Source of the DNA: Agaricicola taiwanensis
GTDB lineage: Bacteria > Pseudomonadota > Alphaproteobacteria > Rhizobiales > Methylopilaceae
Length of the DNA: 64,000 nt
Reading direction: 5' to 3'
NCBI RefSeq assembly: GCF_014635245.1
Contig: NZ_BMCP01000001.1
Location: 124,001 to 188,000, forward strand
Made by a program: the position numbers and the translations under genes. Below the pieces are notes generated by a model. It worked only from the letters and a program-made list of their open reading frames with translations. It made no database searches and was not told the DNA's origin. Of the stretch, positions 1 through 64,000 are shown piece by piece (positions within the stretch are counted from its first letter, which is position 1; the number at the start of each line of letters is the position of its first letter).

Positions 1-218
1 ATGCGCCGCAAGCTGATCCCGGCGATAGCACGCGCCAGCGACCGGTCCCGGGCGTCGAGGGCGACCAGAGGACCGCCTTCCGCCTCCAGCTGCTCGTCGA
101 GCGGCTGTTTCCGGCGCAGGACGCCATCGACGAGAATGGTGGCGGCCCGCCGCGCGGCGAGCCCTTGTGATGGTGCTTCGGGCTTGGGAGCGCGATGCCA
201 GACTCTGCTGCGTGTCAT
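1..218 (-). CDS. rsmB: 16S rRNA (cytosine-967-C5)-methyltransferase RsmB, N-terminal part (cut by window edge)
   Basis: About 72 N-terminal codons are visible; the gene continues past the left edge. Reading the reverse strand from the ATG at 218 gives a short basic leader and then the pattern [16 protein letters not shown] and [13 protein letters not shown], typical of the NusB-like RNA-binding domain that precedes the SAM-dependent methyltransferase domain in RsmB/Sun proteins. The family methylates C967 of 16S rRNA in the cytoplasm. The start codon overlaps the htpX stop (ATGA, 215-218), so translation is probably coupled. The htpX-rsmB order is common in alphaproteobacteria. The methyltransferase domain is out of view, so the call rests on the N-terminal domain and context. 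Confidence 0.8.
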
Positions 219-1162
219 CCCCAGGGACCGCGACCCGATGCGCCGCCGCGACCCCAGGGCCCGGAAGGCCTGGACGCGGGTTGGGCCGGCCGCGCCACCG
301 TCGGCCCGGCCACGCCCATCTCCTGCGCAAGCTGCTGCAGGGCGGCAACGCGATTGTTGGTGTCGGGGTGGGTCGAGAACAGGTTATCCGCCCGCGCGCC
401 CGAAAGCGGATTGATGATGAACATATGCGCGGTCGCGGGGTTGTGCTCGGCGGGATTGTTCTCCACCCGCCGCGCCGCACCGGCGATCTTCTGCAGCGCG
501 GAAGCCAGCCACAACGGCTGGCGGCAGATCTCGGCGCCCATGCGATCGGCCGCATATTCGCGCGTGCGGCTGATGGCCATCTGCACCACCATCGCTGCCA
601 GCGGCGCGAGGATCATCACCAGAATGGTGCCGATGATGCCGAAACCGCCGTTGTTGTTGTCGCGGTTGCCGCCGAAGAAGAAGGCGAAATTCGCCAGCAT
701 GGAGATTGCGCCGGCGATGGTCGCCGTGATGGTCATGATCAGCGTGTCGCGATTCTTGATGTGCGCGAGTTCATGCGCCATGACGCCGGCGATCTCTTCA
801 TAGGAGAGCGATTGGAGCAGCCCGGTGGTCGCCGCCACGGCTGCGTTGTCGGGGTTGCGGCCCGTGGCGAAGGCGTTCGGCTGCGGATTTTCGATGATGT
901 AGACCTTGGGCATTGGCAGCTGCGCATTGGCCGAGAGCTGCTGCACCATGCCGTAAAGATCCGGCGCGGAGCGGGCGTCGACCTCACGCGCGCCGTACAT
1001 CCGCAAGACCATCTTGTCGGAGTTCCAATATGAGAAGATGTTCATCGCCAATGCGACGGAGAAGGCGATCATCAAACCGCCCTGGCCGCCGATGACATAG
1101 CCGACGGCCATGAACAGCGCGGTCATCCCCGCGAGCAGCATGGCAGTCTTCACATAATTCAT
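215..1162 (-). CDS. htpX: membrane zinc metalloprotease HtpX
   Basis: The 315-residue protein is an M48B-family membrane protease that degrades misfolded inner-membrane proteins, with its active site facing the cytoplasm. Two N-terminal membrane segments (about residues 5-45) precede the catalytic motif HELAH near residue 130, in which two histidines bind zinc; a third ligand lies in the REYAAD region. A second hydrophobic pair lies at about 143-190. The C-terminus is a proline/glycine-rich tail, common in alphaproteobacterial HtpX. The gene is divergent from the DUF1674 gene and overlaps rsmB by four bases. Length fits the family. Confidence 0.95.
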
Positions 1163-1241
1163 GGTGTCGTCCTCGTGAGAAGCAACATCGCTCCGAATGA
1201 CCTATATGTTGGGCGAAGGCGATCTTTACGCAAGCGACACC

Positions 1242-1442
1242 ATGACCGAAACAGAAACTCCACGCCCCCCGCGCAAAGTGCTGACACCTGAAGCCGAACG
1301 CGCTCTGGCCGAGGCACAAGCCCGCCGGGCCGACATCGACGCCCGTGAGAGGACCGCCCCGCCCGAATATCACGGTCGCGGCGGGAAGGAACCAGTCCGA
1401 TACGGCGACTGGGAGGTCAAAGGCATCGCCAGCGATTTCTGA
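1242..1442 (+). CDS. DUF1674 protein (succinate dehydrogenase assembly factor 4-like)
   Basis: A 66-residue protein if started at the ATG at 1242; an in-frame ATG at 1197 would add 15 poorly conserved-looking residues. The C-terminus carries the family hallmark: a glycine-rich GRGGKEP stretch followed by RYGDWEVKGIASDF. This is the conserved end of DUF1674, to which mitochondrial SDHAF4 belongs; SDHAF4 protects flavinated SdhA before complex II assembly. A bacterial role in flavoprotein assembly is inferred from that homology. The N-terminal part is charged and probably disordered. It sits between htpX (divergent) and the extensin-like gene, seven bases upstream of the latter. Confidence 0.85.
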   Translation: MTETETPRPPRKVLTPEAERALAEAQARRADIDARERTAPPEYHGRGGKEPVRYGDWEVKGIASDF

Positions 1443-1448
1443 CCTCAG

Positions 1449-2132
1449 ATGCAAAGGCTGCGGGCGACCGTCTGGGCCATCATCATTCTGGGCCTCCTGG
1501 GCGCAGCCGCCTGGTTGATCATGAACATCGAGCGCCTGCGGCCGCTCGATCTCAAAGCCCCGCCTGACTTCCTCACGGGTCTGCACCTCCAGCGCCTGAA
1601 GATGGATGCGCCGCGCTGCCTGGCGGTGCTGGACGAAGGCAATGTCGATGCACAGCCTGCGACGTCGCGAACCATGCAGAACGGCTGCGGGTATGATGAT
1701 GCCGTCGTGTTGCGCGGTGATCCCGTCGGCTACGGAGGAGCGGTGACGCTCCGGTGCCCCGCCGCGGCAGCCCTCGTCATGTGGCAGCGTCATGTGGTGG
1801 CGCCGGCGGCGCGCCAGCATCTGGGAACGGAGGTGACGACGATCCGTCAGCTCGGCACCTATTCCTGCCGCAACATCAACAATCGCGAGACCGGCCGCCG
1901 CAGCCAGCACGCCACGGCCAACGCCATCGACATCGCCGGATTTGCCCTCGCCAATGGCGACAGCGTGAGCCTGTTGCGCGACTGGGATGACACGGGCGCG
2001 AAAGGCCGCTTCCTGCGCGCCGTACGCGACGGCGCCTGCCCGCTTTTCGGTGCCGTTCTCTCACCTGATTACAACGCCCTCCACGCCGATCACTTCCACT
2101 TCGACATGGGGCTTTATTCCGTGTGCCGTTGA
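1449..2132 (+). CDS. extensin-like C-terminal domain protein
   Basis: The 227-residue protein has an N-terminal hydrophobic segment (about residues 8-26) acting as signal anchor, followed by a periplasmic domain of the extensin-like C-terminal type (PF06904). Visible hallmarks are several paired cysteines (CGYDD, LRCP, TYSCRN), the QHATANAIDIAGF segment and the C-terminal HADHFHFD motif. The fold is related to D-Ala-D-Ala carboxypeptidase-like metallopeptidases, and the histidine/aspartate motifs fit a metal site. Its substrate is not established; a role in the cell envelope is inferred. It ends two bases before the convergent L,D-transpeptidase gene, also an envelope gene. Confidence 0.85.
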   Translation: MQRLRATVWAIIILGLLGAAAWLIMNIERLRPLDLKAPPDFLTGLHLQRLKMDAPRCLAVLDEGNVDAQPATSRTMQNGCGYDDAVVLRGDPVGYGGAVTLRCPAAAALVMWQRHVVAPAARQHLGTEVTTIRQLGTYSCRNINNRETGRRSQHATANAIDIAGFALANGDSVSLLRDWDDTGAKGRFLRAVRDGACPLFGAVLSPDYNALHADHFHFDMGLYSVCR

Positions 2133-2134
2133 CG

Positions 2135-2638
2135 TCAGTTGGTGACGATGACGGGCGCACCCACCCGCACGCGGGCGGAAAGGTCGAGAATATCTTCGTT
2201 GAGCATGCGGATGCAGCCATAGGAGGCCGCGGTGCCGATGGAGTTGCGCATGGAGGCGCTCGTCCCGTGGATGGCGATTTCCGGCAGGCTGAGGACGAGC
2301 GCGGCCGCGCCCATGGGATTGTTTGGCGCGCCGCCGGGAATAACATCCGGCAGATGTGGACGATCACGCTTCACTTCCGCCGGCGGCGACCAGGCCGGCC
2401 TCTCGCGCTTGGACGTGATCCGGGCCGTACCGGTCCACTGCTTGCCCCGTTGGCCCACCGCCACGCGATACCGAAGGGCTCGACCTTCGTCGAGAACGTA
2501 ATAAAGCCGTCGTTCCTGATTGCGGATGACGATGGTGCCGGCCTTGAACCCGTCAAGCCGCACCACCTCGATGGCTTTGGCCGAGCTGACACTGGCGACC
2601 AGCACAGCCGCGCCGAAGAGACAGGAGAGAATACGCAA
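2135..2638 (-). CDS. L,D-transpeptidase (YkuD family), exported
   Basis: A 167-residue exported protein. The N-terminal ~22 residues form a signal peptide ending around SSAKA. The rest is a YkuD catalytic domain with the motif HGTSASMRNSIG followed by ASYGCIRM; the cysteine in SYGCIR is the nucleophile and the histidine of HGT its partner. The family makes 3-3 crosslinks in peptidoglycan or attaches proteins to it. The start is TTG at 2638; the nearby ATG at 2646 is in another frame, so TTG is the only start that keeps the signal peptide. It is convergent with the extensin-like gene. Confidence 0.88.
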   Translation of the reverse strand: MRILSCLFGAAVLVASVSSAKAIEVVRLDGFKAGTIVIRNQERRLYYVLDEGRALRYRVAVGQRGKQWTGTARITSKRERPAWSPPAEVKRDRPHLPDVIPGGAPNNPMGAAALVLSLPEIAIHGTSASMRNSIGTAASYGCIRMLNEDILDLSARVRVGAPVIVTN

Positions 2639-2724
2639 CGCCCCATTCCCAGCAGGTGATCGGGGCGGATCCTATCTCAAGGCATATATTCCGGGGGGAC
2701 TTTCGCCCAAACTGGTTAAGCGGC

Positions 2725-4002
2725 TCAGGCGGCCGGCGCCTTCGACACCATGACCTTGTCGATGCGGCGACCATCCATGTCGACCACCTCGAACACATAG
2801 CCATCGATCTGCACGCTTTCGCCCACCTCCGGCAGGCGCCGCAGGGCCGAGATCACGATGCCGGCGACCGACTGCACGCCGCGTTCGGTGGCAAACTCGA
2901 CCCCCAGTCGCTCCGACAGATCGTCCACCGGGGTCAGACCGTCGACGAGGTAAGAGCCGTCACTGCGCTCCACCAGCATGGGATCCTCTGCAGAGCTCGA
3001 ATCCGGGAAAGCGCCGACAATCGATTCCAGGAGATCGAAGGACGTCAGAACACCCTCGAACTGGCCATACTCGTCGTGAACCAGTGCCATGTGAAGGGGC
3101 GATCCCCTCAGCGTCTCCAGCGCGTCCAATGCATCAAGCGTGTCGATCACCACGGGCGCGGCTTCCACGCAGGATGCCGCGTCACCCCCGTTCATCAGCG
3201 TCTCGATCAGCCGTTTGGCGACCACCACGCCTTCCACGGCATCAAGGCTGCCACGCGCCGCCGGAAGCCTGGAATGGGGAGTTTGCCGGAGATCGGCGAG
3301 GATTGTCTCGCTGCTCTCATCGAGATCGATCCAGTCGATCTCATGACGTGCCGTCATGACGGCACGCACTGAGCGTTCGCCGAGGCGCAGCACGGCGGAA
3401 ATCATGCGGCGCTCTTCCGGCTCGACCACACCCGCCGTTTCCGCCTCCGCAACGATCAGCCGGATTTCGTCTTCCGTTACGCCTGATGAGGCGCCATCAT
3501 CGCTCTTGAACAAGCGGAGCACCAGCTTGCCCGATCGGTCGAGCAGCCAGACCAACGGGGCGGCCGCGATGGCCAGGAAACGCATGGCGGGCGCCACCGT
3601 GGAGGCCACGGCCTCCGGATTGCGCAGAGCCAATTGCTTGGGAACCAGTTCGCCGATGATGAGCGACAGATAGGTGATGGCGGCCACGACGATGCCGACA
3701 CCGAGCGTGTCGGCGGCACGTTCCGACAGACCGGCGTCGATCAACAGCTCCGAGAGCCGCTGTCCCAGGGTGGCGCCGCCGAAGGCACCCGAGAGGATGC
3801 CGACGAGCGTGATGCCGATCTGGACGGTGGAGAGGAACCGGCCCGGATCCGCTGCCAGAGCCTGCGCCGCTTTGGCGCCGGAACGGCCGGAACGGACAAG
3901 AGCTTCAAGGCGTGCAGGACGGGAAGAGACCACAGCGAGCTCGGACATGGCGAGCACGCCATTCAGCACGATCAACGCGCACAAAATCAGAATTTCGAAC
4001 AT
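2725..4002 (-). CDS. hemolysin-like membrane protein (DUF21/CNNM, CBS pair, CorC_HlyC domain)
   Basis: The 425-residue protein has the layout of the CNNM/TlyC-CorC family: an N-terminal DUF21 transmembrane domain (about residues 1-195, four hydrophobic segments, including the IGITLVGILSGAFGG and LIIGELVPKQLALRNPE patterns), a CBS-domain pair (about 215-335) and a C-terminal CorC_HlyC domain (about 345-425). Homologues are linked to magnesium/cobalt transport; the hemolysin name is historical. ATG at 4002 is preferred over TTG at 4026 because the membrane segment starts directly there. It is probably a single-gene unit on this strand. Confidence 0.88.
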   Translation of the reverse strand: MFEILILCALIVLNGVLAMSELAVVSSRPARLEALVRSGRSGAKAAQALAADPGRFLSTVQIGITLVGILSGAFGGATLGQRLSELLIDAGLSERAADTLGVGIVVAAITYLSLIIGELVPKQLALRNPEAVASTVAPAMRFLAIAAAPLVWLLDRSGKLVLRLFKSDDGASSGVTEDEIRLIVAEAETAGVVEPEERRMISAVLRLGERSVRAVMTARHEIDWIDLDESSETILADLRQTPHSRLPAARGSLDAVEGVVVAKRLIETLMNGGDAASCVEAAPVVIDTLDALDALETLRGSPLHMALVHDEYGQFEGVLTSFDLLESIVGAFPDSSSAEDPMLVERSDGSYLVDGLTPVDDLSERLGVEFATERGVQSVAGIVISALRRLPEVGESVQIDGYVFEVVDMDGRRIDKVMVSKAPAA

Positions 4003-4052
4003 CGAAAGGGTGTGAACCCGCTCCAAGAATAGGGCGGGACCATATCAAGCAC

Positions 4053-4090
4053 CCCACATCAAGCCAAGAGGTTCTTTGGCTTGATGTGGG
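4053..4090. terminator. perfect 15-bp inverted repeat between acs and the DUF21/CBS gene
   Basis: CCCACATCAAGCCAA at 4053-4067 is matched exactly by its reverse complement at 4076-4090, with an 8-base loop. It lies downstream of acs (reverse strand) and upstream of the next reverse-strand gene, so it can act as an acs transcription end or processing hairpin. No T-run follows on either strand, so a simple intrinsic terminator is uncertain; a protein-binding palindrome is the alternative. Confidence 0.5.
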
Positions 4091-4135
4091 AAGTGGTTGA
4101 TGTGCGACCGGCCTTCCCGACGATGCTTTGCGAGA

Positions 4136-6085
4136 TCAGGCCGAAACGCGCTTGTTCTGCCTGTTGGCGATGAGATCATCCACCACACCGGGATCGGATA
4201 GCGTGGAGGTGTCGCCGAGGCTGCCGTATTCATCCTCCGCGATTTTGCGCAGGATGCGGCGCATGATCTTGCCGGAGCGCGTCTTGGGGAGGCTTGGGGC
4301 GAACTGGATGAGATCGGGCGAAGCGATGGGTCCGATGTCCTTGCGCACCCATTGCACCAGTTCCTTGCGCAGCTCCTCGGAAGGCTCCTCGCCAGCCATC
4401 AGCGTGACATAGGCATAGATGCCCTGCCCCTTGATGGAATGGGGATAGCCGACGACCGCCGCCTCCGACACCTTCGAATGGGCGACCAGCGAGGATTCAA
4501 CCTCGGCCGTGCCCATGCGGTGACCGGAGACGTTGATGACGTCATCGACCCGGCCCGTGATCCAGTAGTAGCCGTCATCGTCGCGGCGGCAGCCGTCGCC
4601 AGTGAAGTAAGCGTTGGGATAGGTGGAGAAATAGGTCTCCATGAAACGCTGATGGTCGCCGTAGACCGTCCGCATCTGGCCAGGCCAGCTGTCGGTGAGG
4701 ATCAGGTTTCCTTCGCAGGCGCCCTCCAGCACCTCGCCTTCGGCGTCCACGATCTTGGGCTGCACGCCGAAGAAGGGTCGTGTCGCTGATCCCGGCTTCA
4801 GCGCGGTCGCGCCTGGAAACGGGGCGATGAGAATACCGCCGGTCTCCGTCTGCCACCAGGTGTCCACGATCGGGCAGCGGTCCTCGCCCACGACCCGGTG
4901 GTACCATTCCCAGGCTTCCGGATTGATCGGCTCGCCCACCGATCCCAAAAGGCGCAGGCTCTTGCGCGAGGTCTTCTTCACCGGCTCGTCACCCGCCTGC
5001 ATGAGCGCGCGGAGCGCCGTCGGCGCGGTATAGAAGATCGAGACCCCGTGCTTGTCGATCACCTCCCAGACGCGGGACACGGAGGGATAGTTTGGCACGC
5101 CCTCGAACAAGAGAGAGGTAGCGCCACAGGCAAGCGGCCCATAGACCACATAGGAGTGACCGGTGACCCAGCCCACATCGGCCGTGCACCAGAAGATTTC
5201 GGCATCCTGGTAGTCGAACACATATTGGAAGGTCATCGAGACATAGACGAGATAGCCACCCGTGGTGTGCAACACACCTTTCGGCTTACCCGTCGAACCC
5301 GATGTATAGAGGATGAACAGCGGGTCTTCCGCCGACATCTCTTCCGGCGGGCAATTATCCGATACGTTCTTGACCGCCTCGTGATACCAGAGGTCGCGGC
5401 CCTCCGTCATGCTGACAGCGGCGCCGGTGCGTTTCACGACGATCACCGAGGTAACCAGCGGACTCTTCGCCAGCGCGGCGTCCGCATTTGCCTTCAGCGG
5501 CACCTTTTTACCCGCACGAAGACCTTCATCAGCGGTGATGAGGCAGGTCGAACCGCAATCCTCGATGCGTCCCGCGAGGCTGTCGGGAGAGAAGCCGCCG
5601 AAGACCACGGAATGCACCGCGCCGATGCGCGCGCAGGCCAGCATCGCATAAGTGGCTTCCGGGATCATGGGCATATAGATGGTGACGCGGTCGCCTTTCT
5701 TGACGCCCTGGGCTTTCAGCACGTTGGCCATGCGGCAGACCTCGGTGTGGAGCTGCCGATAGGTGATCTTCGCGTCATCCTTGGGGTCGTCGCCTTCCCA
5801 GATGAAGGCGACCTGATCTCCTCGGGTGGCCAGGTGCCGGTCGATGCAATTGACCGAGAGGTTCAGCGTGCCGTCTTCAAACCATTTGATCGAAACCTTG
5901 CCCGGCGCGAAGGAGACGTTCTTGACCTTGGTGTAAGGCTTGATCCAGTCGAGCCGCTTGCCCTGTTCCGCCCAGAAGCCTTCGGGATCCTTGATGGAAC
6001 GGTCATACATGTCCCGATATGCGGCCTCGTCGATGAGAGCGCGAGCCGCCCAGTCCTGCGGAACAGGATAAACCTTCTCTGACAT
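4136..6085 (-). CDS. acs: acetyl-CoA synthetase (AMP-forming)
   Basis: The 649-residue length is typical for Acs, which activates acetate with ATP and CoA to acetyl-CoA via acetyl-AMP in the cytoplasm. Visible motifs are the phosphate-binding [11 protein letters not shown] (about residue 262), the WWQTETGG adenine/aminoacyl motif, [20 protein letters not shown], and the C-terminal [11 protein letters not shown] whose lysine is the usual acetylation site controlling activity. Start is ATG at 6085. The gene stands alone; a 15-bp inverted repeat lies 46 bases past its stop. Confidence 0.97.
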
Positions 6086-6314
6086 TCCATCCTCCCGATA
6101 GGGCAGCGCCTTAGCTCGACGCGCCTGCTTGTCCCGGCATTATGATAAGCTGACCCAACAGCGGCAAGACAAGCTGTTCTGCGACTTTGGTCCTGTTTGA
6201 AGCGTGAGGCTCCCCCGGACGGATTCGCCGTGGCCTATGAAGCGCCTGCTGGGCCATCCGGCTTACGGGCCATGAGCGCCGGATCGGCGGGGCGATGGCG
6301 AGGGAAGAAAGGCT

Positions 6315-6737
6315 TCAGAAGCCGGCAAGGCCGCCCATGCGGCAGACCTCGGCCCACTCGTCGGGTTTGACCGGCTGGACGGACAGCCGCATCGACGTCA
6401 CCAGCGCCATGTCCTTCAGAGCGGGATTGGCCTTCACCTCGGCAAGCGTCACAGGCCGGGGCATGTCCGAAAGTGCCCGGATATCGACGCAGTCCCACTG
6501 CCCGGTGGTATCGGTCGGGTCGGGATGGGAAAGCGCGCAGACCTCGACTACGCCGACGATCTCCTTGCCGGCATTGGAATGATAGAAGAAGCCGCGATCG
6601 CCAAGCTTCATGGCGCGCATGTTGTTGCGCGCCAGATAGTTGCGGACGCCGTCCCAGTACTGGCCGGCGTCCCCCTTGGCCTTCTGCATATGCCATGACC
6701 AGACGTCAGGCTCGGATTTGAAAAGCCAATATTGCAC
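6315..6737 (-). CDS. EVE domain protein (Thyn1-like)
   Basis: A 140-residue single-domain protein starting at GTG 6737 with the family opening MQYWLFKSEPDVWSW, followed by WDGVRNYLARNNMRAMKLGDRGF and FYHSN. These are hallmarks of the EVE domain, a PUA-like fold that binds modified bases in nucleic acids and is related to YTH domains. The partner and target are not shown by the sequence. It lies 17 bases downstream of the orphan acidic gene, both on the reverse strand. Confidence 0.9.
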   Translation of the reverse strand: MQYWLFKSEPDVWSWHMQKAKGDAGQYWDGVRNYLARNNMRAMKLGDRGFFYHSNAGKEIVGVVEVCALSHPDPTDTTGQWDCVDIRALSDMPRPVTLAEVKANPALKDMALVTSMRLSVQPVKPDEWAEVCRMGGLAGF

Positions 6738-6754
6738 TGGTCAGGTTAGCCCCG

Positions 6755-7300
6755 TCATTCGGTGTCGTGACTATGAGATCCGTCGAGCTGCAGGCCGAGG
6801 ATCTGCGGATCATCCTCTTCATCGTCACGGAGGTCGATGTAACCGCCGCTGATGAGCTCCGCAGTGGTGATATATGTGCCGAAGAAGCCAGCGACTTCAA
6901 GAGTGCCGTTGACCAGGAGCTCGGCATTGTTGCCGACGATGATGTAGACTTGGCCGTTGACCTCGAGCTTGACCCTCTCGGTGGTCGAGCCCGGAAGAAT
7001 GGTCGCGGTGCCTCGAGCCAGCGCATCCATCACCTTGCCCAAGGCAACTTGCTTCGTTTCCGTGATTACAGGCTCGGCAGAATCCTCGGTGCCGGCCAGA
7101 ACAGCAGCCATGTCGATTATCGCCGTGCGATCCACGGGCTCCTTCGGAAGCACGTAACCCGAAGCGGGTGCGATATTGAGTTCCTTGAGCACATCGCTCG
7201 CAGACATCTTTCCACTTGCTGCGATTTCAAAGGCCTCGACGTCGTCGCTGTCATCGACCAGAGCATTGGTCAAGGCAGACGTACCCGGTGAAATTTCCAT
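6755..7300 (-). CDS. hypothetical acidic protein
   Basis: I do not recognise this 181-residue protein. It is strongly acidic, with an N-terminal half rich in D/E and A, and a central part of alternating hydrophobic residues (KLEVNGQVYIIVGNNAELLV and TLEVAGFFGTYITTAE) that looks like beta-strands with N-G turns, reminiscent of right-handed beta-helix or bactofilin-like repeats but too short to call. The C-terminus is DDEEDD plus a His/Ser tail. There is no signal peptide or membrane segment. Start ATG at 7300 has an AAGGGGG ribosome-binding site five bases upstream. The AT-rich 155-base upstream region suggests its own promoter. Confidence 0.6.
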   Translation of the reverse strand: MEISPGTSALTNALVDDSDDVEAFEIAASGKMSASDVLKELNIAPASGYVLPKEPVDRTAIIDMAAVLAGTEDSAEPVITETKQVALGKVMDALARGTATILPGSTTERVKLEVNGQVYIIVGNNAELLVNGTLEVAGFFGTYITTAELISGGYIDLRDDEEDDPQILGLQLDGSHSHDTE

Positions 7301-7455
7301 GTGAACCCCCTTAAGATTTCAAAACAATGCAGTTTACCAGTGATGATAACACTTCCTTTACCTCAAATTCCCTCAGACTACAAGAAGAACAATAGAAACA
7401 TGTGAAACCAATCGCCGACTTTGTCGCGGTAAAGTTAAAAACTGGATTAGTATAG

Positions 7456-8454
7456 TTAATTTTCGGCGCGCAGTGGGCGATCCAGCAATAATTCGACCGC
7501 ATGGTCTGGGGATGCCCGCCCGGACAGAACGGCCTCCACAGCAGATGCGATTGGCATATCGACGTTGTGCTGCGCCGCCAGCGCCAAAAGCCCTCGTGCC
7601 GTAAAAGCTCCCTCCGCGAGCACATCCGGCAGCGGCAGACCTGATCCGATGGCATGCCCAAGCGCGAAGTTGCGCGACTGGGGGGAACCCGCCGTCAGGA
7701 TCAGATCGCCAAGGCCTGAAAGGCCCATCAAGGTTTCCGGCCGGGCACCGAACGCCTTGCCGAGCCTGCGCAGTTCGGCAAAAGACCGCGCCACCAGAGC
7801 GGCTCCCGCGCTGGCACCCAAGCCGCGCCCCGCGGCGATCCCCGCAGCGATCGCCATGACGTTCTTCGCCGCGCCGCCGATCTCGACCCCTGCAACATCA
7901 TCACTGTGATAGATGCGGAACGTAGCGGAGGCCAGCGCGGCGCCGATGCATCGGGCATGCTCCAGCGAGGATGCCGCGACGGTCACGGCGGTGGGCAGCC
8001 CGGACGCGACATCCGAAGCAAAGCTCGGGCCGGACAGCACCGCCGGGCGCCCTTCCGGAATTTCCTCAGCCAGGACCTGCGTCGGAAGCATCAAGGTGTC
8101 GCGCTCGATCCCCTTGGCGCAGGAGATCAGGGTGGCGCCGCCGCGAACATGCACCCGAAGCTCGGCTGCAACACTGCGAAGGCTCTGGGCCGGCACAACA
8201 AGGAGGACAAGATCGTTATCGGCCGCCCTGGCGAGATCGGCCGTGGGGGCAACGGTGTCGGCAAGGCGAATGTCCGCAAGATAGCGTCTGTTCTCGCGCA
8301 GGTTTGTCAATTCCGCCACCTGCTCCGCGCGGCGCGCCCAAAGCGCGACGGAACGACCGGTGCGGGCGGCCACATTGGCAAGGGCCGTTCCCCAGGCTCC
8401 CGCACCGATGACACCGACAGTAGTCGCAGAATCCAGCACATTCTTCACAGTCAT
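7456..8454 (-). CDS. gpsA: NAD(P)H-dependent glycerol-3-phosphate dehydrogenase
   Basis: A 332-residue enzyme that reduces dihydroxyacetone phosphate to sn-glycerol 3-phosphate for phospholipid synthesis. The N-terminal Rossmann motif is VGVIGAGAWGTALA (about residues 11-24); further family motifs are LSGPSFASDVASGLPTAVT and GAAKNVMAIAAGI with the catalytic lysine, and GLSGLGDLILT. ATG at 8454 is chosen because the reading frame upstream overlaps tsaD and adds nothing conserved. It starts seven bases after the tsaD stop, so the two form an operon. Confidence 0.96.
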   Translation of the reverse strand: MTVKNVLDSATTVGVIGAGAWGTALANVAARTGRSVALWARRAEQVAELTNLRENRRYLADIRLADTVAPTADLARAADNDLVLLVVPAQSLRSVAAELRVHVRGGATLISCAKGIERDTLMLPTQVLAEEIPEGRPAVLSGPSFASDVASGLPTAVTVAASSLEHARCIGAALASATFRIYHSDDVAGVEIGGAAKNVMAIAAGIAAGRGLGASAGAALVARSFAELRRLGKAFGARPETLMGLSGLGDLILTAGSPQSRNFALGHAIGSGLPLPDVLAEGAFTARGLLALAAQHNVDMPIASAVEAVLSGRASPDHAVELLLDRPLRAEN

Positions 8455-8461
8455 GGCGAGA

Positions 8462-9523
8462 TCACGCCTTCGCGCCTGGAGCTGCCGCGGCGGCGTCGAG
8501 AGGCCAGCGCGGCCGGCTGGCGAAATCCAACCCGTCATGCAGGCCGAGAAGAAGCCTTTCGCTGCCGGCCCAGGCGATCATGGCGCCATTGTCGGTGCAC
8601 AGCTCCGGCGGCGGGGCGATCATCTGCGTGCCGCTGTCGTCGGCCAGCTTCTGTAGCCCCCGCCGCAGCGCCTGGTTCGAAGCGACGCCGCCGGCAATGA
8701 CGAGCGCTGTCGGAATGTTGCCGGTATATTCCTGAAAGCGCTTGATGCCCACCCGCGTGCGATCGACCACGATGTCCATGGCCGCCATCTGGAAGCTGGC
8801 GCAAAGGTCGGACACATCGGTGTCGGACAGCGGCTCAGCCTTTTGCGCGGCCAGCCGCACGGCCGTCTTCAGTCCCGCGAGCGAGAAATCCGGTTCCGGC
8901 CGACCCATCATCGGTCGGGGCAGGGTAAAGCGCTGCGGATCTCCCGACGCCGCCCATCGTTCCACCTCCGGCCCGCCGGGATAGGCAAGACCCAGCATCT
9001 TGGCGACCTTGTCGAAGGCCTCGCCCAGGGCATCGTCCACCGTCGTCCCGATACGGCGATAGCGCCCGACGTCCAGCACCGCGACAAGCTGCGTATGTCC
9101 GCCGGAGGCAAGAAGCAGCAGGTAAGGAAAAGAAACGCCATCGGTCAGCCGCGCTGTGAGCGCATGGGCCTCGAGATGATTGACGGCGATGAACGGCCGC
9201 TCCAGCGCCAGCGCCATGGCTTTGGCATAGGTGACCCCGACCATGACGCCGCCGATCAGGCCCGGGCCCCCGGCTACCGCGATGGCGTGCAGCGCGCTTC
9301 GTTTGACGCCGGCATCCGACAAAGCCTTCGCCACGATATCGTCGAGCAGATCGATGTGCGCGCGAGCCGCGATCTCAGGCACCACACCGCCGTAATCCGC
9401 ATGCTGCTCGATTTGAGACCGCACCACATTGGACAGGATGCGGCCGGAACGCGCTCCCTCGTCACGCGCCACCACGGCGGCGGCGGTTTCATCGCATGTT
9501 GTCTCGATGCCAAGGATGAGCAT
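8462..9523 (-). CDS. tsaD: tRNA N6-adenosine threonylcarbamoyltransferase TsaD
   Basis: A 353-residue ASKHA-fold enzyme that transfers threonylcarbamoyl to A37 of ANN-decoding tRNAs with TsaB/TsaE. It opens [18 protein letters not shown]; the metal-binding pair lies in [11 protein letters not shown], followed by [13 protein letters not shown] and the C-terminal [12 protein letters not shown]. The true start is ATG at 9523; the frame stays open far upstream only because it runs antisense through hemC. It is divergent from hemC with 90 bases between starts. Confidence 0.96.
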
Positions 9524-9613
9524 TAGGCGGGCGGCTTCCTGTTGCGGATGCTGCACCCTATAGTCCACCCGGCCACACTCGCAACGATACACTGCACCGA
9601 ACTGACGGAATCC

Positions 9614-10534
9614 ATGACCACGCCTCTTCTCACCATCGGCACGCGCGGCTCTCCACTGGCGCTGTGGCAGGCGAATGCAACCCGCGCGGCTTTGGTTCGC
9701 GCCCACGATCTGAATGAAGCCGATGTCGCCGTTGAGGTCATCCGAACCACAGGAGACACCATCCAGGATCGGCCGCTTTCGGAGGCCGGCGGCAAGGGCC
9801 TTTTCACGAAGGAGATCGAGGACGCCCTTCTCGACCGCCGCATCGACCTTGCCGTGCATTCCTCGAAGGATATGCCAACCCATCACCGGCAGGGTCTTGT
9901 CCTTTCCGGCTGCCTGCCGCGCGCCGATGCGCGGGATGCCTACATCGGTCCTGGCCAGGGACCCGCCGATCTGCCGGAGGAAGCCGTGGTCGGCACCGCT
10001 TCGCTGCGGCGCCAGGCCCTGGTCCGTCGCCTGCGGCCGGACCTGAAAGTCGTGCCGTTCCGCGGGAATGTCGAAACCCGCCTGCGCAAGCTCCGCGAAG
10101 GTGAGGTCGCGGCCACCTTTCTCGCCATGGCCGGCCTCATCCGGCTGGGCCTCGATCACCATGCCCGCCCCCTGGAGACCGATGACTTCCTGCCCGCCAT
10201 CGGCCAAGGCGCCATCGGGCTGGAAATCCGTTCCGGCGACACCCGCGTCCAGGATCTTCTGGCGCCGATCCTGGACGCCGACACCGGTATCAGGCTTGCT
10301 GCGGAGCGGGCCTTTCTCGAGGTTCTCGATGGGTCGTGCCGAACACCGATCGCAGGCCTCGCCGTCATCGAGGACGGTCTGCTGTCCTTCAAGGGTCGCG
10401 TCTTGACTCCGGATGGCGAAAGGATGTGGGAGGCCTTCCGCAGCGGAGCGCCGGAAGAGGCGGCCCGGCTCGGCGCCGATGCCGGACATGAGATCCGGTC
10501 CATGCTGCCTGCCGGCGTGCTGACCTGGGTCTGA
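9614..10534 (+). CDS. hemC: porphobilinogen deaminase (hydroxymethylbilane synthase)
   Basis: A 306-residue enzyme that polymerises four porphobilinogens into hydroxymethylbilane. It begins [18 protein letters not shown], the family signature, and contains [28 protein letters not shown] and [18 protein letters not shown], in which the cysteine carries the dipyrromethane cofactor. ATG at 9614 is chosen because conservation begins there. It is the first gene of hemC-hemD-mic60-hemY; hemD starts five bases after its stop. Confidence 0.97.
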
Positions 10535-10539
10535 AGATC

Positions 10540-11280
10540 GTGCATGTCCTGGTGACCCGGCCAAGAGCCGATGCGGAGCGCACCGCGCGCCGGCTTCGCG
10601 GCCTCGGACATGACGCCGTCGTTTCACCTGTCATGGCCATCACCGCCTGCCGGCCCCGCCCGGATATCGCCGCTCTGGCGCCGCCAGATCTGGTGCTCGT
10701 CACCAGCGTCAATGCCTTGCGGGTGCTGGCGGATCATCCGGACCGGCACCTCCTGCTGGAACGCCCTCTTCTTGCCGTCGGTCGCCGCACGGCCACCGTT
10801 GCGCGCCGGCAGGGGTTCCGTCATGTGGACGCCGCCGAGGGGGATGCCGTCTCGCTCATCGAACAGGCGAAAGCCAAACTGCCGAAAGGCGGACGGGCGC
10901 TGCATCTTGCCGGCCGCGATCGTGCGGCGGATCTCGCCGCCGCGCTCGCACCCTCGGGCATCGATGTGGATCTCGCCGTTCTGTACGAGGCACAGTCGAT
11001 ACCGCACCTGACGGAGCGGGCGGACAAGCTGCTGCGGGCCGGGGCGCTTCATGCGATCCTTCATTTTTCAACGCGCAGCGCGGCGCTGTTTCTCGCCCAG
11101 CTCCAGGGCGACGTGAACCTGGTGGAAAAGGCGGCCTTGCTCAGCCATCTGTGTCTGTCGTCGAAGGTGGCAACGGCATTGAAACCTCTCGGCGCAAAGA
11201 CTGTTCTCATCGCACAGCGCCCCGAGGAGCGGGCGCTGATCGATCTTTTGCCGCGCCTCGGCTCGCCATCAGGAGAGTGA
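10540..11280 (+). CDS. hemD: uroporphyrinogen-III synthase
   Basis: A 246-residue protein starting with GTG at 10540, reading [19 protein letters not shown] and later [28 protein letters not shown] and [12 protein letters not shown], which is the diffuse pattern of the HemD family (bilobed fold, ring closure with D-ring inversion). HemD is poorly conserved in general, so position directly after hemC is strong support. It is followed after 46 bases by the mitofilin-like gene in the same direction. Confidence 0.93.
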
Positions 11281-11326
11281 GTGGCTATGACTTAAGCGGC
11301 AGGAACATGAGAGAGGACGAGGGCGC

Positions 11327-12625
11327 ATGAGCGATACCAGCGGTAAGGGACCGGACAAGCCGACACCGGCCGGCGCCAAAGCCGAGGAGCCCAAGCCCAG
11401 CGCCGCCCGCCCCCGCCCGCCCGTGATCGATCTTGAAGCCAAGGACGTCGGCAAATCCGCCACTTCGACCGCACCGGCTGCCTCCGGCGCGCCGTCGGGC
11501 TCCTCACCCTCGAGTGCCGCACCGCCACCAAAGGATCCTCCCAGGACCTCCCAGCCCCAGCAACCCGGCGCCGCTGCGAAATCGGCGCCTCCTCCGCCGC
11601 CCCAACCGCCGAAGCAGGAGGTTAGAGGCGAACCGGCGAATCGCGCGCAACCTTTCCTGCCGTTGATGGCGGCCGGTATCGGTGGCGCGGTCGTCGCCGC
11701 CCTGCTGATGCTCGGTCTCAGCGCCGTGGGGCTGATGCCCAATGCCGATGCCGACCGTGTCGCGGCGCTGGAGGGCGACGTCGTCCGTCTGCAGGACGCT
11801 CTTTCCACGGCGCAAGGTGCTGAGAACGCCGACCCTCGCGTGGCGGAGCTTGAGCGAAAGCTCGCGGAATTTGGCGAGCGGCTCGAGGCTGCCGCTGTCG
11901 CATCCGAGACCGCACCCCGGCCGGATGATACGGCCGTGACCGATCTTGCCGGCCGCCTGCAGCAGATCGAACAGGACAGCACAGCGCTGTCAGCGCGCCT
12001 TGACGGTCTCGCGGAAGCTGATCGAGCGCTGGAGCAGCAGATCAACACCGTGAGCCAGAGCAGCCAAGCCAATACGGCGCAGCAGACGGCAGAGACCTCC
12101 ACCAGCGAAAGGAGCGCCCTCGCCCTTTCCGCGGCTGCGGCGCTCGATACTGCCCTGGTGCGTGGGCAGCCCTACGGCCAGGAGTTGTCCGCCGTTCAAG
12201 CCTTCATGCCGCAGGCTGATGTGGAGGCTCTTGCGCCCCATGCGGAGACCGGACTGCCACCGGCGCCGCGCATCGCCGCACAATGGCGCCAGGCGCTCGA
12301 CAGCGCGCCTCCTCCCCCTCCTCCGGCGAACGCCGGCGTGGTCGACAGGCTCATGGCTAACGCAAGTTCGCTCATACGGGTGACACCCATGGGCGAACCC
12401 GAAGGGGATGCGCCAGAGGCAAGGCGAGCGCGCTTTCTCGGCGCGCTTGACCGCGCAGACCTCGCAGCTGCGCTTGCCGAGTGGAACGCGTTCGATCCCT
12501 CACTGAAGAAGGCGACCGAAGGTCCCGCCGCAATGGCCCGGGCGCGCATCGAGGCAGAAAAGGCCGGCAGCGCCCTTCGAACACTGGCCCTGGATGAAGC
12601 CCGCAAAGCGGTGACCGATCGATGA
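11327..12625 (+). CDS. mitofilin/Mic60-family inner-membrane protein
   Basis: The 432-residue protein has four parts: a proline/alanine-rich cytoplasmic N-terminus (about 1-105), one transmembrane helix (about 110-132), a long periplasmic coiled coil (about 145-250), and a C-terminal domain (about 340-430) with the pattern SLIRVTPMGEPEG and [16 protein letters not shown], typical of the mitofilin C-terminus. Mitochondrial Mic60 forms crista junctions; alphaproteobacterial homologues found beside heme genes are proposed to shape intracytoplasmic membranes. The position between hemD and hemY is the conserved alphaproteobacterial setting. Its stop overlaps the hemY start by four bases. Confidence 0.85.
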   Translation: MSDTSGKGPDKPTPAGAKAEEPKPSAARPRPPVIDLEAKDVGKSATSTAPAASGAPSGSSPSSAAPPPKDPPRTSQPQQPGAAAKSAPPPPPQPPKQEVRGEPANRAQPFLPLMAAGIGGAVVAALLMLGLSAVGLMPNADADRVAALEGDVVRLQDALSTAQGAENADPRVAELERKLAEFGERLEAAAVASETAPRPDDTAVTDLAGRLQQIEQDSTALSARLDGLAEADRALEQQINTVSQSSQANTAQQTAETSTSERSALALSAAAALDTALVRGQPYGQELSAVQAFMPQADVEALAPHAETGLPPAPRIAAQWRQALDSAPPPPPPANAGVVDRLMANASSLIRVTPMGEPEGDAPEARRARFLGALDRADLAAALAEWNAFDPSLKKATEGPAAMARARIEAEKAGSALRTLALDEARKAVTDR

Positions 12626-14196
12626 TCCGTGTACTGATTTTTCTGGCCTGCGTACTGGCCGTCGGGCTCGCCGCCGTCTGGATCGCCGATCAATCGGGGC
12701 AGGTGTCCGTCGTCCTCGGTGGTTACCGTTATGAGACGACGCTCGGGGTCGCTCTCTTCGCGGTCGTTCTCGCCGCCACCGTCCTTGCCTTGCTCTGGAT
12801 GGTCCTGCGGCTGATCACCCGTGGGCCCGATGCCCTGACCGGCTTCATGCAATCACGCCGCCGGATCAAGGGTCTGAACGCGATCGCGCGCGGCCTCGTC
12901 GCCGTCGGCACGGGAGATGAGCGCTCAGCCCGTCGCGCGGCACGCGATGCAAGGCGCCTCATCCCCGGCAGCCCTCTCACCCGCATCATCGCCGCACAGA
13001 CCGCGCAACTTACCGGCGATCACGCCGCGGCCGAGAACTCTTTCCGCGCCATGCTTGAGCATGATGACACGCGGGCGCTCGGCCTTCGCGGCCTCTTTAT
13101 CGAAGCGCGCCGCCAGGGCGACACTGTCGTGGCCCGGGAAATGGCCGAGGAAGCCCTGCGCACAACCCCTGAAGCGCCCTGGGCGGGGCCGGCGCTGCTT
13201 GATTATCAATGCGCCGCAGGCGATTGGGCCGCTGCGCTCACCACGGTGGAGCGCAACGCTGCCAATCGCGTGACGGAGCGATCGGTCGCACGGCGGCAGC
13301 GCGCCGTGCTGATGACCGCAGAGGCCATGCAGCGCGCCGGCAGCGACCCGGGGACGGCGCTCAATGCGGCTCTGGAAGCGATCAAGCTCGCGCCCGGCCT
13401 TGTGCCGGCAGCGGTTTTGGCAGCCCGGCTGACCGCCGAACAGGGCGATGCGAAAAGGGCCATGAAAATCGCCGAGACAGCCTGGAAGACCGCGCCGCAT
13501 CCCGATCTTGCCGAGGTCTACATCCGTGCGCGGCATGGCGATACGGCTCAGGACCGGCTGAAGAAGGCCAAGAGCCTTGCCGCCAAGGATCAGGCGAGCC
13601 CGGAAGGCGCTCTGGCGCTTGCGCGCACCGCCCTGGAGGCACGCGATTTTGGCTTGGCGCGGGAAGCATTGAAGCCCCTGATCGAGGCTGGCCCCACGGT
13701 GCGCACGGCGCTGCTGATGGCGGAAATCGAGGAGGCGGATCAAGGCAATCGCGCCGCCTCCAGGGGCTGGCTTGCACGAGCGGTGTCCGCCCGGCGTGAT
13801 CCGACCTGGATCGCCGATGGTGTCGCCATCGGCCAATGGGCCCCGGTATCGCCCTTCAGCGGCAAACTGGATGCCGTGCACTGGGCTGTCCCTCATGAAG
13901 CGCTGGGCAATGCTTCGCCAGCCGTGGAAACAATCATCCGCGAAGCGGAGGCGCCACAATCGGCGCCGGAGCCTGAACCTGAGACGGCGGCACTTCCCTC
14001 GCCGGCAGCCACGGCAACTCGTCCCCCGGTGCCATCGCCCCCGGCCGCGATCGCGCCGGCGGCTCCAGCCGCTCCAGCTCCAGCGACAGCAACGCCGACG
14101 CCTCCCTCACCGGATGATCCTGGCATCTCCACTGATCCCTTCACTGAGGAGCTGGCACCCGTCTCGCCACGGCCGCCGGCCTTCGGTCCGCCATAA
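12622..14196 (+). CDS. hemY: HemY-like membrane protein with TPR repeats
   Basis: A 524-residue protein of the HemY_N/COG3898 type. Two hydrophobic segments (about 1-20 and 40-63) anchor it; between them lies GQVSVVLGGYRYETTLGVA, characteristic of HemY N-termini. Residues about 80-420 are alanine-rich helical repeats of TPR type (for example RLIPGSPLTRIIAAQTAQL, ALRGLFIEARRQGD). The last ~80 residues are a proline/alanine-rich low-complexity tail. It is not the oxygen-dependent protoporphyrinogen oxidase also named HemY; its biochemical role is unsettled. It is the last gene of the hem operon. Confidence 0.88.
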   Translation: MIRVLIFLACVLAVGLAAVWIADQSGQVSVVLGGYRYETTLGVALFAVVLAATVLALLWMVLRLITRGPDALTGFMQSRRRIKGLNAIARGLVAVGTGDERSARRAARDARRLIPGSPLTRIIAAQTAQLTGDHAAAENSFRAMLEHDDTRALGLRGLFIEARRQGDTVVAREMAEEALRTTPEAPWAGPALLDYQCAAGDWAAALTTVERNAANRVTERSVARRQRAVLMTAEAMQRAGSDPGTALNAALEAIKLAPGLVPAAVLAARLTAEQGDAKRAMKIAETAWKTAPHPDLAEVYIRARHGDTAQDRLKKAKSLAAKDQASPEGALALARTALEARDFGLAREALKPLIEAGPTVRTALLMAEIEEADQGNRAASRGWLARAVSARRDPTWIADGVAIGQWAPVSPFSGKLDAVHWAVPHEALGNASPAVETIIREAEAPQSAPEPEPETAALPSPAATATRPPVPSPPAAIAPAAPAAPAPATATPTPPSPDDPGISTDPFTEELAPVSPRPPAFGPP

Positions 14197-14248
14197 GCGA
14201 CTGCCGCATCTTGCAATGTGCCGCGTCTGAGGGTAGAGGACGCCACGG

Positions 14249-14324
14249 GCCGCAATAGCTCAGCTGGTAGAGCACGTCATTCGTAATGACGGGGTCGGGG
14301 GTTCGAATCCCTCTTGCGGCACCA
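14249..14324 (+). tRNA. tRNA-Thr (anticodon CGT)
   Basis: A 76-base cloverleaf: acceptor GCCGCAA pairs with TTGCGGC, anticodon stem CGTCA/TGACG encloses loop TTCGTAA giving anticodon CGT (reads ACG), and the T arm contains GGTTCGAATCC. The 3' ACCA (discriminator plus CCA) is encoded. It lies between hemY and the coiled-coil genes. Confidence 0.96.
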
Positions 14325-14401
14325 CCCTTTGCCGAAATGACGGCACTCTTTCCGGAAAAGCCCGGCCCCGACGCGGCCGCCGACCACGTAAATCGATCTC
14401 G

Positions 14402-14418
14402 TTAGCACTCTATTAACC
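14402..14418 (+). promoter_or_regulatory. CtrA-like box upstream of the first coiled-coil gene
   Basis: TTAG, seven bases, then TTAACC matches the alphaproteobacterial CtrA consensus TTAA-N7-TTAAC with one mismatch. It lies 84 bases before the start of the gene at 14502. The motA upstream region carries a site of the same form. Confidence 0.4.
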
Positions 14419-14501
14419 ATAATCGCCTGAACCTCCGTTCATGCGCGGTAACAGGTTTGTCCTGTGGACAAGCCTGCGCGGACTGTTCGGAGGAATGCGT
14501 G

Positions 14502-14933
14502 ATGTTTGATGAGAGTCAGTCTTGGAAAGACATTGAAGAGCGTTTGAATCCGAAAGAAGAAAAATCGGCCTTCGACGCCGAGAGTTTCGAGAAAATGAGC
14601 AACATCATAAAATTGACGCTTTCTCCGTCAGGCGGCGAAACGCCCTTGGCTAAGCTGGACCTGCCCGGCGTGCTCGAAATGGCCCGCGCTTCGGCTTCTA
14701 GATTGCGGGAAAACAAGGTTATTCTTGAGGAGCGCGAGCTTAAAACTCAAGAATTCATCCGCCGCACGACAGCGGAGCTGCACGCCGCCCAGCAGCGAAT
14801 CGCAGAAGCCGAGGCACGCATCGCCGCCGCTGAATCCAGGGAGGGAATGGCCGAGGCACGGATCGTTTCAGCCGAATCCTGGATCACCCATATCAACGAT
14901 ACCCTGACCGAGTGTTTCGCTTGCGAAAGATAA
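14502..14933 (+). CDS. coiled-coil hypothetical protein, paralog A
   Basis: I do not recognise the 143-residue family. The protein begins acidic (MFDESQSWKDIEERL), has a short region ending in LDLPGVLEMARASASRL, then a long alanine/glutamate/arginine-rich coiled coil (about residues 72-125, repeats of the AEARIAAAES type) and a tail SWITHINDTLTECFA. There is no signal or membrane segment. ATG at 14502 follows a GGAGGA site at seven-base spacing. It shares the same layout and the tail pattern W-x-x-x-I-x-D-T-L-x-E with the next gene, so the two are tandem paralogs. A CtrA-like box lies upstream. Confidence 0.7.
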   Translation: MFDESQSWKDIEERLNPKEEKSAFDAESFEKMSNIIKLTLSPSGGETPLAKLDLPGVLEMARASASRLRENKVILEERELKTQEFIRRTTAELHAAQQRIAEAEARIAAAESREGMAEARIVSAESWITHINDTLTECFACER

Positions 14934-15012
14934 AGTCGTTTGGATAAAGTTAACGACGAATCGCTGGCTAGCTCGATCTAATCGTCAGTATTCTTTTTGG
15001 GAGAAGCATTCA

Positions 15013-15504
15013 GTGGAACATGCTCGGGATCTTCCCTGGGATAGTGGCGCAGCCCAGGCGAAAGCATCGAAAACGCCAAGCGAGGGTGAGAAGGGCAGTT
15101 TCGCAGGTCTGGACAAGGTTCTGCGCGTTGCTCTTGGCCCTAAGGACGCCGCCGGAGGCGATCTCGGATCGCAACGCGGTCTGTCCAAGCGCGATTTTTC
15201 CTCCGCTCTCGACCTGGTGCGGCAGTGCGCCGACACCATGAAGCAGCATCAGGAACGCGCCAACGAGACCGAGGCGCAGACTCAGGAACTCATGCGCCGC
15301 GCCGCGCAGGAGCTCAAGGCTGCCGAGGCTCGCATCCGCTCCGCGGAAAGCCGCGCTCAGGCGGCGGAGTCGCGTGCCACCGCCGCCGAGGCCCGGGCCA
15401 AGGAGGCCGAGGAATGGTTGGCCCGCATCCATGACACCCTGATCGAGCAGTTCGGTCCCGCCGGTATTGCCGAGATGACTCCGCGGACGGCCGCGCAGGC
15501 CTGA
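15013..15504 (+). CDS. coiled-coil hypothetical protein, paralog B
   Basis: A 163-residue protein starting at GTG 15013 with a GGGAGAAG site upstream. Like its neighbour it has a variable N-terminus, a segment SALDLVRQCADTMKQHQERA, a coiled coil rich in A/E/R (about residues 80-140, tandem AESRA- and AEARA-type steps) and the tail EEWLARIHDTLIEQFG. The conserved TQELMRRAAQELKAAEARI aligns with TQEFIRRTTAELHAAQQRI of paralog A. Function unknown; a cytoplasmic scaffold or polar protein is only a guess from the composition. Confidence 0.7.
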   Translation: MEHARDLPWDSGAAQAKASKTPSEGEKGSFAGLDKVLRVALGPKDAAGGDLGSQRGLSKRDFSSALDLVRQCADTMKQHQERANETEAQTQELMRRAAQELKAAEARIRSAESRAQAAESRATAAEARAKEAEEWLARIHDTLIEQFGPAGIAEMTPRTAAQA

Positions 15505-15661
15505 TTTTCCGATAGATCGCAAGATTCAGGAGCCGGGCGTGGTCCCGGCTCTTTCCATTTCGGAAATGCCATATTTCTCCCGTGCATCTTTGTGCATCTT
15601 TCTGAGCGAAGGCCTAAGATCAGGCTTGGCGAGCCTCGTAACCTGAGCGTAGAATCGCCCC

Positions 15662-16168
15662 ATGAGCATCGTCGCGATCGACCTTCGCCCTGCCCGGGTA
15701 TCGGACGCAGCTGCCATCGCCGCCGTCCATGATGCAGCGTGGCGCCTCGCCTATAGCGGCCTGATTCCCGGCCGGGACCTTGAGCGCATGGTCACCCGCC
15801 GCGGGCCGTCCTGGTGGGACGGGGCAATCCGCCGCGGCAGCCGCATCGCCCTTCTCACCGTCTCCGGAGAGGTGGTCGGTTACGGTTCCTACGGGCGTAA
15901 CCGTGCGACCGCCATTGGCGTCGGCGGCGAGATCTATGAGCTCTACGTCATGCCGGAATATCAGGGTCTTGGTTTCGGCCGGCGCCTCTTCGCCGCCTGC
16001 CGCGAAGCCCTGGCCGAACGCGAACTCGTCGGTCTCGCGGTTTGGGCGCTCAGCGACAATGAATCGGCCTGCCGCTTCTATCGCGCCCTCGGCGGCGTCG
16101 CGGTCGCGCGCGGCACCGAAACCTTCGGCGATCGCAGCCTGGAAAAGCTGGCGTTCGCCTGGGCGTGA
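15662..16168 (+). CDS. GNAT-family N-acetyltransferase
   Basis: A 168-residue single-domain acetyltransferase. It opens IDLRPARVSDAAAIAAVHDAAW, contains the beta-4 strand EIYELYVMPEYQGLGFGRRL with the acetyl-CoA pyrophosphate loop (Q-G-L-G-F-G), and the typical LAVWALSDNESACRFYRALGG near the C-terminus. The substrate (small molecule or protein N-terminus) cannot be read from the sequence. It stands alone between the coiled-coil genes and ppa. Confidence 0.9.
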   Translation: MSIVAIDLRPARVSDAAAIAAVHDAAWRLAYSGLIPGRDLERMVTRRGPSWWDGAIRRGSRIALLTVSGEVVGYGSYGRNRATAIGVGGEIYELYVMPEYQGLGFGRRLFAACREALAERELVGLAVWALSDNESACRFYRALGGVAVARGTETFGDRSLEKLAFAWA

Positions 16169-16261
16169 AAAATCCGCAAAAAACCAATACCGCCACGGCT
16201 TGCGCGTTGTCAGCCGCCATTGCTAGAGAAACCAGTCAATAACACTCAGGACGGTTTCTCC

Positions 16262-16792
16262 ATGAATATCGACGCCATAGCGATCGGCAAGAATCCTCCC
16301 GATGACGTCAATGTCATCATCGAAGTTCCCATCGGTGGTGAACCGATCAAATATGAGCTCGATAAGAAAGCCGGCGCGCTGGTGGTCGACCGCTTCCTCT
16401 ACACGGCGATGCGCTATCCAGGAAATTACGGCTTCGTTCCGCACACCCTGTCCGAGGATGGAGACCCGGTCGATGTGCTTGTCGCCAGCACGCGCGCGAT
16501 CGTGCCCGGGGCGGTCATCAACTGCCGCCCCGTTGGCGTGCTCATGATGGAGGACGAGGCCGGCGGCGATGAGAAGATCATCGCTGTTCCGGTTTCCAAG
16601 CTGACCCGCCGCTACGACAAGGTTCTTTCGGTCTTTGACCTGCCCGACATCACGCTGCAGCAGATCTCTCACTTCTTCGAGCACTACAAGGACCTTGAGA
16701 ACGACAAATGGGTCAAGGTGCTTGGCTTCGAAGGGCCGGAGAAGGCCCGCAAGATGATCGAGGATGCCATCGCGCGGGCGAAGAACGACTGA
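16262..16792 (+). CDS. ppa: inorganic pyrophosphatase
   Basis: A 176-residue family I soluble pyrophosphatase that drives biosynthesis by hydrolysing PPi. Signature residues are visible: [27 protein letters not shown], and the metal-binding [13 protein letters not shown] at 16262 is chosen because conservation begins with [14 protein letters not shown] strong palindromic terminator follows. Confidence 0.96.
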
Positions 16793-16804
16793 GCGAGATC
16801 AGAG

Positions 16805-16830
16805 GGGCTGCCGCGCGGCAGCCCTTCTTC
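16805..16830 (+). terminator. palindromic terminator between ppa and folD
   Basis: GGGCTGCCGC at 16805-16814 is directly followed by its complement GCGGCAGCCC (16815-16824) and then TTCTTC. It lies 12 bases past the ppa stop and ends inside the folD stop region, so it probably serves the forward strand. Confidence 0.75.
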
Positions 16831-17707
16831 ACGCCCCCGGCCGCACCTGCGCTTCGGCGGCCGTAACCGTGTTCTGCAACAGGCATGCGATGGTCATGGG
16901 ACCGACCCCGCCGGGCACTGGGGTGATGGCACCGGCAACCTCGCGCGCCTCTTCATAGGCCACATCGCCGACGAGCCGCGTCTTGCCGCCCTCCTGCGCG
17001 ATGCGGTTGATGCCCACGTCGATCACGACGGCGCCGGGCTTGATCCAGTCGCCCTTCACCATTTCCGGCCGCCCCACCGCCGCCACCAGGATATCGGCGC
17101 GGCGGCAATGGCCGGCCAGATCATGCGTCTTCGAATGCGCCATGGTGACGGTGCAGCTCTCCGCCTGCAGCAGGAGCGCGACCGGCTTGCCGACCAGGAT
17201 CGAGCGGCCGATCACCAGCGCTTCCTTGCCTGCAAGATCAGGTCCGAGCGCATGTTTGGCGAGGATGATGCAGCCCTGCGGCGTGCACGGCACGAGACCG
17301 CCCCTGCCCAGCACCAGGCGCCCCGCGTTGGCGGGTGTCAGGCCGTCGACATCCTTTGCCGGGTCGATCGCCAGAACGACACGATCACTGTCGATGTGCC
17401 CGGGCAACGGCATCTGCACCAGGATACCGTGCACCAAGGGGTCGGCGTTCAGCCTCTCCACCAGCGCGATGAGGTCGGCCTCCGAGGTGTTCGCCCGCAG
17501 CTTGTGCTCGAAAGACGCCATGCCCGCCGCCACGGTCAGGCGGGCCTTGTTGCGCACATAGACCTCGCTGGCGGGATCATTGCCGACCAGAACCACCGCC
17601 AGCCCCGGCTTCACTCCGGTCGCCGCTTCCAGCGCGGCCGCGCGATCCGCAGCCTCGCCGCGCACGGTCTCCGCGATGGCCTTCCCGTCGATGATGGTGG
17701 CGCTCAT
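16829..17707 (-). CDS. folD: bifunctional methylenetetrahydrofolate dehydrogenase/cyclohydrolase
   Basis: A 292-residue enzyme interconverting 5,10-methylene-THF and 10-formyl-THF. Visible family motifs are the substrate segment [14 protein letters not shown] with the catalytic lysine region, [22 protein letters not shown], and [16 protein letters not shown] of the NADP-binding Rossmann domain, ending with [12 protein letters not shown]. Its start overlaps the stop of the DUF167 gene by four bases, so the yggT-yggU-folD set is translationally coupled. Confidence 0.96.
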
Positions 17708-18021
17708 GTCCGATCCTTTCCGAACTTTGCCTCGACCGCGGCGATAAGCGATGATGCCTCACCCGCGATGCCGATGGTCTTGATACGTGCCGTCGCGCCA
17801 GCCTCGACCAATATGCGCGACGGTGCGATTTTCAGCTCTTTTGCCAAAAGCCGGCACAGCGCGGCATTGGCCTTGCCATCTTCCGGCGGCGCGGCGACCC
17901 GCGCTTTGACGATCTCTTCCCCACCGCGATCTTCGATGCCCTCGATCGCGTCGCGCCCACCTCTCGGCGTCAGCCGAACGCGCAGCCGGATGCCGCGCCC
18001 CGTGGCGGTCCAGGCCGTCAC
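17704..18021 (-). CDS. DUF167 (YggU-like) protein
   Basis: A 105-residue protein in the frame with [34 protein letters not shown] and [19 protein letters not shown], the DUF167 signature. GTG at 18021 is chosen because it overlaps the YggT stop (GTGA), and the upstream open frame only runs antisense-like through yggT in another frame. Function is unknown in the family; it is widely paired with yggT. Confidence 0.88.
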
Positions 18022-18302
18022 ATCTGGGCAGTGAAGTAGATCACCACCTGTTGCAGAAAGCGGATCAGGACCAGAAGCACCAGCGGCGAAAGATCGATGC
18101 CGCCGAGCGTCGGCAGGAACCTGCGGATGGGCGCCAGCATGGGCTCGGTCAGCCGGTAGAGCGTTTCCGCTATGGCGCCGACAAACTGGTTGCGCGTGTT
18201 GACGATGTTGAACGCGATGAGCCACGAGAGGATCGCCGAGACGATCACGATCCAGAAGCAGATGTCGAGGACGATGATGATCAGCCAGACGATCGGATTC
18301 AT
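18018..18302 (-). CDS. YggT-family membrane protein
   Basis: A 94-residue protein with two hydrophobic stretches (about residues 5-28 and 65-90) flanking [37 protein letters not shown], characteristic of YggT. Homologues are linked to osmotic shock tolerance and, in cell division contexts, to membrane organisation. It is the first gene of the coupled yggT-yggU-folD set. Confidence 0.9.
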
Positions 18303-18428
18303 ATGGGGAAGACCTCAAGAGGGGTAGGTGACGCGCCAATGTGCTCTTCTACCTGCGGAAAGTGTTCCGGAGCAAGGCTTGAAGCCGCCTTGACAGCCTG
18401 GAAGCCGCCAACATAAATGTCCCGCACC

Positions 18429-18504
18429 GGGGCCGTAGCTCAGTTGGGAGAGCGCTGCAATCGCACTGCAGAGGTCAGGGGTTCGAATCCCCTCGGCTCC
18501 ACCA
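18429..18504 (+). tRNA. tRNA-Ala (anticodon CGC)
   Basis: A 76-base cloverleaf: acceptor GGGGCCG pairs with CGGCTCC (one G-T), anticodon stem CTGCA/TGCAG encloses ATCGCAC giving CGC (reads GCG), and the T loop is GGTTCGAATCC. The terminal ACCA is encoded. It lies 126 bases upstream of the yggT start, on the other strand. Confidence 0.96.
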
Positions 18505-18638
18505 GCCTCACCGCAACATGCTATCCGCCTCGTCGCGCCCCGCTGGATTGCGCGATGGCTTCAAGACCCGCCCAGCCATCCTTGACGCCGATTTTTGCGA
18601 GCGCCGTGAAGATTTTCCTCGCGTTCACCGATGCAGGT

Positions 18639-19109
18639 TCAATCCTCGCCGTGCTCGCCGGCCGGCCTGCGAGACGCTTTCAGCTTCAGATCGATGCGCT
18701 CGCGCCGATCGACACCCAGCAGTTCGGAAACACGCCAGAGGATGTTGTCCTCCAGCTCATGCACGCCGCCATCGGCATAGATCAGTTCCCACATGGCGCT
18801 GACCAGTGACAACCGCGCCTCCCGGTCGTAATCGCGCTTGATGGTGCTGGTGAACTCATAAAGATCCACGGCTTCGCGGTCGATCCGCGTCGCCTCCTCG
18901 ATGAGGGCGTCGGTTGCGTCATCGCTCAACGAGAACCTGGCGGCGACGATGCGCTTGAGCGCCGCCTTCTCCTCGTCCTCTACGATGCCATCCGCCGCCA
19001 GCACATGGCACATCAGCGCCACCGCCGCGATCTGGGTGCCATCGGCATCCAGCGGCCTGTCATCGGGATCCAGGAGGCGGTTTACGAAGGAGCGAACGCG
19101 ATCGAGCAT
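18639..19109 (-). CDS. TerB-like (tellurite-resistance-fold) protein
   Basis: A 156-residue all-helical protein of the TerB fold. Hallmarks are ALMCHVLAADGIVEDEEKAAL and SAMWELIYADGGVHELEDNIL, the two acidic A-D-G-x-x-x-x-E/D repeats that bind metal in TerB. There is no other ter gene nearby, so tellurite resistance itself is not implied; a stress or metal-sensing role is inferred. ATG at 19109 (MLDRVRSFVNRLL) is preferred because family members start this way; upstream ATGs add an unconserved leader. Confidence 0.83.
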   Translation of the reverse strand: MLDRVRSFVNRLLDPDDRPLDADGTQIAAVALMCHVLAADGIVEDEEKAALKRIVAARFSLSDDATDALIEEATRIDREAVDLYEFTSTIKRDYDREARLSLVSAMWELIYADGGVHELEDNILWRVSELLGVDRRERIDLKLKASRRPAGEHGED

Positions 19110-19259
19110 ATCGGGCACTATAGCCAAGTCAGCAAAGCTGACCATATCGGCTGCCCCGGAATCGCAGGGGCGCGACCGGAGAACGCACGGTCCGTGTCGT
19201 TTGGGTGACTCAAAGGCCCTCCCCGTCACAAGCGTGATGGAGCGCGCCAGTTATCCGCC

Positions 19260-19472
19260 TCATCCCTCCAGCGGCCGAGCCTCGTCAGGCAGCATGATGG
19301 GGATGCCGTCGCGAATGGGATAGGCGAGCTTTGCCGGCCGCGAGATCAGCTCCTGGCGCTCCGCGTCATATTCCAGTGTCGCCTTGGTCAGCGGGCAGAC
19401 GAGGATTTCCAGCAGCTTGGGATCGACGCCCTTGAGGGTCGGGCCGGTGGGACCAGGGGTGCTTTCGCTCAT
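19260..19472 (-). CDS. Trm112-family protein
   Basis: A 70-residue protein with the family core [29 protein letters not shown] and [17 protein letters not shown]. Trm112 homologues stabilise methyltransferases in eukaryotes and archaea; the bacterial role is unproven. Only one cysteine of the usual zinc site is present, as in most proteobacterial members. It follows the LON-domain gene by 15 bases in the same direction. Confidence 0.9.
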
Positions 19473-19487
19473 CTCGACGTCCTCATG

Positions 19488-20162
19488 TCACTGCAGCGAC
19501 GGATTGTTATCACCGCCTCCGGTCTTGGCGATATCCATTTCCGCCAGCGCCACCAGAAGATCCGCCCGTGCCTTCAGGTCTGGCGCTTCCAGGAAAGCCT
19601 GTTTCTCGCGCGGACCGAAGGGGGAGGTCATGGCAAGGGCATTGATCAGATCTTCCAGCGGCGCCCGCTCCACGCTCGACCAGTCGGCCACCTTCAGATC
19701 GTTCTCTTCCAGGTAGGCTCTCAGCGTGCGCAGCAGCGCCCCCCGGTCCACATCCTTCTCGCCGGCGCGCGGGTCGAGATCCTGGCCGAACTCGGAATAA
19801 TCCGCCCGCACCTGTCGGTAGGGCGTCGTCACCTTCAGCTCCTCGGCGACGCGGAAGCGCGCGACCCCGGTGAGCGTGATGAGACACCGCCCGTCGCCGG
19901 TCTCCGAAAAGCTGGTGATGCGGCCGAGACACCCCACCGGCATCAGCGGCGGGTGGCGGTTATCCACCGAATCCGGGTCCGGCTGCACCATTCCGATCAC
20001 GCGCGTGCCGCTCAGGGCGTCCGACACCATGGTCAGATAGCGCGGCTCGAAGATATTGAACGGCATGTCTCCGCGCGGCAGCAGCAATGCTCCCAGCAGC
20101 GGGAACACTGGTATGGAGCCGGGCAGCTGCCGGATCGTCCTGTATGGCTCGTTGATCGGCAT
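19488..20162 (-). CDS. LON substrate-binding domain protein
   Basis: A 224-residue protein containing only the N-terminal substrate-binding domain of Lon: IPVFPLLGALLLPRGDMPFNIFEPRYL, then VGCLGRITSFSETGDGRCLITLTGVARFRV. No AAA or protease domain follows. Such stand-alone proteins are common in alphaproteobacteria between a thioredoxin and a Trm112 gene, as here; the role is unknown. Confidence 0.9.
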   Translation of the reverse strand: MPINEPYRTIRQLPGSIPVFPLLGALLLPRGDMPFNIFEPRYLTMVSDALSGTRVIGMVQPDPDSVDNRHPPLMPVGCLGRITSFSETGDGRCLITLTGVARFRVAEELKVTTPYRQVRADYSEFGQDLDPRAGEKDVDRGALLRTLRAYLEENDLKVADWSSVERAPLEDLINALAMTSPFGPREKQAFLEAPDLKARADLLVALAEMDIAKTGGGDNNPSLQ

Positions 20163-20183
20163 GGAAAGGGTTATAGGGCGCCT

Positions 20184-21098
20184 TCAGGCGAAGAGAACGG
20201 ACGACAGCCGCCGACGTCCGTCACGCGTCGCGGGATCGGTCGGGCCCCAAGCATCAAAGAACTGGACGAGCTGCTTGCGCGCGCCGTCTTCGTTCCATTC
20301 CCGGTCCTTGCGGATGATGGCCAGGAGATGGTCCACGGCCTCCTTGCGCTGTCCGGCGGCCCCCAATGCCACGGCAAGGTCGAATCGCGCCTGGTGGTCG
20401 TCGGGATCGGCCTCGACCTTCGCCATCAGCTCGCCCGTCTCACCAAGGCCCGCGCTCTGGGATGCCAGCGCGATCTCGGCGCGCACGGCCGCCACCTTTG
20501 CATCGCCCGACTTTGCCGGCGGCACGCGGTCGAGAATGGCGGAGGCGGCCTCCGCGCTGCCGGACATCAGCTGCGCCCGGGCAAGGCCCGCCAGAGCCGC
20601 GACATTGGTTTCATCCTCAGCCAGCACGGCGGCATAAAGCTCGCCCGCCGCCACCACATTGCCCTCCGCCAGCGCGGCATCGGCCTCGGCGATGACATCT
20701 TCGGCGTCGGTGACGGGGCCGGCGATCCGCTCCACGAACTCCATCACCTGCGCCTCGGGCAAGGCGCCCATGAAGCCGTCTACTGGCTGGCCCTTGGCGA
20801 AGGCGATCACAGCGGGGATCGACTGGATGCCGAGCTGGCCGGCCACCGCCGGATGCTCGTCGATGTTCATCTTCACGATCTTGATCTTGTCGCCAGCCTT
20901 TTTCGCCACCCGTTCCAGCACGGGCCCAAGCTGCTTGCAGGGCCCGCACCAGGGCGCCCAGAAGTCCACCAGCACCGGCTTCTCGCGCGAGGCCTGCAGC
21001 ACATCCGCGGCGAAGGTCGTGGTGGTCGTTTCGGTCACGGCGCCGGCATCGGACACGGTGGCATCGGCGGCCGGGGTCTTTCCTTGGATCTCGAGCAT
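20184..21098 (-). CDS. thioredoxin-fold co-chaperone (YbbN/CnoX-like)
   Basis: A 304-residue cytoplasmic protein: residues about 20-130 are a thioredoxin domain with VDFWAPWCGPCKQLGP carrying the CGPC active site, and residues about 140-300 are helical TPR-like repeats of the YbbN/CnoX type. In E. coli CnoX hands oxidised substrates to GroEL/DnaK. Here the intact CxxC suggests redox activity as well. ATG at 21098 is chosen as the start of conservation. It is first in the trx-LON-Trm112 set. Confidence 0.92.
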   Translation of the reverse strand: MLEIQGKTPAADATVSDAGAVTETTTTTFAADVLQASREKPVLVDFWAPWCGPCKQLGPVLERVAKKAGDKIKIVKMNIDEHPAVAGQLGIQSIPAVIAFAKGQPVDGFMGALPEAQVMEFVERIAGPVTDAEDVIAEADAALAEGNVVAAGELYAAVLAEDETNVAALAGLARAQLMSGSAEAASAILDRVPPAKSGDAKVAAVRAEIALASQSAGLGETGELMAKVEADPDDHQARFDLAVALGAAGQRKEAVDHLLAIIRKDREWNEDGARKQLVQFFDAWGPTDPATRDGRRRLSSVLFA

Positions 21099-21308
21099 GC
21101 TGTTCCCGTTCTGCCAGGGGCGGATCTGTTGCACGAAACATGGGTCGGCGCGCGGCAGAATGAAAGTCCCCGCCGCCGCACCGGATCACCTTCTGCATGT
21201 ATCGGCCCCATGGAATGATGACAAGACGCGCGAAAGCCCGTTGCAAAGGGCCAAGATTTCGGTTTATAGGAGCGCCATGCAGCGGTGCTGCTGACGAATC
21301 TGGCGCGA

Positions 21309-21383
21309 GCGGGTGTAGCTCAGGGGTAGAGCACAACCTTGCCAAGGTTGGGGTCGAGGGTTCGAATCCCTTCGCCCGCTCCA
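21309..21383 (+). tRNA. tRNA-Gly (anticodon GCC)
   Basis: A 75-base cloverleaf: acceptor GCGGGTG pairs with CGCCCGC (one T-G), anticodon stem CAACC/GGTTG encloses TTGCCAA giving GCC (reads GGC), T loop GGTTCGAATCC, discriminator T and encoded CCA. Confidence 0.96.
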
Positions 21384-21399
21384 GATTCGCAAAATGCCA

Positions 21400-21430
21400 A
21401 AAAGCCTCGGGTCTCCCGGGGCTTTTGTCA
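21400..21430 (+). terminator. intrinsic terminator after tRNA-Gly
   Basis: AAAAGCCTCGGG (21400-21411), three-base loop, CCCGGGGCTTTT (21415-21426) form a 12-bp stem with one T-G pair; the stem ends in the T-run. It lies 17 bases past the tRNA. Confidence 0.85.
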
Positions 21431-21543
21431 TTTTGGGGTACTGGTTCGAAGGGGTATCTGAGTTGGCGTCAGGCGCTGGTTACCGCTCGGTCGCAGTATC
21501 GCGAGCCATGACCGGGGGATGACAAACCTGCAGGCCCAGGGCT

Positions 21544-21560
21544 CTAACTTGCCCTTAACC
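21544..21560 (+). promoter_or_regulatory. CtrA-like box upstream of motA
   Basis: CTAA, seven bases, TTAACC matches TTAA-N7-TTAAC with one mismatch. It lies 77 bases before the motA start at 21637, and CtrA controls motility genes in many alphaproteobacteria. Confidence 0.45.
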
Positions 21561-21636
21561 TGGATCGGTCATTTGGTTGCACCAGTAGTGGCTTCGCGCG
21601 GGCTGTACCTGCCGTAGCGTGAAGGTGGTAAAATTC

Positions 21637-22500
21637 ATGCGGCTGATCGTCGGCACAATCATCGTCTTCCTCTGCGTCTTCGGCGGCTATGCGGCGATGG
21701 GTGGCCACCTCCTCGTCCTTTGGCAGCCGTTCGAGTTTGTTATCATCCTCGGTGCAGCGATCGGCGCCTTCATCATCGGCAACACCGCGCCGGTGCTCAA
21801 GGCCGTGCCCGCCATGCTCGGCACGCTCGTGAAGGGCCCCAAGTACAAGCAGGAATGCTATGTCGAACTGCTGGGGATGCAGTATTCCTTGTACAAGTTT
21901 GTGAACCAGAAGGGCCTGATCGCGGTCGAGCAGCATATTGAAAATCCGAGCGATTCGAAGCTGTTCAACGCGTTCCCGACTTTTGCAGCGAACCATCATG
22001 CGGTCGAGTTCGTCTGCGACTACATGCGCATGTTGACGATGGGTGCCAACAACGTCCACGAGATAGACGCTCTCATGGACGAGGAACTGGAGACGCACCA
22101 CCAGGAGCAGCAGCGTATCATTGCGTCCATGCAGTCTATCGCCGACGGAACCCCGGCGCTCGGCATCGTCGCCGCCGTGCTCGGCGTGATCAAGACGATG
22201 GGAGCGATCACGGAGCCGCCAGAGGTGCTGGGACATCTGATCGGCGGTGCGCTCGTAGGCACGTTCTTCGGCGTCTTCGTCGCCTACGGCTTCTTTGGGC
22301 CCATGGCGCAGGCGCTCAGGAACATCTTCGAGGCCGAATCCAAATACTATCTTTCACTCAAGGTGGGGCTCCTTGCCCATATCAGCGGCCAGCCGGCAGT
22401 GATGGCGGTAGAATTCGCCCGCAAGGCTCTGATGAGCGAAGTCCGGCCGACCTTCCGCGAAGTGGAAGCGGCAACCGCCAAGCTGCCCGCCAACATCTAA
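21637..22500 (+). CDS. motA: flagellar motor stator protein MotA
   Basis: A 287-residue proton-channel subunit with four hydrophobic segments (about 2-20, 28-48, 165-190, 200-222), of the MotA/TolQ/ExbB family. The cytoplasmic loop between TM2 and TM3 is long; ADGTPALGIVAAVLGVIKTMG and GHLIGGALVGTFFGVFVAYGF are the conserved membrane parts. With MotB it forms the stator that drives flagellar rotation. An upstream in-frame ATG at 21619 is possible but 21637 fits the family N-terminus. motB follows after 22 bases. No other flagellar genes are in the window. Confidence 0.95.
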   Translation: MRLIVGTIIVFLCVFGGYAAMGGHLLVLWQPFEFVIILGAAIGAFIIGNTAPVLKAVPAMLGTLVKGPKYKQECYVELLGMQYSLYKFVNQKGLIAVEQHIENPSDSKLFNAFPTFAANHHAVEFVCDYMRMLTMGANNVHEIDALMDEELETHHQEQQRIIASMQSIADGTPALGIVAAVLGVIKTMGAITEPPEVLGHLIGGALVGTFFGVFVAYGFFGPMAQALRNIFEAESKYYLSLKVGLLAHISGQPAVMAVEFARKALMSEVRPTFREVEAATAKLPANI

Positions 22501-22522
22501 CCCGATCTCCAGTAGTACCTCG

Positions 22523-23383
22523 ATGGCGAAACCCACCCAGCCGATTATCATCAAGAAGGTCAAGAAGGCCGCCCATGCGCACCATGGCGGAGCCTGGAAG
22601 ATCGCCTACGCGGACTTCGTGACCGCCATGATGGCGTTCTTTCTGCTGATGTGGCTGATTAACATGACGACGCAGCAGCAGAAGGAAGGCCTGGCGGAAT
22701 ACTTCGCGCCGGGTAGCACCAGTGGCGCGGGCGGCGTCCTGGCGGGCACTGCCCCAGACCAGTCAGGCGACAAGTCGTCGGCGCCCCGCAACCCGGCGAC
22801 GGGTCCGACCGGGCAGGAGGACGGGGCGCGCCCGAACAGTTCGGGCCGCGCCAGCGACCGCGACGAGAGCCGCCCGGCCGCCGACGAGCAGGCCAACCAC
22901 AGCGCCATGGCCAGCATCCGCCAGGCGCTCCAGAAGATGCCCGATATTGCCGAGATCTCGAACAATATCGTGATCGAGCAGACCAAGGAGGGGGTGAACG
23001 TTTCCCTCGTGGACGAGGACGGTCGTTCCATGTTCCCCGAGGGCTCGGTACGCCCCTACGAGCGCACCCGTCGCGTGCTGGAGGCGCTCGCGCCCACCCT
23101 GCGCCTGCTGCCCAACCAACTGTCTGTCACCGGCCACGCGGCCGCAGCGAGCCCGAGCTCGGTAAGGGCTGTCGATCCCTGGAGCCTCACCGCCGGGCGC
23201 GCACTCGCCGTGCGCGAGATCCTGTCGGGTGCCGGGCTCCCCAACGACCAATTCGTCTCCGTGGCGGGACGCGCCGACACCGAGCCGGTCTTCCCCGACA
23301 ATCCCCACCTCGCGGCGAACCGACGGGTGACGATCACGCTGCTCAATGCGGAGCCGTCGCTGCCCCCAAAAGTTCTTCGCTGA
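22523..23383 (+). CDS. motB: flagellar motor stator protein MotB
   Basis: A 286-residue protein: cytoplasmic basic N-terminus, one membrane helix with AYADFVTAMMAFFLLMWL in which the aspartate is the proton-carrying residue, a Pro/Gly/Asp/Ser-rich linker (about 70-125) and a C-terminal OmpA-like peptidoglycan-binding domain (about 165-280, with LSVTGHAA and RRVTITLLNAEP at its ends). It pairs with MotA directly upstream. Confidence 0.95.
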   Translation: MAKPTQPIIIKKVKKAAHAHHGGAWKIAYADFVTAMMAFFLLMWLINMTTQQQKEGLAEYFAPGSTSGAGGVLAGTAPDQSGDKSSAPRNPATGPTGQEDGARPNSSGRASDRDESRPAADEQANHSAMASIRQALQKMPDIAEISNNIVIEQTKEGVNVSLVDEDGRSMFPEGSVRPYERTRRVLEALAPTLRLLPNQLSVTGHAAAASPSSVRAVDPWSLTAGRALAVREILSGAGLPNDQFVSVAGRADTEPVFPDNPHLAANRRVTITLLNAEPSLPPKVLR

Positions 23384-23676
23384 CGACAAGGCGCTCGAAC
23401 AGGATCAAGTGGGCTCAAACGCATCTCAGTGAACGCCACCCGTCGGTCGGGAATGGCCGAAAGCATGTGCTTACTAAGTGCAGGAATGAAGGAAACTCGC
23501 CGTCCGCCTTGCAGCGAACACAATTGACCGCTATGTATGTGGCCATCGATCTTGCTGACGAACTTTGTTTTCGCGCCTCGGCGCTCTGACGATCTTCCCT
23601 TCTCAATTTCGAACACTACGGCGCCTGGCATGCGGCCTGGCGACGACGATCTGTGCCGATTTGAAAGGAAATCGTC
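23384..23676. other. intergenic region motB-csp
   Basis: 293 bases without a supportable gene. A 388-codon reverse-strand frame crosses it but runs antisense through motB and csp. The last ~25 bases hold an AAAGGAAA ribosome-binding site for the cold-shock gene; the long transcribed leader typical of csp genes would lie here. The middle part (about 23430-23580) shows no recognisable structure. Confidence 0.5.
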
Positions 23677-23886
23677 ATGAACACTGGAACTGTAAAATTC
23701 TTCAACGCCACTAAGGGCTTCGGCTTCATCGAGCAGAGCAACGGACAGCCGGACGTCTTCGTCCATGTGTCTGCTGTCGAGCGCGCGGGTATGCGCGGCT
23801 TGGTTGAGGGTCAGAAGCTCAGCTTCGAGGTCGTCAAGGACGACCGCAACGGCAAGAGTTCGGCTGAGAACCTTCAAGCCGCGTAA
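23677..23886 (+). CDS. cold-shock protein (CspA family)
   Basis: A 69-residue OB-fold protein: [17 protein letters not shown] (RNP1, KGFGFI) and [13 protein letters not shown] (RNP2, VFVHV), ending in NLQAA. It binds single-stranded RNA/DNA and acts as RNA chaperone. Length and motifs are typical. It has its own ribosome-binding site and a strong terminator downstream, so it is monocistronic. Confidence 0.95.
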
Positions 23887-23949
23887 GGCTATAACGCTTC
23901 TGGTCCTTGACCACGGATGTACTGGCACTGGCCATGGAAGCGTCAGGAG

Positions 23950-23982
23950 AAGGTCGGGAAACCTCCCGGCCTTTTTTCTTTT
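23950..23982 (+). terminator. intrinsic terminator after csp
   Basis: AAGGTCGGGA (23950-23959), four-base loop and TCCCGGCCTT (23964-23973) pair over 10 bases with one T-G, followed by a run of T interrupted by one C. Confidence 0.88.
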
Positions 23983-24055
23983 TCGGCGTCGCAATCGAGC
24001 GGCGCGAGGCCGAGACTGCAGCGCCGTGGCATCCTCATGTAGTGCCCAACGCCGG

Positions 24056-25000
24056 TCAGGCCGGAAGGGGAATGTGCTCCTCGCGGTCATCGACAGGGAG
24101 ATCGAAGCGTCCCTTGCCCCAGTTCTGCGCGCGCCATTCGGCTTTAGCTTCTTCGATGCGTTCCTTGGATGAAGCGACAAAGTTCCACCAGATGTAACGT
24201 GGTCCACCGAGCGTCGCGCCACCGAGGATCATCAGCCGCGCACCTCTCCCGCCGGCGGCGACCGTGATTTTGTCGCCGGGGCGGAAGACCATCATCTGAG
24301 GTGCCTCGAAATCCTGGCCGGCGATCGAGACCGAGCCTTCGACAATGTAGATGGCTCTGTCTTCATGATCGTCCGGCATCGGCAGGCGGCTTCCCGCCTC
24401 AAGCTTCACATCGGCGTAGAATGCTTCCGAGAACAGGGTTGCGGGGGCCGCTTTGCCATAGGCATTGCCAAGGATGAGCCGAACCGAGACGCCGCCGTCC
24501 TCGATGATCGGCAGCGCCTCCTTGCCGTGATGCTCGAACATGGGCGCCATGTCCTCGTGGCTTTCGGGCAGCGCCAGCCAGGTCTGGATTCCGAATAGGC
24601 TGTTCGGGCCGCTTCGGGCCGCCGCAGACGTGCGCTCCGAATGGGTAACGCCGCGACCGGCAACCATCCAGTTCAGCGCGCCCGGACGGATCAACTGATC
24701 GGCACCTGTGCTGTCGCGGTGATGGAAGTCACCGCGATAGAGATAGGTGACGGTGCCGAGACCGATGTGCGGGTGTGGCCGGACATCGATGCCCTGCCCG
24801 GTCAGCAGCTCGGCCGGGCCGGCCTGGTCGAAGAAAATGAACGGCCCAACCATCTGCCGCTTCGGCGCCGGCAAGGCGCGCCGGACCTCGAAACCACCAA
24901 GGTCGCGGGAACGCGGAACGATGAGGGTTTCGATTGCGTCAATGCCCACCTCATCGGGACAGCCCGGTTCGAGTGCTGGATTCCAACTCATAGGGGTCAT
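24056..25000 (-). CDS. pirin family protein
   Basis: A 314-residue bicupin of the pirin family. The metal-binding motif VRPHPHIGLGTVTYLYRGDFHHRDS in the N-terminal cupin (about residues 70-95) supplies the histidines; the C-terminal cupin contains RAIYIVEGSVSIAG and ILGGATLGGPRYIWWNFVASS. Family members act as quercetinases or as regulators; which applies here is not shown. A good AAAGG site precedes ATG at 25000. The LysR gene lies upstream on the same strand. Confidence 0.93.
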   Translation of the reverse strand: MTPMSWNPALEPGCPDEVGIDAIETLIVPRSRDLGGFEVRRALPAPKRQMVGPFIFFDQAGPAELLTGQGIDVRPHPHIGLGTVTYLYRGDFHHRDSTGADQLIRPGALNWMVAGRGVTHSERTSAAARSGPNSLFGIQTWLALPESHEDMAPMFEHHGKEALPIIEDGGVSVRLILGNAYGKAAPATLFSEAFYADVKLEAGSRLPMPDDHEDRAIYIVEGSVSIAGQDFEAPQMMVFRPGDKITVAAGGRGARLMILGGATLGGPRYIWWNFVASSKERIEEAKAEWRAQNWGKGRFDLPVDDREEHIPLPA

Positions 25001-25176
25001 CCTTTCCTGGGCTTTCAGGCGGCACCATGGCCGACAGAAGCCGGGTTCTGATCAGTCTGCATCGCGCGGGCGCGTTGAGCTATGGGCCATGAGAGCGATC
25101 TAGCAAGCGGCGGTCTCCGCATCTAGCGCCGCAAAGCGCTAAGCTGTGTCGCGAAAAGTGGGACGCGCCCAGCAAT

Positions 25177-26127
25177 CTATGGATCAACCCTCTCCCGCAC
25201 CCGCCCCGGCTGCTTTGAGGCCGGCAAGGGGCTTGCCGCGACCGACACCTCAAAGTGCGGCGTCTGTCCGAAATATTCGATCAGTAATTCGGTCAGGACC
25301 CGGATCTTCCGGGCGGGATGCTGGCCTGGCGGGCGGACGACATAGGCGCCTGCCGGAGGTGGTGGATGCCGTGTCATGATCGGCACGAGCGCCCCGGACG
25401 CCACATATTCATGGGTGAGGCAATCGGGCAGGTAGGCAATGCCGAGGCCGGCTGTTGCGGCGGCGACCAGAGCTGTGCCGTTGTCGGCCTTGAAACGCCC
25501 CTGCGGACGAACCGTGATGATCTTGCCGCCGTCCATGAATTGCCAGGCTTCGGTGCCCTGCATGAGTGCCTGATGGGCGACGATCTCCTCCGGCGTCTCC
25601 GGCGACCCGTGTGCCGTGATATAGTCAGGACTTGCGACGAGCTTCCCGTAGATCGGGCCGACGCGTCTTGCGATCAGATTGGAATCTTGAAGATAGCCGA
25701 CCCGTATCGCGCAATCATAACCCTCTGAGATGAGATCGACGAAGCGATCGCTGTAGCAGGTCTGGATGTGGAGTTCAGGGTGGCGTCGCGCCATCTCCGC
25801 GAGCACGAGAGCAAAGTGCGTCGGCCCGAACGTAAGCGGGGCGGCAACGCGCAGGCGGCCTCGTAGCTCACCGGTGGGCAGGATCGTTTCCCTGGCCACA
25901 TCGATCTCGGCACTGACCCTTGCGGCATAGTCCCGAAAAGTGGCCCCGGCTTCGGTGAGAGCGGCCCCGCGGGTCGTTCGTGCAAGAAGCTGGATGCCAA
26001 GTTCCGCCTCGAGCCGGAAGAGCCGGCGGCTGACGATCGACTTGGAGACGCCGAGCCGGAGCGCAGCGGCCGAAACTCCTCCGGCATCAGCAACCTCCAC
26101 GAATGTCTTCAGCTCTTCGATGTCCAC
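25177..26127 (-). CDS. LysR-family transcriptional regulator
   Basis: A 316-residue regulator: N-terminal winged helix (about 1-60; ELKTFVEVADAGGVSAAALRLGVSKSIVSRRLFRLE is the helix-turn-helix region) and a C-terminal inducer-binding domain (about 88-300; LRGRLRVAAPLTFG). GTG at 26127 is chosen because it starts the family pattern (DIEELKTFVEVA) and has GAAGGGGAA upstream; the frame upstream is unconserved. It is divergent from the isochorismatase-fold gene, its likely target, and upstream of pirin. Confidence 0.92.
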   Translation of the reverse strand: MDIEELKTFVEVADAGGVSAAALRLGVSKSIVSRRLFRLEAELGIQLLARTTRGAALTEAGATFRDYAARVSAEIDVARETILPTGELRGRLRVAAPLTFGPTHFALVLAEMARRHPELHIQTCYSDRFVDLISEGYDCAIRVGYLQDSNLIARRVGPIYGKLVASPDYITAHGSPETPEEIVAHQALMQGTEAWQFMDGGKIITVRPQGRFKADNGTALVAAATAGLGIAYLPDCLTHEYVASGALVPIMTRHPPPPAGAYVVRPPGQHPARKIRVLTELLIEYFGQTPHFEVSVAASPLPASKQPGRVRERVDP

Positions 26128-26166
26128 TCCGGCGTTCCCCTTCTCGCGACACAGCTCACCTTGAAA

Positions 26167-26203
26167 GGACACTACCGCATCGCGCGCGGGAACCGCAGTG
26201 TCC
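26167..26203. promoter_or_regulatory. inverted repeat between LysR gene and isochorismatase-fold gene
   Basis: GGACACT at 26167-26173 is repeated inverted as AGTGTCC at 26197-26203, 23 bases apart. The spacing suits a dimer of dimers on a divergent promoter, but the arms are short, so this is only a candidate LysR operator. Confidence 0.3.
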
Positions 26204-26278
26204 CGTTCGGGCAACGCCGCCGCTGGCGCATGTCTCCCGGAAAAACCAACGCCGCGCACGACGGCAGCAAAGGATGCA

Positions 26279-26935
26279 ATGATGAGCTTTCGAAACGGCC
26301 TTGCTTCGCTTCTTCGTCCCGAAGACTCGGTACTCGTCCTGATCGACCACCAGCCCTATCAGCTCACGAACCTGAACAGTCACGATCCGCACATGGTGGT
26401 GAACAACTCGACGGCTCTGGCGAAGTCCGCCAAGGCCTTCGGCGTCCCCACCATCCTGACGAGCGTGATCGCTGATCGCGGCGGCCTCATCTTCCCCCAG
26501 ATCACTGATGTGTTCCCCGGCCAGGAAGTGATCGACCGGACGTTCATCAACACCTGGGAGGACCAGAAGGTGGTGGACGCAGTCAAGGCGACCGGCCGCA
26601 AGCAGTTGATCATCGCCGGCCTATGGACCGAGATATGCGTCGCGATGCCGGTGATCCAGGCCCTCGGCGAAGGCTGGGATGTCACTGTTATCACCGATGC
26701 GTCAGGCGCCGTTTCGGTCGAGGCCCATGAGGTCGCCATCCAGCGCATGATCGCGGCCGGCGCGAACATGATGACCTGGCTGGCGCTGGCGGCGGAATGG
26801 CAGCGCGACTGGGCGCGGACCGAGACGGCGGTCGAACTGACGGAGGTGCTCAAGCAGCATGCCGCCGGCAGCGGCATTGCATATCTGTGGGAACAGCAGT
26901 TGCTCAACACGCCGGTGCCGACCACCGCAGCCTGA
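26279..26935 (+). CDS. isochorismatase-fold cysteine hydrolase
   Basis: A 218-residue hydrolase of the isochorismatase/nicotinamidase superfamily. Residues supporting this are the early VLVLIDHQPYQL (catalytic Asp), IDRTFINTWED (Lys region) and AGLWTEICVAMPVIQALGEGWDVTVITDASGA, where the cysteine of TEICV is the nucleophile. It resembles the YcaC-like group; the substrate is unknown. ATG at 26279 follows AAGGA. It is divergent from the LysR gene. Confidence 0.9.
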   Translation: MMSFRNGLASLLRPEDSVLVLIDHQPYQLTNLNSHDPHMVVNNSTALAKSAKAFGVPTILTSVIADRGGLIFPQITDVFPGQEVIDRTFINTWEDQKVVDAVKATGRKQLIIAGLWTEICVAMPVIQALGEGWDVTVITDASGAVSVEAHEVAIQRMIAAGANMMTWLALAAEWQRDWARTETAVELTEVLKQHAAGSGIAYLWEQQLLNTPVPTTAA

Positions 26936-27070
26936 TTGAAGCGGGATGACGAGGATCAGAAACGAGGCCTTGTGAAAAAGCTGGCCTCTCATCAGGCCTT
27001 GTCATCCCCTTTCAACCGGAAGGCCGCCTCCTGCCAGCCGGTGCACCGCGCACCCTGCTTCAAGCCTCGA

Positions 27071-27088
27071 CTGTCATGCGCCCGTCAT
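27071..27088 (+). promoter_or_regulatory. candidate Pho box upstream of the phytase-like esterase
   Basis: CTGTCAT at 27071-27077 and CCGTCAT at 27082-27088 are 7-base direct repeats separated by four bases, the spacing of PhoB sites (11-bp period). They lie 45-63 bases upstream of the start at 27134, a normal place for PhoB activation. Confidence 0.6.
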
Positions 27089-27133
27089 GGGACCGGTCTT
27101 AAGTCCCTCGGCTTCACTTATCCGAGGAATCTT

Positions 27134-29323
27134 ATGTCGCGCAGGATCGTTCTTGCTCCGCTCGCAGCATCGCTGCTCATCGGCACCAGCCTGTCGGCCA
27201 GTGCCGACCCGTTTTTCAACCGCATCGCCACCATGAGCGTCCGCGACAACCTTCCCAACGGCGGCGAAGGGGTCGAGGAAGCCGTTGCCGAAATCATCTC
27301 AGCCTCCGAAGACGGCATGACGCTTGTCTACACCGATGCGCCGGGCAAGCAGGTCGGAATAGTCGATCTCACCGATGCCAGGAAACCCAAGCCGATGGGA
27401 ACCGTCGCGGTCGGCGGTGATCCGACGTCGGTCAAGATCGTCGGCGGCATCGCCTATGTCGCCGTCGACACCACGGAGGACCTTACCAAGCCTTCGGGCA
27501 AGCTCGTTTCCATCGACATCGAGGCCAAGGTTGTCAGGGCCGAATGCGACCTCGGAGGCCAGCCGGATTCGGTGGCATCGAGCAAGGACGGCGGCTTCCT
27601 GGCCATCGCCATGGAAAACCAGCGCGACGAGGAGGTCAACGGCGGCGCCATACCGCAGGCGCCGGGTGGTAGCCTGGTTACGATCAAGCTCGGCGGCGAG
27701 GCGCTGGACTGCGCCGCAGTCAAGACGATCAGCCTCACCGGCCTGACGGACATGGTCGCCGCCGAGGATCCCGAGCCGGAATTCGTCGACATCAACGATA
27801 ACGGCGAAATCGCGCTCACGCTGCAGGAAAACAACGCCATCGCCATCATCGACGGCACGACAGGCGAGGTGAAAAGCCATTTCAGTGCCGGAACGGTCAG
27901 CCTCGACAAGATCGACACGGAAAAGAATGGGGCCATCGAACTCAACGGCTCCATGGCGGATGTCGTGCGTGAGCCGGATGGCATCGCCTGGATCGGCAAC
28001 GATCGCCTGATCACCGCCAATGAAGGCGACTGGAAGGGCGGCACCCGCGGCTTCACCATCTTCAATCGCGATGGTTCGGTTGCCTATGATGCGGGAACGA
28101 GCCTCGAGCATGAGCTCGTCTCGCTCGGCCACTATCCTGAAAAGCGCAACAAGAAGGGCATCGAGATCGAAGGCGTGGCTGTCGGTGAATACAACGGCGA
28201 GACACTGCTGTTCGTCGGTTCCGAGCGCGGTTCGGTGATTGCCGTCTACCGCGACAACGGCAACGAGCCGCAGCTTCTGCAGGTTCTTCCCGGCGGGATT
28301 GGCCCCGAAGGCCTGCTCCCGATCCCCTCGCGCAACCTGTTCGTTGCAGCCACGGAAACCGATCTCACTGAAGACGGTGGCATCGGCGGCCAGGTGGTTG
28401 TCTACGAACGCGGCGAGCATTCAGCTCCCGCCTATCCGACGATCCGCTCCGAAGCCGGTGCCGATGGGCTCCCCATCGCCTGGGGCGCGCTGTCCGGCCT
28501 GGTTGCGGACGCGTCCACACCAGGGCGCCTTTATGCGGTGACCGACAGCGCCTATGGCGCAGCCCCACGGATCCTCACCATCGACGCGGCACAGAAGCCT
28601 GCCCGCATCACCGCCGAGATGACCGTGACCCGCAACGGCTCGGCCGCCGCCGATCTCGACCTCGAAGGCGTGGCGCTGGTGAGCGGCGGCGGCTTCTGGC
28701 TCGCCTCCGAAGGCAATACCAAGGAACGCAAGAACCTGCTGCTGCGCATGGACTCCGAGGGCGCCATTCAGGAGGAAATCGAGCTTCCTGCCGATGTCGC
28801 AGCGAAGGCCACGGCCTCTGGATATGAAGGCGTCGCGGTGACGGGTGAAGGGGAAGACCAGCTGATCTGGCTTGCCCAGCAGCGTCCCTGGAAGGATGAC
28901 GCGGAAAACGAGGTGAAGCTCTTCGCCTACAAGCCTGCCACGAAGGAATGGTCGGCTGTTCGCTACCCGCTTGATCCGAAGGGCGCGGGATGGGTCGGCC
29001 TTTCCGAAATCACCGCTGCCGGCGACCGCGTCATCCTGATCGAACGCGACAATCTGCTCGGCAGCGCCGCCAAGCTGAAGAAGCTTTACGCCGTGGCACT
29101 GGCAGACATGATGCCTGCGCCCCTCGGTGGCGAGCTGCCGCTGGTGACCAAGACGGAAGTGTATGACTTCCTGCCTGCTCTTCAGGCGCCGATGGGCTAT
29201 GTCCTCGACAAGGTGGAAGGCTTCGCCGTGGACGCAAATGGTGATGCCTTCGCCGTCACCGACAATGACGGCGTGGACGACTCCTCGGGCGAAACCCAGT
29301 TCCTGTGGCTGGGCAAGCTCTGA
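27134..29323 (+). CDS. exported esterase-like/phytase-like beta-propeller protein
   Basis: The 729-residue protein has a signal peptide (about 1-24, RRIVLAPLAASLLIGTSLSASA) and two regions: an N-terminal seven-bladed-propeller-like part (about 30-390; TPMGTVAVGGDPTS, NNAIAIIDGTTGEV, GFTIFNRDGSVAYDAGTSLE) of the choice-of-anchor I type, and a C-terminal esterase-like/phytase domain (about 400-729; GRLYAVTDSAYGAAPRILTID, ADLDLEGVAL, DKVEGFAVDANGDAFAVTDNDGVDDS). Homologues are secreted phosphatase or esterase candidates. ATG at 27134 follows GAGGA; the frame upstream is unconserved. A Pho-box candidate upstream suggests phosphate starvation control. A 13-bp hairpin follows the gene. Confidence 0.85.
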   Translation: MSRRIVLAPLAASLLIGTSLSASADPFFNRIATMSVRDNLPNGGEGVEEAVAEIISASEDGMTLVYTDAPGKQVGIVDLTDARKPKPMGTVAVGGDPTSVKIVGGIAYVAVDTTEDLTKPSGKLVSIDIEAKVVRAECDLGGQPDSVASSKDGGFLAIAMENQRDEEVNGGAIPQAPGGSLVTIKLGGEALDCAAVKTISLTGLTDMVAAEDPEPEFVDINDNGEIALTLQENNAIAIIDGTTGEVKSHFSAGTVSLDKIDTEKNGAIELNGSMADVVREPDGIAWIGNDRLITANEGDWKGGTRGFTIFNRDGSVAYDAGTSLEHELVSLGHYPEKRNKKGIEIEGVAVGEYNGETLLFVGSERGSVIAVYRDNGNEPQLLQVLPGGIGPEGLLPIPSRNLFVAATETDLTEDGGIGGQVVVYERGEHSAPAYPTIRSEAGADGLPIAWGALSGLVADASTPGRLYAVTDSAYGAAPRILTIDAAQKPARITAEMTVTRNGSAAADLDLEGVALVSGGGFWLASEGNTKERKNLLLRMDSEGAIQEEIELPADVAAKATASGYEGVAVTGEGEDQLIWLAQQRPWKDDAENEVKLFAYKPATKEWSAVRYPLDPKGAGWVGLSEITAAGDRVILIERDNLLGSAAKLKKLYAVALADMMPAPLGGELPLVTKTEVYDFLPALQAPMGYVLDKVEGFAVDANGDAFAVTDNDGVDDSSGETQFLWLGKL

Positions 29324-29362
29324 GATCGTGACGTTCTGAAAAAAGCGATTGCTCCGATCAAA

Positions 29363-29391
29363 TGGGGGAGGTCACCACGTGACCTCCCCCA
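29363..29391 (+). terminator. hairpin after the phytase-like gene
   Basis: TGGGGGAGGTCAC (29363-29375) pairs perfectly with GTGACCTCCCCCA (29379-29391) around a three-base loop. No T-run follows. It lies 39 bases past the stop and upstream of the convergent gene end at 29451, so it may serve both directions. Confidence 0.65.
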
Positions 29392-29450
29392 GAGCTCATA
29401 AGTGCCGTTCAGGCACTCGCTGTGTCCCGTCCCGACGCTTGCCGGCCAAA

Positions 29451-30737
29451 TCAAAGCCGCTCCCGGACGCCTGATATGTCGAGCAGATACATCTGCCTCG
29501 ATCCCTCATGGACTGAATCGATGCAGACCATGTTGTTGCTTCGGCTCCAGCGCGGGTGAAGATCGCAGCGGTTGTGTTTGCCCAGATCAGAGGGCGTATA
29601 AAAGGCGCCTAGGTCGTACCGGCGATCCTTGTGGGTATCGAAAAGGAACAGGGCGCGCTGGTTGGTCCTGTCGTCCGGGTAGGTGTCCGACAGCATCCAG
29701 CGACCGTCGCGGCCATAGGTCATATGGCCGTTCTCCGTTAAAATACCGCGGCCGATGACTGTTACAGCGCCGCTTCGATCATCATAGAGCTGGTAGTGAA
29801 TCTCACCGTCGTGAGGCCCCCAGACGATGATCTCGTCATCCGATTTCCAAAGAGGATGGGAGATCTGGTAGATAGATTTCTCATAGTCGAAGGTGCCGTG
29901 CTGGCTGGGATCATAATCTGCTTCCAGCTGGGGCAGAGGATGATCGGTGTCCTCCAACAGCCTCAGATCGGAACCGTCTCCGTTCATCGTGAAGAGACGA
30001 TGCAGATAGCAGAACTCGTCGTCGGGCCGTTCCGTCCAGCGGTGAATGAACAGGAAGCGGGTGCCTGACGGATTGACCTCCATATGGGTGATCCAGTGCA
30101 TGGCCTTGTCCATGGAAGGCACGTGCTGGAAGTCGAAGAGCTGGCGAAGCGACAGGATGAGTTCGGTTTTGCCCGTCGCGATGTCCATGCGCCAGACGCC
30201 GTCGTCCTCGGGCGCGAGCTCCAGCTCAGGCTCCTGTTCCGTCGCCAGATAGCCGATCGTTTTATGCGTGGCGATGAATCGGGAATAGTTCAAGGTTAGC
30301 GCAAACGCCCCGTTCGGCGCCATCACATAGATGGGCAGCGGCAATTCATAGCTTTCGCCGCTGGCCGGATCGACAACGGTGGAGCGGAAGTCGGGGTAGA
30401 CATTGGCGGGGCCGGACGCACCGGTCGCCCGGGTGTTATAGATGATCTTGCCCGTTGATCCCACCCATTGCAGCTGGCAGCCCATCTGCCAGTTCCAGGC
30501 GGTCGTCTCGCCCAGCTTGTGCCAGCGGTCGCCATCCTGCAGATCGAAATATCCGACCTCTGCCACCTCCTTGCCGGTGAGGTTACCGGTAAACATCGGT
30601 GTGCGGTTGGCGAGCAGAAACCGGTCATCGACACTGAAATTGGTCTTGTTGTAATAGCCGAAAAAGCTGTTCAGCTTGCCGTCTCCGACCTGCCTTATGG
30701 GTACTTGCCTGCTGATGTCAGCGATCCCGAACGTCAT
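29451..30737 (-). CDS. PD40/oligogalacturonide-lyase-like beta-propeller protein
   Basis: A 428-residue cytoplasmic protein without signal peptide, built of WD40/PD40-like blades. Repeated patterns such as HPLWKSDDEIIVWGPHDG, HPRWSRSNNMVCIDS and HMEVNPSGTRFLFIHRW, with SRQMYLLDIS at the end, resemble TolB-like propellers and Pectate_lyase22/oligogalacturonide lyases. I cannot assign the catalytic residues, so a lyase function is not claimed. ATG at 30737 has GGAGAG upstream; the longer frame overlaps the aminotransferase. The upstream genes encode an aminotransferase and an SDR, so a catabolic enzyme of an unknown acidic substrate is plausible. Confidence 0.7.
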   Translation of the reverse strand: MTFGIADISRQVPIRQVGDGKLNSFFGYYNKTNFSVDDRFLLANRTPMFTGNLTGKEVAEVGYFDLQDGDRWHKLGETTAWNWQMGCQLQWVGSTGKIIYNTRATGASGPANVYPDFRSTVVDPASGESYELPLPIYVMAPNGAFALTLNYSRFIATHKTIGYLATEQEPELELAPEDDGVWRMDIATGKTELILSLRQLFDFQHVPSMDKAMHWITHMEVNPSGTRFLFIHRWTERPDDEFCYLHRLFTMNGDGSDLRLLEDTDHPLPQLEADYDPSQHGTFDYEKSIYQISHPLWKSDDEIIVWGPHDGEIHYQLYDDRSGAVTVIGRGILTENGHMTYGRDGRWMLSDTYPDDRTNQRALFLFDTHKDRRYDLGAFYTPSDLGKHNRCDLHPRWSRSNNMVCIDSVHEGSRQMYLLDISGVRERL

Positions 30738-30763
30738 TGCTCTCTCCCCATTCATGAATCTTG

Positions 30764-31957
30764 CTACCTGAGCTGCGACAGGAAGGCGTGCATCCGGTTC
30801 ATGGCCGTATTGATGATCTCTTCGCTCGTCGCGAACGACATGCGGAAGAACCCCGGCTGCAGGAACGACGAGCCAGGAATGACCGCAATTTCCGCCTGCT
30901 CGAGCAGCGCTTCGCAGAAGCTGTTGTCGTCGGTGATCGTCATGCCACCGACCTTTTTGCCGTAGGTCTGGCGGATATCGGCAAAGATGTAGAAGGCGCC
31001 CTGAGGCGGGATGTAGCGGATATGGGGCATTTCGGAGAGCCGGCGGGTGATGAGATCTTTGCGGATCTGATAGCGGTCGCGCATCTGATCGATTTCCGCC
31101 TGGCCGTTTCTCAGACCACCCAGCGCCGCCCATTGCGCGATGGAACTGGCGCCGGAGGTGTTGTGACCCTGCAGCATGGTCATGCGCTTGATGAGATCCT
31201 GCGGGCCGATGGCAAAGCCGATACGCCAGCCGGTCATCGCCAGGGCCTTGCTTGCGCCATTGATGTGCAGCATCCGATCGCGCGCCTGCGGGCACAGATT
31301 GAGTGGGTTCCGGTAGACGAGCCCGTCGAAGATGATGCGCTCGTAGATTTCATCATTGATGATGGTGAAGTCGAACTCGATGGCGAGCTGGCACAGCCCA
31401 GTGACGAGCTCGTCACTGAAGATGCGCCCGGATGGGTTGTTGGGAGTATTCAGGATCAGCACCCGGGTGCGCGGCGTGATCGCAGCCCTGATATCGTCCA
31501 GGCTGAAATCAAGAGTTTCGGGATCAGTCTCCACGACGACCGGTGTGGCGTCGCACAGGCGGATCTGTTCGACATAGCTGACAAAGGCGGGAGCGATGAG
31601 TATTGCCTCATCGCCTGGATCAAGCAGCGCGGCGCAGGCCTCGAAGATCAAGGGTTTTGCCCCCGATCCGACGATGACCTCGGTGGCAGCGTAGTCCAGA
31701 TCGAAGCGGTCCTTGTAATATTTGGCGACTTCCGCCCGCAGCTCGTTGAGACCCGCCGCCGGAGTATAGAAGGTCTTTCCGGCCTCGATCGCCGCCTTCG
31801 CGGCCTCCATGACCGAGGGAGGCGACACGAAATCCGGTTCACCCGTGGAAAGCGATATGATATCGCGCCCCTGCCGGCGCAGGTCTGCCGCCCGTTCGGA
31901 AGCCATCCGCGTGGCGGCGGGCTGCAGGCGCTTGAGACGTTCGGCAATCCGAACCAT
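30764..31957 (-). CDS. PLP-dependent class I/II aminotransferase
   Basis: A 397-residue aminotransferase of the AspC fold. Residues seen: ISLSTGEPDFVSPPSV (substrate region), VLILNTPNNPSGRIFS (the N and P-N-P-x-N-P-S-G region), and SKALAMTGWRIGFAIGP, with the PLP lysine in SKALAMTGWR. Such enzymes transfer amino groups from aspartate-like or broad donors; specificity is not predictable. It follows the SDR by 39 bases on the same strand. Confidence 0.92.
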   Translation of the reverse strand: MVRIAERLKRLQPAATRMASERAADLRRQGRDIISLSTGEPDFVSPPSVMEAAKAAIEAGKTFYTPAAGLNELRAEVAKYYKDRFDLDYAATEVIVGSGAKPLIFEACAALLDPGDEAILIAPAFVSYVEQIRLCDATPVVVETDPETLDFSLDDIRAAITPRTRVLILNTPNNPSGRIFSDELVTGLCQLAIEFDFTIINDEIYERIIFDGLVYRNPLNLCPQARDRMLHINGASKALAMTGWRIGFAIGPQDLIKRMTMLQGHNTSGASSIAQWAALGGLRNGQAEIDQMRDRYQIRKDLITRRLSEMPHIRYIPPQGAFYIFADIRQTYGKKVGGMTITDDNSFCEALLEQAEIAVIPGSSFLQPGFFRMSFATSEEIINTAMNRMHAFLSQLR

Positions 31958-31996
31958 GGCGGTGTCCTCTGGCTGGTGCCTCTAGGGATGAAGTGA

Positions 31997-32737
31997 TCAG
32001 GTTGTCTGGCCGCCGTTGGCGGCGATCATCTGCCCGTTGACGAACCGTGCTTGCGGCGAAGCAAGGAAGGTGACGACCGCGGCGATGTCCTCAGGCTCCG
32101 CCATGAACCCAACCGGAATGCCGGCGAGCTTCTTGGGATCATCTGCGGCCCCCCCCTCGGTCAGCGTCTGCCCTGGAGACACCGCGTTCACGGTTATCCC
32201 CTTTGGACCGAATTCCGTTGCCAGAGCTTTCGTCAGTCCCCAGATCCCATGTTTGGCTGCGGAAATATGAGCGCCCTCGAAATAGCCCTGGATCGACTTC
32301 ATTCCCGTCATGCTGACGATCCGCCCCCACCCCTTTTGCACCATGCCGGGCAGAAAGGCCTGAGAGGTGCGAAATGCGGCGGTCAGGCTGGTGTCGACGA
32401 CCGCCTGCCAGTCCTCCTCTTTCACGCCCAGGAATGGACTGTGAGGTCGAACGGCTGCGTTGTTGACGAGGATGTCCACCGTGTGGAATTCGCCGAGCGC
32501 TCTGTCAGCTATTCCCGAAATTGCCTTCGGATCGCGCATGTCGCCCATAGCGATGAGCGCCCTCGCACCCTGCGCTTCTACAAGAGCTGCGGTCTGCTCA
32601 CAGCTTTCACGGCTTGTCGCGCCGTTGACGATCACGTTGCAGCCCAGCCGCGCCAGCCCCACCGCGACCGCACGCCCGATATTGCGTCCCGATCCAGAAA
32701 CAAAGGCCGTCTTGCCGGCTAAAGTTTTGTCGCTCAT
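31997..32737 (-). CDS. short-chain dehydrogenase/reductase
   Basis: A 246-residue classical SDR: cofactor motif TAFVSGSGRNIGRAVA (about residue 10-25), NNAAVRPHSPF after the strand LVNNAA, and the catalytic site with SMTGMKSIQGYFEGAHISAAKHG, where the tyrosine position reads H-I-S-A-A-K instead of the usual Y-x-x-x-K. The active tyrosine is therefore not in its normal place (the nearby Y in QGYFEG is off register), which makes classic hydroxyl oxidation uncertain. It is first in a reverse-strand set with the aminotransferase and propeller, divergent from a GntR gene. Confidence 0.83.
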   Translation of the reverse strand: MSDKTLAGKTAFVSGSGRNIGRAVAVGLARLGCNVIVNGATSRESCEQTAALVEAQGARALIAMGDMRDPKAISGIADRALGEFHTVDILVNNAAVRPHSPFLGVKEEDWQAVVDTSLTAAFRTSQAFLPGMVQKGWGRIVSMTGMKSIQGYFEGAHISAAKHGIWGLTKALATEFGPKGITVNAVSPGQTLTEGGAADDPKKLAGIPVGFMAEPEDIAAVVTFLASPQARFVNGQMIAANGGQTT

Positions 32738-32914
32738 CTGGCTTCTCTCTCCGTCCCAAACGTCTTGAAATCACGGCGCGGCGTGGACGCCGGACGACAT
32801 GCGGCCGGATAAGCCGCCGACCACAAGCCGAGCTGGACCCGCGGCCGTCTCATCAGCTGCACGATGATCGCGAAGCCCGACCCTTCAGTGTAAGGATGGC
32901 AGCTGTAGACCGAT

Positions 32915-32933
32915 TGTCAACAAACCGTTGACA
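32915..32933. promoter_or_regulatory. palindromic operator candidate in the SDR-GntR gap
   Basis: TGTCAAC and GTTGACA, exact inverted 7-base arms with five bases between (TGTCAAC-AAACC-GTTGACA), lie 12 bases before the start of the GntR gene at 32945 and 178 bases from the divergent SDR. This fits a FadR-type operator that would repress both directions. Confidence 0.5.
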
Positions 32934-32944
32934 GACATGGATCG

Positions 32945-33637
32945 ATGGCATTGCATGGCGTCATGAGTACCGATGAAAAAGCCATGGAAGCCGTCACGGA
33001 GCGGCGCGATCGCACGCTTACCCTGGTCGCCCGCGACAGATTGGAAGAGCTTATCCTGACGGGCGAGCTGCAGGCCGGCTCGCGCCTGAACGAGCTCACG
33101 CTTTCCAGGCAACTGGGCGTCAGCAGGGGCCCCATCCGCGAAGCCGCCAGACTTCTGGAGAGAGACGGGCTGGTTTCCTCGATCGCGAACCAGGGTGTCT
33201 TCGTCCGGCAGCTTTCGGTCGAGGACGCTGTGGAACTCTATGAGATGCGTGCGGTGATCGCCGGCTATGCTTGCAGCTGTCTCGCAAAGCGTGCCGGCAA
33301 GGAAGAAAAGGCCGAATTGCGCCGCTTGGTAGAGGAAATGGACCAGTGTATCATCGAGGTGCGCGAAGACGACTACTTTGTCCTTAATCTCAGATTTCAC
33401 GATCGCATCGCAGAGCTGTCGGGAGGGCGCAGGACCTCAGAGCTTTACAGTTCCCTCGGCAAGGAGGTGCGCCTTCTGAGGCGGCGCGTGTTGCGCGGGA
33501 AAGATGCCATGGAGTTCTCCAATGGCGAGCACAAGGAAATTCTGAAGGCGATCGAGCTTGGTGACGTGGCGACGGCGCGAGATGCCGCTGAACAGCACCA
33601 CATCAGCGGCAAGCGCCGCTGGCTGGAGACACTCTGA
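32945..33637 (+). CDS. GntR-family (FadR/FCD) transcriptional regulator
   Basis: A 230-residue regulator: N-terminal winged helix (about 25-90; LEELILTGELQAGSRLNELTLSRQLGVSRGPIREAARLLERDGLV) and a C-terminal FCD effector-binding helical domain (about 95-220; VEDAVELYEMRAVIAGYACSC, FVLNLRFHDRIAEL). ATG at 32945 is used; an in-frame ATG at 32963 is possible. It is divergent from the SDR and 87 bases upstream of tctC, so it probably controls the TctCBA transporter and the catabolic set. A palindrome lies just upstream. Confidence 0.9.
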   Translation: MALHGVMSTDEKAMEAVTERRDRTLTLVARDRLEELILTGELQAGSRLNELTLSRQLGVSRGPIREAARLLERDGLVSSIANQGVFVRQLSVEDAVELYEMRAVIAGYACSCLAKRAGKEEKAELRRLVEEMDQCIIEVREDDYFVLNLRFHDRIAELSGGRRTSELYSSLGKEVRLLRRRVLRGKDAMEFSNGEHKEILKAIELGDVATARDAAEQHHISGKRRWLETL

Positions 33638-33724
33638 TGAAAGCTTAAAGGGTGTTGGGGCCAGGAAAAGAGCTCCAGCACTTACAAAAAGGCGGTGGTC
33701 CGCCAAAAAAGGGGAGGAATGCAA

Positions 33725-34708
33725 ATGATACGGCATACGATAAGGCATGCCGCGGGTTTCAGGGCACGCGCCCTGGCATTCGCTTGCGTCGCCGGCTTGC
33801 TCGGCACGGTTCCCGCGCTCGCGGACTATCCAGACAAAAAGCTCAACTGGACGATCGCTTTCGGACCTGGTGGCGGTAACGACATCATGGCCCGGACCAT
33901 GGTCGAAATCATCAATAAGTACAAACTCTACCCCGGCGATATCGAACTTCAGAACCGGGCAGGAGGTAGCGGCGCGGTCGGGTGGGGGCATCTCTACTCG
34001 AAGTCCGGCAGCGACTACGATATCTCGACCACTTCTGGCAGTTTCATAACGACACCGCTTCAGGCCAACACGCCCTGGAAGCCTGCTGATTTCACACCCG
34101 TCGCCCTGCTTGCAACCGACGATCTGGCTCTTGTCGTCCACGGCAAGTCGAAGTGGAACACCATTGAAGAATTCATCGCTGACGCCAAGAAGAAGCCACC
34201 CACAATAGCCGGCACCGGCACGGTTAATGTCGATTTCATCGTTCCGAAGATCTTTTCTGAAAAAGCCGGCTTCGACATCAAATACATCTCGTTCAACGCC
34301 ATGGGCGACATGACAACGGCCCTGCTCTCGAACGCGGTAGACGCCATGGTCAGCAATCCAGGCGAGATCGTCGGCATGGTTGAATCCAAGGACATGAAGG
34401 CCCTCGTTTACAGCGGAGAAAAGACCCCCGAGGCTCTTGGACCGGTGCCGACCATGAAGGAGAAGGGATATGACGTCGGCGTCTCCATGCCGCGCGGGGT
34501 GATCCTTGCTCCCGGCGCGTCGCAGGAGGCGAAGGACTTCTGGATCAAGACCTTCCAGAAGATCGTCGAAACACCCGAATGGCAGAAGTACATCGAGTCG
34601 AACTTTCTGACCGAAAACATCAAGTATGGCGATGACTTCGCCAGCTTCCTCGAAACCACGCAGGATGGATTCGAGAAAGTGCTGCGAGAGCAGGGCGCCA
34701 TCAAGTAA
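33725..34708 (+). CDS. TctC-type tripartite tricarboxylate transporter substrate-binding protein
   Basis: A 327-residue periplasmic binding protein with a signal peptide (about 1-32, ALAFACVAGLLGTVPALA). The mature part opens YPDKKLNWTIAFGPGGGNDIMART, in which FGPGGGND is the TctC/Bug signature. ATG at 33725 has GGAGG seven bases upstream; ATGs further upstream are too close to or before that site. Bug proteins bind carboxylates or other acids. It is first of the tctC-tctB-tctA set, with a GntR gene upstream. Confidence 0.9.
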   Translation: MIRHTIRHAAGFRARALAFACVAGLLGTVPALADYPDKKLNWTIAFGPGGGNDIMARTMVEIINKYKLYPGDIELQNRAGGSGAVGWGHLYSKSGSDYDISTTSGSFITTPLQANTPWKPADFTPVALLATDDLALVVHGKSKWNTIEEFIADAKKKPPTIAGTGTVNVDFIVPKIFSEKAGFDIKYISFNAMGDMTTALLSNAVDAMVSNPGEIVGMVESKDMKALVYSGEKTPEALGPVPTMKEKGYDVGVSMPRGVILAPGASQEAKDFWIKTFQKIVETPEWQKYIESNFLTENIKYGDDFASFLETTQDGFEKVLREQGAIK

Positions 34709-34774
34709 GTCGCAGCCCCTTCGGTTGGCCGCTGGCTCCCTCGGCGCCGGCGGCCTAAAGCAGAAAGCAGCAAC

Positions 34775-35227
34775 ATGCGCATTGTTTTTCTGGCGTTGCT
34801 CCTGACGGCGAGCTTGCTCTATTCCTATTATGCCTATGACACCTTGTCCTTTCTGACGACGACCGGTCGTCTCGGACCCGGTTTCTTTCCGCGCATCATC
34901 GGCACGCTTCTCGTTGTCCTGTGCCTGGCAGCCCTCATAAGTGATCGGCGTTCGGCCGCCGACGAAGGCGATATTGGTGTGGCGGCAGACGCCTGGTCCG
35001 TTGCCGCGATGGTCCTGGCGAGCATTGGCTACCTTGTGGCCTTGCGGTTGGTCGGCGGCGTCGTGGGGACGGTCATATTTCTGCTGGTCATCCTGTCGAT
35101 CTTCAACAGAGGCCGGTATTTTCTCAACGCCACCCTGTCGGTGGCGGTGCCGGCCTGCCTCTACCTGCTCTTCGTCGTGACGCTCAACGCGGACATGCCG
35201 GAAGGACTTCTGCCACTGCCATTCTGA
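34775..35227 (+). CDS. TctB-type tripartite tricarboxylate transporter small membrane subunit
   Basis: A 150-residue protein with four hydrophobic segments (about 3-22, 40-58, 78-98, 105-145), of the TctB type; the N-terminal MRIVFLALLLTASLLYSYYAY and GRLGPGFFPRIIGTLLVVLC are typical (the GPGFFPR motif is the family mark). It lies between tctC and tctA, and its stop overlaps a potential ATG at 35227 of tctA. Confidence 0.85.
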   Translation: MRIVFLALLLTASLLYSYYAYDTLSFLTTTGRLGPGFFPRIIGTLLVVLCLAALISDRRSAADEGDIGVAADAWSVAAMVLASIGYLVALRLVGGVVGTVIFLLVILSIFNRGRYFLNATLSVAVPACLYLLFVVTLNADMPEGLLPLPF

Positions 35228-35268
35228 TGGCGGCACGGCGGCTGCGGCCGCAAAAGGAGCTTCGCTTC

Positions 35269-36795
35269 ATGGATATCTTTGCAGATCTTTGGATGGGTCT
35301 GGCCGTCGCCGTTTCGCCCATCAATATTCTTTATCTGCTGGTGGGTGCCATGGTCGGCATGGTGGTCGGTGTCATCCCCGGCTTTGGACCATCGGCCGGC
35401 CTCGCGATCCTGCTGCCGGTGACGATGGGCATGGATCCTACCGGTGCGATCATGATGCTGGCGGCCATCTATTACGGTGCGATGTACGGCGGCACGATCA
35501 CCTCTATCCTGCTCAACACCCCCGGCGAATCCGCCACTGTCGCAAGTACATTCGATGGCTACCCACTGGCGAAGAAGGGTCGCGCCGGTCCTGCCCTGGT
35601 GATGCAGGCCGTCGCCTCCTTTGCCGGCGGAACCATCGGGGTGATGCTGCTGACAGTGCTCGCGCCCGCGTTTGCGCAGGTTGCGCGCAACTTTGGTCCG
35701 CCCGAATACTTCCTTCTGGCCATGCTGGGCATGATCACTCTTCTGGTGATGCTCGGGCACAACTGGAAGCTTGGCCTCATATCCGCGCTTATCGGTTTTG
35801 CTCTCGGTACGGTCGGCGTGGATCTTGAGACGGGCCAGAGCCGGTACACCTTTGGATCGGCCGAGCTCATTGGCGGCATAGAGTTCATTCCCATTGCCAT
35901 CGGCCTTTTTGGTTTGGGCGAACTCTTCTATTCCTTCTACGAAGGTGCCCATAAAACCGGCGCCGACAGGTTGATCCGATATAGCGAGGAAAAGCACTTC
36001 TGGCCGTCTCTCCACGACTGGGTCAGCACGCGCTTCACGATGATCCGGGGCTCACTCCTGGGCTTCGTGGTCGGCGTGATCCCCGGCGCCGGCGCGACGA
36101 TCGCGTCGCTTATGGCCTACTCGCTGGAACGGTCGGTCTCCAAGCGTCCGGAAAACTTCGGCAAGGGTGAAATGGCGGGCCTGGTGGCGCCAGAGGCGGC
36201 GAACAACGCCGCATCGTCCGGTGCCATGATCCCGCTTCTCACCCTCGGTATTCCCGGGTCCGGCTCGACGGCCGTCCTGCTCGCCGCCTTTCTGATGTGG
36301 GGCCTGCGCCCTGGACCGCTTTTCATGGAACAGAATGCGCCGCTCGCCTGGGGGTTCATCGCTTCCATGTATCTGGGAAACATGGCGCTGCTCGTGATCA
36401 ACATCTTCGCGATCCCGCTGTTCGTGCAGATCATCCGCATCCCTTACCGCATCCTCGCGCCCATCGTCGTGGTCATCTGCACGATCGGTACATTCAGCGT
36501 GGCCAGCTCGAACATCGAGATGTACCTGATGTTCGCGGCGGGCGTCGTCGGCTTCTTCATGCGGCTTTACGGCTATTCGCCCGCCGCCCTGCTTCTTGCT
36601 CTCGTTCTCGGACCTATGGCCGAGGAAGCACTGCGCCAGACGCTGATGATCTCACAGGGGTCTGCCACGATCTTCTTCGAACGGCCGGGTTCAAACTGGA
36701 TCATGGTGACCACGGTGGTCCTGCTGGTGGTACTGCCTCTGCTCCAGCGATTCGGACGCACCGCACGTGCCGACCCCGCTAGCGCTGGCGCGTGA
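35269..36795 (+). CDS. TctA-type tripartite tricarboxylate transporter large membrane subunit
   Basis: A 508-residue integral membrane protein with about 11-12 helices. The TctA hallmarks are VGVIPGFGPSAGLAILLPVT (about residue 32), AIYYGAMYGGTITSILLNTPGE (about 60-80) and the repeat VGVIPGAGATIASLMAYSLE in the second half. ATG at 35269 has AGGAG nine bases upstream and is preferred over 35227. A hairpin terminator follows at 36842-36867. Confidence 0.95.
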   Translation: MDIFADLWMGLAVAVSPINILYLLVGAMVGMVVGVIPGFGPSAGLAILLPVTMGMDPTGAIMMLAAIYYGAMYGGTITSILLNTPGESATVASTFDGYPLAKKGRAGPALVMQAVASFAGGTIGVMLLTVLAPAFAQVARNFGPPEYFLLAMLGMITLLVMLGHNWKLGLISALIGFALGTVGVDLETGQSRYTFGSAELIGGIEFIPIAIGLFGLGELFYSFYEGAHKTGADRLIRYSEEKHFWPSLHDWVSTRFTMIRGSLLGFVVGVIPGAGATIASLMAYSLERSVSKRPENFGKGEMAGLVAPEAANNAASSGAMIPLLTLGIPGSGSTAVLLAAFLMWGLRPGPLFMEQNAPLAWGFIASMYLGNMALLVINIFAIPLFVQIIRIPYRILAPIVVVICTIGTFSVASSNIEMYLMFAAGVVGFFMRLYGYSPAALLLALVLGPMAEEALRQTLMISQGSATIFFERPGSNWIMVTTVVLLVVLPLLQRFGRTARADPASAGA

Positions 36796-36841
36796 GGAGC
36801 TATCTCTGGATAGCAGTTCAGACGCTGCGGACGCGTTTGGA

Positions 36842-36873
36842 GACCGGAGAGCCGATGCTCTCCGGTCCGCTTT
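36842..36873. terminator. terminator between tctA and the convergent transporter operon
   Basis: GACCGGAGAGC (36842-36852), loop CGAT, GCTCTCCGGTC (36857-36867) form a perfect 11-bp stem; CGCTTT follows on the forward strand. It lies between convergent genes and ends just before the stop of the binding-protein gene at 36877. Confidence 0.75.
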
Positions 36874-36876
36874 CCG

Positions 36877-37956
36877 TCAGCTCAGGAGCCACTCGCTGAA
36901 GCGTACATCCGCTTTTGCCTTGTGCTCGCCCCAGAACGCATCATTCACTGCGACAGTCTTCGCCAGATTGTCCGGGAACGACGGCAAGGCGGGCGCTCGT
37001 TTCTCATCTATGAACTTGTAGGCGCCGGGGTTGGTCGGGCCGTTGCTCAATTCCTTGGTGTAGGCGGCCTGCCGGTCGGCCCTGGCGCAGAACTTGACGA
37101 ACTGGCGTGCAAGATCGGCCTTGGGCGCGCCCTTCGGGATGCACCAGCCCTCCACGCTGTAGAAGCCACCTTCCCAATCGATGGCCACCGGCACGCCGTT
37201 GTCGATGGCAGTCTGGGCCCGGGCGTTCGGCATGGGACAGATATCGACCTCCCCGGTCTGAATGATCTGGGTGCTCTGAGGCGCTGAATCCCACCAGACC
37301 TGAACCTGCGGCTTGATCTCGTCCAGCTTCTTGAAGGCCCGGTCCCAGCCCTCTGCCGTGGACAGAACCTTGTAGATATCATCACCCGGCGCAACGCCGT
37401 CGGCACGCAGGGCGACCTCGATGGAATCGCGTGCGAAACGGCGCATGCCGCGTCCGCCGGGCAGTTCCTTGTCCCAGAGGCTGGCGAAGGATTTGACGTT
37501 CTTCATCCGGTCGGACCGGTACGCCAGGATGAAGGTGTACAGGCCGTTGCCGACGAAGAACGGGGTTTTCATGTTGGCGGGGATGGCGGCGACATCGTCC
37601 CCACCGAGGTCGAGGTCCTCCACCAGATCGGACTTCTTCAGAAAGTCCGCGATGTCGGCGGAGATGCCTCCGCTGAGATCCCAATTGTAGCTCTTGGTTT
37701 CCACCTGCGCCTTGAACTCGGCGGCCGGATAGCCGCGCCGGGCGACCGATGTCACCGCGATGCCGGTTTCCTTCGTGAAAGGTTCGTAGAAGGCCTCCTT
37801 GAAGGCCGTGGTATAGGCACCGCCCGGATCTGCGCAGACCAAGGTCTGTGCAGCTTGGGACGGGCGCCACAGCCAGGGCAGAGCGACGCCGGCGGCACCG
37901 GCAGTCATGGCACCTTTGATGAGGGTGCGGCGAGATAGGTTCAACGTGTCACTCAT
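36877..37956 (-). CDS. ABC transporter substrate-binding protein (PotD/spermidine-putrescine-like)
   Basis: A 359-residue periplasmic binding protein with a twin-arginine-like signal peptide: SRRTLIKGAMTAGAAGVALP around residues 8-27, so export by Tat is likely. The mature protein fits the spermidine/putrescine/iron-type family 1 binding fold (YTTAFKEAFYEPFTKETGI, WWDSAPQSTQIIQTGEVDICP, GAYKFIDEKRAPALPSFPDNL). The first ATG at 37956 is preferred over TTG at 37971. It is last in the transcribed order of the operon: racemase-like, demethylase, oxidase, ATPase, permease, binding protein. Confidence 0.9.
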   Translation of the reverse strand: MSDTLNLSRRTLIKGAMTAGAAGVALPWLWRPSQAAQTLVCADPGGAYTTAFKEAFYEPFTKETGIAVTSVARRGYPAAEFKAQVETKSYNWDLSGGISADIADFLKKSDLVEDLDLGGDDVAAIPANMKTPFFVGNGLYTFILAYRSDRMKNVKSFASLWDKELPGGRGMRRFARDSIEVALRADGVAPGDDIYKVLSTAEGWDRAFKKLDEIKPQVQVWWDSAPQSTQIIQTGEVDICPMPNARAQTAIDNGVPVAIDWEGGFYSVEGWCIPKGAPKADLARQFVKFCARADRQAAYTKELSNGPTNPGAYKFIDEKRAPALPSFPDNLAKTVAVNDAFWGEHKAKADVRFSEWLLS

Positions 37957-37989
37957 GGTTCTGCGCTCCAACGGTTCCGGTATCAGGGC

Positions 37990-39807
37990 TTATCTTCGAC
38001 GGCTTCTGCGTCCGACGAACTCGGCAATCAGGATGATGGCGGCAACGAAAACGAGCATCAGCGTGGAGACCGCCGCCAGAGTAGGGCTGATGTTGAGAAG
38101 AGCTTCCGACCACATCTGCCGAGGCAGTGTCGTGGCGATGCCACCGCTTACGAAGAGGGCGATGGTCAACTCATCGAACGACCGGACAAAAGCGAACAGG
38201 AATGCGGTGATCAGGCCGGTGCGTATAAGCGGAAAGGTGATGTAGCGGAAGGTCCGGGCCTGGTCCGCGCCCAGCGTCCAGGCAGCCTGGTCGAGCCGCT
38301 GGTCGTAGTTCTTCAGCACGGCCATCACGGTGATGATGACGTAGGGCAGCGTGAAGACGGTATGGCCGATGACAAGACCGATATTGGTGCCGATCAGCCC
38401 GACATAGGAGTAGGCGTAGAACAGCGCCACGGCGACCACGATGTGCGGCAGGATGATGGGCGACAGGATGAAGGCGATGATCGCCGTCTTGCCCGCGATC
38501 TGCTGACGGGACAGGAAGAAGGCGGCGGGAGTGCCGAGAACGACCGACAACATGGCCGTGCTGAGCCCAACCCCGACAGAGCGAAGAGTGGCCTCCTGCC
38601 AAATGGCGGAGCTGAAATAGGCCTCGTACCACTGCAATGAGAATCCACGCGGCGGCCAGCCGAAGAAGCTGTTTTCCGAGAACGACAGCGGGATGACGAA
38701 GAAGGTCGGAACCGCAAGAAAGATGATCACGGCCAGACCGACCAGCCAACGTGCGGTCATGCGCTGGCCGCCGGGCCGATCGTATTTCGGCCGGAACAGC
38801 ATATGGAATCCATGGCCGATGCCCCAGCCGATCCAGCTGATCCCGGCGATGAACCGGCGGCCGATGTCGGAGCCCAGGCGCGAGAGAAGGCCGTCGCGTC
38901 CACGGCTCTTGCCGTAGCTGGCGCCACCGGTCAGTGCCGACATGCCAAGCACGCGGTCGAACAGATAGAAGATGCTGAAGGCGGCCACGAGAAGCATGAC
39001 CGATATGGCCCCGGCGAAGCCCCAGTTCAGCATTTCCTCGATCTGGATGATGATGAGCTGCGCCATCATCATTTCACGCGGGCTGCCAAGAAGCGTTGGC
39101 GTGATGAAGAACCCCATCGCGGTGATGAAGACCAGCAGGCCGGCTGCGGCGACGCCCGGCAGGGACAGCGGGAAATAGATGCGCCAGAACGAGTGGGAGG
39201 TGCCCGCGCCCAGCGTCGAGGCCGCCCTTGTCAGGTTGGGATTGATGCTCTGCATCACCGAGAGCATGGTCAGGATGGCGATCGGCAGCATGGCGTGCGA
39301 CATGCCGACCATGACGCCGAAGAAGTTGTACATCAGCTTCAGCGGCTGCTCGATGACCCCCAGCGAAGCCATCCACTGATTGAGGACGCCGTCGCGCCCC
39401 AGCAGCAGCATCCAGGCGAAGCTGCGCACCAGGAAACTGGTCCAGAACGGCACCATGACCCATATCAGCAAGCCGCTGCGGGAGGCCGGAGAGACGGACG
39501 CCAGGAGATAGGCGACCGGATAGCCCGCAACGATGCAGATCAGCGTGGTCCAGAGCGCGATACTGAAGGTGTTCTTGAGCACGTTGAAATAAAGCGTGGT
39601 GCTGAACAGGCGCTCGTAATGGTCAAGATTGATCTCGCCGCCGGCATCCACGATGCTGAGCCAGAGCAACTGGCTGACCGGTATCAGAAAGACGATCAGA
39701 AGGAAGATCGACGTCGGCAGCAGTGGCCACAGTCGCCGGAATTTAGCCGACCGCAGGCCGGAGTCCGCCCTGGCGGGAAGCGGCGCCCTGAGTGCGGTAT
39801 CACTCAT
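37990..39807 (-). CDS. ABC transporter permease, fusion of two permease domains
   Basis: A 605-residue protein that joins two MetI-type permease domains. Domain 1 (about 25-310; WPLLPTSIFLLIVFLIPVSQLLW at the start, TRAASTLGAGTSHSFWRIYFPL as the EAA-like loop) corresponds to PotB; after a ~60-residue linker, domain 2 (about 355-600; LDQAAWTLGADQARTFRYITFPL is its EAA loop) corresponds to PotC. In most polyamine-type systems these are two genes. It overlaps the ATPase gene by eight bases. Confidence 0.9.
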   Translation of the reverse strand: MSDTALRAPLPARADSGLRSAKFRRLWPLLPTSIFLLIVFLIPVSQLLWLSIVDAGGEINLDHYERLFSTTLYFNVLKNTFSIALWTTLICIVAGYPVAYLLASVSPASRSGLLIWVMVPFWTSFLVRSFAWMLLLGRDGVLNQWMASLGVIEQPLKLMYNFFGVMVGMSHAMLPIAILTMLSVMQSINPNLTRAASTLGAGTSHSFWRIYFPLSLPGVAAAGLLVFITAMGFFITPTLLGSPREMMMAQLIIIQIEEMLNWGFAGAISVMLLVAAFSIFYLFDRVLGMSALTGGASYGKSRGRDGLLSRLGSDIGRRFIAGISWIGWGIGHGFHMLFRPKYDRPGGQRMTARWLVGLAVIIFLAVPTFFVIPLSFSENSFFGWPPRGFSLQWYEAYFSSAIWQEATLRSVGVGLSTAMLSVVLGTPAAFFLSRQQIAGKTAIIAFILSPIILPHIVVAVALFYAYSYVGLIGTNIGLVIGHTVFTLPYVIITVMAVLKNYDQRLDQAAWTLGADQARTFRYITFPLIRTGLITAFLFAFVRSFDELTIALFVSGGIATTLPRQMWSEALLNISPTLAAVSTLMLVFVAAIILIAEFVGRRSRRR

Positions 39808-40900
39808 GGCCGACGCTCCGTCCGGGCAGCACCACGGTGCGGGCGGCAGGCCAGCCGATCCGTATGGTGTCGCCGCTGATGGCGCTGCGGGTTGGCGCGG
39901 TGGTCAGCTGCGTGAAGGTCACGTCGGTGCCGTCGGCCAGCTCGCCGAAATATTTGGTCACCGGACCGACCATGACGCTGTTCCGGACCCGCACTTCTGC
40001 CGCGTTCTCGGCATGTTCGTCCGACCGCAGAAGCGTGATGTGCTCGGGGCGCACCATGATCGACAGCTCATCGGTGCCACTGCGGCGCGGATCGTTCGTC
40101 CGCGGCGCGCGGATCATGCCGCCGCCAGGCCCCTCATAGGTATCGAAGTCGGTGTCCTGATCCTTGATTCTGACGGGAAACATGTTGGCGCCGCCCAGGA
40201 ACAGCGCGGTGAAGATGCTTTTGGGCTCGAAATACAGATCGTTGGGCGTGCCGATCTGCTCGATCTGGCCATCGTTCATCAGGCAGATGCGGTCCGACAT
40301 GGACATGGCCTCTTCCTGATCATGCGTGACGTAGAGGATCGTGGTCTTCAGCTCCTCGTGGAGCATCTTGATCTCGATCTGCATCTGGTCACGAAGCTTC
40401 TTGTCGAGCGCTCCCAGGGGCTCGTCCATGAGGACGATGGAGGGTTGGTACACGGTGCAGCGCGCCAGGGCGATGCGCTGCTGCTGCCCGCCCGACAGCT
40501 CACTGGGAAACCGTTCAGCCACATGCGGCAACCGCACGATCTCCAGGATCCGCTTCACCTTGCGGTCGATCTCGGCGGCGGGCATGCGGCGCATGCGCAG
40601 CGGAAAGGCGATGTTTTCGTAGATCGTCAGATGCGGGAACAGGGCATAGTTCTGGAACACCATGCCGATGTCACGCTGATGACTGGGCGCAAAAGTAGAC
40701 AGAACGCCGTCGATACGGATCTCTCCACCGTCCGGCAGCACCAGGCCAGCCAGTGTCATCAGCAGCGTTGTCTTGCCTGAGCCGGAGGGTCCGAGCAGCG
40801 TCAGGAACTCGCCTTCCGGCACCTCAAGCGACGTCTCCTTCAGGGCCATCACAGACCCATAGGACTTCCAAACGTTCTTGATGCTGAGTTTGCTTTTCAT
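39800..40900 (-). CDS. ABC transporter ATP-binding protein (PotA-like)
   Basis: A 366-residue ATPase with Walker A GPSGSGKTTLL (about residue 36), signature LSGGQQQRIALAR and Walker B IVLMDEPLGALD, followed by a C-terminal TOBE/OB domain (about 245-360) as in PotA. Its stop lies inside the start of the fused permease; its own start overlaps the stop of the oxidase gene (ATGA), so the genes are coupled. Confidence 0.93.
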   Translation of the reverse strand: MKSKLSIKNVWKSYGSVMALKETSLEVPEGEFLTLLGPSGSGKTTLLMTLAGLVLPDGGEIRIDGVLSTFAPSHQRDIGMVFQNYALFPHLTIYENIAFPLRMRRMPAAEIDRKVKRILEIVRLPHVAERFPSELSGGQQQRIALARCTVYQPSIVLMDEPLGALDKKLRDQMQIEIKMLHEELKTTILYVTHDQEEAMSMSDRICLMNDGQIEQIGTPNDLYFEPKSIFTALFLGGANMFPVRIKDQDTDFDTYEGPGGGMIRAPRTNDPRRSGTDELSIMVRPEHITLLRSDEHAENAAEVRVRNSVMVGPVTKYFGELADGTDVTFTQLTTAPTRSAISGDTIRIGWPAARTVVLPGRSVGHE

Positions 40901-42447
40901 GACAGAGCCAGTCCTTCGGCTTCGCCCTTGGGGGCGGCTATGGTTGTGTGCGGCGCGGCGCTCCAGCCCGGGCCGTGCAGGTGATGCGCCTGCGCCAGGA
41001 AGCTCGCGATCTCATCATCGCGGCCGCTATCCTCCCAGCTGAGATCGTCCATCAGCTGATGCAGCACCGCCCTCTGCGCCTCCGGTGCAAGCCCGGCCTC
41101 CCAGCCGACCCCGGCGCGCCGGAAGGCGGCGTCGTAAAGCGTCACGGCATGCTCGCGCGGCCGGGATGTGCCCGGCGCACTGTCGTGCGAGGCATATGAC
41201 GATGGGCGCGCCGGACCTGAGGCAGGAATCCTGCCTGCCACGATCCGCGCCATGTCGCGGCCGCCCGATCGGTGGTTCATGACGGAGCCCATGGTCATGG
41301 CGAAGACGCCGGGGAGGCCGTCGGCCGCCAGGTCATGGATGTCGCGCGACCGTTTGCCGAAGGGCATCATCGGGTCGTAGGTCAGCGGGCGCACGCCGGA
41401 CCAGGTGAACACGACATCCGATGCCTTTATCCCGGCACCTGGCAGCATGAGATTTGCCTCACGCACGAGCCAGCCGATATCTTCCGGCGTGGTATGAATG
41501 TCGTCCAGATCGCCTTCGTAGAGGGTTTCAGTCGGGCCGAAGTAATGATAGCCGCGCCAAGGCACACAGTAGAACGGCTCGTTCTTGCTGTTGATGATGG
41601 CAAGCCCGTAGTCGCGGCACTCCTCGGGCAATTTGACCACGATGTGGGCGCCCTTCGTGCCAAGAATCCTGCGGCTGGCCGCCGGTGCGGCCTCGCGGTT
41701 GATCTGATCGATCCAGATACCGCCCATGTTGAGGACGATCTTGCCGGTAACCGTGACCTCCTCGCTGTCGACCAGCATATCCGACAGGCCCACGGTCCAG
41801 GCCTCGCCAGTGCGAGTGAGCAGCCGCGCGGAGGTGTAATTTCGCACGGTGGCGCCAAGGCGCTCGGCGTCCATGACGTTGTCGATGCAGAGGCGCTCCG
41901 GCCAGTCCATCTGGTATTCACGGAAGAGCGCCACGGCTTCCAGACTGCCGTAATGATCACCGAGCCAACGGATCAGCGGCAATTCCTTCGCCCGTTCCGC
42001 CGACACGCGTCTGTAATCGAGCGGAGGGTTTGCGGGGCCAAGGCGCTTCAGCACCGCGAAGGCGGCATCGAGATGCCAACCGCGATAAAGACCGCCCTTG
42101 TAGATCGGGAAGGCGAAGTTCATGGCCCGCGTACGAGCAGGAGAGGTCTCGACGAGTTCGGCGCGCGCCTGCATGGCAAGGCGCGCCATCCGCAGTGCAA
42201 TGGCGAGACGCTTTGGGTGCCGCACAAAATCCATAAGCGAGCGTCCCGGCGCCAGATAGCGCAGCCCGCAGTGCAGAAGCCGACTGGAGCGGCTGGTGGA
42301 GCCGGAGGCAAAGTCGCCCTTGTCCACCAGCAGCACGGTGTAGCCGGCAGCGGCCAGATGCTGGGCCGCGCTGGAACCGTTGATGCCGCCACCGATCACG
42401 ACAACATCATAGGTCTTGCCCTGCAATGAGGTGATGGGCGCGCGCAT
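40897..42447 (-). CDS. FAD-dependent oxidase/dehydrogenase of the GlpD family
   Basis: A 516-residue FAD protein. The Rossmann motif VVVIGGGINGSSAAQHLAAAGY (about residue 14-35) is followed by the GlpD signature DKGDFASGSTSRSSRLLHCGLRYL (about 44-68). Family members oxidise glycerol 3-phosphate or similar hydroxy compounds; the operon context (PotABCD-type transporter and a demethylase) suggests another substrate. ATG at 42447 has AGAGGAG six bases upstream; the ATG at 42453 would sit on that site. It starts 12 bases after the demethylase stop (reverse strand). Confidence 0.85.
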   Translation of the reverse strand: MRAPITSLQGKTYDVVVIGGGINGSSAAQHLAAAGYTVLLVDKGDFASGSTSRSSRLLHCGLRYLAPGRSLMDFVRHPKRLAIALRMARLAMQARAELVETSPARTRAMNFAFPIYKGGLYRGWHLDAAFAVLKRLGPANPPLDYRRVSAERAKELPLIRWLGDHYGSLEAVALFREYQMDWPERLCIDNVMDAERLGATVRNYTSARLLTRTGEAWTVGLSDMLVDSEEVTVTGKIVLNMGGIWIDQINREAAPAASRRILGTKGAHIVVKLPEECRDYGLAIINSKNEPFYCVPWRGYHYFGPTETLYEGDLDDIHTTPEDIGWLVREANLMLPGAGIKASDVVFTWSGVRPLTYDPMMPFGKRSRDIHDLAADGLPGVFAMTMGSVMNHRSGGRDMARIVAGRIPASGPARPSSYASHDSAPGTSRPREHAVTLYDAAFRRAGVGWEAGLAPEAQRAVLHQLMDDLSWEDSGRDDEIASFLAQAHHLHGPGWSAAPHTTIAAPKGEAEGLALS

Positions 42448-42459
42448 CGGCATCTCCTC

Positions 42460-44574
42460 TCAGAGCGCCCGGGCGACGCGCATGGCGTCGAGCACCGCGG
42501 AGTGGATGTTGCGGCTGGCGACGGCATCGCCGATGCGGTGGAGCTCGAAGCGGCCGGGGTTGTCTTGCCGCCTCTGAGCCTGGCCGGCCAGCAGCGCCGC
42601 GATATCGGTGACGCCGTCGTTGGTCGAGATTGAGGTCAGCGACTTGAACACCTCGTCCATGGGAACCGTCCCATGTTCCACCACCACCTGATCGGTGATC
42701 ACGGTCTCGGTTTCCAGCGTCACGTCATTGAGGAAAAGCGCGGCCAGCTTGTTGCCCTCGCGCCGCACCTCGACAAGGCGGCGGTCGAAGAAGGGACGGA
42801 TGCCCAAGCTGTAGAACTGCTTTTTCCAGGTGACGCGCTCGGCGTAAGTCAGCTCAACGGCCAGATAGCCGTCGATGGAGAAATAGTCGACGCGGCGGCC
42901 ATCGGCAGCGACCTTCTCGGCCACCTGCGGACCGGGATGACGGCCCGTGCCGTCGAACACCACGACATGCTCACGCGCGGTCGCGCTCCCATCCAGAATG
43001 TCCCAGGCGCTGGTGCAAAGCTCCGCGCCGACGATCCAGTCGAGGTCGGGGACGCCGCCAGTTGCGATGATCACGGCATCGGGCTCTTCGGCCAGCACAT
43101 CGTCCATTTCGGCATAGAGATTGGTGCGGCAGTCGACCTTCAGGCGTTCCAGCTGAGCGACCCGCCAATCGATGATGCCGCGCAAATCGCGCCGCCAGGA
43201 ATGGCGGCTGCCGATCAACACCTGGCCGCCCAGTTCGGCAGCCGCCTCGAACAAGACGACCTTGTGGCCGCGCTCGGCCGCAACACGTGCCGCTTCCAGT
43301 CCGGCCGGACCGCCGCCGACGACAACCACCTTCCGGCCGGGCGCGGTCGCGCGGGCGATGGTGTGGGACATTTCGGTCTCGCGTCCGGTGACCGCATTGT
43401 GGAGGCATTTCGGACGATAGCCGGACATGCAGTGGCTGGCGCCGACACAGGGACGGATTTGGTCTTCCTCGCCCGCCAAGATCTTCTTGACGATATGCGG
43501 ATCTGCGATATGGGCTCGCGTCATGCCGGCCATGTCGAGATGGCCCTGGCCCACGGCATGGCGGGCCGAAGCGACATCGGCCATGCGGGCGGCGTGGAAC
43601 ACCGGCACGCCCACCTCGCGCTTGAAGGCGCCGACCGCCGCGACCCAGGGCGCCAGGGGCGTGCCCATGGAGGGCATATTGTCCCGGGCCAGCGCAAGCT
43701 CGGTATCCATCTTGCCATAGATGGCGTTGAAGAAATCGAGGTCGCCCTCGCTCTGGAGGATCTGCGCGGTGGCGATACATTCCTCCAGGGTAAGGCCGCC
43801 GGTCGGCCCCTCATCCACCACGAAACGCATGCCGACGATGAAGTCGTCTCCCACCTGGCGGCGGATTTCCTGGTGCACCATGATTGGAAAGCGGCAGCGA
43901 TTTTCCAGCGATCCGCCGAAACGATCGGTGCGTCGGTTGGTCAGCGGCGAAAGGAACTGGCCGATGAGGTGTCCGCCCGCCAGCGTCTCGATCCCGTCGA
44001 GGCCACCCTCCTTGCAGCGCAGAGCCGCCGCACCGTAGGCCTTCACGACCCGCGCGATGTCATGCTCATCCATTTCCTTGGGGAAGCTGCGGTGCAGGGT
44101 TTCGCGGATGGCCGATGGCCCGATGGTGGGCAGCCAGTCTCCGCCATAGGGATCGCCGCGACGGCCGAGGTGAGTGATCTGGCACATCAGCGCGGCGCCC
44201 TGCGCGTGTATTCGCTCGGAGAATCGCTGAAGATGCGGAATGATGCCGTCGTCACCGACGTTGAGCTGGCGGAAGATGTTGGGCGAATCCCGATCGACGT
44301 TGGACGATCCGCCGAACATGGTCAGCGCTATGCCGCCCCGCGCCTTCTCCTCATGATAGGCCTGATAGCGGTCGGTGGGGTAACCGCCCTCCTCCAGTCC
44401 GCAGGCGTGGCTGGTGCTCATGAAGCGATTGCGCAGCCGCAACCGCTTGATGGTCAGCGGCCGGAGCAGTGGATCCCGGGACAGACTTTCAACTTCTGAT
44501 GTGTTCTGCTCGGCTAACGCGGTATCGGACACGGGGGACGCACCTTCTGTTTCGGACTGGTCGGACGGAGGCAC
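42460..44574 (-). CDS. old-yellow-enzyme/TMADH-type FMN-FAD-FeS dehydrogenase (amine demethylase-like)
   Basis: A 704-residue multidomain enzyme. Residues about 35-370 are a TIM barrel of the old-yellow-enzyme type (QITHLGRRG, LSPLTNRRTDRFGGSLENR, MAGMTRAHIADPH), about 375-395 is the iron-sulphur segment (C376, C382, C390), and about 412-700 is an FAD/NAD-type domain (VVVVGGGPAGLEAARVAAERG). This is the layout of trimethylamine dehydrogenase and of N-methylproline (stachydrine-type) demethylases. The canonical second cysteine is Ala379. GTG at 44574 is the annotated start, low certainty; GTG at 44532 is possible. A substrate with an N-methyl group is inferred, not shown. Confidence 0.85.
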   Translation of the reverse strand: MPPSDQSETEGASPVSDTALAEQNTSEVESLSRDPLLRPLTIKRLRLRNRFMSTSHACGLEEGGYPTDRYQAYHEEKARGGIALTMFGGSSNVDRDSPNIFRQLNVGDDGIIPHLQRFSERIHAQGAALMCQITHLGRRGDPYGGDWLPTIGPSAIRETLHRSFPKEMDEHDIARVVKAYGAAALRCKEGGLDGIETLAGGHLIGQFLSPLTNRRTDRFGGSLENRCRFPIMVHQEIRRQVGDDFIVGMRFVVDEGPTGGLTLEECIATAQILQSEGDLDFFNAIYGKMDTELALARDNMPSMGTPLAPWVAAVGAFKREVGVPVFHAARMADVASARHAVGQGHLDMAGMTRAHIADPHIVKKILAGEEDQIRPCVGASHCMSGYRPKCLHNAVTGRETEMSHTIARATAPGRKVVVVGGGPAGLEAARVAAERGHKVVLFEAAAELGGQVLIGSRHSWRRDLRGIIDWRVAQLERLKVDCRTNLYAEMDDVLAEEPDAVIIATGGVPDLDWIVGAELCTSAWDILDGSATAREHVVVFDGTGRHPGPQVAEKVAADGRRVDYFSIDGYLAVELTYAERVTWKKQFYSLGIRPFFDRRLVEVRREGNKLAALFLNDVTLETETVITDQVVVEHGTVPMDEVFKSLTSISTNDGVTDIAALLAGQAQRRQDNPGRFELHRIGDAVASRNIHSAVLDAMRVARAL

Positions 44575-44583
44575 TGCGGGGCG

Positions 44584-45591
44584 TCAGGTCAGAAGGAAAC
44601 CGGCGCCGACGGGATCACTGGGGTCGAGCAGCCATTTGGCATAGCCGTAGATGTTGGCGGCTCCCTTCACCGTTGACTGGAGCACGCGTTGCCCGCCCAA
44701 CGTCTCCTCGCCCAGAAGTTCGCCCTCGAAGACACCACCCAATGGGCCTTCAGCGAGAATTTTGCCGCCCGTTCGCAGCGTGCCCTGACGTTCCAGCAGC
44801 GCCACCATGGCGCTGACGCCCGTGCCGCCGGGCGAGCGGCCGGCCTGGCCATCACCGAAAATGTGGATGTTGCGATAGGTGGCATCGGCGCGGTCAGGCT
44901 CGTGATGAAACGTCACGATGTCGATCCAGTCGATGTGGGCGTGCACCGGATGCTTGACCTTGATCTTCTCGTTCAGCTGCTTCTTGACCGAAGCCCCGAT
45001 GCGGCGAAACAGATGGACGTTCTGCGGCTCGATCTTGGCGATCGAGCGATCCCACTTCACATGGCCGAAGAAGTTGCCGCCGAAGAGGATGTCGGCCGTT
45101 CCCTGGCCAAATTCGCCCAGATCAACCGGCACGTCCAATTCCTGGACGAAGGCGGGAACATTGTGGAAGCGGCAGGACACCACCTCGTTGCCGGCGCTTT
45201 CGACCTCCGCGGTGATGGGGCCGACCGTTGTTTCCAGCCGAACGGTCGTGAGCGGCGGCGTGGCCTTGACCCAGCCGTTGGCCACCATCGCCATTGCCAG
45301 GCCGATGGTGCCGTGACCACACATGTTCATGAAGCGGTCATTGTCCATCCAGATCACGCCGCCGTCGAAGCCGGGCTCGGATGGAGGCGTCAGGAACACG
45401 CCATACATGTCCTTGTGGCCGCGGGGCTCCAGCATGATGGCGCGGCGCAGCCATTCGAAGTTCTGCTCGATGAAGCGGCGCTTCTCGAGGATTGAGGATC
45501 CGGCAGGATAGGTGATGCCGCTGTGGATGATGCAGGTCGGCGCGCCTTCCGTGTGCGTGTAGCAGACATCGACGAAATTATTGATACGCAT
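44584..45591 (-). CDS. proline racemase-fold protein with atypical active site
   Basis: A 335-residue protein of the proline racemase/hydroxyproline epimerase fold. The N-terminal half has the first catalytic motif MCGHGTIG with C91. The second half has GRSPGGTGVSA at the place where racemases have DRSPCGTGxSA: both the aspartate (here Gly251) and the second cysteine (here Gly255) are lost. Loss of the second base argues against racemisation. trans-3-hydroxyproline dehydratases also lack it (usually Thr), so a dehydratase or isomerase is possible. ATG at 45591 is chosen; the upstream frame is unconserved. It is first in the operon and divergent from a GntR gene. Confidence 0.85.
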   Translation of the reverse strand: MRINNFVDVCYTHTEGAPTCIIHSGITYPAGSSILEKRRFIEQNFEWLRRAIMLEPRGHKDMYGVFLTPPSEPGFDGGVIWMDNDRFMNMCGHGTIGLAMAMVANGWVKATPPLTTVRLETTVGPITAEVESAGNEVVSCRFHNVPAFVQELDVPVDLGEFGQGTADILFGGNFFGHVKWDRSIAKIEPQNVHLFRRIGASVKKQLNEKIKVKHPVHAHIDWIDIVTFHHEPDRADATYRNIHIFGDGQAGRSPGGTGVSAMVALLERQGTLRTGGKILAEGPLGGVFEGELLGEETLGGQRVLQSTVKGAANIYGYAKWLLDPSDPVGAGFLLT

Positions 45592-45742
45592 GCGCGAAAT
45601 CCCCGTTTCAAGACACCGGTCGGGGCAGACCATCCCGAGAGCTTGCGCTCGCGGCACAGCATCAGTCGCCACCGGGTGAAACGGCGACGGCATCAATCCC
45701 CTCATAATAAAGGCTTTTTTGCCACACTGGGCCGCCCTTTAT

Positions 45743-45764
45743 ATGCATACGCAAACGTATACAT
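45743..45764. promoter_or_regulatory. palindromic operator candidate 1 (GntR)
   Basis: ATGCATAC (45743-45750) and GTATACAT (45757-45764) are inverted repeats with one mismatch and a six-base spacer. The half-site matches operator 2. Confidence 0.5.
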
Positions 45765-45867
45765 CGATCGCTTCAACTGTCAACACGGCTGCCGAAATGG
45801 CTCGAAATGCGGCCAAAATCACCTATATCGCCCATTTTTTGATAAGCTTGCGGCGACCAGCCTCAGT

Positions 45868-45879
45868 TATGTATACATA
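45868..45879. promoter_or_regulatory. palindromic operator candidate 2 (GntR)
   Basis: TATGTATACATA is a perfect 12-base palindrome, 42 bases upstream of the GntR start at 45922. GTATAC cores are usual for FadR-subfamily GntR regulators. Confidence 0.6.
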
Positions 45880-45921
45880 TGAGCGGGCTTGGTGTTCCGC
45901 AGATGCGCAGGATCTAACGCG

Positions 45922-46563
45922 ATGTCAGAAACGATAGAATTCACACGCGGCGAGCTCGTGTATGAGGATCTCAAGAAGCGGATCATTTCGCTGAAGATCG
46001 AGCCGGGAACGCCCCTGCAGGAAGCCGAGATCACGAAGGCCTACGACGCGAGCCGCACACCTGTCCGCGAGGCGCTGGCGCGGCTCAGTCATGAAGGTTT
46101 TCTGGTTCGGTGGGGGCGTGGCTACCGTATACGCAGCTTTTCCCCCCTGGAGGTCAAGGAGCTTTATGAAGTCCGCGAAGCGCTTGAAAAGATGGCGGTT
46201 CGCCTGACCATCGAGACGTCGTCGCCGGAGAAGATCAAGACCATCGAGACGCAGCTGGAGCACTATCAATCATTCATCGAGAGCAACGACATCAACGCTT
46301 TCAACCTGCACGCCAACTCGTTCCACATGACCATCGCCCAGCTGTCGGGCAATCAGAACCTGCTTGAGCAGTTGACCACGATCCACGAGAAAGTGCGCCT
46401 TATCAGTGCTCGTTATCTCCTTCGCTCCGAAAGTATACAAAACGCCTTTCTGGAACACTCGCGCATTTACAACGCGATTCTGAGGGGCGATGTCGTGGTC
46501 GCTGAAGCTGCGATGCGCGAGCATATTCAGGAGGTCATTGAGTTCTTTCGGGCTCAGGCCTGA
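45922..46563 (+). CDS. GntR-family (FadR/FCD) transcriptional regulator
   Basis: A 213-residue regulator with an N-terminal winged helix (about 10-72; GTPLQEAEITKAYDASRTPVREALARLSHEGFLV) and a C-terminal FCD helical domain (about 80-205; FNLHANSFHMTIAQLSGN supplies the conserved metal/ligand histidines). ATG at 45922 is used; an earlier ATG/GTG would add unconserved residues. It is divergent from the racemase-like gene and most likely regulates that six-gene operon through the palindromes in between. Confidence 0.9.
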   Translation: MSETIEFTRGELVYEDLKKRIISLKIEPGTPLQEAEITKAYDASRTPVREALARLSHEGFLVRWGRGYRIRSFSPLEVKELYEVREALEKMAVRLTIETSSPEKIKTIETQLEHYQSFIESNDINAFNLHANSFHMTIAQLSGNQNLLEQLTTIHEKVRLISARYLLRSESIQNAFLEHSRIYNAILRGDVVVAEAAMREHIQEVIEFFRAQA

Positions 46564-46590
46564 GCTGGCGAGCTGCTGAAGCTCACCAGC
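46564..46590. terminator. imperfect hairpin between GntR gene and the convergent dehydrogenase
   Basis: GCTGG-C-GAGCT (46564-46574) pairs with AGCTC-A-CCAGC (46580-46590) with one mismatch and a five-base loop. It starts immediately after the stop and has no T-run, so termination is uncertain. Confidence 0.4.
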
Positions 46591-46595
46591 GGCCC

Positions 46596-47951
46596 TCAGC
46601 GTTGCGCCTGAGCCCCATCCGGCTGTCCGGATGGGCGTTCTTCGTTGGAAGCCGATGCTGAGGCGGCCCGGTCGGGTGTGACCCTCCACACCGTGTTGGA
46701 TAGGTCATCGGCGATGATCAGCGCGCCGCGCGGGTCCACCGTCACGCCAACCGGTCGACCACGGGCCTTTCCGTCCTCCGTCAGGAAGCCTGTCGCGAAA
46801 TCAACAGGATCCCCGGCAGGCCTGCCGTCGCGGAAAGGCACGAAGATGACCTTGTAGCCCGCCGGCGGGGTTCGATTCCAGCTTCCATGCTCGCCGATGA
46901 ACACGCCGTCGGCGAATTGCGCACCCATTTCCGGCGTTGAGAAAGCGAGCCCAAGCGCCGCGACATGTGAACCAAGACTGTAGTCGGGCCGGATGGCGGC
47001 GGCCACCTTCTCAGGGTCCTGCGGCTGCGCGCGCGGATCCACATTGTCGCCCCAGTAGCTGTAAGGCCAACCATAGAAGCCGCCCTCCCTGACCGACGTG
47101 AGGTAGTCGGGAACGAGGTTAGGGCCGATCTCATCCCGCTCGTTCACCACGGCCCAGAGCTGACCGGTGCCCGGCTGGATGGCAAGCGCCGTGGGATTGC
47201 GAAGGCCGGTTGCGTACTGCTTGTGCGCGCCGGTCTGCGCATCGATCTGCCAAACCACAGCGCGATCGATCTCCGCCTCCATCCCGCGTTCGGTGATGTT
47301 GCTGTTGGAACCGATGCCGACATAGAGGAAGCGGCCGTCAGGGCTTGCCGTCAGGGCCTTCGTCCAGTGATGGTTGATGGCCGAGGGCAGATCCGTGACC
47401 TTGGTCGGTGGCCCGCTCGCCTCGGTCTGGCCATCGGCATAGTCGAAGCGCACCAGCGAGTCCTGATTGGCGACGTAGATGGCGCCATTCACCAGGGCCA
47501 GCCCGTATGGCGCGTTCAGGCCCTCGGCGAAGATGCCGCGCATCTCGTAAGTGCCGTCGCCATCGGCGTCGCGCAGCAGCGTCAGGCGGTTTCCGCCGCC
47601 GACATCCGTCTTTCCCTGGCTTTTGATGTAGTTCGCGATGACGTCCTTGGGCCTCAAGGCGGGAGCACCGCCGCCGGATCCCTCGGCAATCAGGATGTCA
47701 CCGTTCGGAAGGACCAGCGTCTGCCGCGGGACGGCAAGCTCGGTGGCGATCGGAGCGATCCTGTAGCCATCGGGCACCGTGGGGAGATTGCCCTCCCATG
47801 CCACGGGAAGCGCGATCCTCATATCTGGCAGCAAGCCCCGTTGCGCCTCGGGAAGGTCGGGATTGGCGCCGTACTGAGCCGGCTCGGGCTCATCTCCGCA
47901 GGCGGTGAGCAGGGCTGCCACAGCGGCAAATAAAACGAACCGGCGCATCAT
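46596..47951 (-). CDS. PQQ-dependent sugar dehydrogenase-like lipoprotein (sorbosone dehydrogenase family)
   Basis: A 451-residue exported protein with a lipoprotein signal (FAAVAALLTACGDEP, cysteine of TAC as lipidation site). The rest is a six-bladed beta-propeller of the GSDH/sorbosone dehydrogenase family: VPRQTLVLPNGDILIAEG, GLNAPYGLALVNGAIYVAN, INHHWTKALTASPDGRFLYVGIGS, GLRNPTALAIQP, and GEHGSWNRTPPAGYKV near the C-terminus. Such enzymes oxidise aldoses with PQQ in the periplasm; no PQQ synthesis gene is in the window. ATG at 47951 has GAGGGAG upstream and overlaps the stop of the DUF2231 gene. Confidence 0.87.
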   Translation of the reverse strand: MMRRFVLFAAVAALLTACGDEPEPAQYGANPDLPEAQRGLLPDMRIALPVAWEGNLPTVPDGYRIAPIATELAVPRQTLVLPNGDILIAEGSGGGAPALRPKDVIANYIKSQGKTDVGGGNRLTLLRDADGDGTYEMRGIFAEGLNAPYGLALVNGAIYVANQDSLVRFDYADGQTEASGPPTKVTDLPSAINHHWTKALTASPDGRFLYVGIGSNSNITERGMEAEIDRAVVWQIDAQTGAHKQYATGLRNPTALAIQPGTGQLWAVVNERDEIGPNLVPDYLTSVREGGFYGWPYSYWGDNVDPRAQPQDPEKVAAAIRPDYSLGSHVAALGLAFSTPEMGAQFADGVFIGEHGSWNRTPPAGYKVIFVPFRDGRPAGDPVDFATGFLTEDGKARGRPVGVTVDPRGALIIADDLSNTVWRVTPDRAASASASNEERPSGQPDGAQAQR

Positions 47952-48379
47952 GCATACTCCCTCGAACGGAAACCGGAATAACCGATCCAGGCCGCCACCA
48001 GCGCGAGCAGTGTCGTGATCGCCGACAGGTACAGGCCTTCCGGCATGATCGCCCAGGCGTCCTTCGCGTGGACGAGCGCGTTGATGAAGCCAAGCACGAA
48101 CATGGCCAACAGAACGACGAAATACATCAGGGGTTGCAGGCCGCGGGTCCCTCGGAAGCGGATCAGGTCGACCAGCGCCCAGAGCATGGCGAGGCCCCCG
48201 CCGAGAAGCCCCCCGGCAATCAACCACGATGAGAAATTCGACCACTGGATCTGGAATGTGTTCCAGTAGGCGAGATCGCTCACGAGCGCGCCCAGGAACA
48301 GGGGAAATGGAAAGGCGAGAAGAATGGCGTGGATAGGGTGGAGCGACCTCCCATACCTCGGAGCGGCTATCGCGACCAT
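47948..48379 (-). CDS. DUF2231 membrane protein
   Basis: A 143-residue protein with four hydrophobic segments (about 15-36, 50-70, 83-103, 112-132), of the DUF2231 type; it opens with RSLHPIHAILLAFPFPLFLGALVSDLA, the family signature with HPIH. Some members may carry electrons or heme, but no function is established. It is the first gene of a two-gene unit with the sugar dehydrogenase, overlapping by four bases. Confidence 0.85.
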   Translation of the reverse strand: MVAIAAPRYGRSLHPIHAILLAFPFPLFLGALVSDLAYWNTFQIQWSNFSSWLIAGGLLGGGLAMLWALVDLIRFRGTRGLQPLMYFVVLLAMFVLGFINALVHAKDAWAIMPEGLYLSAITTLLALVAAWIGYSGFRSREYA

Positions 48380-48540
48380 AGATGGATCCCCTCTTGAACC
48401 GGCAGGAATATCGAACCTGGGAATCTAAGGCAGGGTCCTCGGAAATCCAGAGGAGCGATCCGAAAGGCGAGATAGCACCCCGAGGCGTGAGGCCGCCTAT
48501 GGGATGGTAGAGGAATAGCCGCTCCGCCGCGGCAGGCGCA

Positions 48541-48567
48541 AAAAGCCCCGGGAGGTCCGGGGCTTTT
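48541..48567 (-). terminator. terminator after galC
   Basis: AAAAGCCCCGG (48541-48551), loop GAGGT, CCGGGGCTTTT (48557-48567): a perfect 11-bp stem whose A-run reads as TTTT on the reverse strand, 47 bases past the galC stop. It ends the nine-gene reverse-strand operon. Confidence 0.88.
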
Positions 48568-48613
48568 GCCGCTTGAGAGCCGAGGGGCCTGTATTACGCT
48601 CTGGGCGGTCCGA

Positions 48614-49321
48614 TCAGCTCCCGGCGGACCGCTTCCATGTCTCGTATTCTACATATTGCAGGCCCGCTTTCGCCAACCCGTCGCGCATGTTGTAAAGATC
48701 AAGACCGAGTGTGCCGGATGCCAACTTCCGGCGCTTTTCGTCCTCATTGGCCACCCGCTTGTCGGCGGCTTCGGTGACCCATTCGGCATCATGCCGGGGC
48801 ACGACAACGACACCGTCATCATCCGCGATGATGGCATCGCCCGGATTGACGAGAGCACCGGCGCATACGACCGGCACATTGACCGAACCGAGCGTCGCCT
48901 TGACCGTACCCTTGGCGTTCACGGCCCGCGACCAGACCGGGAACCCCGCCTGGGTCAGTTCCTGCACGTCCCGGCAACCGGCATCGATGATGAGGGCACG
49001 CCCACCCTGCGCCATCAGCGACGTCGCCAGCAATTCACCGAACATCCCATCCTTGTTGTCGGTGGTGACGCCGACCACCAGGACATCCCCCGGCTTGCAC
49101 TGCTCGATGGCGACATGGATCATCCAGTTGTCGCCCGGCTGCGCCAGCACCGTCACCGCGGATCCCGCAATGCGGGCGCCGGGATAGATCGGGCGCATAT
49201 AGGGCTTCATCAGACCGAGCCGGCCGTAGGCTTCGTGGACGGTGGCAACGCCATGTTTGCCAAGACGCTCGGTCAGTTCAGGTGCAACACGCGGCGGATT
49301 GACGACAACGACGGGCTTCAT
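48614..49321 (-). CDS. galC: 4-carboxy-4-hydroxy-2-oxoadipate aldolase (GalC/LigK, RraA fold)
   Basis: A 235-residue RraA-fold metal-dependent aldolase. Family motifs: [12 protein letters not shown], the metal/pyruvate site [36 protein letters not shown] with the conserved G-E-L-L-A and D-x-G-x-R-D, and [19 protein letters not shown]. GalC/LigK cleaves 4-carboxy-4-hydroxy-2-oxoadipate to pyruvate and oxaloacetate and decarboxylates oxaloacetate. The specific call rests on the neighbours galB and galD. ATG at 49321 overlaps the galB stop (ATGA); the longer frame upstream is antisense-like and rejected. Confidence 0.88.
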
Positions 49322-50040
49322 GCCAGTTCCTCCAGAACCATGGGAAACAGCCGCTGATAAGCCTCGCCATAGGTCATGGCCTTGCCGGAGTTGCGGCCGC
49401 CCTGCATGCCGCGCTGCAAGGCGACGCGGGTGTAATATTCCCAAAGGTGTTTTTGTGCTGCCAGGACCTGGAAGGCCTCGTACTTCTGCTCCCAGACCTC
49501 GTCGATGTTGAGGATGACATTCGGCTTGAAATTGCACATTTCAGGCTGATGCGGCTCGAACAGGAACACCGGAGGAGCATTGTAGCTGTAGTCACCGCCG
49601 GGTTTGTGGCCCATGGCCTGCGCGATGATGCGCGCCTCCTGGGCAAAGCGGGTCGCCTCCGGATGATCGACATTGTAGGGGTCCTCGAGCGAATGCGTGA
49701 GGACGAAGGAGGGATTGAGCTCGCGATAGATGTCGATCAGCCGGTCCAGCATCTCTGGTGTAACCCGCAGCGGATAGTCGCCGGCATCGAAGGATTCGAT
49801 CTCCGCGCCGAGGACGGCCGCCGCCTTTTCCGCTTCGCCGCGCCGCGCCGCCTTCACCTCTTCCAGCGTCTGGCCTCCCTTCTTCCAGGCGAACTGGCTC
49901 TCGCCACGCTCGCCGAAGGACAGGCAGACGATCTTGATGCGGTAGCCGCGCTTCGCGTGCAGGGCGATGGCGCCTCCCGCCCGCCAGACGAAATCACCGG
50001 GATGAGCCGTAACGACGAGGCCCGTCTTCTGCGTTGTCAT
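49318..50040 (-). CDS. galB: 4-oxalomesaconate hydratase GalB (PIG-L fold)
   Basis: A 240-residue PIG-L/LmbE-fold metal-dependent enzyme. The metal motif [17 protein letters not shown] replaces the usual AHPDDE, as in Gal[39 protein letters not shown] and [28 protein letters not shown] follow the GalB pattern as I remember it from Pseudomonas putida. The enzyme hydrates 4-oxalomesaconate to 4-carboxy-4-hydroxy-2-oxoadipate. It lies between galD and galC. Confidence 0.88.
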
Positions 50041-50082
50041 TGTGCCTTCTCCTTGTGTGGCGCCCGCATGGCTTGTTGGTGA

Positions 50083-51165
50083 TCAGGAAAATGCGCTCTC
50101 GGGCACGAGCACGGCGCCATCCATGAGCGCGCGGGCCGTGCGCAGCAGACCGGCCCGTGCAATGACCGGCTGATCTGGCGTGCCCTCCACTTCGAGCCGC
50201 ACCGTGAATTCGCCGGTGGGATGTTCCACCGACATGGTCTTCACGGCGCCTTCGGGAATCCGCGCAACGTCATGGGCTGGCGAGCCCGGCAGGACGCAGG
50301 CCGTTGCGACCGATACGGCGGCGAAGACGCCAATGGAGCTGTGGCATTCATGGGGGATGAAACTGCGCGTGGCGATGCTGCCACCCGCCGCCGGAGGAGC
50401 AACCAGGGTCATCTTGGGCACGACCTTATTGGTGACATCACCGAGATTCATCATGGGGCCGACCTTGAGGCGCACCGCCTCGATGCGGGTTCGCATCTCC
50501 TGATCCGCCATGAGTTCGGCGGGACTCTCATAGCCGGTCTTGCCGAAGGAGGACGCCTTCATCAGCACCACCGGCATGCCGTTGTCGATGCAGGTGAGCG
50601 GGATACCATCGACCACATCGACGGCGCGGCCGGTCGGGAGCAGCGCACCGCAGACCGAGCCCTCGGCATCGAGGAAGTTGATGGGAATCGGCGCCGAGGT
50701 CCCCGGCACGCCATCGATGCGGGCATCGCCCTGATAGTTGACGCGACCTCCCGGCGTCTCGATCTGCAGTTCCGCGATGGTGCCGGTATTGAGGGTGCGC
50801 ACCGTCACCATCGTGACGTCGCCGGCCGGCACGACCAGACCGCGCTCGATGGCGAAGGGGCCGACACCCGCGAGGATGTTGCCGCAATTGGGGGTGGTAT
50901 CGACCTTGGCCTCCTTGACCGAGACCTGGGCGAACAGAAAATCGATGTCGATCCCCGGCTCCTCCGAGCGAGAGACGATCGCAACCTTGCTGGTGAGGGG
51001 ATGTGAGCCGCCCATGCCATCGATCTGCCGAGGATCGGGCGATCCCATGGCTGCCAGCAGGACGGCATCGCGGCCGGCGGGATCGGACGGTATGTCGGTG
51101 GCAAGGAAATAGGCGCCCTTGGACGTTCCGCCACGCATGATCAGGCAAGGGATGGCACGTTGCAT
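50083..51165 (-). CDS. galD: 4-oxalomesaconate tautomerase GalD (PrpF family)
   Basis: A 360-residue protein of the PrpF/GalD isomerase fold: IPCLIMRGGTSKGAYFLATD at the start, AMGSPDPRQIDGMGGSHPLTSKVAIV, NCGNILAGVGPFAIERGLV with a catalytic cysteine, CIDNGMPVVLM, and SFIPHECHSSIGVFAAVSVATACV. It tautomerises 4-oxalomesaconate, the step before GalB. ATG at 51165 has GAGGAG seven bases upstream and is preferred over TTG at 51180. It follows the ABC ATPase gene by 11 bases. Confidence 0.9.
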   Translation of the reverse strand: MQRAIPCLIMRGGTSKGAYFLATDIPSDPAGRDAVLLAAMGSPDPRQIDGMGGSHPLTSKVAIVSRSEEPGIDIDFLFAQVSVKEAKVDTTPNCGNILAGVGPFAIERGLVVPAGDVTMVTVRTLNTGTIAELQIETPGGRVNYQGDARIDGVPGTSAPIPINFLDAEGSVCGALLPTGRAVDVVDGIPLTCIDNGMPVVLMKASSFGKTGYESPAELMADQEMRTRIEAVRLKVGPMMNLGDVTNKVVPKMTLVAPPAAGGSIATRSFIPHECHSSIGVFAAVSVATACVLPGSPAHDVARIPEGAVKTMSVEHPTGEFTVRLEVEGTPDQPVIARAGLLRTARALMDGAVLVPESAFS

Positions 51166-51176
51166 GTCTGCGCTCC

Positions 51177-51920
51177 TCAATGGGCGATGATCTTGGAAAG
51201 GAAGGCGCGGGCCCGCTCCGTGTCCGGGGCTTCGAAGAACTGAGCGCTTGGCCTGTCCTCGACGATGCGCCCTTCGTCCATGAAAACGACCCGGCTGGCG
51301 ACCCGCCGGGCAAAACCCATCTCGTGCGTGACCACCACCATGGTCATGCCCTCGCGCGCCAGCGAGACCATGACGTCGAGCACTTCATTGATCATCTCGG
51401 GGTCGAGCGCTGACGTCGGTTCGTCGAACAGCATGGCGATCGGGTCGAGCGCCAGCGCGCGAGCTATGGCCACACGCTGCTGCTGCCCGCCCGAGAGATT
51501 GGCGGGATAGGCATGGGCACGCTCGCTCAGCCCCACCTTCGCCAACAGTTCCAGACTGCGCGCCCGCGCCTCTTCGCTTGAGCGCTTCAGCACATGGGTC
51601 TGCGCCAGCATGACATTCTTCAGGGCGGTCATGTGCGGATAAAGCTCGAAGCTCTGGAACACCATGCCGATGCGGGCCCGCACCGCCGGCAGATCCGTCG
51701 AGCGGGCGCCAACCACCTTGCCCTCGAACATGATGGTGCCCGACTGGTAGGGCTCCAGCCCGTTGATCGTCTTGATCAGCGTGCTCTTGCCTGATCCGGA
51801 GGGACCACACACCACAACGATCTCGCCGGGCGCGACCTTGAGCGAGCAATCCCGCAGGACCGGGTTGGCGCCATAGCTCTTTGACACATGATCGAGTGAA
51901 ATAAGGGGAAGGGAGTTCAT
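51177..51920 (-). CDS. amino-acid ABC transporter ATP-binding protein (GlnQ/HisP family)
   Basis: A 247-residue ATPase with Walker A GPSGSGKSTLIKTING, Q-loop MVFQSFELYPHMTALKNVMLA (typical for polar amino-acid importers), signature LSGGQQQRVAIARAL and Walker B MLFDEPTSALDPEM, and the switch H in VTHEM. Length and order fit the GlnQ type. It is part of the TetR-aminotransferase-importer-galDBC operon. Confidence 0.95.
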   Translation of the reverse strand: MNSLPLISLDHVSKSYGANPVLRDCSLKVAPGEIVVVCGPSGSGKSTLIKTINGLEPYQSGTIMFEGKVVGARSTDLPAVRARIGMVFQSFELYPHMTALKNVMLAQTHVLKRSSEEARARSLELLAKVGLSERAHAYPANLSGGQQQRVAIARALALDPIAMLFDEPTSALDPEMINEVLDVMVSLAREGMTMVVVTHEMGFARRVASRVVFMDEGRIVEDRPSAQFFEAPDTERARAFLSKIIAH

Positions 51921-51932
51921 GGAGGATCGCTT

Positions 51933-52583
51933 TCAGCTTCGGATGGCGAGCCGCGCGTAAAGCAGGCGCCCGACGAAGGAGAGGAGAGAGCAGACGACGA
52001 GATAGGTCAGCGCCACACAGCCCAGAATGATGACGGGCTGGAAGTCGCGGGCGTTCACCAGAAGGGCGCTGCCGGTCAGTTCCCGCACACCGATGACGGA
52101 AGCGACCGACGTGAATTTGAGCAGCCGCACATACTGGCTGAACAGCGGCGGAATGGCGCGGCGAATGGCCTGGGGCAGCACGATCAGACGAAACACCTGA
52201 CCCGGCCGCAGACCCGTGGCCAGACCGGCTTGGGTCAGTCCCGGCCGCACGGCGCGCAGCCCGCTGCGGAACTCCTCGGCGAGATAGGAGGCAATGAAAA
52301 GGGAGAAGCCGAGGCTGGCCGCGGCGAATGCCGTGGTGCGGTAGCTGAACAGGGCCGGCAGTGCGAAGAAGCAGATCAGGAGCATCACCAGGAGCGGAAT
52401 GCCGCGCACCGTCTCGATATAGAGCGCGGCAAGCGCCCCCAGCACCGGCACCCGCCGATAGCGCAGGATCGCCAGGACGAGACCAAGGATGGTCCCGCCC
52501 AGGATGCCGATCACAGCCAGCAGCAGCGTCATGCGCAGCCCTTCAAGGAGGAAGGGCATATTGGCGAGGATGACGTCAAACAT
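51933..52583 (-). CDS. amino-acid ABC transporter permease (HisM/GlnP family)
   Basis: A 216-residue permease with five helices. The EAA loop is EEFRSGLRAVRPGLTQAGLATGLRPGQVFRLIVLPQAIRRAIPPLFSQY, typical for HisMQ-type subunits. It overlaps the other permease by eight bases, as usual for paired HisM/HisQ genes. Confidence 0.95.
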   Translation of the reverse strand: MFDVILANMPFLLEGLRMTLLLAVIGILGGTILGLVLAILRYRRVPVLGALAALYIETVRGIPLLVMLLICFFALPALFSYRTTAFAAASLGFSLFIASYLAEEFRSGLRAVRPGLTQAGLATGLRPGQVFRLIVLPQAIRRAIPPLFSQYVRLLKFTSVASVIGVRELTGSALLVNARDFQPVIILGCVALTYLVVCSLLSFVGRLLYARLAIRS

Positions 52584-53253
52584 CGGACACCTTGGCGACG
52601 GCAGGAGGCTCGCGCAGGCCGGGAATGCTCATGAGACCACGGGTGACCAGGGTGACCAGCGCCAGATAGAGCAGTGCGATGGTGATGTAGACTTCGAAGG
52701 TCCGGAACGTTTGTCCTTCGATGGAGCCGGCCTGATAGGTCAGCTCGGCCACCGCGATAACGGAAGCGAGTGACGAGTCCTTGATGAGCTGAGACGACAG
52801 GCTGGCAAGGGACGGTGCGATGTTGCGCAGGGCCTGCGGGTAGATCACCAGCAGGCGAACCTGCCACGGCCTTAGCCCGGAGGCCTCGGCCGCCTGCGTT
52901 TGCCCGCGGGAGATGCCGCCGATCCCGGCGCGGACGACCTCGGCCACATAGGCGCTCGAATAGAACGTCAGGCCAAGAACCGCGCAGAGGAATGGCGGCA
53001 ACCGCAGGAAAGCGAGCGCCATGTACCAGAAGTACATGTGGATCAGGAGCGGGACGTTCCGCATGCATTCGACGAAGACCCCGGCCACCAGCCTGCCCGC
53101 GCGGGAGCGGGACGCGCCCAGTGTTCCCACGATCAGCCCGAGGCAGAGCGCCAGGACCAGCCCCGCGAGAGACAGCAGGATGGTGGTCAGCAGCCCGTCA
53201 GCGATGAGCTGACGGTTCTGCCATATGGGAGTCCAGTCGAACTGATAGGACAT
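52576..53253 (-). CDS. amino-acid ABC transporter permease (HisQ/GlnP family)
   Basis: A 225-residue permease. Its EAA loop reads EVVRAGIGGISRGQTQAAEASGLRPWQVRLLVIYPQALRNIAPSLASLSSQLIKDSSL. It forms a heterodimer with the overlapping permease to its 3' side. The binding-protein gene lies 29 bases upstream. Confidence 0.95.
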   Translation of the reverse strand: MSYQFDWTPIWQNRQLIADGLLTTILLSLAGLVLALCLGLIVGTLGASRSRAGRLVAGVFVECMRNVPLLIHMYFWYMALAFLRLPPFLCAVLGLTFYSSAYVAEVVRAGIGGISRGQTQAAEASGLRPWQVRLLVIYPQALRNIAPSLASLSSQLIKDSSLASVIAVAELTYQAGSIEGQTFRTFEVYITIALLYLALVTLVTRGLMSIPGLREPPAVAKVSDV

Positions 53254-53282
53254 GATCCGCTCTTCGATGTCGGGCTATGGGA

Positions 53283-54089
53283 TCAGGGCCAGATCTCAAG
53301 GGGAACGCGGGGCTCCTCGCCGAACCACTTGGCGTAGAGCTTCTGATATTCGCCCGACTTCCACAGGTCCTGCAGCGTCTCGTTGATGATGTCGCGCAGG
53401 GCAGAGTCACCCTGCCGGACACCGATGCCGAACGGCTCGGAGCTGAAGATGTCCCCGACGATCTGGTAATCCTTGTTCTCCTTGGCGAAGCCTTGGAGGA
53501 TGTTCAGGCTGCCGGTCAATGCATCGGCACGGCCCTGCACGAGGGCGAGCCAGGCACTGTTGTAGTCCTTGAAACCCACGAGCTTGGCCTCGGGAGCAGC
53601 GGCGGCAATGTTCTTCTCCAGCGTCGTGCCCTGCTGTACGGCCACCTGTTTGCCGGCCAGGCTGTCGACGCCCGTGATGTCGCTACCGGCCTTGACGATC
53701 AAGGCTTGTCCGCCGGTGTAGTAGGTGATCGAGAAATCGATGGTGCGGTCACGCTCGATGGTATGCGTCATGGATGCCGCCACCACATCGACATTGCCGC
53801 TGACCAGCATGGGAATGCGGGTCGGCGAGGTGACGCTGACGAATTCCACGGGCACACCGATCTTCTCGGCAACCTTGGTGAGCAGATCGAGATCGAAGCC
53901 GGTGGGCTTGTTCCCCTCGCCCAGGAAGCCGAACGGCGGCGTGTCGAATTTGACACCCGCGAGCAGTTTGCCGCGGCTCTTGATCTCTTCGACCGAATTT
54001 GGCGACTGCGCCATCGTCACCGCCGGCGCCATCACGCCGGCAATGATCAGACTGGACAGACCCACGAAAAGCAGTTTGCGCATGTTCAT
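53283..54089 (-). CDS. family-3 amino-acid-binding protein (ABC transporter)
   Basis: A 268-residue periplasmic binding protein: signal peptide about 1-26, then LLAGVKFDTPPFGFLGEGNKPTGFDLDLLTKVAEKIG, the SBP-3 core for polar amino acids; DVVAASMTHTIERDRTIDFSITYY and AGKQVAVQQGTTLEK are typical. Ligand specificity is not readable. Its start overlaps the aminotransferase stop. Being family 3, it argues that the operon imports an amino-acid-like compound. Confidence 0.94.
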   Translation of the reverse strand: MNMRKLLFVGLSSLIIAGVMAPAVTMAQSPNSVEEIKSRGKLLAGVKFDTPPFGFLGEGNKPTGFDLDLLTKVAEKIGVPVEFVSVTSPTRIPMLVSGNVDVVAASMTHTIERDRTIDFSITYYTGGQALIVKAGSDITGVDSLAGKQVAVQQGTTLEKNIAAAAPEAKLVGFKDYNSAWLALVQGRADALTGSLNILQGFAKENKDYQIVGDIFSSEPFGIGVRQGDSALRDIINETLQDLWKSGEYQKLYAKWFGEEPRVPLEIWP

Positions 54090-55273
54090 CTCTGGACCCC
54101 GATTGTCTTGGGTTGGTTTTTGCTAGGCAATCCGGCCTGTTCGATGCGCGCCAAGGCTTCATCCAGATCGGCATCGGAACAGGTTACGGACAATCGGAGG
54201 TGCCCCGCACCGGCCTCTCCGAAAGAAGATCCCGGCAACACCGCGACATCGACCGTGTCGAGCCAGTGGCGTGCGATCTCGATGTCGTCGCCGGCGATTG
54301 CGGGAAAGAGATAGAAGGTGGCCTCGGGAAGCGGACAGCTGATGCCCTCGATGCCGTTGAGGCGAGCGGCGGTGCGTTTTTGCCGCGCCTCGAAGGTGGC
54401 GCGATAACCGGGCACGATCTGATCATAAAGGCGAAGCGCCTCGAGACCGGCGGCCTGGATGAACCCTGGCACGCAGTAAATCGAATGCTGGATGAACTTC
54501 ACCACCGCCTTCGACGCGCCTGGCGGAAGGGCGAGATAGCCGAGGCGCCAGCCGGTCATGCCAAAGGTTTTCGACATGCTGTCGACCACGAAGGTGCGTT
54601 CGCGCATTCCCTCGATGCCCTGCATGGACGGGAAAGTCCCGTCATGGATCAGATCACGATAGACCTGATCGAAAATGATCCAGAACCCGTGCTTGCGCGC
54701 CAGTTCGGCAACCTGGCGCAGCTCGGCCTCGGGCAGAACGCGCGCGGTTGGATTGACTGGCGAGTTGAGGATGATTGCCTTGGTGCGCGGCGTGATCGCC
54801 CTGGCCAGCGCCTCGACATCGATTGTATCAAGCATGGCCAGAGGGACGGGCCTGCCGCCACACATGCGCACGCAGGGACCGTAGCTGACCCAGCCGGGAA
54901 CGGGGACGATGACCTCGTCATCCGCATCCACCATAGCCATGAGCGCGGCCATGAGGGCGAACTTGCCGCCCGGCGTTACGATGATGTCGGCGGGATCGTA
55001 AGTGGCACCGGACAGCCGGCTCTCGCGCTCCACGATGGCATCACGCAGGGCAAGGCTGCCGGCGGAAGGTCCATAGTGGGTGTCGCCGTCATGCATGGCG
55101 CGCGTCGCGGCCTCGATGATGCGCGGATCGGTGTCGATGTTCGGGTCACCGCTGGACAGACCGAGGATCTTTCGGCCGGAGGCCCGCGCGACACGGACGC
55201 GTTCGGTCAGTTCGACCGTGGCCGACGGCTTCAGTGAGGAGACGCGCGCGGATAGTTGGGGTGCGGAGAGCAT
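54086..55273 (-). CDS. PLP-dependent class I/II aminotransferase
   Basis: A 395-residue AspC-type aminotransferase. PLP site residues: ILGLSSGDPNIDTDPRIIEAA (substrate entry), AIILNSPVNPTARVLPE (in place of the usual NPSNPTG), and VDSMSKTFGMTGWRLGYLALP with the PLP lysine in SKTFGMTG. ATG at 55273 follows AGGA and lies two bases after the TetR stop; TTG at 55279 would overlap. It is positioned to transaminate the imported compound. Confidence 0.92.
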   Translation of the reverse strand: MLSAPQLSARVSSLKPSATVELTERVRVARASGRKILGLSSGDPNIDTDPRIIEAATRAMHDGDTHYGPSAGSLALRDAIVERESRLSGATYDPADIIVTPGGKFALMAALMAMVDADDEVIVPVPGWVSYGPCVRMCGGRPVPLAMLDTIDVEALARAITPRTKAIILNSPVNPTARVLPEAELRQVAELARKHGFWIIFDQVYRDLIHDGTFPSMQGIEGMRERTFVVDSMSKTFGMTGWRLGYLALPPGASKAVVKFIQHSIYCVPGFIQAAGLEALRLYDQIVPGYRATFEARQKRTAARLNGIEGISCPLPEATFYLFPAIAGDDIEIARHWLDTVDVAVLPGSSFGEAGAGHLRLSVTCSDADLDEALARIEQAGLPSKNQPKTIGVQR

Positions 55274-55275
55274 GG

Positions 55276-55938
55276 TCAATCCTGAGCAGGCATGGTTTCA
55301 GCGGAAAATGAAGGCAGCGCCACCACCGGTGCGCGGAAACCGGCCGCGGCAAAGGCAATGAGCTCCTGCACCGCGCGCTCCGTATCGGAAGGATCGCACG
55401 CACTGCCGGAAATGATCTGGATGCGCCCGGGATTGGCCAGGGTGTAGTACTGGGCACCGAGGAGAAAGTGGAACCGCCAGTAGAAATCCTGGCGGGCGAG
55501 ATGAGTGAGCTCGGCCATTAATGCCTCCACGAAGGTTCCCGTGACGGCGTTGAAGTGTTTGGCGACCAGTTGCTGCGACAGATCCGCCTGTTCATGTGCG
55601 ATCGCAGCGCGCAGCCGCATGAAGCGACGGGCACGCTCATCGCCATCGGGCGGCATCAACGCGGGCCGCAGGTAAGCGTCCAGGATCTGCTCGAGCATCG
55701 GCGGACGGCCCTGCCCCGGCCTGCAAGCCTCCAGGAGGCGCAGCCGTTCGGCATTCATCACCGAGCAGTGCATTTCGAAAATCCGCTCGAGGAGCACCTC
55801 CTTCGAGCCGAAATGATAGTGGACCGCCGCGATGTTGGCGCCGCATGCCCGCGTGATCGAGCGGAGCGACACAGCGCGATAGCCCTCTTCGGCAAACATT
55901 TCCTCTGCCACTTCGAGAATGCGGGTCGGCGTGTCCAC
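55276..55938 (-). CDS. TetR/AcrR-family transcriptional regulator
   Basis: A 220-residue regulator: N-terminal helix-turn-helix (TRILEVAEEMFAEEGYRAVSLRSITRACGANIAAVHYHFGSKEVLL, about residues 5-48) and a helical ligand-binding domain. GTG at 55938 is chosen: it follows GAGG at five bases and leaves the inverted repeat and a TTGACA -35 element upstream. A longer frame starts at GTG 55980. It is first in the nine-gene operon and divergent from the MmgE/PrpD gene. Confidence 0.85.
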   Translation of the reverse strand: MDTPTRILEVAEEMFAEEGYRAVSLRSITRACGANIAAVHYHFGSKEVLLERIFEMHCSVMNAERLRLLEACRPGQGRPPMLEQILDAYLRPALMPPDGDERARRFMRLRAAIAHEQADLSQQLVAKHFNAVTGTFVEALMAELTHLARQDFYWRFHFLLGAQYYTLANPGRIQIISGSACDPSDTERAVQELIAFAAAGFRAPVVALPSFSAETMPAQD

Positions 55939-55945
55939 ACGGGCC

Positions 55946-55988
55946 TCAAACAGATGATTCAATCGACCGTTTGAAACCACTGTTTGAA
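55946..55988. promoter_or_regulatory. candidate TetR operator region
   Basis: TCAAAC (55946-55951) and GTTTGA (55969-55974) form an inverted repeat; GTTTGAA recurs at 55982-55988. They overlap the region between the reverse-strand -35 hexamer TTGACA (55994-55999) and the TetR start, so binding would block transcription. Confidence 0.4.
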
Positions 55989-56149
55989 GATCGTGTCAAT
56001 CACGATGTGCGCGGGGAACACGGACGCCAGTGGGCGCGGCTTAGGCACGAAGGTCGCAGAGACCGAGATCGGGTGAGGCTTGTGCCGCCGGGATCGCTGG
56101 CGCTTCATGTCCGTGCGAAGGTTGGGGATTCGCGGAATTGAAGGGGGGT

Positions 56150-56171
56150 TGGATCCTGAGACAAGGATCCA
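56150..56171 (+). repeat. 8-bp inverted repeat in the PrpD leader
   Basis: TGGATCCT (56150-56157), loop GAGACA, AGGATCCA (56164-56171). It lies 77 bases before the PrpD start; whether it acts as a hairpin in the leader or a protein site cannot be decided. Confidence 0.4.
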
Positions 56172-56247
56172 TGACCGTCTGCTTTCCAAACGATCATCGT
56201 GGGATCGTGAGTGGCAGCATAGACAAGACAATGATGGAGGAAAGCCG

Positions 56248-57606
56248 ATGGATGACGCCCTGAATTCGATTGTCGAATTCATCCTGTCGACGAGCGAGAA
56301 CAGCATTCCAGCCGATGTGTTGGAAAAATCCCGGGACCTCATCATAGACACACTGGGATGTGCCATCGGTGGCCGCGTTTCAAGAGCCTGTGCCGCCTCG
56401 CGGTCCTACCCGGCACTTCCGACGCCGGAGGGATCAGGTGCTGTCATCGGTGAAGCCGGAGACTATCCGGTCGAGATCGCCGCTTTCTGGAATTCCGCGG
56501 CTTCGCGCTACCTCGACTTCAACGATCTCTATCCACCCATCGGCCATCCCAGCGATATGATCGGCGCGCTGGTCGCCGCCTCTAAGCCCACGCGGGCGTC
56601 CGGCCGGAGGATACTTGCCGCCAATGCCATTGCCTATGAGGTTTTCGCGCGTCTGTCGGAAACGGTGCTGGCCCGTCGATCCATGAGCCTCGACTACGGC
56701 TATGGGATCTGCATCGGCGCGTCTGCGGGATTGTGCCACCTCTATGGTCTCGATAGGGCCGCGACCGAAGCCGCGATCGCCATGGCGGCCACCAGCGGCA
56801 TTCAGTTGCGGGCAAACCGCGCGGGTCAGCTGTCGGATTACAAGAGTGTCCAAACCGCGGTCAGCGCGAAGGATGCCGTCTTCTTCACGCTTCTCGCCCG
56901 CGCCGGCCTGACCGGCCCCTCAGCGCCCTTCAGCGGCCGGCATGGCATCATGGAGCTTCTGGATGGAAAGGCCGCACCGCTCGACATCGACAGCTTTGAC
57001 AGCTGGAAGATCTTCGGCGCCTGTCTCAAATATTGGCCGACGACCTACAATACGCAGGCCAGCGTCTGGGCGGCACTGAAGCTGCGCGACATCGTTTCCT
57101 GGGAAGAGATCGACAAGGTTACATTGTTCACCTCGCGTTTCCTCCATCACGAATCGGCCAGCGAGCCGGCAAAATGGGACCCGAAGACGAGAGAAACCGC
57201 GGACCACAGCCTGCCCTATATTTTCTCACGGGCCATGCAGCATGGCACCATGAACGTCGGAAGCTACGAACCAGAGGCCATCGCCGACCCTCAGGTGAGG
57301 GTGTTGATGAACAGACTGAAGGTGATCGTGGATGAAGAGATCGACGCCCAATGGCCGGCAAGGATCGGCCTGAGGCTTGAGGCGGTCACCAAAGATGGGG
57401 CGGTTCACAGGGTAGAGAGCTTTGATCCCTTGGGGCACGAGCGCAATCCCATGTCGGCTGAGGACATCTCGCGGAAGTTCACGACCTTGGTTGCGCCCTA
57501 CCTCGGCGCGGATTTGGCCTGCAAAGCCCTGGAGATCGCCTGGAGAATGGATGAGCTGAAGTCTTTCAACGATGTCCTGAAGGCCCTTGTCCCCCAAGCC
57601 GCCTAG
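56248..57606 (+). CDS. MmgE/PrpD family protein (2-methylcitrate dehydratase-like)
   Basis: A 452-residue member of the MmgE/PrpD fold: LIIDTLGCAIGG near residue 35, RYLDFNDLYPP and GHPSDMIGALVAA (the D-x-N-D and G-H-P-S-D active-site patterns), SGIQLRANRAGQLSDYKSVQTAVSAKDAVF. The family includes 2-methylcitrate and cis-aconitate dehydratases/decarboxylases acting on tricarboxylates. ATG at 56248 has GGAGG eight bases upstream. It is divergent from the TetR gene of the gal operon and may act on a related tricarboxylate. Confidence 0.88.
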   Translation: MDDALNSIVEFILSTSENSIPADVLEKSRDLIIDTLGCAIGGRVSRACAASRSYPALPTPEGSGAVIGEAGDYPVEIAAFWNSAASRYLDFNDLYPPIGHPSDMIGALVAASKPTRASGRRILAANAIAYEVFARLSETVLARRSMSLDYGYGICIGASAGLCHLYGLDRAATEAAIAMAATSGIQLRANRAGQLSDYKSVQTAVSAKDAVFFTLLARAGLTGPSAPFSGRHGIMELLDGKAAPLDIDSFDSWKIFGACLKYWPTTYNTQASVWAALKLRDIVSWEEIDKVTLFTSRFLHHESASEPAKWDPKTRETADHSLPYIFSRAMQHGTMNVGSYEPEAIADPQVRVLMNRLKVIVDEEIDAQWPARIGLRLEAVTKDGAVHRVESFDPLGHERNPMSAEDISRKFTTLVAPYLGADLACKALEIAWRMDELKSFNDVLKALVPQAA

Positions 57607-57773
57607 AAAAACTCTATCCACGGGCGCCTTTTGACTTCCGCGGATCAAGGCCTTTATGGTCGCACACATCCTGAACGTCACTCGTCCCGTACCAACTTGC
57701 GCTGAAGCAAGACGGCGTTCGTCGCGAGCCAGAGGAGGCCAAGGCGATTTTACGCCCGATCGCACATCTGACC

Positions 57774-59015
57774 TTGAGTGCTTTCTTCAGTTTCATGGTG
57801 TCGGCAGCCGGAGCGGCGGAACTGTCGATCGTGTCTGGTGGCGTTGGGCGGGATATCCAGACACTCCGGGCCAATCTCGATATCTTTGAGAAAAGGACCG
57901 GGCACCGCGTCAGCATCGTCGAGATGCCGTCCTCGTCCACTGACCAGTTCGCCCAGTTTCGGCTGTGGCTGGCAGCGGGCAATGCGGATGTCGACGTCTA
58001 TCGCACCGATATCATCTGGGCGCCCCAGCTTGCCAATCACCTCCTCGACCTCTCGCAGTATGCGGAGGCCCGCCAGGCTGCCGGGGAGCATTTTGAGTCC
58101 ATCATCACCTCGCAGACCGTTGATGGCCGCCTGGTGGCGCTGCCGTTTTACACCGATGCTCCGGCTCTGTTTTATCGCACCGACCTGTTGGAAAAGTACC
58201 ACCTGGAGGTGCCGAAGACCTGGGACGAGTTGGAAACGGCCGCCAAGACCATCCAGGATGGCGAGCGCGCTGCCGGTGCCGGAAACTTTCACGGCTATGT
58301 TTTTCAGGCAGCGGCTTACGAAGGGCTGACCTGCAACGGTCTTGAGTGGATCATGTCACACGGCGGCGGGCAGATCGTCGAAGCCGATGGCACGATCTCC
58401 ATCAACAATGACAAGGCCGCCGCTGCCATCACCCGGGCAGCATCATGGATCGGCACCATCTCGCCGGAAGGTGTGCTCGGCTACCAGGAGGAGGAAAGCC
58501 GCGGCATCTGGCAAACGGGGAATGCCGCCTTCATGCGAAACTGGCCCTATGCCTATGCCCTCTCGGGCAGCGACGACAGCGCGGTGAAGGGCAAGTTTGG
58601 CATCGCACCGCTCCCCGCCGGCGAAAACGGCTCCGTGGCCGCGCTCGGCGGTTGGAACCTGGCGGTCTCCGAATACACCTCCGAGCCCGACGCCGCGGTT
58701 GAACTCGTCCTCTTCCTCACCGGTGTCGAGGCGCAGAAAACCCGCGCCATCGGGAACAGCAGCCTTCCGACACGGCCGGCGCTTTATGATGATCCCAAGA
58801 TCCTTGAAGCCCAGCCCATCGTCGGACAATGGCGGGAGGTGTTCGCCAATGCCGTTCCCCGCCCTTCCGCCGTGCTGGGCAGTGACTACAACGAGGCATC
58901 CAAGGACGTCTGGGATGCCATCCACCGGACGCTCTCGCACCGTGACGACGTCCATCAGAATCTTCTTCGGCTGGAAGCGCGGCTGCGGCGGCTGAAAGGA
59001 GCGGGATGGAAATGA
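57774..59015 (+). CDS. sugar ABC transporter substrate-binding protein (trehalose/maltose type)
   Basis: A family-1 extracellular binding protein (IVSGGVGRDIQTLRANLDIFEKRTGHRV, NADVDVYRTDIIWAPQLANHL, ALPFYTDAPALFYRTDLLEKY, AALGGWNLAVSEY). The listed start is TTG at 57774 (413 residues), but this gives a signal peptide without a basic n-region. An ATT at 57747, with AGAGGAGG eight bases upstream, would add nine residues including an arginine and a fuller leader; no ATG, GTG or TTG lies in that stretch. The start is therefore uncertain. It leads a binding protein-permease-permease-ATPase set like ThuEFGK. Confidence 0.85.
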   Translation: MSAFFSFMVSAAGAAELSIVSGGVGRDIQTLRANLDIFEKRTGHRVSIVEMPSSSTDQFAQFRLWLAAGNADVDVYRTDIIWAPQLANHLLDLSQYAEARQAAGEHFESIITSQTVDGRLVALPFYTDAPALFYRTDLLEKYHLEVPKTWDELETAAKTIQDGERAAGAGNFHGYVFQAAAYEGLTCNGLEWIMSHGGGQIVEADGTISINNDKAAAAITRAASWIGTISPEGVLGYQEEESRGIWQTGNAAFMRNWPYAYALSGSDDSAVKGKFGIAPLPAGENGSVAALGGWNLAVSEYTSEPDAAVELVLFLTGVEAQKTRAIGNSSLPTRPALYDDPKILEAQPIVGQWREVFANAVPRPSAVLGSDYNEASKDVWDAIHRTLSHRDDVHQNLLRLEARLRRLKGAGWK

Positions 59016-59031
59016 TCCATCCGCACGGCCG

Positions 59032-59958
59032 ATGAGGACAGAACGCACCATGGGCGCCAGCAGGCGTCGTGCCGCTCTCCTCTTCCTCGCACCCATGCTG
59101 CTGACACTGGCACTGGTGGCGGGCTGGCCGCTAGCGCGCACCATCTGGTTCGGCTTCACCGACGCTTCCCTTACCGACCTCGACGGCGCCGCCTGGATCG
59201 GCCTTGGCAATTATCTGGACTGGCTGCCCTATGGTGATGGCAGCGGCGAATGGATCGGTCTCCTGGTCGATCGCCAATGGTGGCGCGCCGTATGGAACAC
59301 GCTTGTCTTCACCTTCGTCACTGTTTCGGTCGAAACCGCGCTCGGCCTTGCCATCGCGCTGGTTCTCAACGCGGATTTTCCCATGCGCGGTGTGGTGCGG
59401 GCGGCCGTGCTGGTGCCCTGGGCCATCCCCACCGTGGTCTCGGCCAAGATGTGGGCGTGGATGCTGAACGACCAGTTCGGCATCATCAACGACCTCGGCA
59501 TGAAGCTCGGCCTTCTGTCCGCACCCGTCGCCTGGGTGGCATCGCCCGATACCGCCATGGTCGCCGTCATGCTGGTCGACATCTGGAAGTCGACGCCCTT
59601 CATGGCCCTGCTCATCCTGGCCGGTCTGCAGATGATCCCGCGCGACATCTACGAAGCCGCCAGGATCGACGGCGTCAATCCGATCATGACCTTCTGGCGG
59701 GTCACGCTCCCCCTCGCGGCGCCAGCCATTCTGGTCGCAGTGATCTTCCGCGCGCTCGACGCCCTCCGGGTCTTCGACATCGTCTATGTGCTGACACCCA
59801 ACAATTCCGAGACCCGGACCATGTCGGTGTTCGTGCAGGAAAATCTCTTCCAGTTCGACCAGTTTTCCTACGGTTCGGCAGCCTCCACGCTGCTGTTCCT
59901 GGTGATCGCCATGATCACGCTCGCCTATATCCGGGCCGCCCGGCTCAATCTGGATTGA
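59032..59958 (+). CDS. sugar ABC transporter permease (MalF/ThuF type)
   Basis: A 308-residue permease with six helices; LFLAPMLLTLALVAGWPLARTIWFGFTDASL is the typical MalF-like opening, and YEAARIDGVNPIMTFWRVTLPLAAPAIL is the EAA loop. An internal ATG at 59050 may be the actual start. It follows the binding protein by 16 bases. Confidence 0.93.
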   Translation: MRTERTMGASRRRAALLFLAPMLLTLALVAGWPLARTIWFGFTDASLTDLDGAAWIGLGNYLDWLPYGDGSGEWIGLLVDRQWWRAVWNTLVFTFVTVSVETALGLAIALVLNADFPMRGVVRAAVLVPWAIPTVVSAKMWAWMLNDQFGIINDLGMKLGLLSAPVAWVASPDTAMVAVMLVDIWKSTPFMALLILAGLQMIPRDIYEAARIDGVNPIMTFWRVTLPLAAPAILVAVIFRALDALRVFDIVYVLTPNNSETRTMSVFVQENLFQFDQFSYGSAASTLLFLVIAMITLAYIRAARLNLD

Positions 59959-59966
59959 GGACGCAC

Positions 59967-60791
59967 ATGGCAACGATCCGAAAGATCGCCTTTTGGCTGT
60001 TGGTGGCGCTGATCCTGCTGTTCACCCTGTTTCCCTTCTACTACGCGGTTCTGACATCGCTGGAGTCGGGCACCGCACTCTTCACGCCGAACTATCTCCC
60101 CGAGACGTTCGATCTCTCCAACTACCGCCAGGTGCTCGGCCGAGGTGCCTTCCCCACCAATGTGCTCAACTCCGTCCTGGTGGCGGCAGCGACCGTCGCC
60201 ATCTCGCTGTTTCTCGGGCTGACGGCATCCTTTGCCCTGGCGCGGGTTCCCTTTCGTGGCCGCAAGCTCCTGCTGCTCACCGTTTTGTCGGTGTCCATGT
60301 TCCCCCAGATCGCCGTGCTGGCGGGCCTTTTCGAGGTGGTGCGCGCCTTCGGGCTCTACAATTCTCTGTTCAGCCTGATCATGAGCTATCTCATTTTCAC
60401 TCTGCCCTTCACGGTCTGGGTGCTGACGACCTTCATGCGCGACCTCCCGGTGGAGATCGAGGAAGCGGCCATCGTCGACGGCGCCTCGCCCTGGATCATC
60501 GTCACCCGCGTCTTTCTCCCGCTGATGTGGCCGGCGATGGTGACCACCGGCCTCCTCGCGTTCATCCAGGCCTGGAACGAATTCATCTTCGCGCTGACCT
60601 TCGTCTCCAGTTCCGACACGCGCACGGCGCCGGTCGCCATCGCCATGATCTCCGGAACATCGGCGCAGGAAACGCCCTGGGGCGCCATCATGGCGGCTTC
60701 CGTCGTGGTGACGGCGCCGCTCATCATCCTCGTCCTCATCTTCCAGCGCCGCATCGCGGCCGGTCTCACCGCCGGCGGAGTGAAGGGCTGA
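59967..60791 (+). CDS. sugar ABC transporter permease (MalG/ThuG type)
   Basis: A 274-residue permease: FTLFPFYYAVLTSLESGTALF opening and the EAA loop EEAAIVDGASPWIIVTRVFLPLMWPAMVTT, with FIQAWNEFIFALTF near the end, typical of MalG. ATG at 59967 is chosen; a longer frame from 59250 overlaps the first permease and is a shadow. It lies eight bases after the MalF-type gene. Confidence 0.94.
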   Translation: MATIRKIAFWLLVALILLFTLFPFYYAVLTSLESGTALFTPNYLPETFDLSNYRQVLGRGAFPTNVLNSVLVAAATVAISLFLGLTASFALARVPFRGRKLLLLTVLSVSMFPQIAVLAGLFEVVRAFGLYNSLFSLIMSYLIFTLPFTVWVLTTFMRDLPVEIEEAAIVDGASPWIIVTRVFLPLMWPAMVTTGLLAFIQAWNEFIFALTFVSSSDTRTAPVAIAMISGTSAQETPWGAIMAASVVVTAPLIILVLIFQRRIAAGLTAGGVKG

Positions 60792-60819
60792 TCGAACGTC
60801 CAAAGGGGCCACTGCCGCC

Positions 60820-61893
<1,074 letters not shown>

Positions 61894-61917
61894 TCCGGCG
61901 CGCGCTGTTCAAACCGC

Positions 61918-62964
61918 TCAGCACTTCCGCACAATGCGTGAAAGTGGGCCGGCCGCAATACAGCGAAAGCCCTCCGGGTCAAACGCAAGCTCGGGACGTC
62001 TTGCGAACAGGCCTGTCAGCGCCGCCTGTATGTAGCGGGTGCCATAGCCGGTTCCCGACGGCACAACGACCAGTGGCCCGCCCGTCTCGGTCCAGGTGAT
62101 GGTCAGATCCGGGTCTGAACTGGGGGAAAGCTTCCATTCCAGCCGGACATGTCCCTCGGCCCGGGACAGGGCTCCATATTTGATAGCGTTCGTCGCAAGC
62201 TCGTGAAGGCAGAGCGCCAGGGTCGTCGCGGCCTCGCGCGAGAGCAGGATATGGGGACCGTCAACGGAGACGCGGGGCAGTTCCCCGGAACGATAGGGCG
62301 CCAGGGTCGAGCCGACGACATCCGCGAACGGCACCTCCTCACCACCGGCGAGGAACACCGTGGAGTGGACGTTGGACAGGGCGGTCAACCGTCCCCGGAA
62401 GTCCTCCGACAGCTCCTCGATGGTTGTGGCGCCGCGTCGGGTCATCTCGAAAATGGACATTACGCTGGCGAGAATATTCTTCACGCGATGATTGAGCTCG
62501 AGCCGAAGCTCCGTCTCCCGCTCGAGATAGTCACGGACCTCGCGCTGACGGTACCTGGCCAGGAGCGCCGACTGAATGCCGCTGATCAGCTCCAGGGCAG
62601 CCACGGGTCGTTGATAGAAGATCTGGCGGGAGCGTGGCCATGCTGCGCCAAGCGCAGCCTTGATCCGCGATTGGGATGCGGCGCGGTCCACCAGAACGAT
62701 GATGGGTATTTCCGACCAGTTTGGCTGATCGCGGAGGAAGTCTGCGATGGTAGCGATCGCCGCGGGATCGAGCGCTTCATGCGTAACGACCAACGCGCCG
62801 GGAGACTGGGCCAGCAGATCGGCCAACTCCGCAGGGCTTGTCGCGCGTCCCTTTATCTTGTGCTCGTGAAGCAGGGACGCCGTATAGGATGCGTCTTTTC
62901 GATAGGGAGCCAGAATGAGAACCCAATCGAGCGGCCCTAATCCATTTTGCTCAAAGTCGCTCAC
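61918..62964 (-). CDS. HWE-family histidine kinase with degenerate receiver domain
   Basis: A 348-residue cytoplasmic protein starting with GTG at 62964. Residues about 13-138 resemble a response-regulator receiver, but no aspartate lies at the phosphorylation place (GALVVTHEAL), so it is a pseudo-receiver. Residues about 150-340 are an HWE-type kinase: ELNHRVKNILASVMSIFEMTRR with His159, and LCLHELATNAIKYGALS as the N-box. The gene starts inside the stop of the KaiC-like gene (GTGA), so they are one unit. Confidence 0.87.
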   Translation of the reverse strand: MSDFEQNGLGPLDWVLILAPYRKDASYTASLLHEHKIKGRATSPAELADLLAQSPGALVVTHEALDPAAIATIADFLRDQPNWSEIPIIVLVDRAASQSRIKAALGAAWPRSRQIFYQRPVAALELISGIQSALLARYRQREVRDYLERETELRLELNHRVKNILASVMSIFEMTRRGATTIEELSEDFRGRLTALSNVHSTVFLAGGEEVPFADVVGSTLAPYRSGELPRVSVDGPHILLSREAATTLALCLHELATNAIKYGALSRAEGHVRLEWKLSPSSDPDLTITWTETGGPLVVVPSGTGYGTRYIQAALTGLFARRPELAFDPEGFRCIAAGPLSRIVRKC

Positions 62965-64000
62965 GTCTCTGGCAAGGGATTATAGGCGACGACCGAAACA
63001 CCGGAACTCGCGATGGAAAGTTCCCGGACGTCCAGATCGTGCGGACCATGGCGTTTCTTAACCACCGTAATGCTGCGCCTCAGCCGGCCCTCATGCTCCA
63101 TCATCCGAAGGAGAAGCACGGTATCGCCCAGGAAGCTCACATCGACATCAATCCCGACATTCTGCCCCAGCAGACCGTGCTGCGCGACGATGAGGATGGT
63201 CAATACATCGGCGCGCGCGAGATGCTTCAGAAGCGACTGAATGTCGAGCACCGCCTTTTCGCGATGCGGCAGCGAATTCAAATATCCGGTGAAGCTGTCG
63301 ATGACCACGACCCGCGTCTTGTTGCGGTCGACGACCTGCTGGACGATCTTGCTGAACTCCCCCGGAGAAACCTGATTGGGGCTGAAGTCATAGATGACGA
63401 GCTGACCGTCCTCGTAGAACTGGCGAAGGTTCATGCCTAAACCTTCGGACCGGCGAAAGAAGGTTTCGAGCCTTTCCTCGAACAGGAAGAGAGCGACACT
63501 TTCGCCACGCTGCAGGGCAGCGGTCGCATAGAGGGACGCCATCGTCGATTTGCCGGTGCCGGACTGACCAATGACGAGCGTAATGGTGCCGGACTCCTGC
63601 CCGCCGCCAAACATCTCATCGAGGGCTTCCACCCCCGATTTGATCAACTGCGGCTTGGTAACCTCGCCGCCGGAGCCGGGCACGATCCTTGGGAACACGA
63701 CGATGCCTTCACCTTCGCGAATGGCCATATCGTGATAGCCATCGGCGACGGCGACGCCACGCATCTTGCTCACCTCGATGCGCCGCCGCACCGCGCCGTA
63801 TTCCTCGAGCTCCTTATCGAGGCGGATCACGCCATGGGCGATGCCCTCGATCTCCTCGCCGTTGTGGTCGCCGCCGCTGGTTTGCGTGTCGAGCAGGAGC
63901 GCCACGATCCCGCGCCTGGCGAGAAAGGCCTTGAAGCCGATGAGCTCGCGTCGAAAGCGAGGCGCGTCGCCGGTGATCAATCGGATCTCAAGGAGCGAAT
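62961..64000 (-). CDS. KaiC-like RecA-fold ATPase, C-terminal part (5' end beyond the window)
   Basis: About 346 residues are visible; the start lies beyond 64000. The first ~100 residues are the end of a first KaiC domain (LLEIRLITGDAPRFRRELIG), followed by a complete second domain with GQSGTGKSTMASLYATAALQRG (Walker A) and TRVVVIDSFTGYL (Walker B). The stretch VDVSFLGDTVLLLR matches the place of the KaiC phosphorylation site ISTITDT, but here it reads VSFLGDT: one serine is kept and the neighbouring threonine is phenylalanine. This group is found in non-cyanobacterial genomes next to HWE kinases; a clock function is not implied. Confidence 0.85.
   Translation of the reverse strand, partial: SLLEIRLITGDAPRFRRELIGFKAFLARRGIVALLLDTQTSGGDHNGEEIEGIAHGVIRLDKELEEYGAVRRRIEVSKMRGVAVADGYHDMAIREGEGIVVFPRIVPGSGGEVTKPQLIKSGVEALDEMFGGGQESGTITLVIGQSGTGKSTMASLYATAALQRGESVALFLFEERLETFFRRSEGLGMNLRQFYEDGQLVIYDFSPNQVSPGEFSKIVQQVVDRNKTRVVVIDSFTGYLNSLPHREKAVLDIQSLLKHLARADVLTILIVAQHGLLGQNVGIDVDVSFLGDTVLLLRMMEHEGRLRRSITVVKKRHGPHDLDVRELSIASSGVSVVAYNPLPET

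Follow-up and report, generated by a model that had tools for sequence, protein, structure and literature searches.

A Cys/Gly protein of the proline racemase superfamily encoded in a predicted catabolic operon of Agaricicola taiwanensis

In the window (the whole stretch of A. taiwanensis DNA that we analyzed, 64,000 nucleotides in length), the gene at 44584 to 45591 on the minus strand encodes a proline-racemase-superfamily protein in which glycine stands in place of both the second catalytic cysteine and the conserved aspartate. By its residue pattern, the Cys/Gly clade to which this protein belongs does not fit the published types of the superfamily, and one lineage within it has also lost the nitrogen-binding residue. 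Judged from its sequence and gene neighborhood, the protein is very probably a working, single-thiol member of this clade, encoded in a catabolic operon. Our best explanation as a whole, namely, a diverged superfamily member that is encoded by the first gene of a catabolic import operon and acts through single-thiol chemistry, is put forward tentatively, as a reading a little short of an even chance.

The open reading frame specifies 335 amino acids plus a stop codon; an alternative, longer in-frame start lies at 45705. The protein scored 297.9 bits against Pfam PF05544 (gathering cut-off, 27), and this score, together with the fold of its AlphaFold2 model (pLDDT, 88.7; pTM, 0.89), places it in the superfamily. 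The nearest solved folds are those of the T. cruzi proline racemase and the Thermococcus T3LHyp dehydratase, with Z scores of about 45 over 331 residues (T. cruzi enzyme, 45.4; 6r76, 45.2); the proline racemase 7pb3 gave 43.5. All six matching NCBIfam models scored the protein far below their cut-offs. It reached 296.7 of 556 bits for the proline racemase equivalog NF010576, a model for which three Firmicute Cys/Cys proteins (L199, L200, and L201) gave 604.2, 532.6, and 489.9 bits, respectively. The scores were 226.6 of 376, 163.1 of 450, and 119.5 of 442 bits for the 4-hydroxyproline 2-epimerase equivalogs and 273.4 of 540 and 168.5 of 550 bits for two further models. The first motif, MNMCGHGTIG, is intact, with Cys91 (codon at 45319 to 45321, minus strand) as the sole remaining catalytic cysteine and with His93 kept. 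The second motif reads GQAGRSPGGTGVSA, with a GRSPGGTG core; Gly251 (codon GGC at 44839 to 44841) occupies the place of Asp, and Gly255 (codon GGC at 44827 to 44829) occupies the place at which racemases have the second catalytic Cys and dehydratases have Thr (codon positions were computed from the ORF start at 45591). The placement of the gene, the intact MCGHGTIG, and both glycines are as given in the original prediction, with the same numbering. Proline racemases have two catalytic cysteines (MCGH plus DRSPCG); with Gly at 255 in place of the second, the classical two-Cys pair cannot work here. The Cys/Gly pair likewise differs from the Cys/Cys or Ser/Cys pair of the 4-hydroxyproline 2-epimerases.

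A homolog in the metagenome-assembled genome (MAG) of an uncultured Chelatococcus (L001) is 83% identical to the window protein and carries an identical GQAGRSPGGTGVSA. The recurrence of this motif in another organism's MAG, at this level of identity and in the same operon, makes the alternative of a sequencing error, which the original prediction had raised against itself, very unlikely. Six genes stand there in the order of the window operon, together with a divergent GntR gene; the identities are 73 to 83% for the operon genes and 74% for GntR. Between the two organisms, the racemase-like gene had a dN/dS of 0.118, below that of each of the other five genes of the operon (0.140 to 0.179), these values being rough at a synonymous divergence of 0.8 to 1.1. 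The racemase-like gene is not decaying, and the gene and its operon are under purifying selection.

A published classification lists the types Cys-Cys, Cys-Thr, Ser-Cys, and Ser-Thr (PMC4364671), in agreement with the earlier statement that racemases need Cys and known dehydratases carry Thr at the second position. Some superfamily clusters without one or both cysteines are mentioned in a survey that tested 51 proteins of 12 families (PMC4113996). One Cys/Cys epimerase that has been studied depends on both of its thiols, since its hydroxyproline epimerization is abolished by C88S and by C236S; the Cys-Thr and Ser-Cys proteins tested in the same work had neither racemase nor epimerase activity, and three Cys-Cys proteins were also inactive (PMC1964878). 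Later work described Ser-Cys proteins as epimerases and Cys-Thr or Ser-Thr proteins as dehydratases (PMC4113996), and the change from Cys to Thr accompanies dehydratase activity (PMC8142540). Most superfamily members have been summed up as carrying out only three known reactions (PMC5445326). In the open-licence literature, outside which most subscription journals lie, we came across no account of the Cys/Gly type; for proline racemase, "Cys-Gly" was found there only as part of the motif Met-Cys-Gly-His. Literature on hydroxyproline betaine together with an epimerase and a demethylase was likewise not found within the open-licence range. We know of no other superfamily enzyme in which both the second catalytic residue and the nitrogen clamp are missing.

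To place the variant within the family, a census of 171 distinct sequences was compiled (1 from the window, 12 from genome-contig loci, 25 from relatives and plasmids, and 133 from a Pfam search over 385 genomes of the class). The family matched in 95 of these 385 genomes, and the 133 rows, drawn from among the matches listed, consisted of 33 from 30 loci and 100 that were fetched. Written as first Cys, His, Asp, and second Cys, the types were CHDC (73 rows), CHDT (32), SSDC (31), SSDT (13), CHDG (13), and CHGG (3), plus six types with a single row each. The CHGG rows were the window protein, its duplicate copy L013, and the Chelatococcus protein, and every other row had Asp at position 251. 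Gly at the second-Cys position was found in 17 of the 171 rows: these 3, 13 DRSPGG proteins that belong to their clade, and L033, which is unrelated. Based on these counts by residue pattern, Gly at this position is a separate residue type of the family. The rarity claimed in the original prediction therefore held in part: loss of the aspartate is rare (the window and Chelatococcus proteins), while Gly for Cys is the mark of a conserved 15-member clade, 13 members of which keep Asp. As for L033 (relative G040, contig C1082), it is a protein of the hydroxyproline epimerase clade that has an independent Gly at the second Cys and in which Ala replaces the conserved His (CADG). It was considered as a second origin of the Gly and set aside: it sits among the Cys/Cys epimerases without the conserved His and is a separate, perhaps degenerate case.

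Close relatives of the window protein are scarce, with matches at an E value of ≤1e-65 in 5 of the 385 class genomes (A. taiwanensis included). The A. taiwanensis genome itself has two family members, both of the Cys/Gly type and 52% identical to each other. Matches were obtained in 551 plasmid records, and 14 of the 40 listed were at 49 to 52% identity. The census includes five plasmid loci (L014 to L018), the protein of the last of which is also carried by L019; these six loci, taken from among the 14, are all DRSPGG. Where they are annotated at all, the plasmid clade members are called "proline racemase family protein."

The Cys/Gly clade is alphaproteobacterial and comprises 15 sequences, namely, 13 DRSPGG proteins (one of them the second copy of A. 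taiwanensis), the window protein, and the Chelatococcus protein. Gly at the second Cys, His243, Met262, and placement in a single clade mark its members, and the window protein has all of these. The support for the clade was 98 (SH-aLRT) in a tree of 170 rows, 100/98 in one of 66 rows, and 99/93 in one of 58 rows to which proline racemases had been added; within it, the window and Chelatococcus proteins paired with a support of 100. All 15 Cys/Gly rows were kept in the two smaller trees, alongside random samples of 16 CHDT, 14 SS, and 20 CHDC rows (four of the CHDC rows hand-picked) in the 66-row tree and of 14 CHDT, 10 SS, and 12 CHDC rows in the 58-row tree. Both omitted L137, L163, L172, L178, and L182 (flagged as long), and the 58-row tree also omitted L033. 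In trees without a true proline racemase, the Cys/Thr dehydratases appeared as the sister group of the Cys/Gly clade (support of 84 in 170 rows and 96/86 in 66). Once the three Firmicute Cys/Cys proteins were added, proline racemase became the sister (100/97, 58 rows), and both groups together were sister to the Cys/Thr group (99/97); the argument for a dehydratase ancestry was therefore dropped. L199 scored 735.7 bits against the solved AsProR and passes the proline racemase cut-off; L200 and L201 lie somewhat below this cut-off, and both adjoin a gene for component B of glycine/sarcosine/betaine reductase. With proline racemase as the sister group, a proline-racemase-like ancestor likely lost Cys255, with Asp251 being lost later in one lineage.

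The racemase-like gene stands first in an operon whose genes are spaced by −8 to +18 bases and whose products are, in order, the racemase-like protein, an OYE flavoprotein, a GlpD-like oxidoreductase, a PotA-type ATPase, a fused PotBC permease, and a binding protein (all on the minus strand). This order and the Pfam matches bear out the earlier operon description, in which a GlpD-like oxidase and a demethylase (here, a demethylase-like flavoprotein) accompany the gene. The flavoprotein (42460 to 44574; 704 amino acids; PF00724) has OYE/FMN and Rossmann parts, is of the N-methylproline demethylase kind, and is 57% identical to L055, annotated as N-methylproline demethylase, and 53% identical to a Paracoccus homolog. 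It is 62 to 69% identical to its nearest OYE relatives in other alphaproteobacteria and 63 to 66% identical to OYEs on five other plasmids; some of the 62 to 69% relatives adjoin a GlpD-like oxidase. In the literature, the N-methylproline demethylase gene of S. meliloti is named stcD (PMC12239276). An Ala at the iron-sulfur Cys site of the flavoprotein was considered as a special feature and discarded, being common to all nine rows compared, the window included. Trimethylamine dehydrogenase has the iron-sulfur Cys at this site. The GlpD-like FAD-dependent oxidoreductase (40897 to 42453; 518 amino acids) is of the DAO family (PF01266, 158.2 bits), and glycerol-3-phosphate dehydrogenase models scored it far under their cut-offs. 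The ATPase (39800 to 40900; PF00005 and TOBE_2) reached 346.7 bits for TIGR01187 (cut-off, 355.6). In the permease (37990 to 39807; 605 amino acids; two PF00528 matches), a PotB-like and a PotC-like half, each matched by its own model, are fused; a permease with the same fusion is present in the Chelatococcus MAG, at 79% identity. Opine-type proteins are the nearest named solved relatives of the substrate-binding protein (36877 to 37971) in a phmmer search against the PDB: the agropine permease 6hly (E = 1.3e-42) and MotA 5l9g (E = 5.1e-38), with the unnamed entries 4i1d and 3rpw falling between and after them and polyamine, mannopine, and GABA-sensor proteins ranking lower. No gene of the operon was recognized as a pyrroline-2-carboxylate reductase.

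Such an OYE (E ≤ 1e-230) was present in 7 class genomes (A. taiwanensis included), and in at least 4 of them a GlpD-like homolog (E ≤ 1e-90) lay within 10 kb on the same contig, a lower bound given that two or three candidates were scored per genome. Relatives of the window protein were found in none of 17 OYE or GlpD-like neighborhoods (L049 to L056 and L190 to L198; tblastn, E ≤ 1e-3), and the OYE/GlpD pair is thus a module that mostly works without a racemase-like gene. In Methylobacterium nodulans, an OYE and GlpD-like cluster holds a "mandelate racemase family" gene; it was rejected as an enolase-superfamily racemase stand-in, as the models that fit it best are those of sugar-acid dehydratases, and it reaches the cut-off of none of them. 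On a Microvirga plasmid (L056, 32778 to 38019), a GlpD-like oxidase (34% identity) and an OYE-type gene adjoin two genes that score below cut-off, one fructoselysine-deglycase-like and one fructoselysine-3-epimerase-like, a hint that an oxidase/OYE pair of this sort may serve Amadori or opine-like compounds.

A GntR/FCD regulator gene (45889 to 46563, plus strand; PF00392 and PF07729) diverges from the operon and has its 74% identical counterpart at the same place in the Chelatococcus MAG. Two matches to WYGTATACRW, which we predict to be operators, lie between it and the racemase-like gene: ACGTATACAT at 45755 to 45764 and ATGTATACAT at 45869 to 45878, the latter within TATGTATACATA. The pattern occurs at only five places in the 3.76-Mb genome, and the reversed control pattern occurs at 12; WYGTATACRW is thus not frequent in itself, and it clusters at the operon. 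Of the remaining three places, two are within mechanically called ORFs and one coincides with the start of a further GntR/FCD gene, and no further pathway gene was recognized by the genome search. In the corresponding intergenic interval of the Chelatococcus MAG, GTATAC occurs twice, at 7714 and at 7838; TATGTATACATA was not found in L001 at up to two mismatches, and the pair of GTATAC cores alone is common to both. The demethylase-like flavoprotein, the GlpD-like oxidase, the opine/polyamine-type importer, and the divergent GntR gene with its predicted operator pair point to catabolism of an imported amino-acid derivative, and the arrangement looks like a local, substrate-induced operon. Elsewhere in the window, at 48614 to 51180 (minus strand), genes of the lower pathway of 4-oxalomesaconate were seen, with an aldolase (TIGR02798) and a tautomerase (NF033377), both over cut-off, and a PIG-L-type protein; they adjoin ORFs that by eye resemble ABC transporter and aminotransferase genes (51177 to 55279). 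The 4-oxalomesaconate tautomerase is of the PrpF family, which also matches the proline racemase fold.

Other members of the Cys/Gly clade are found in different contexts. In Bosea, Azospirillum, Shinella, and Ensifer (L014 to L019), a GlxA-type regulator and an ABC importer accompany the gene, and the paralog of A. taiwanensis likewise lies downstream of importer genes. A TRAP importer with a GlxA-type regulator was seen at L036 and TctA/TctC with an FMN hydroxyacid dehydrogenase at L037. A CoA-transferase of family III, AtuA, and an alpha/beta hydrolase were seen at L038, L046 (by Pfam), and L047 (by sequence resemblance), with ABC-type genes some kilobases distant at the latter two. L048 has an acyl-CoA dehydrogenase and L045 a DAO-family oxidoreductase. 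Transport genes were present at 11 of the 14 Cys/Gly loci and were not seen at L038, L045, and L048, the genes of which were classified in part. From these neighborhoods, substrates probably differ across the clade. On the 3′ side of the second Cys/Gly gene of A. taiwanensis (L035, contig C6), the gene at 11238 to 12577 belongs to the guanitoxin-type heme N-hydroxylase family GntA (250.6 bits; cut-off, 145), and its product adjoins a urea-amidolyase-associated-type protein (below cut-off).

The loss of Cys255 was accompanied by further changes. Compared with proline racemase, all 15 Cys/Gly members show Val243 to His, Cys255 to Gly, Arg/Lys262 to Met, Ser282 to Gly, and Glu227 to Thr, and 14 of 15 show Arg20 to Cys; Cys91 and His93 are kept throughout the clade. 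Such concerted changes look like redesign rather than decay. The co-varying residues do not count as independent events, since the clade has one shared ancestor, and the sole independent Gly, in L033, lends the covariation no support because it comes without His243 and with the conserved His93 also lost. Among clade members, only the window and Chelatococcus proteins carry Gly instead of Asp251, Ala instead of Glu17, Tyr instead of Phe63, and Ser instead of Pro306. In superfamily members of solved structure, the prolyl nitrogen is coordinated by Asp together with His (PMC4113996). If Glu17 lies in the pocket, as we presume, its loss together with Asp251 would be in keeping with a substrate that lacks the usual ammonium. 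We propose that Cys91 takes the alpha-proton from an imported amino-acid derivative whose nitrogen, being N-substituted or not an ammonium, would escape the usual clamp. With the opposite face devoid of a thiol, the product would form by single-thiol chemistry, either by beta-elimination, as in the Cys/Thr dehydratases, or by a 1,3-proton shift, which occurs in other enzymes of the proline racemase fold. Its further conversion would fall to the GlpD-like oxidase and the demethylase-like flavoprotein, in one order or the other. For the substrates suggested in the original prediction (proline, N-methylproline, and hydroxyproline betaine), the data speak neither for nor against: the importer's binding protein resembles opine and polyamine/GABA-type proteins, and Ile225 takes the place of a pocket His found in 66 of 73 rows of CHDC, the hydroxyproline epimerase type. 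That the enzyme is a lyase or isomerase rather than a racemase is, by our sequence comparisons, an evenly poised proposition. Departure from Cys-Cys does not by itself forbid racemization, as Ser-Cys proteins epimerize (PMC4113996), and the analogy to dehydratases is weakened by proline racemase being the sister of the Cys/Gly clade.

The strongest rival, owing to the invariance of His243 and to the proline racemase sister group, is a Cys/His racemase or epimerase in which Cys91 would be paired with His243 (codon at 44863 to 44865) as a candidate replacement acid/base, or with a His-bound water in the space left at Gly255. His243 occurs in 15 of 15 Cys/Gly members and in none of 155 other rows, which have Val, Cys, Thr, Ile, or Asn. 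It lies two residues from Phe245 on the same predicted strand (239 to 245 in the AlphaFold2 model). Counted from the DRSP motif, in our own mapping, position 245 corresponds to the substrate-contacting site 5 of PMC4364671 and to Phe290 of the T. cruzi proline racemase, the R3 position (PMC1964878). By strand alternation, the side chains of His243 and Phe245 should both face the pocket. Of the two proline-specific positions, 63 is Phe in 13/13 DRSPGG members and 245 is Phe in 12/13, and the Ser-Cys epimerases show that pairs other than Cys/Cys exist (PMC4113996). However, the window protein has the dehydratase-like Tyr63 instead of Phe, and racemization of ordinary amino acids would leave the loss of Asp251 and Glu17 unexplained. 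We regard this reading as rather unlikely for the window protein.

A dehydratase of the trans-3-hydroxyproline type with Gly for Thr, the residue differing and the reaction unchanged, is improbable. It would share the single thiol of the Cys/Thr dehydratases, and Tyr63 is found in the window and Chelatococcus proteins as in all 32 CHDT rows; the authors of the structure of the human dehydratase, moreover, infer that its activity persists with Cys104 in a disulfide (PMC9309405). However, the protein falls outside the Cys/Thr clade once proline racemases are in the tree. At pocket site 4, it has Ile225 (Gly in 32/32 CHDT rows; His in 66/73 CHDC rows), at position 83 it has Asp instead of the His of the CHDT rows, and its operon lacks a recognized pyrroline-2-carboxylate reductase. 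A catalytically dead binding or regulatory protein, as might be supposed from the absence of two residues that define catalysis and substrate binding, is very improbable given the sequence constraint, with Cys91 and His93 in 15/15 clade members and the lowest dN/dS of the operon.

Going beyond single-thiol chemistry as such, the window/Chelatococcus lineage might carry out a new reaction, deprotonating an imported compound that is N-alkylated, betaine-like, or opine-like, either by a single thiol or by this thiol and His243 together; Asp251 and Glu17 would then be dispensable, as the substrate would have no free ammonium. We consider this possible, with clear reservations. Compact, under selection, and equipped with an importer and a regulator of its own, the operon should put substrate and reaction within reach of ordinary means. 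Both outcomes would be instructive: one would be a new reaction, and the other, a Cys/His racemase, would show a rebuilt two-base mechanism.

Among known systems, proline racemase (ProR, EC 5.1.1.4, Acetoanaerobium type), the sister clade, resembles the window protein in fold, first Cys motif, and Phe at R3 (Phe245). Unlike ProR, the window protein has Gly for both the second Cys and the Asp, His for Val243, Met for Arg/Lys262, and Tyr63 for the R1 Phe, and its gene lies in an ABC import operon, whereas the proline-racemase-like genes of L200 and L201 adjoin a reductase component. The Cys/Thr dehydratases share its single thiol, Tyr63, and fold (6r76; Z, 45.2) but form a separate clade, with Thr where it has Gly, with the Asp that it has lost, and with other pocket residues; no pyrroline-2-carboxylate reductase partner was recognized here. 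With the 4-hydroxyproline 2-epimerases (Cys/Cys and Ser/Cys), it has superfamily and fold in common; it differs from them in the missing second Cys, in Ile225 for the site-4 His, and in its clade. The OYE flavoprotein of the operon resembles the N-methylproline demethylase-like flavoproteins (57% to L055 and 53% to Paracoccus) and has an equal Cys pattern from residue 374, but it is nearer to other OYE-type proteins (62 to 69%) than to the N-methylproline demethylase record (57%). The binding protein is similar, distantly, to those of opine-type ABC importers (agropine permease and MotA), and the permease halves of the operon are fused in one chain.
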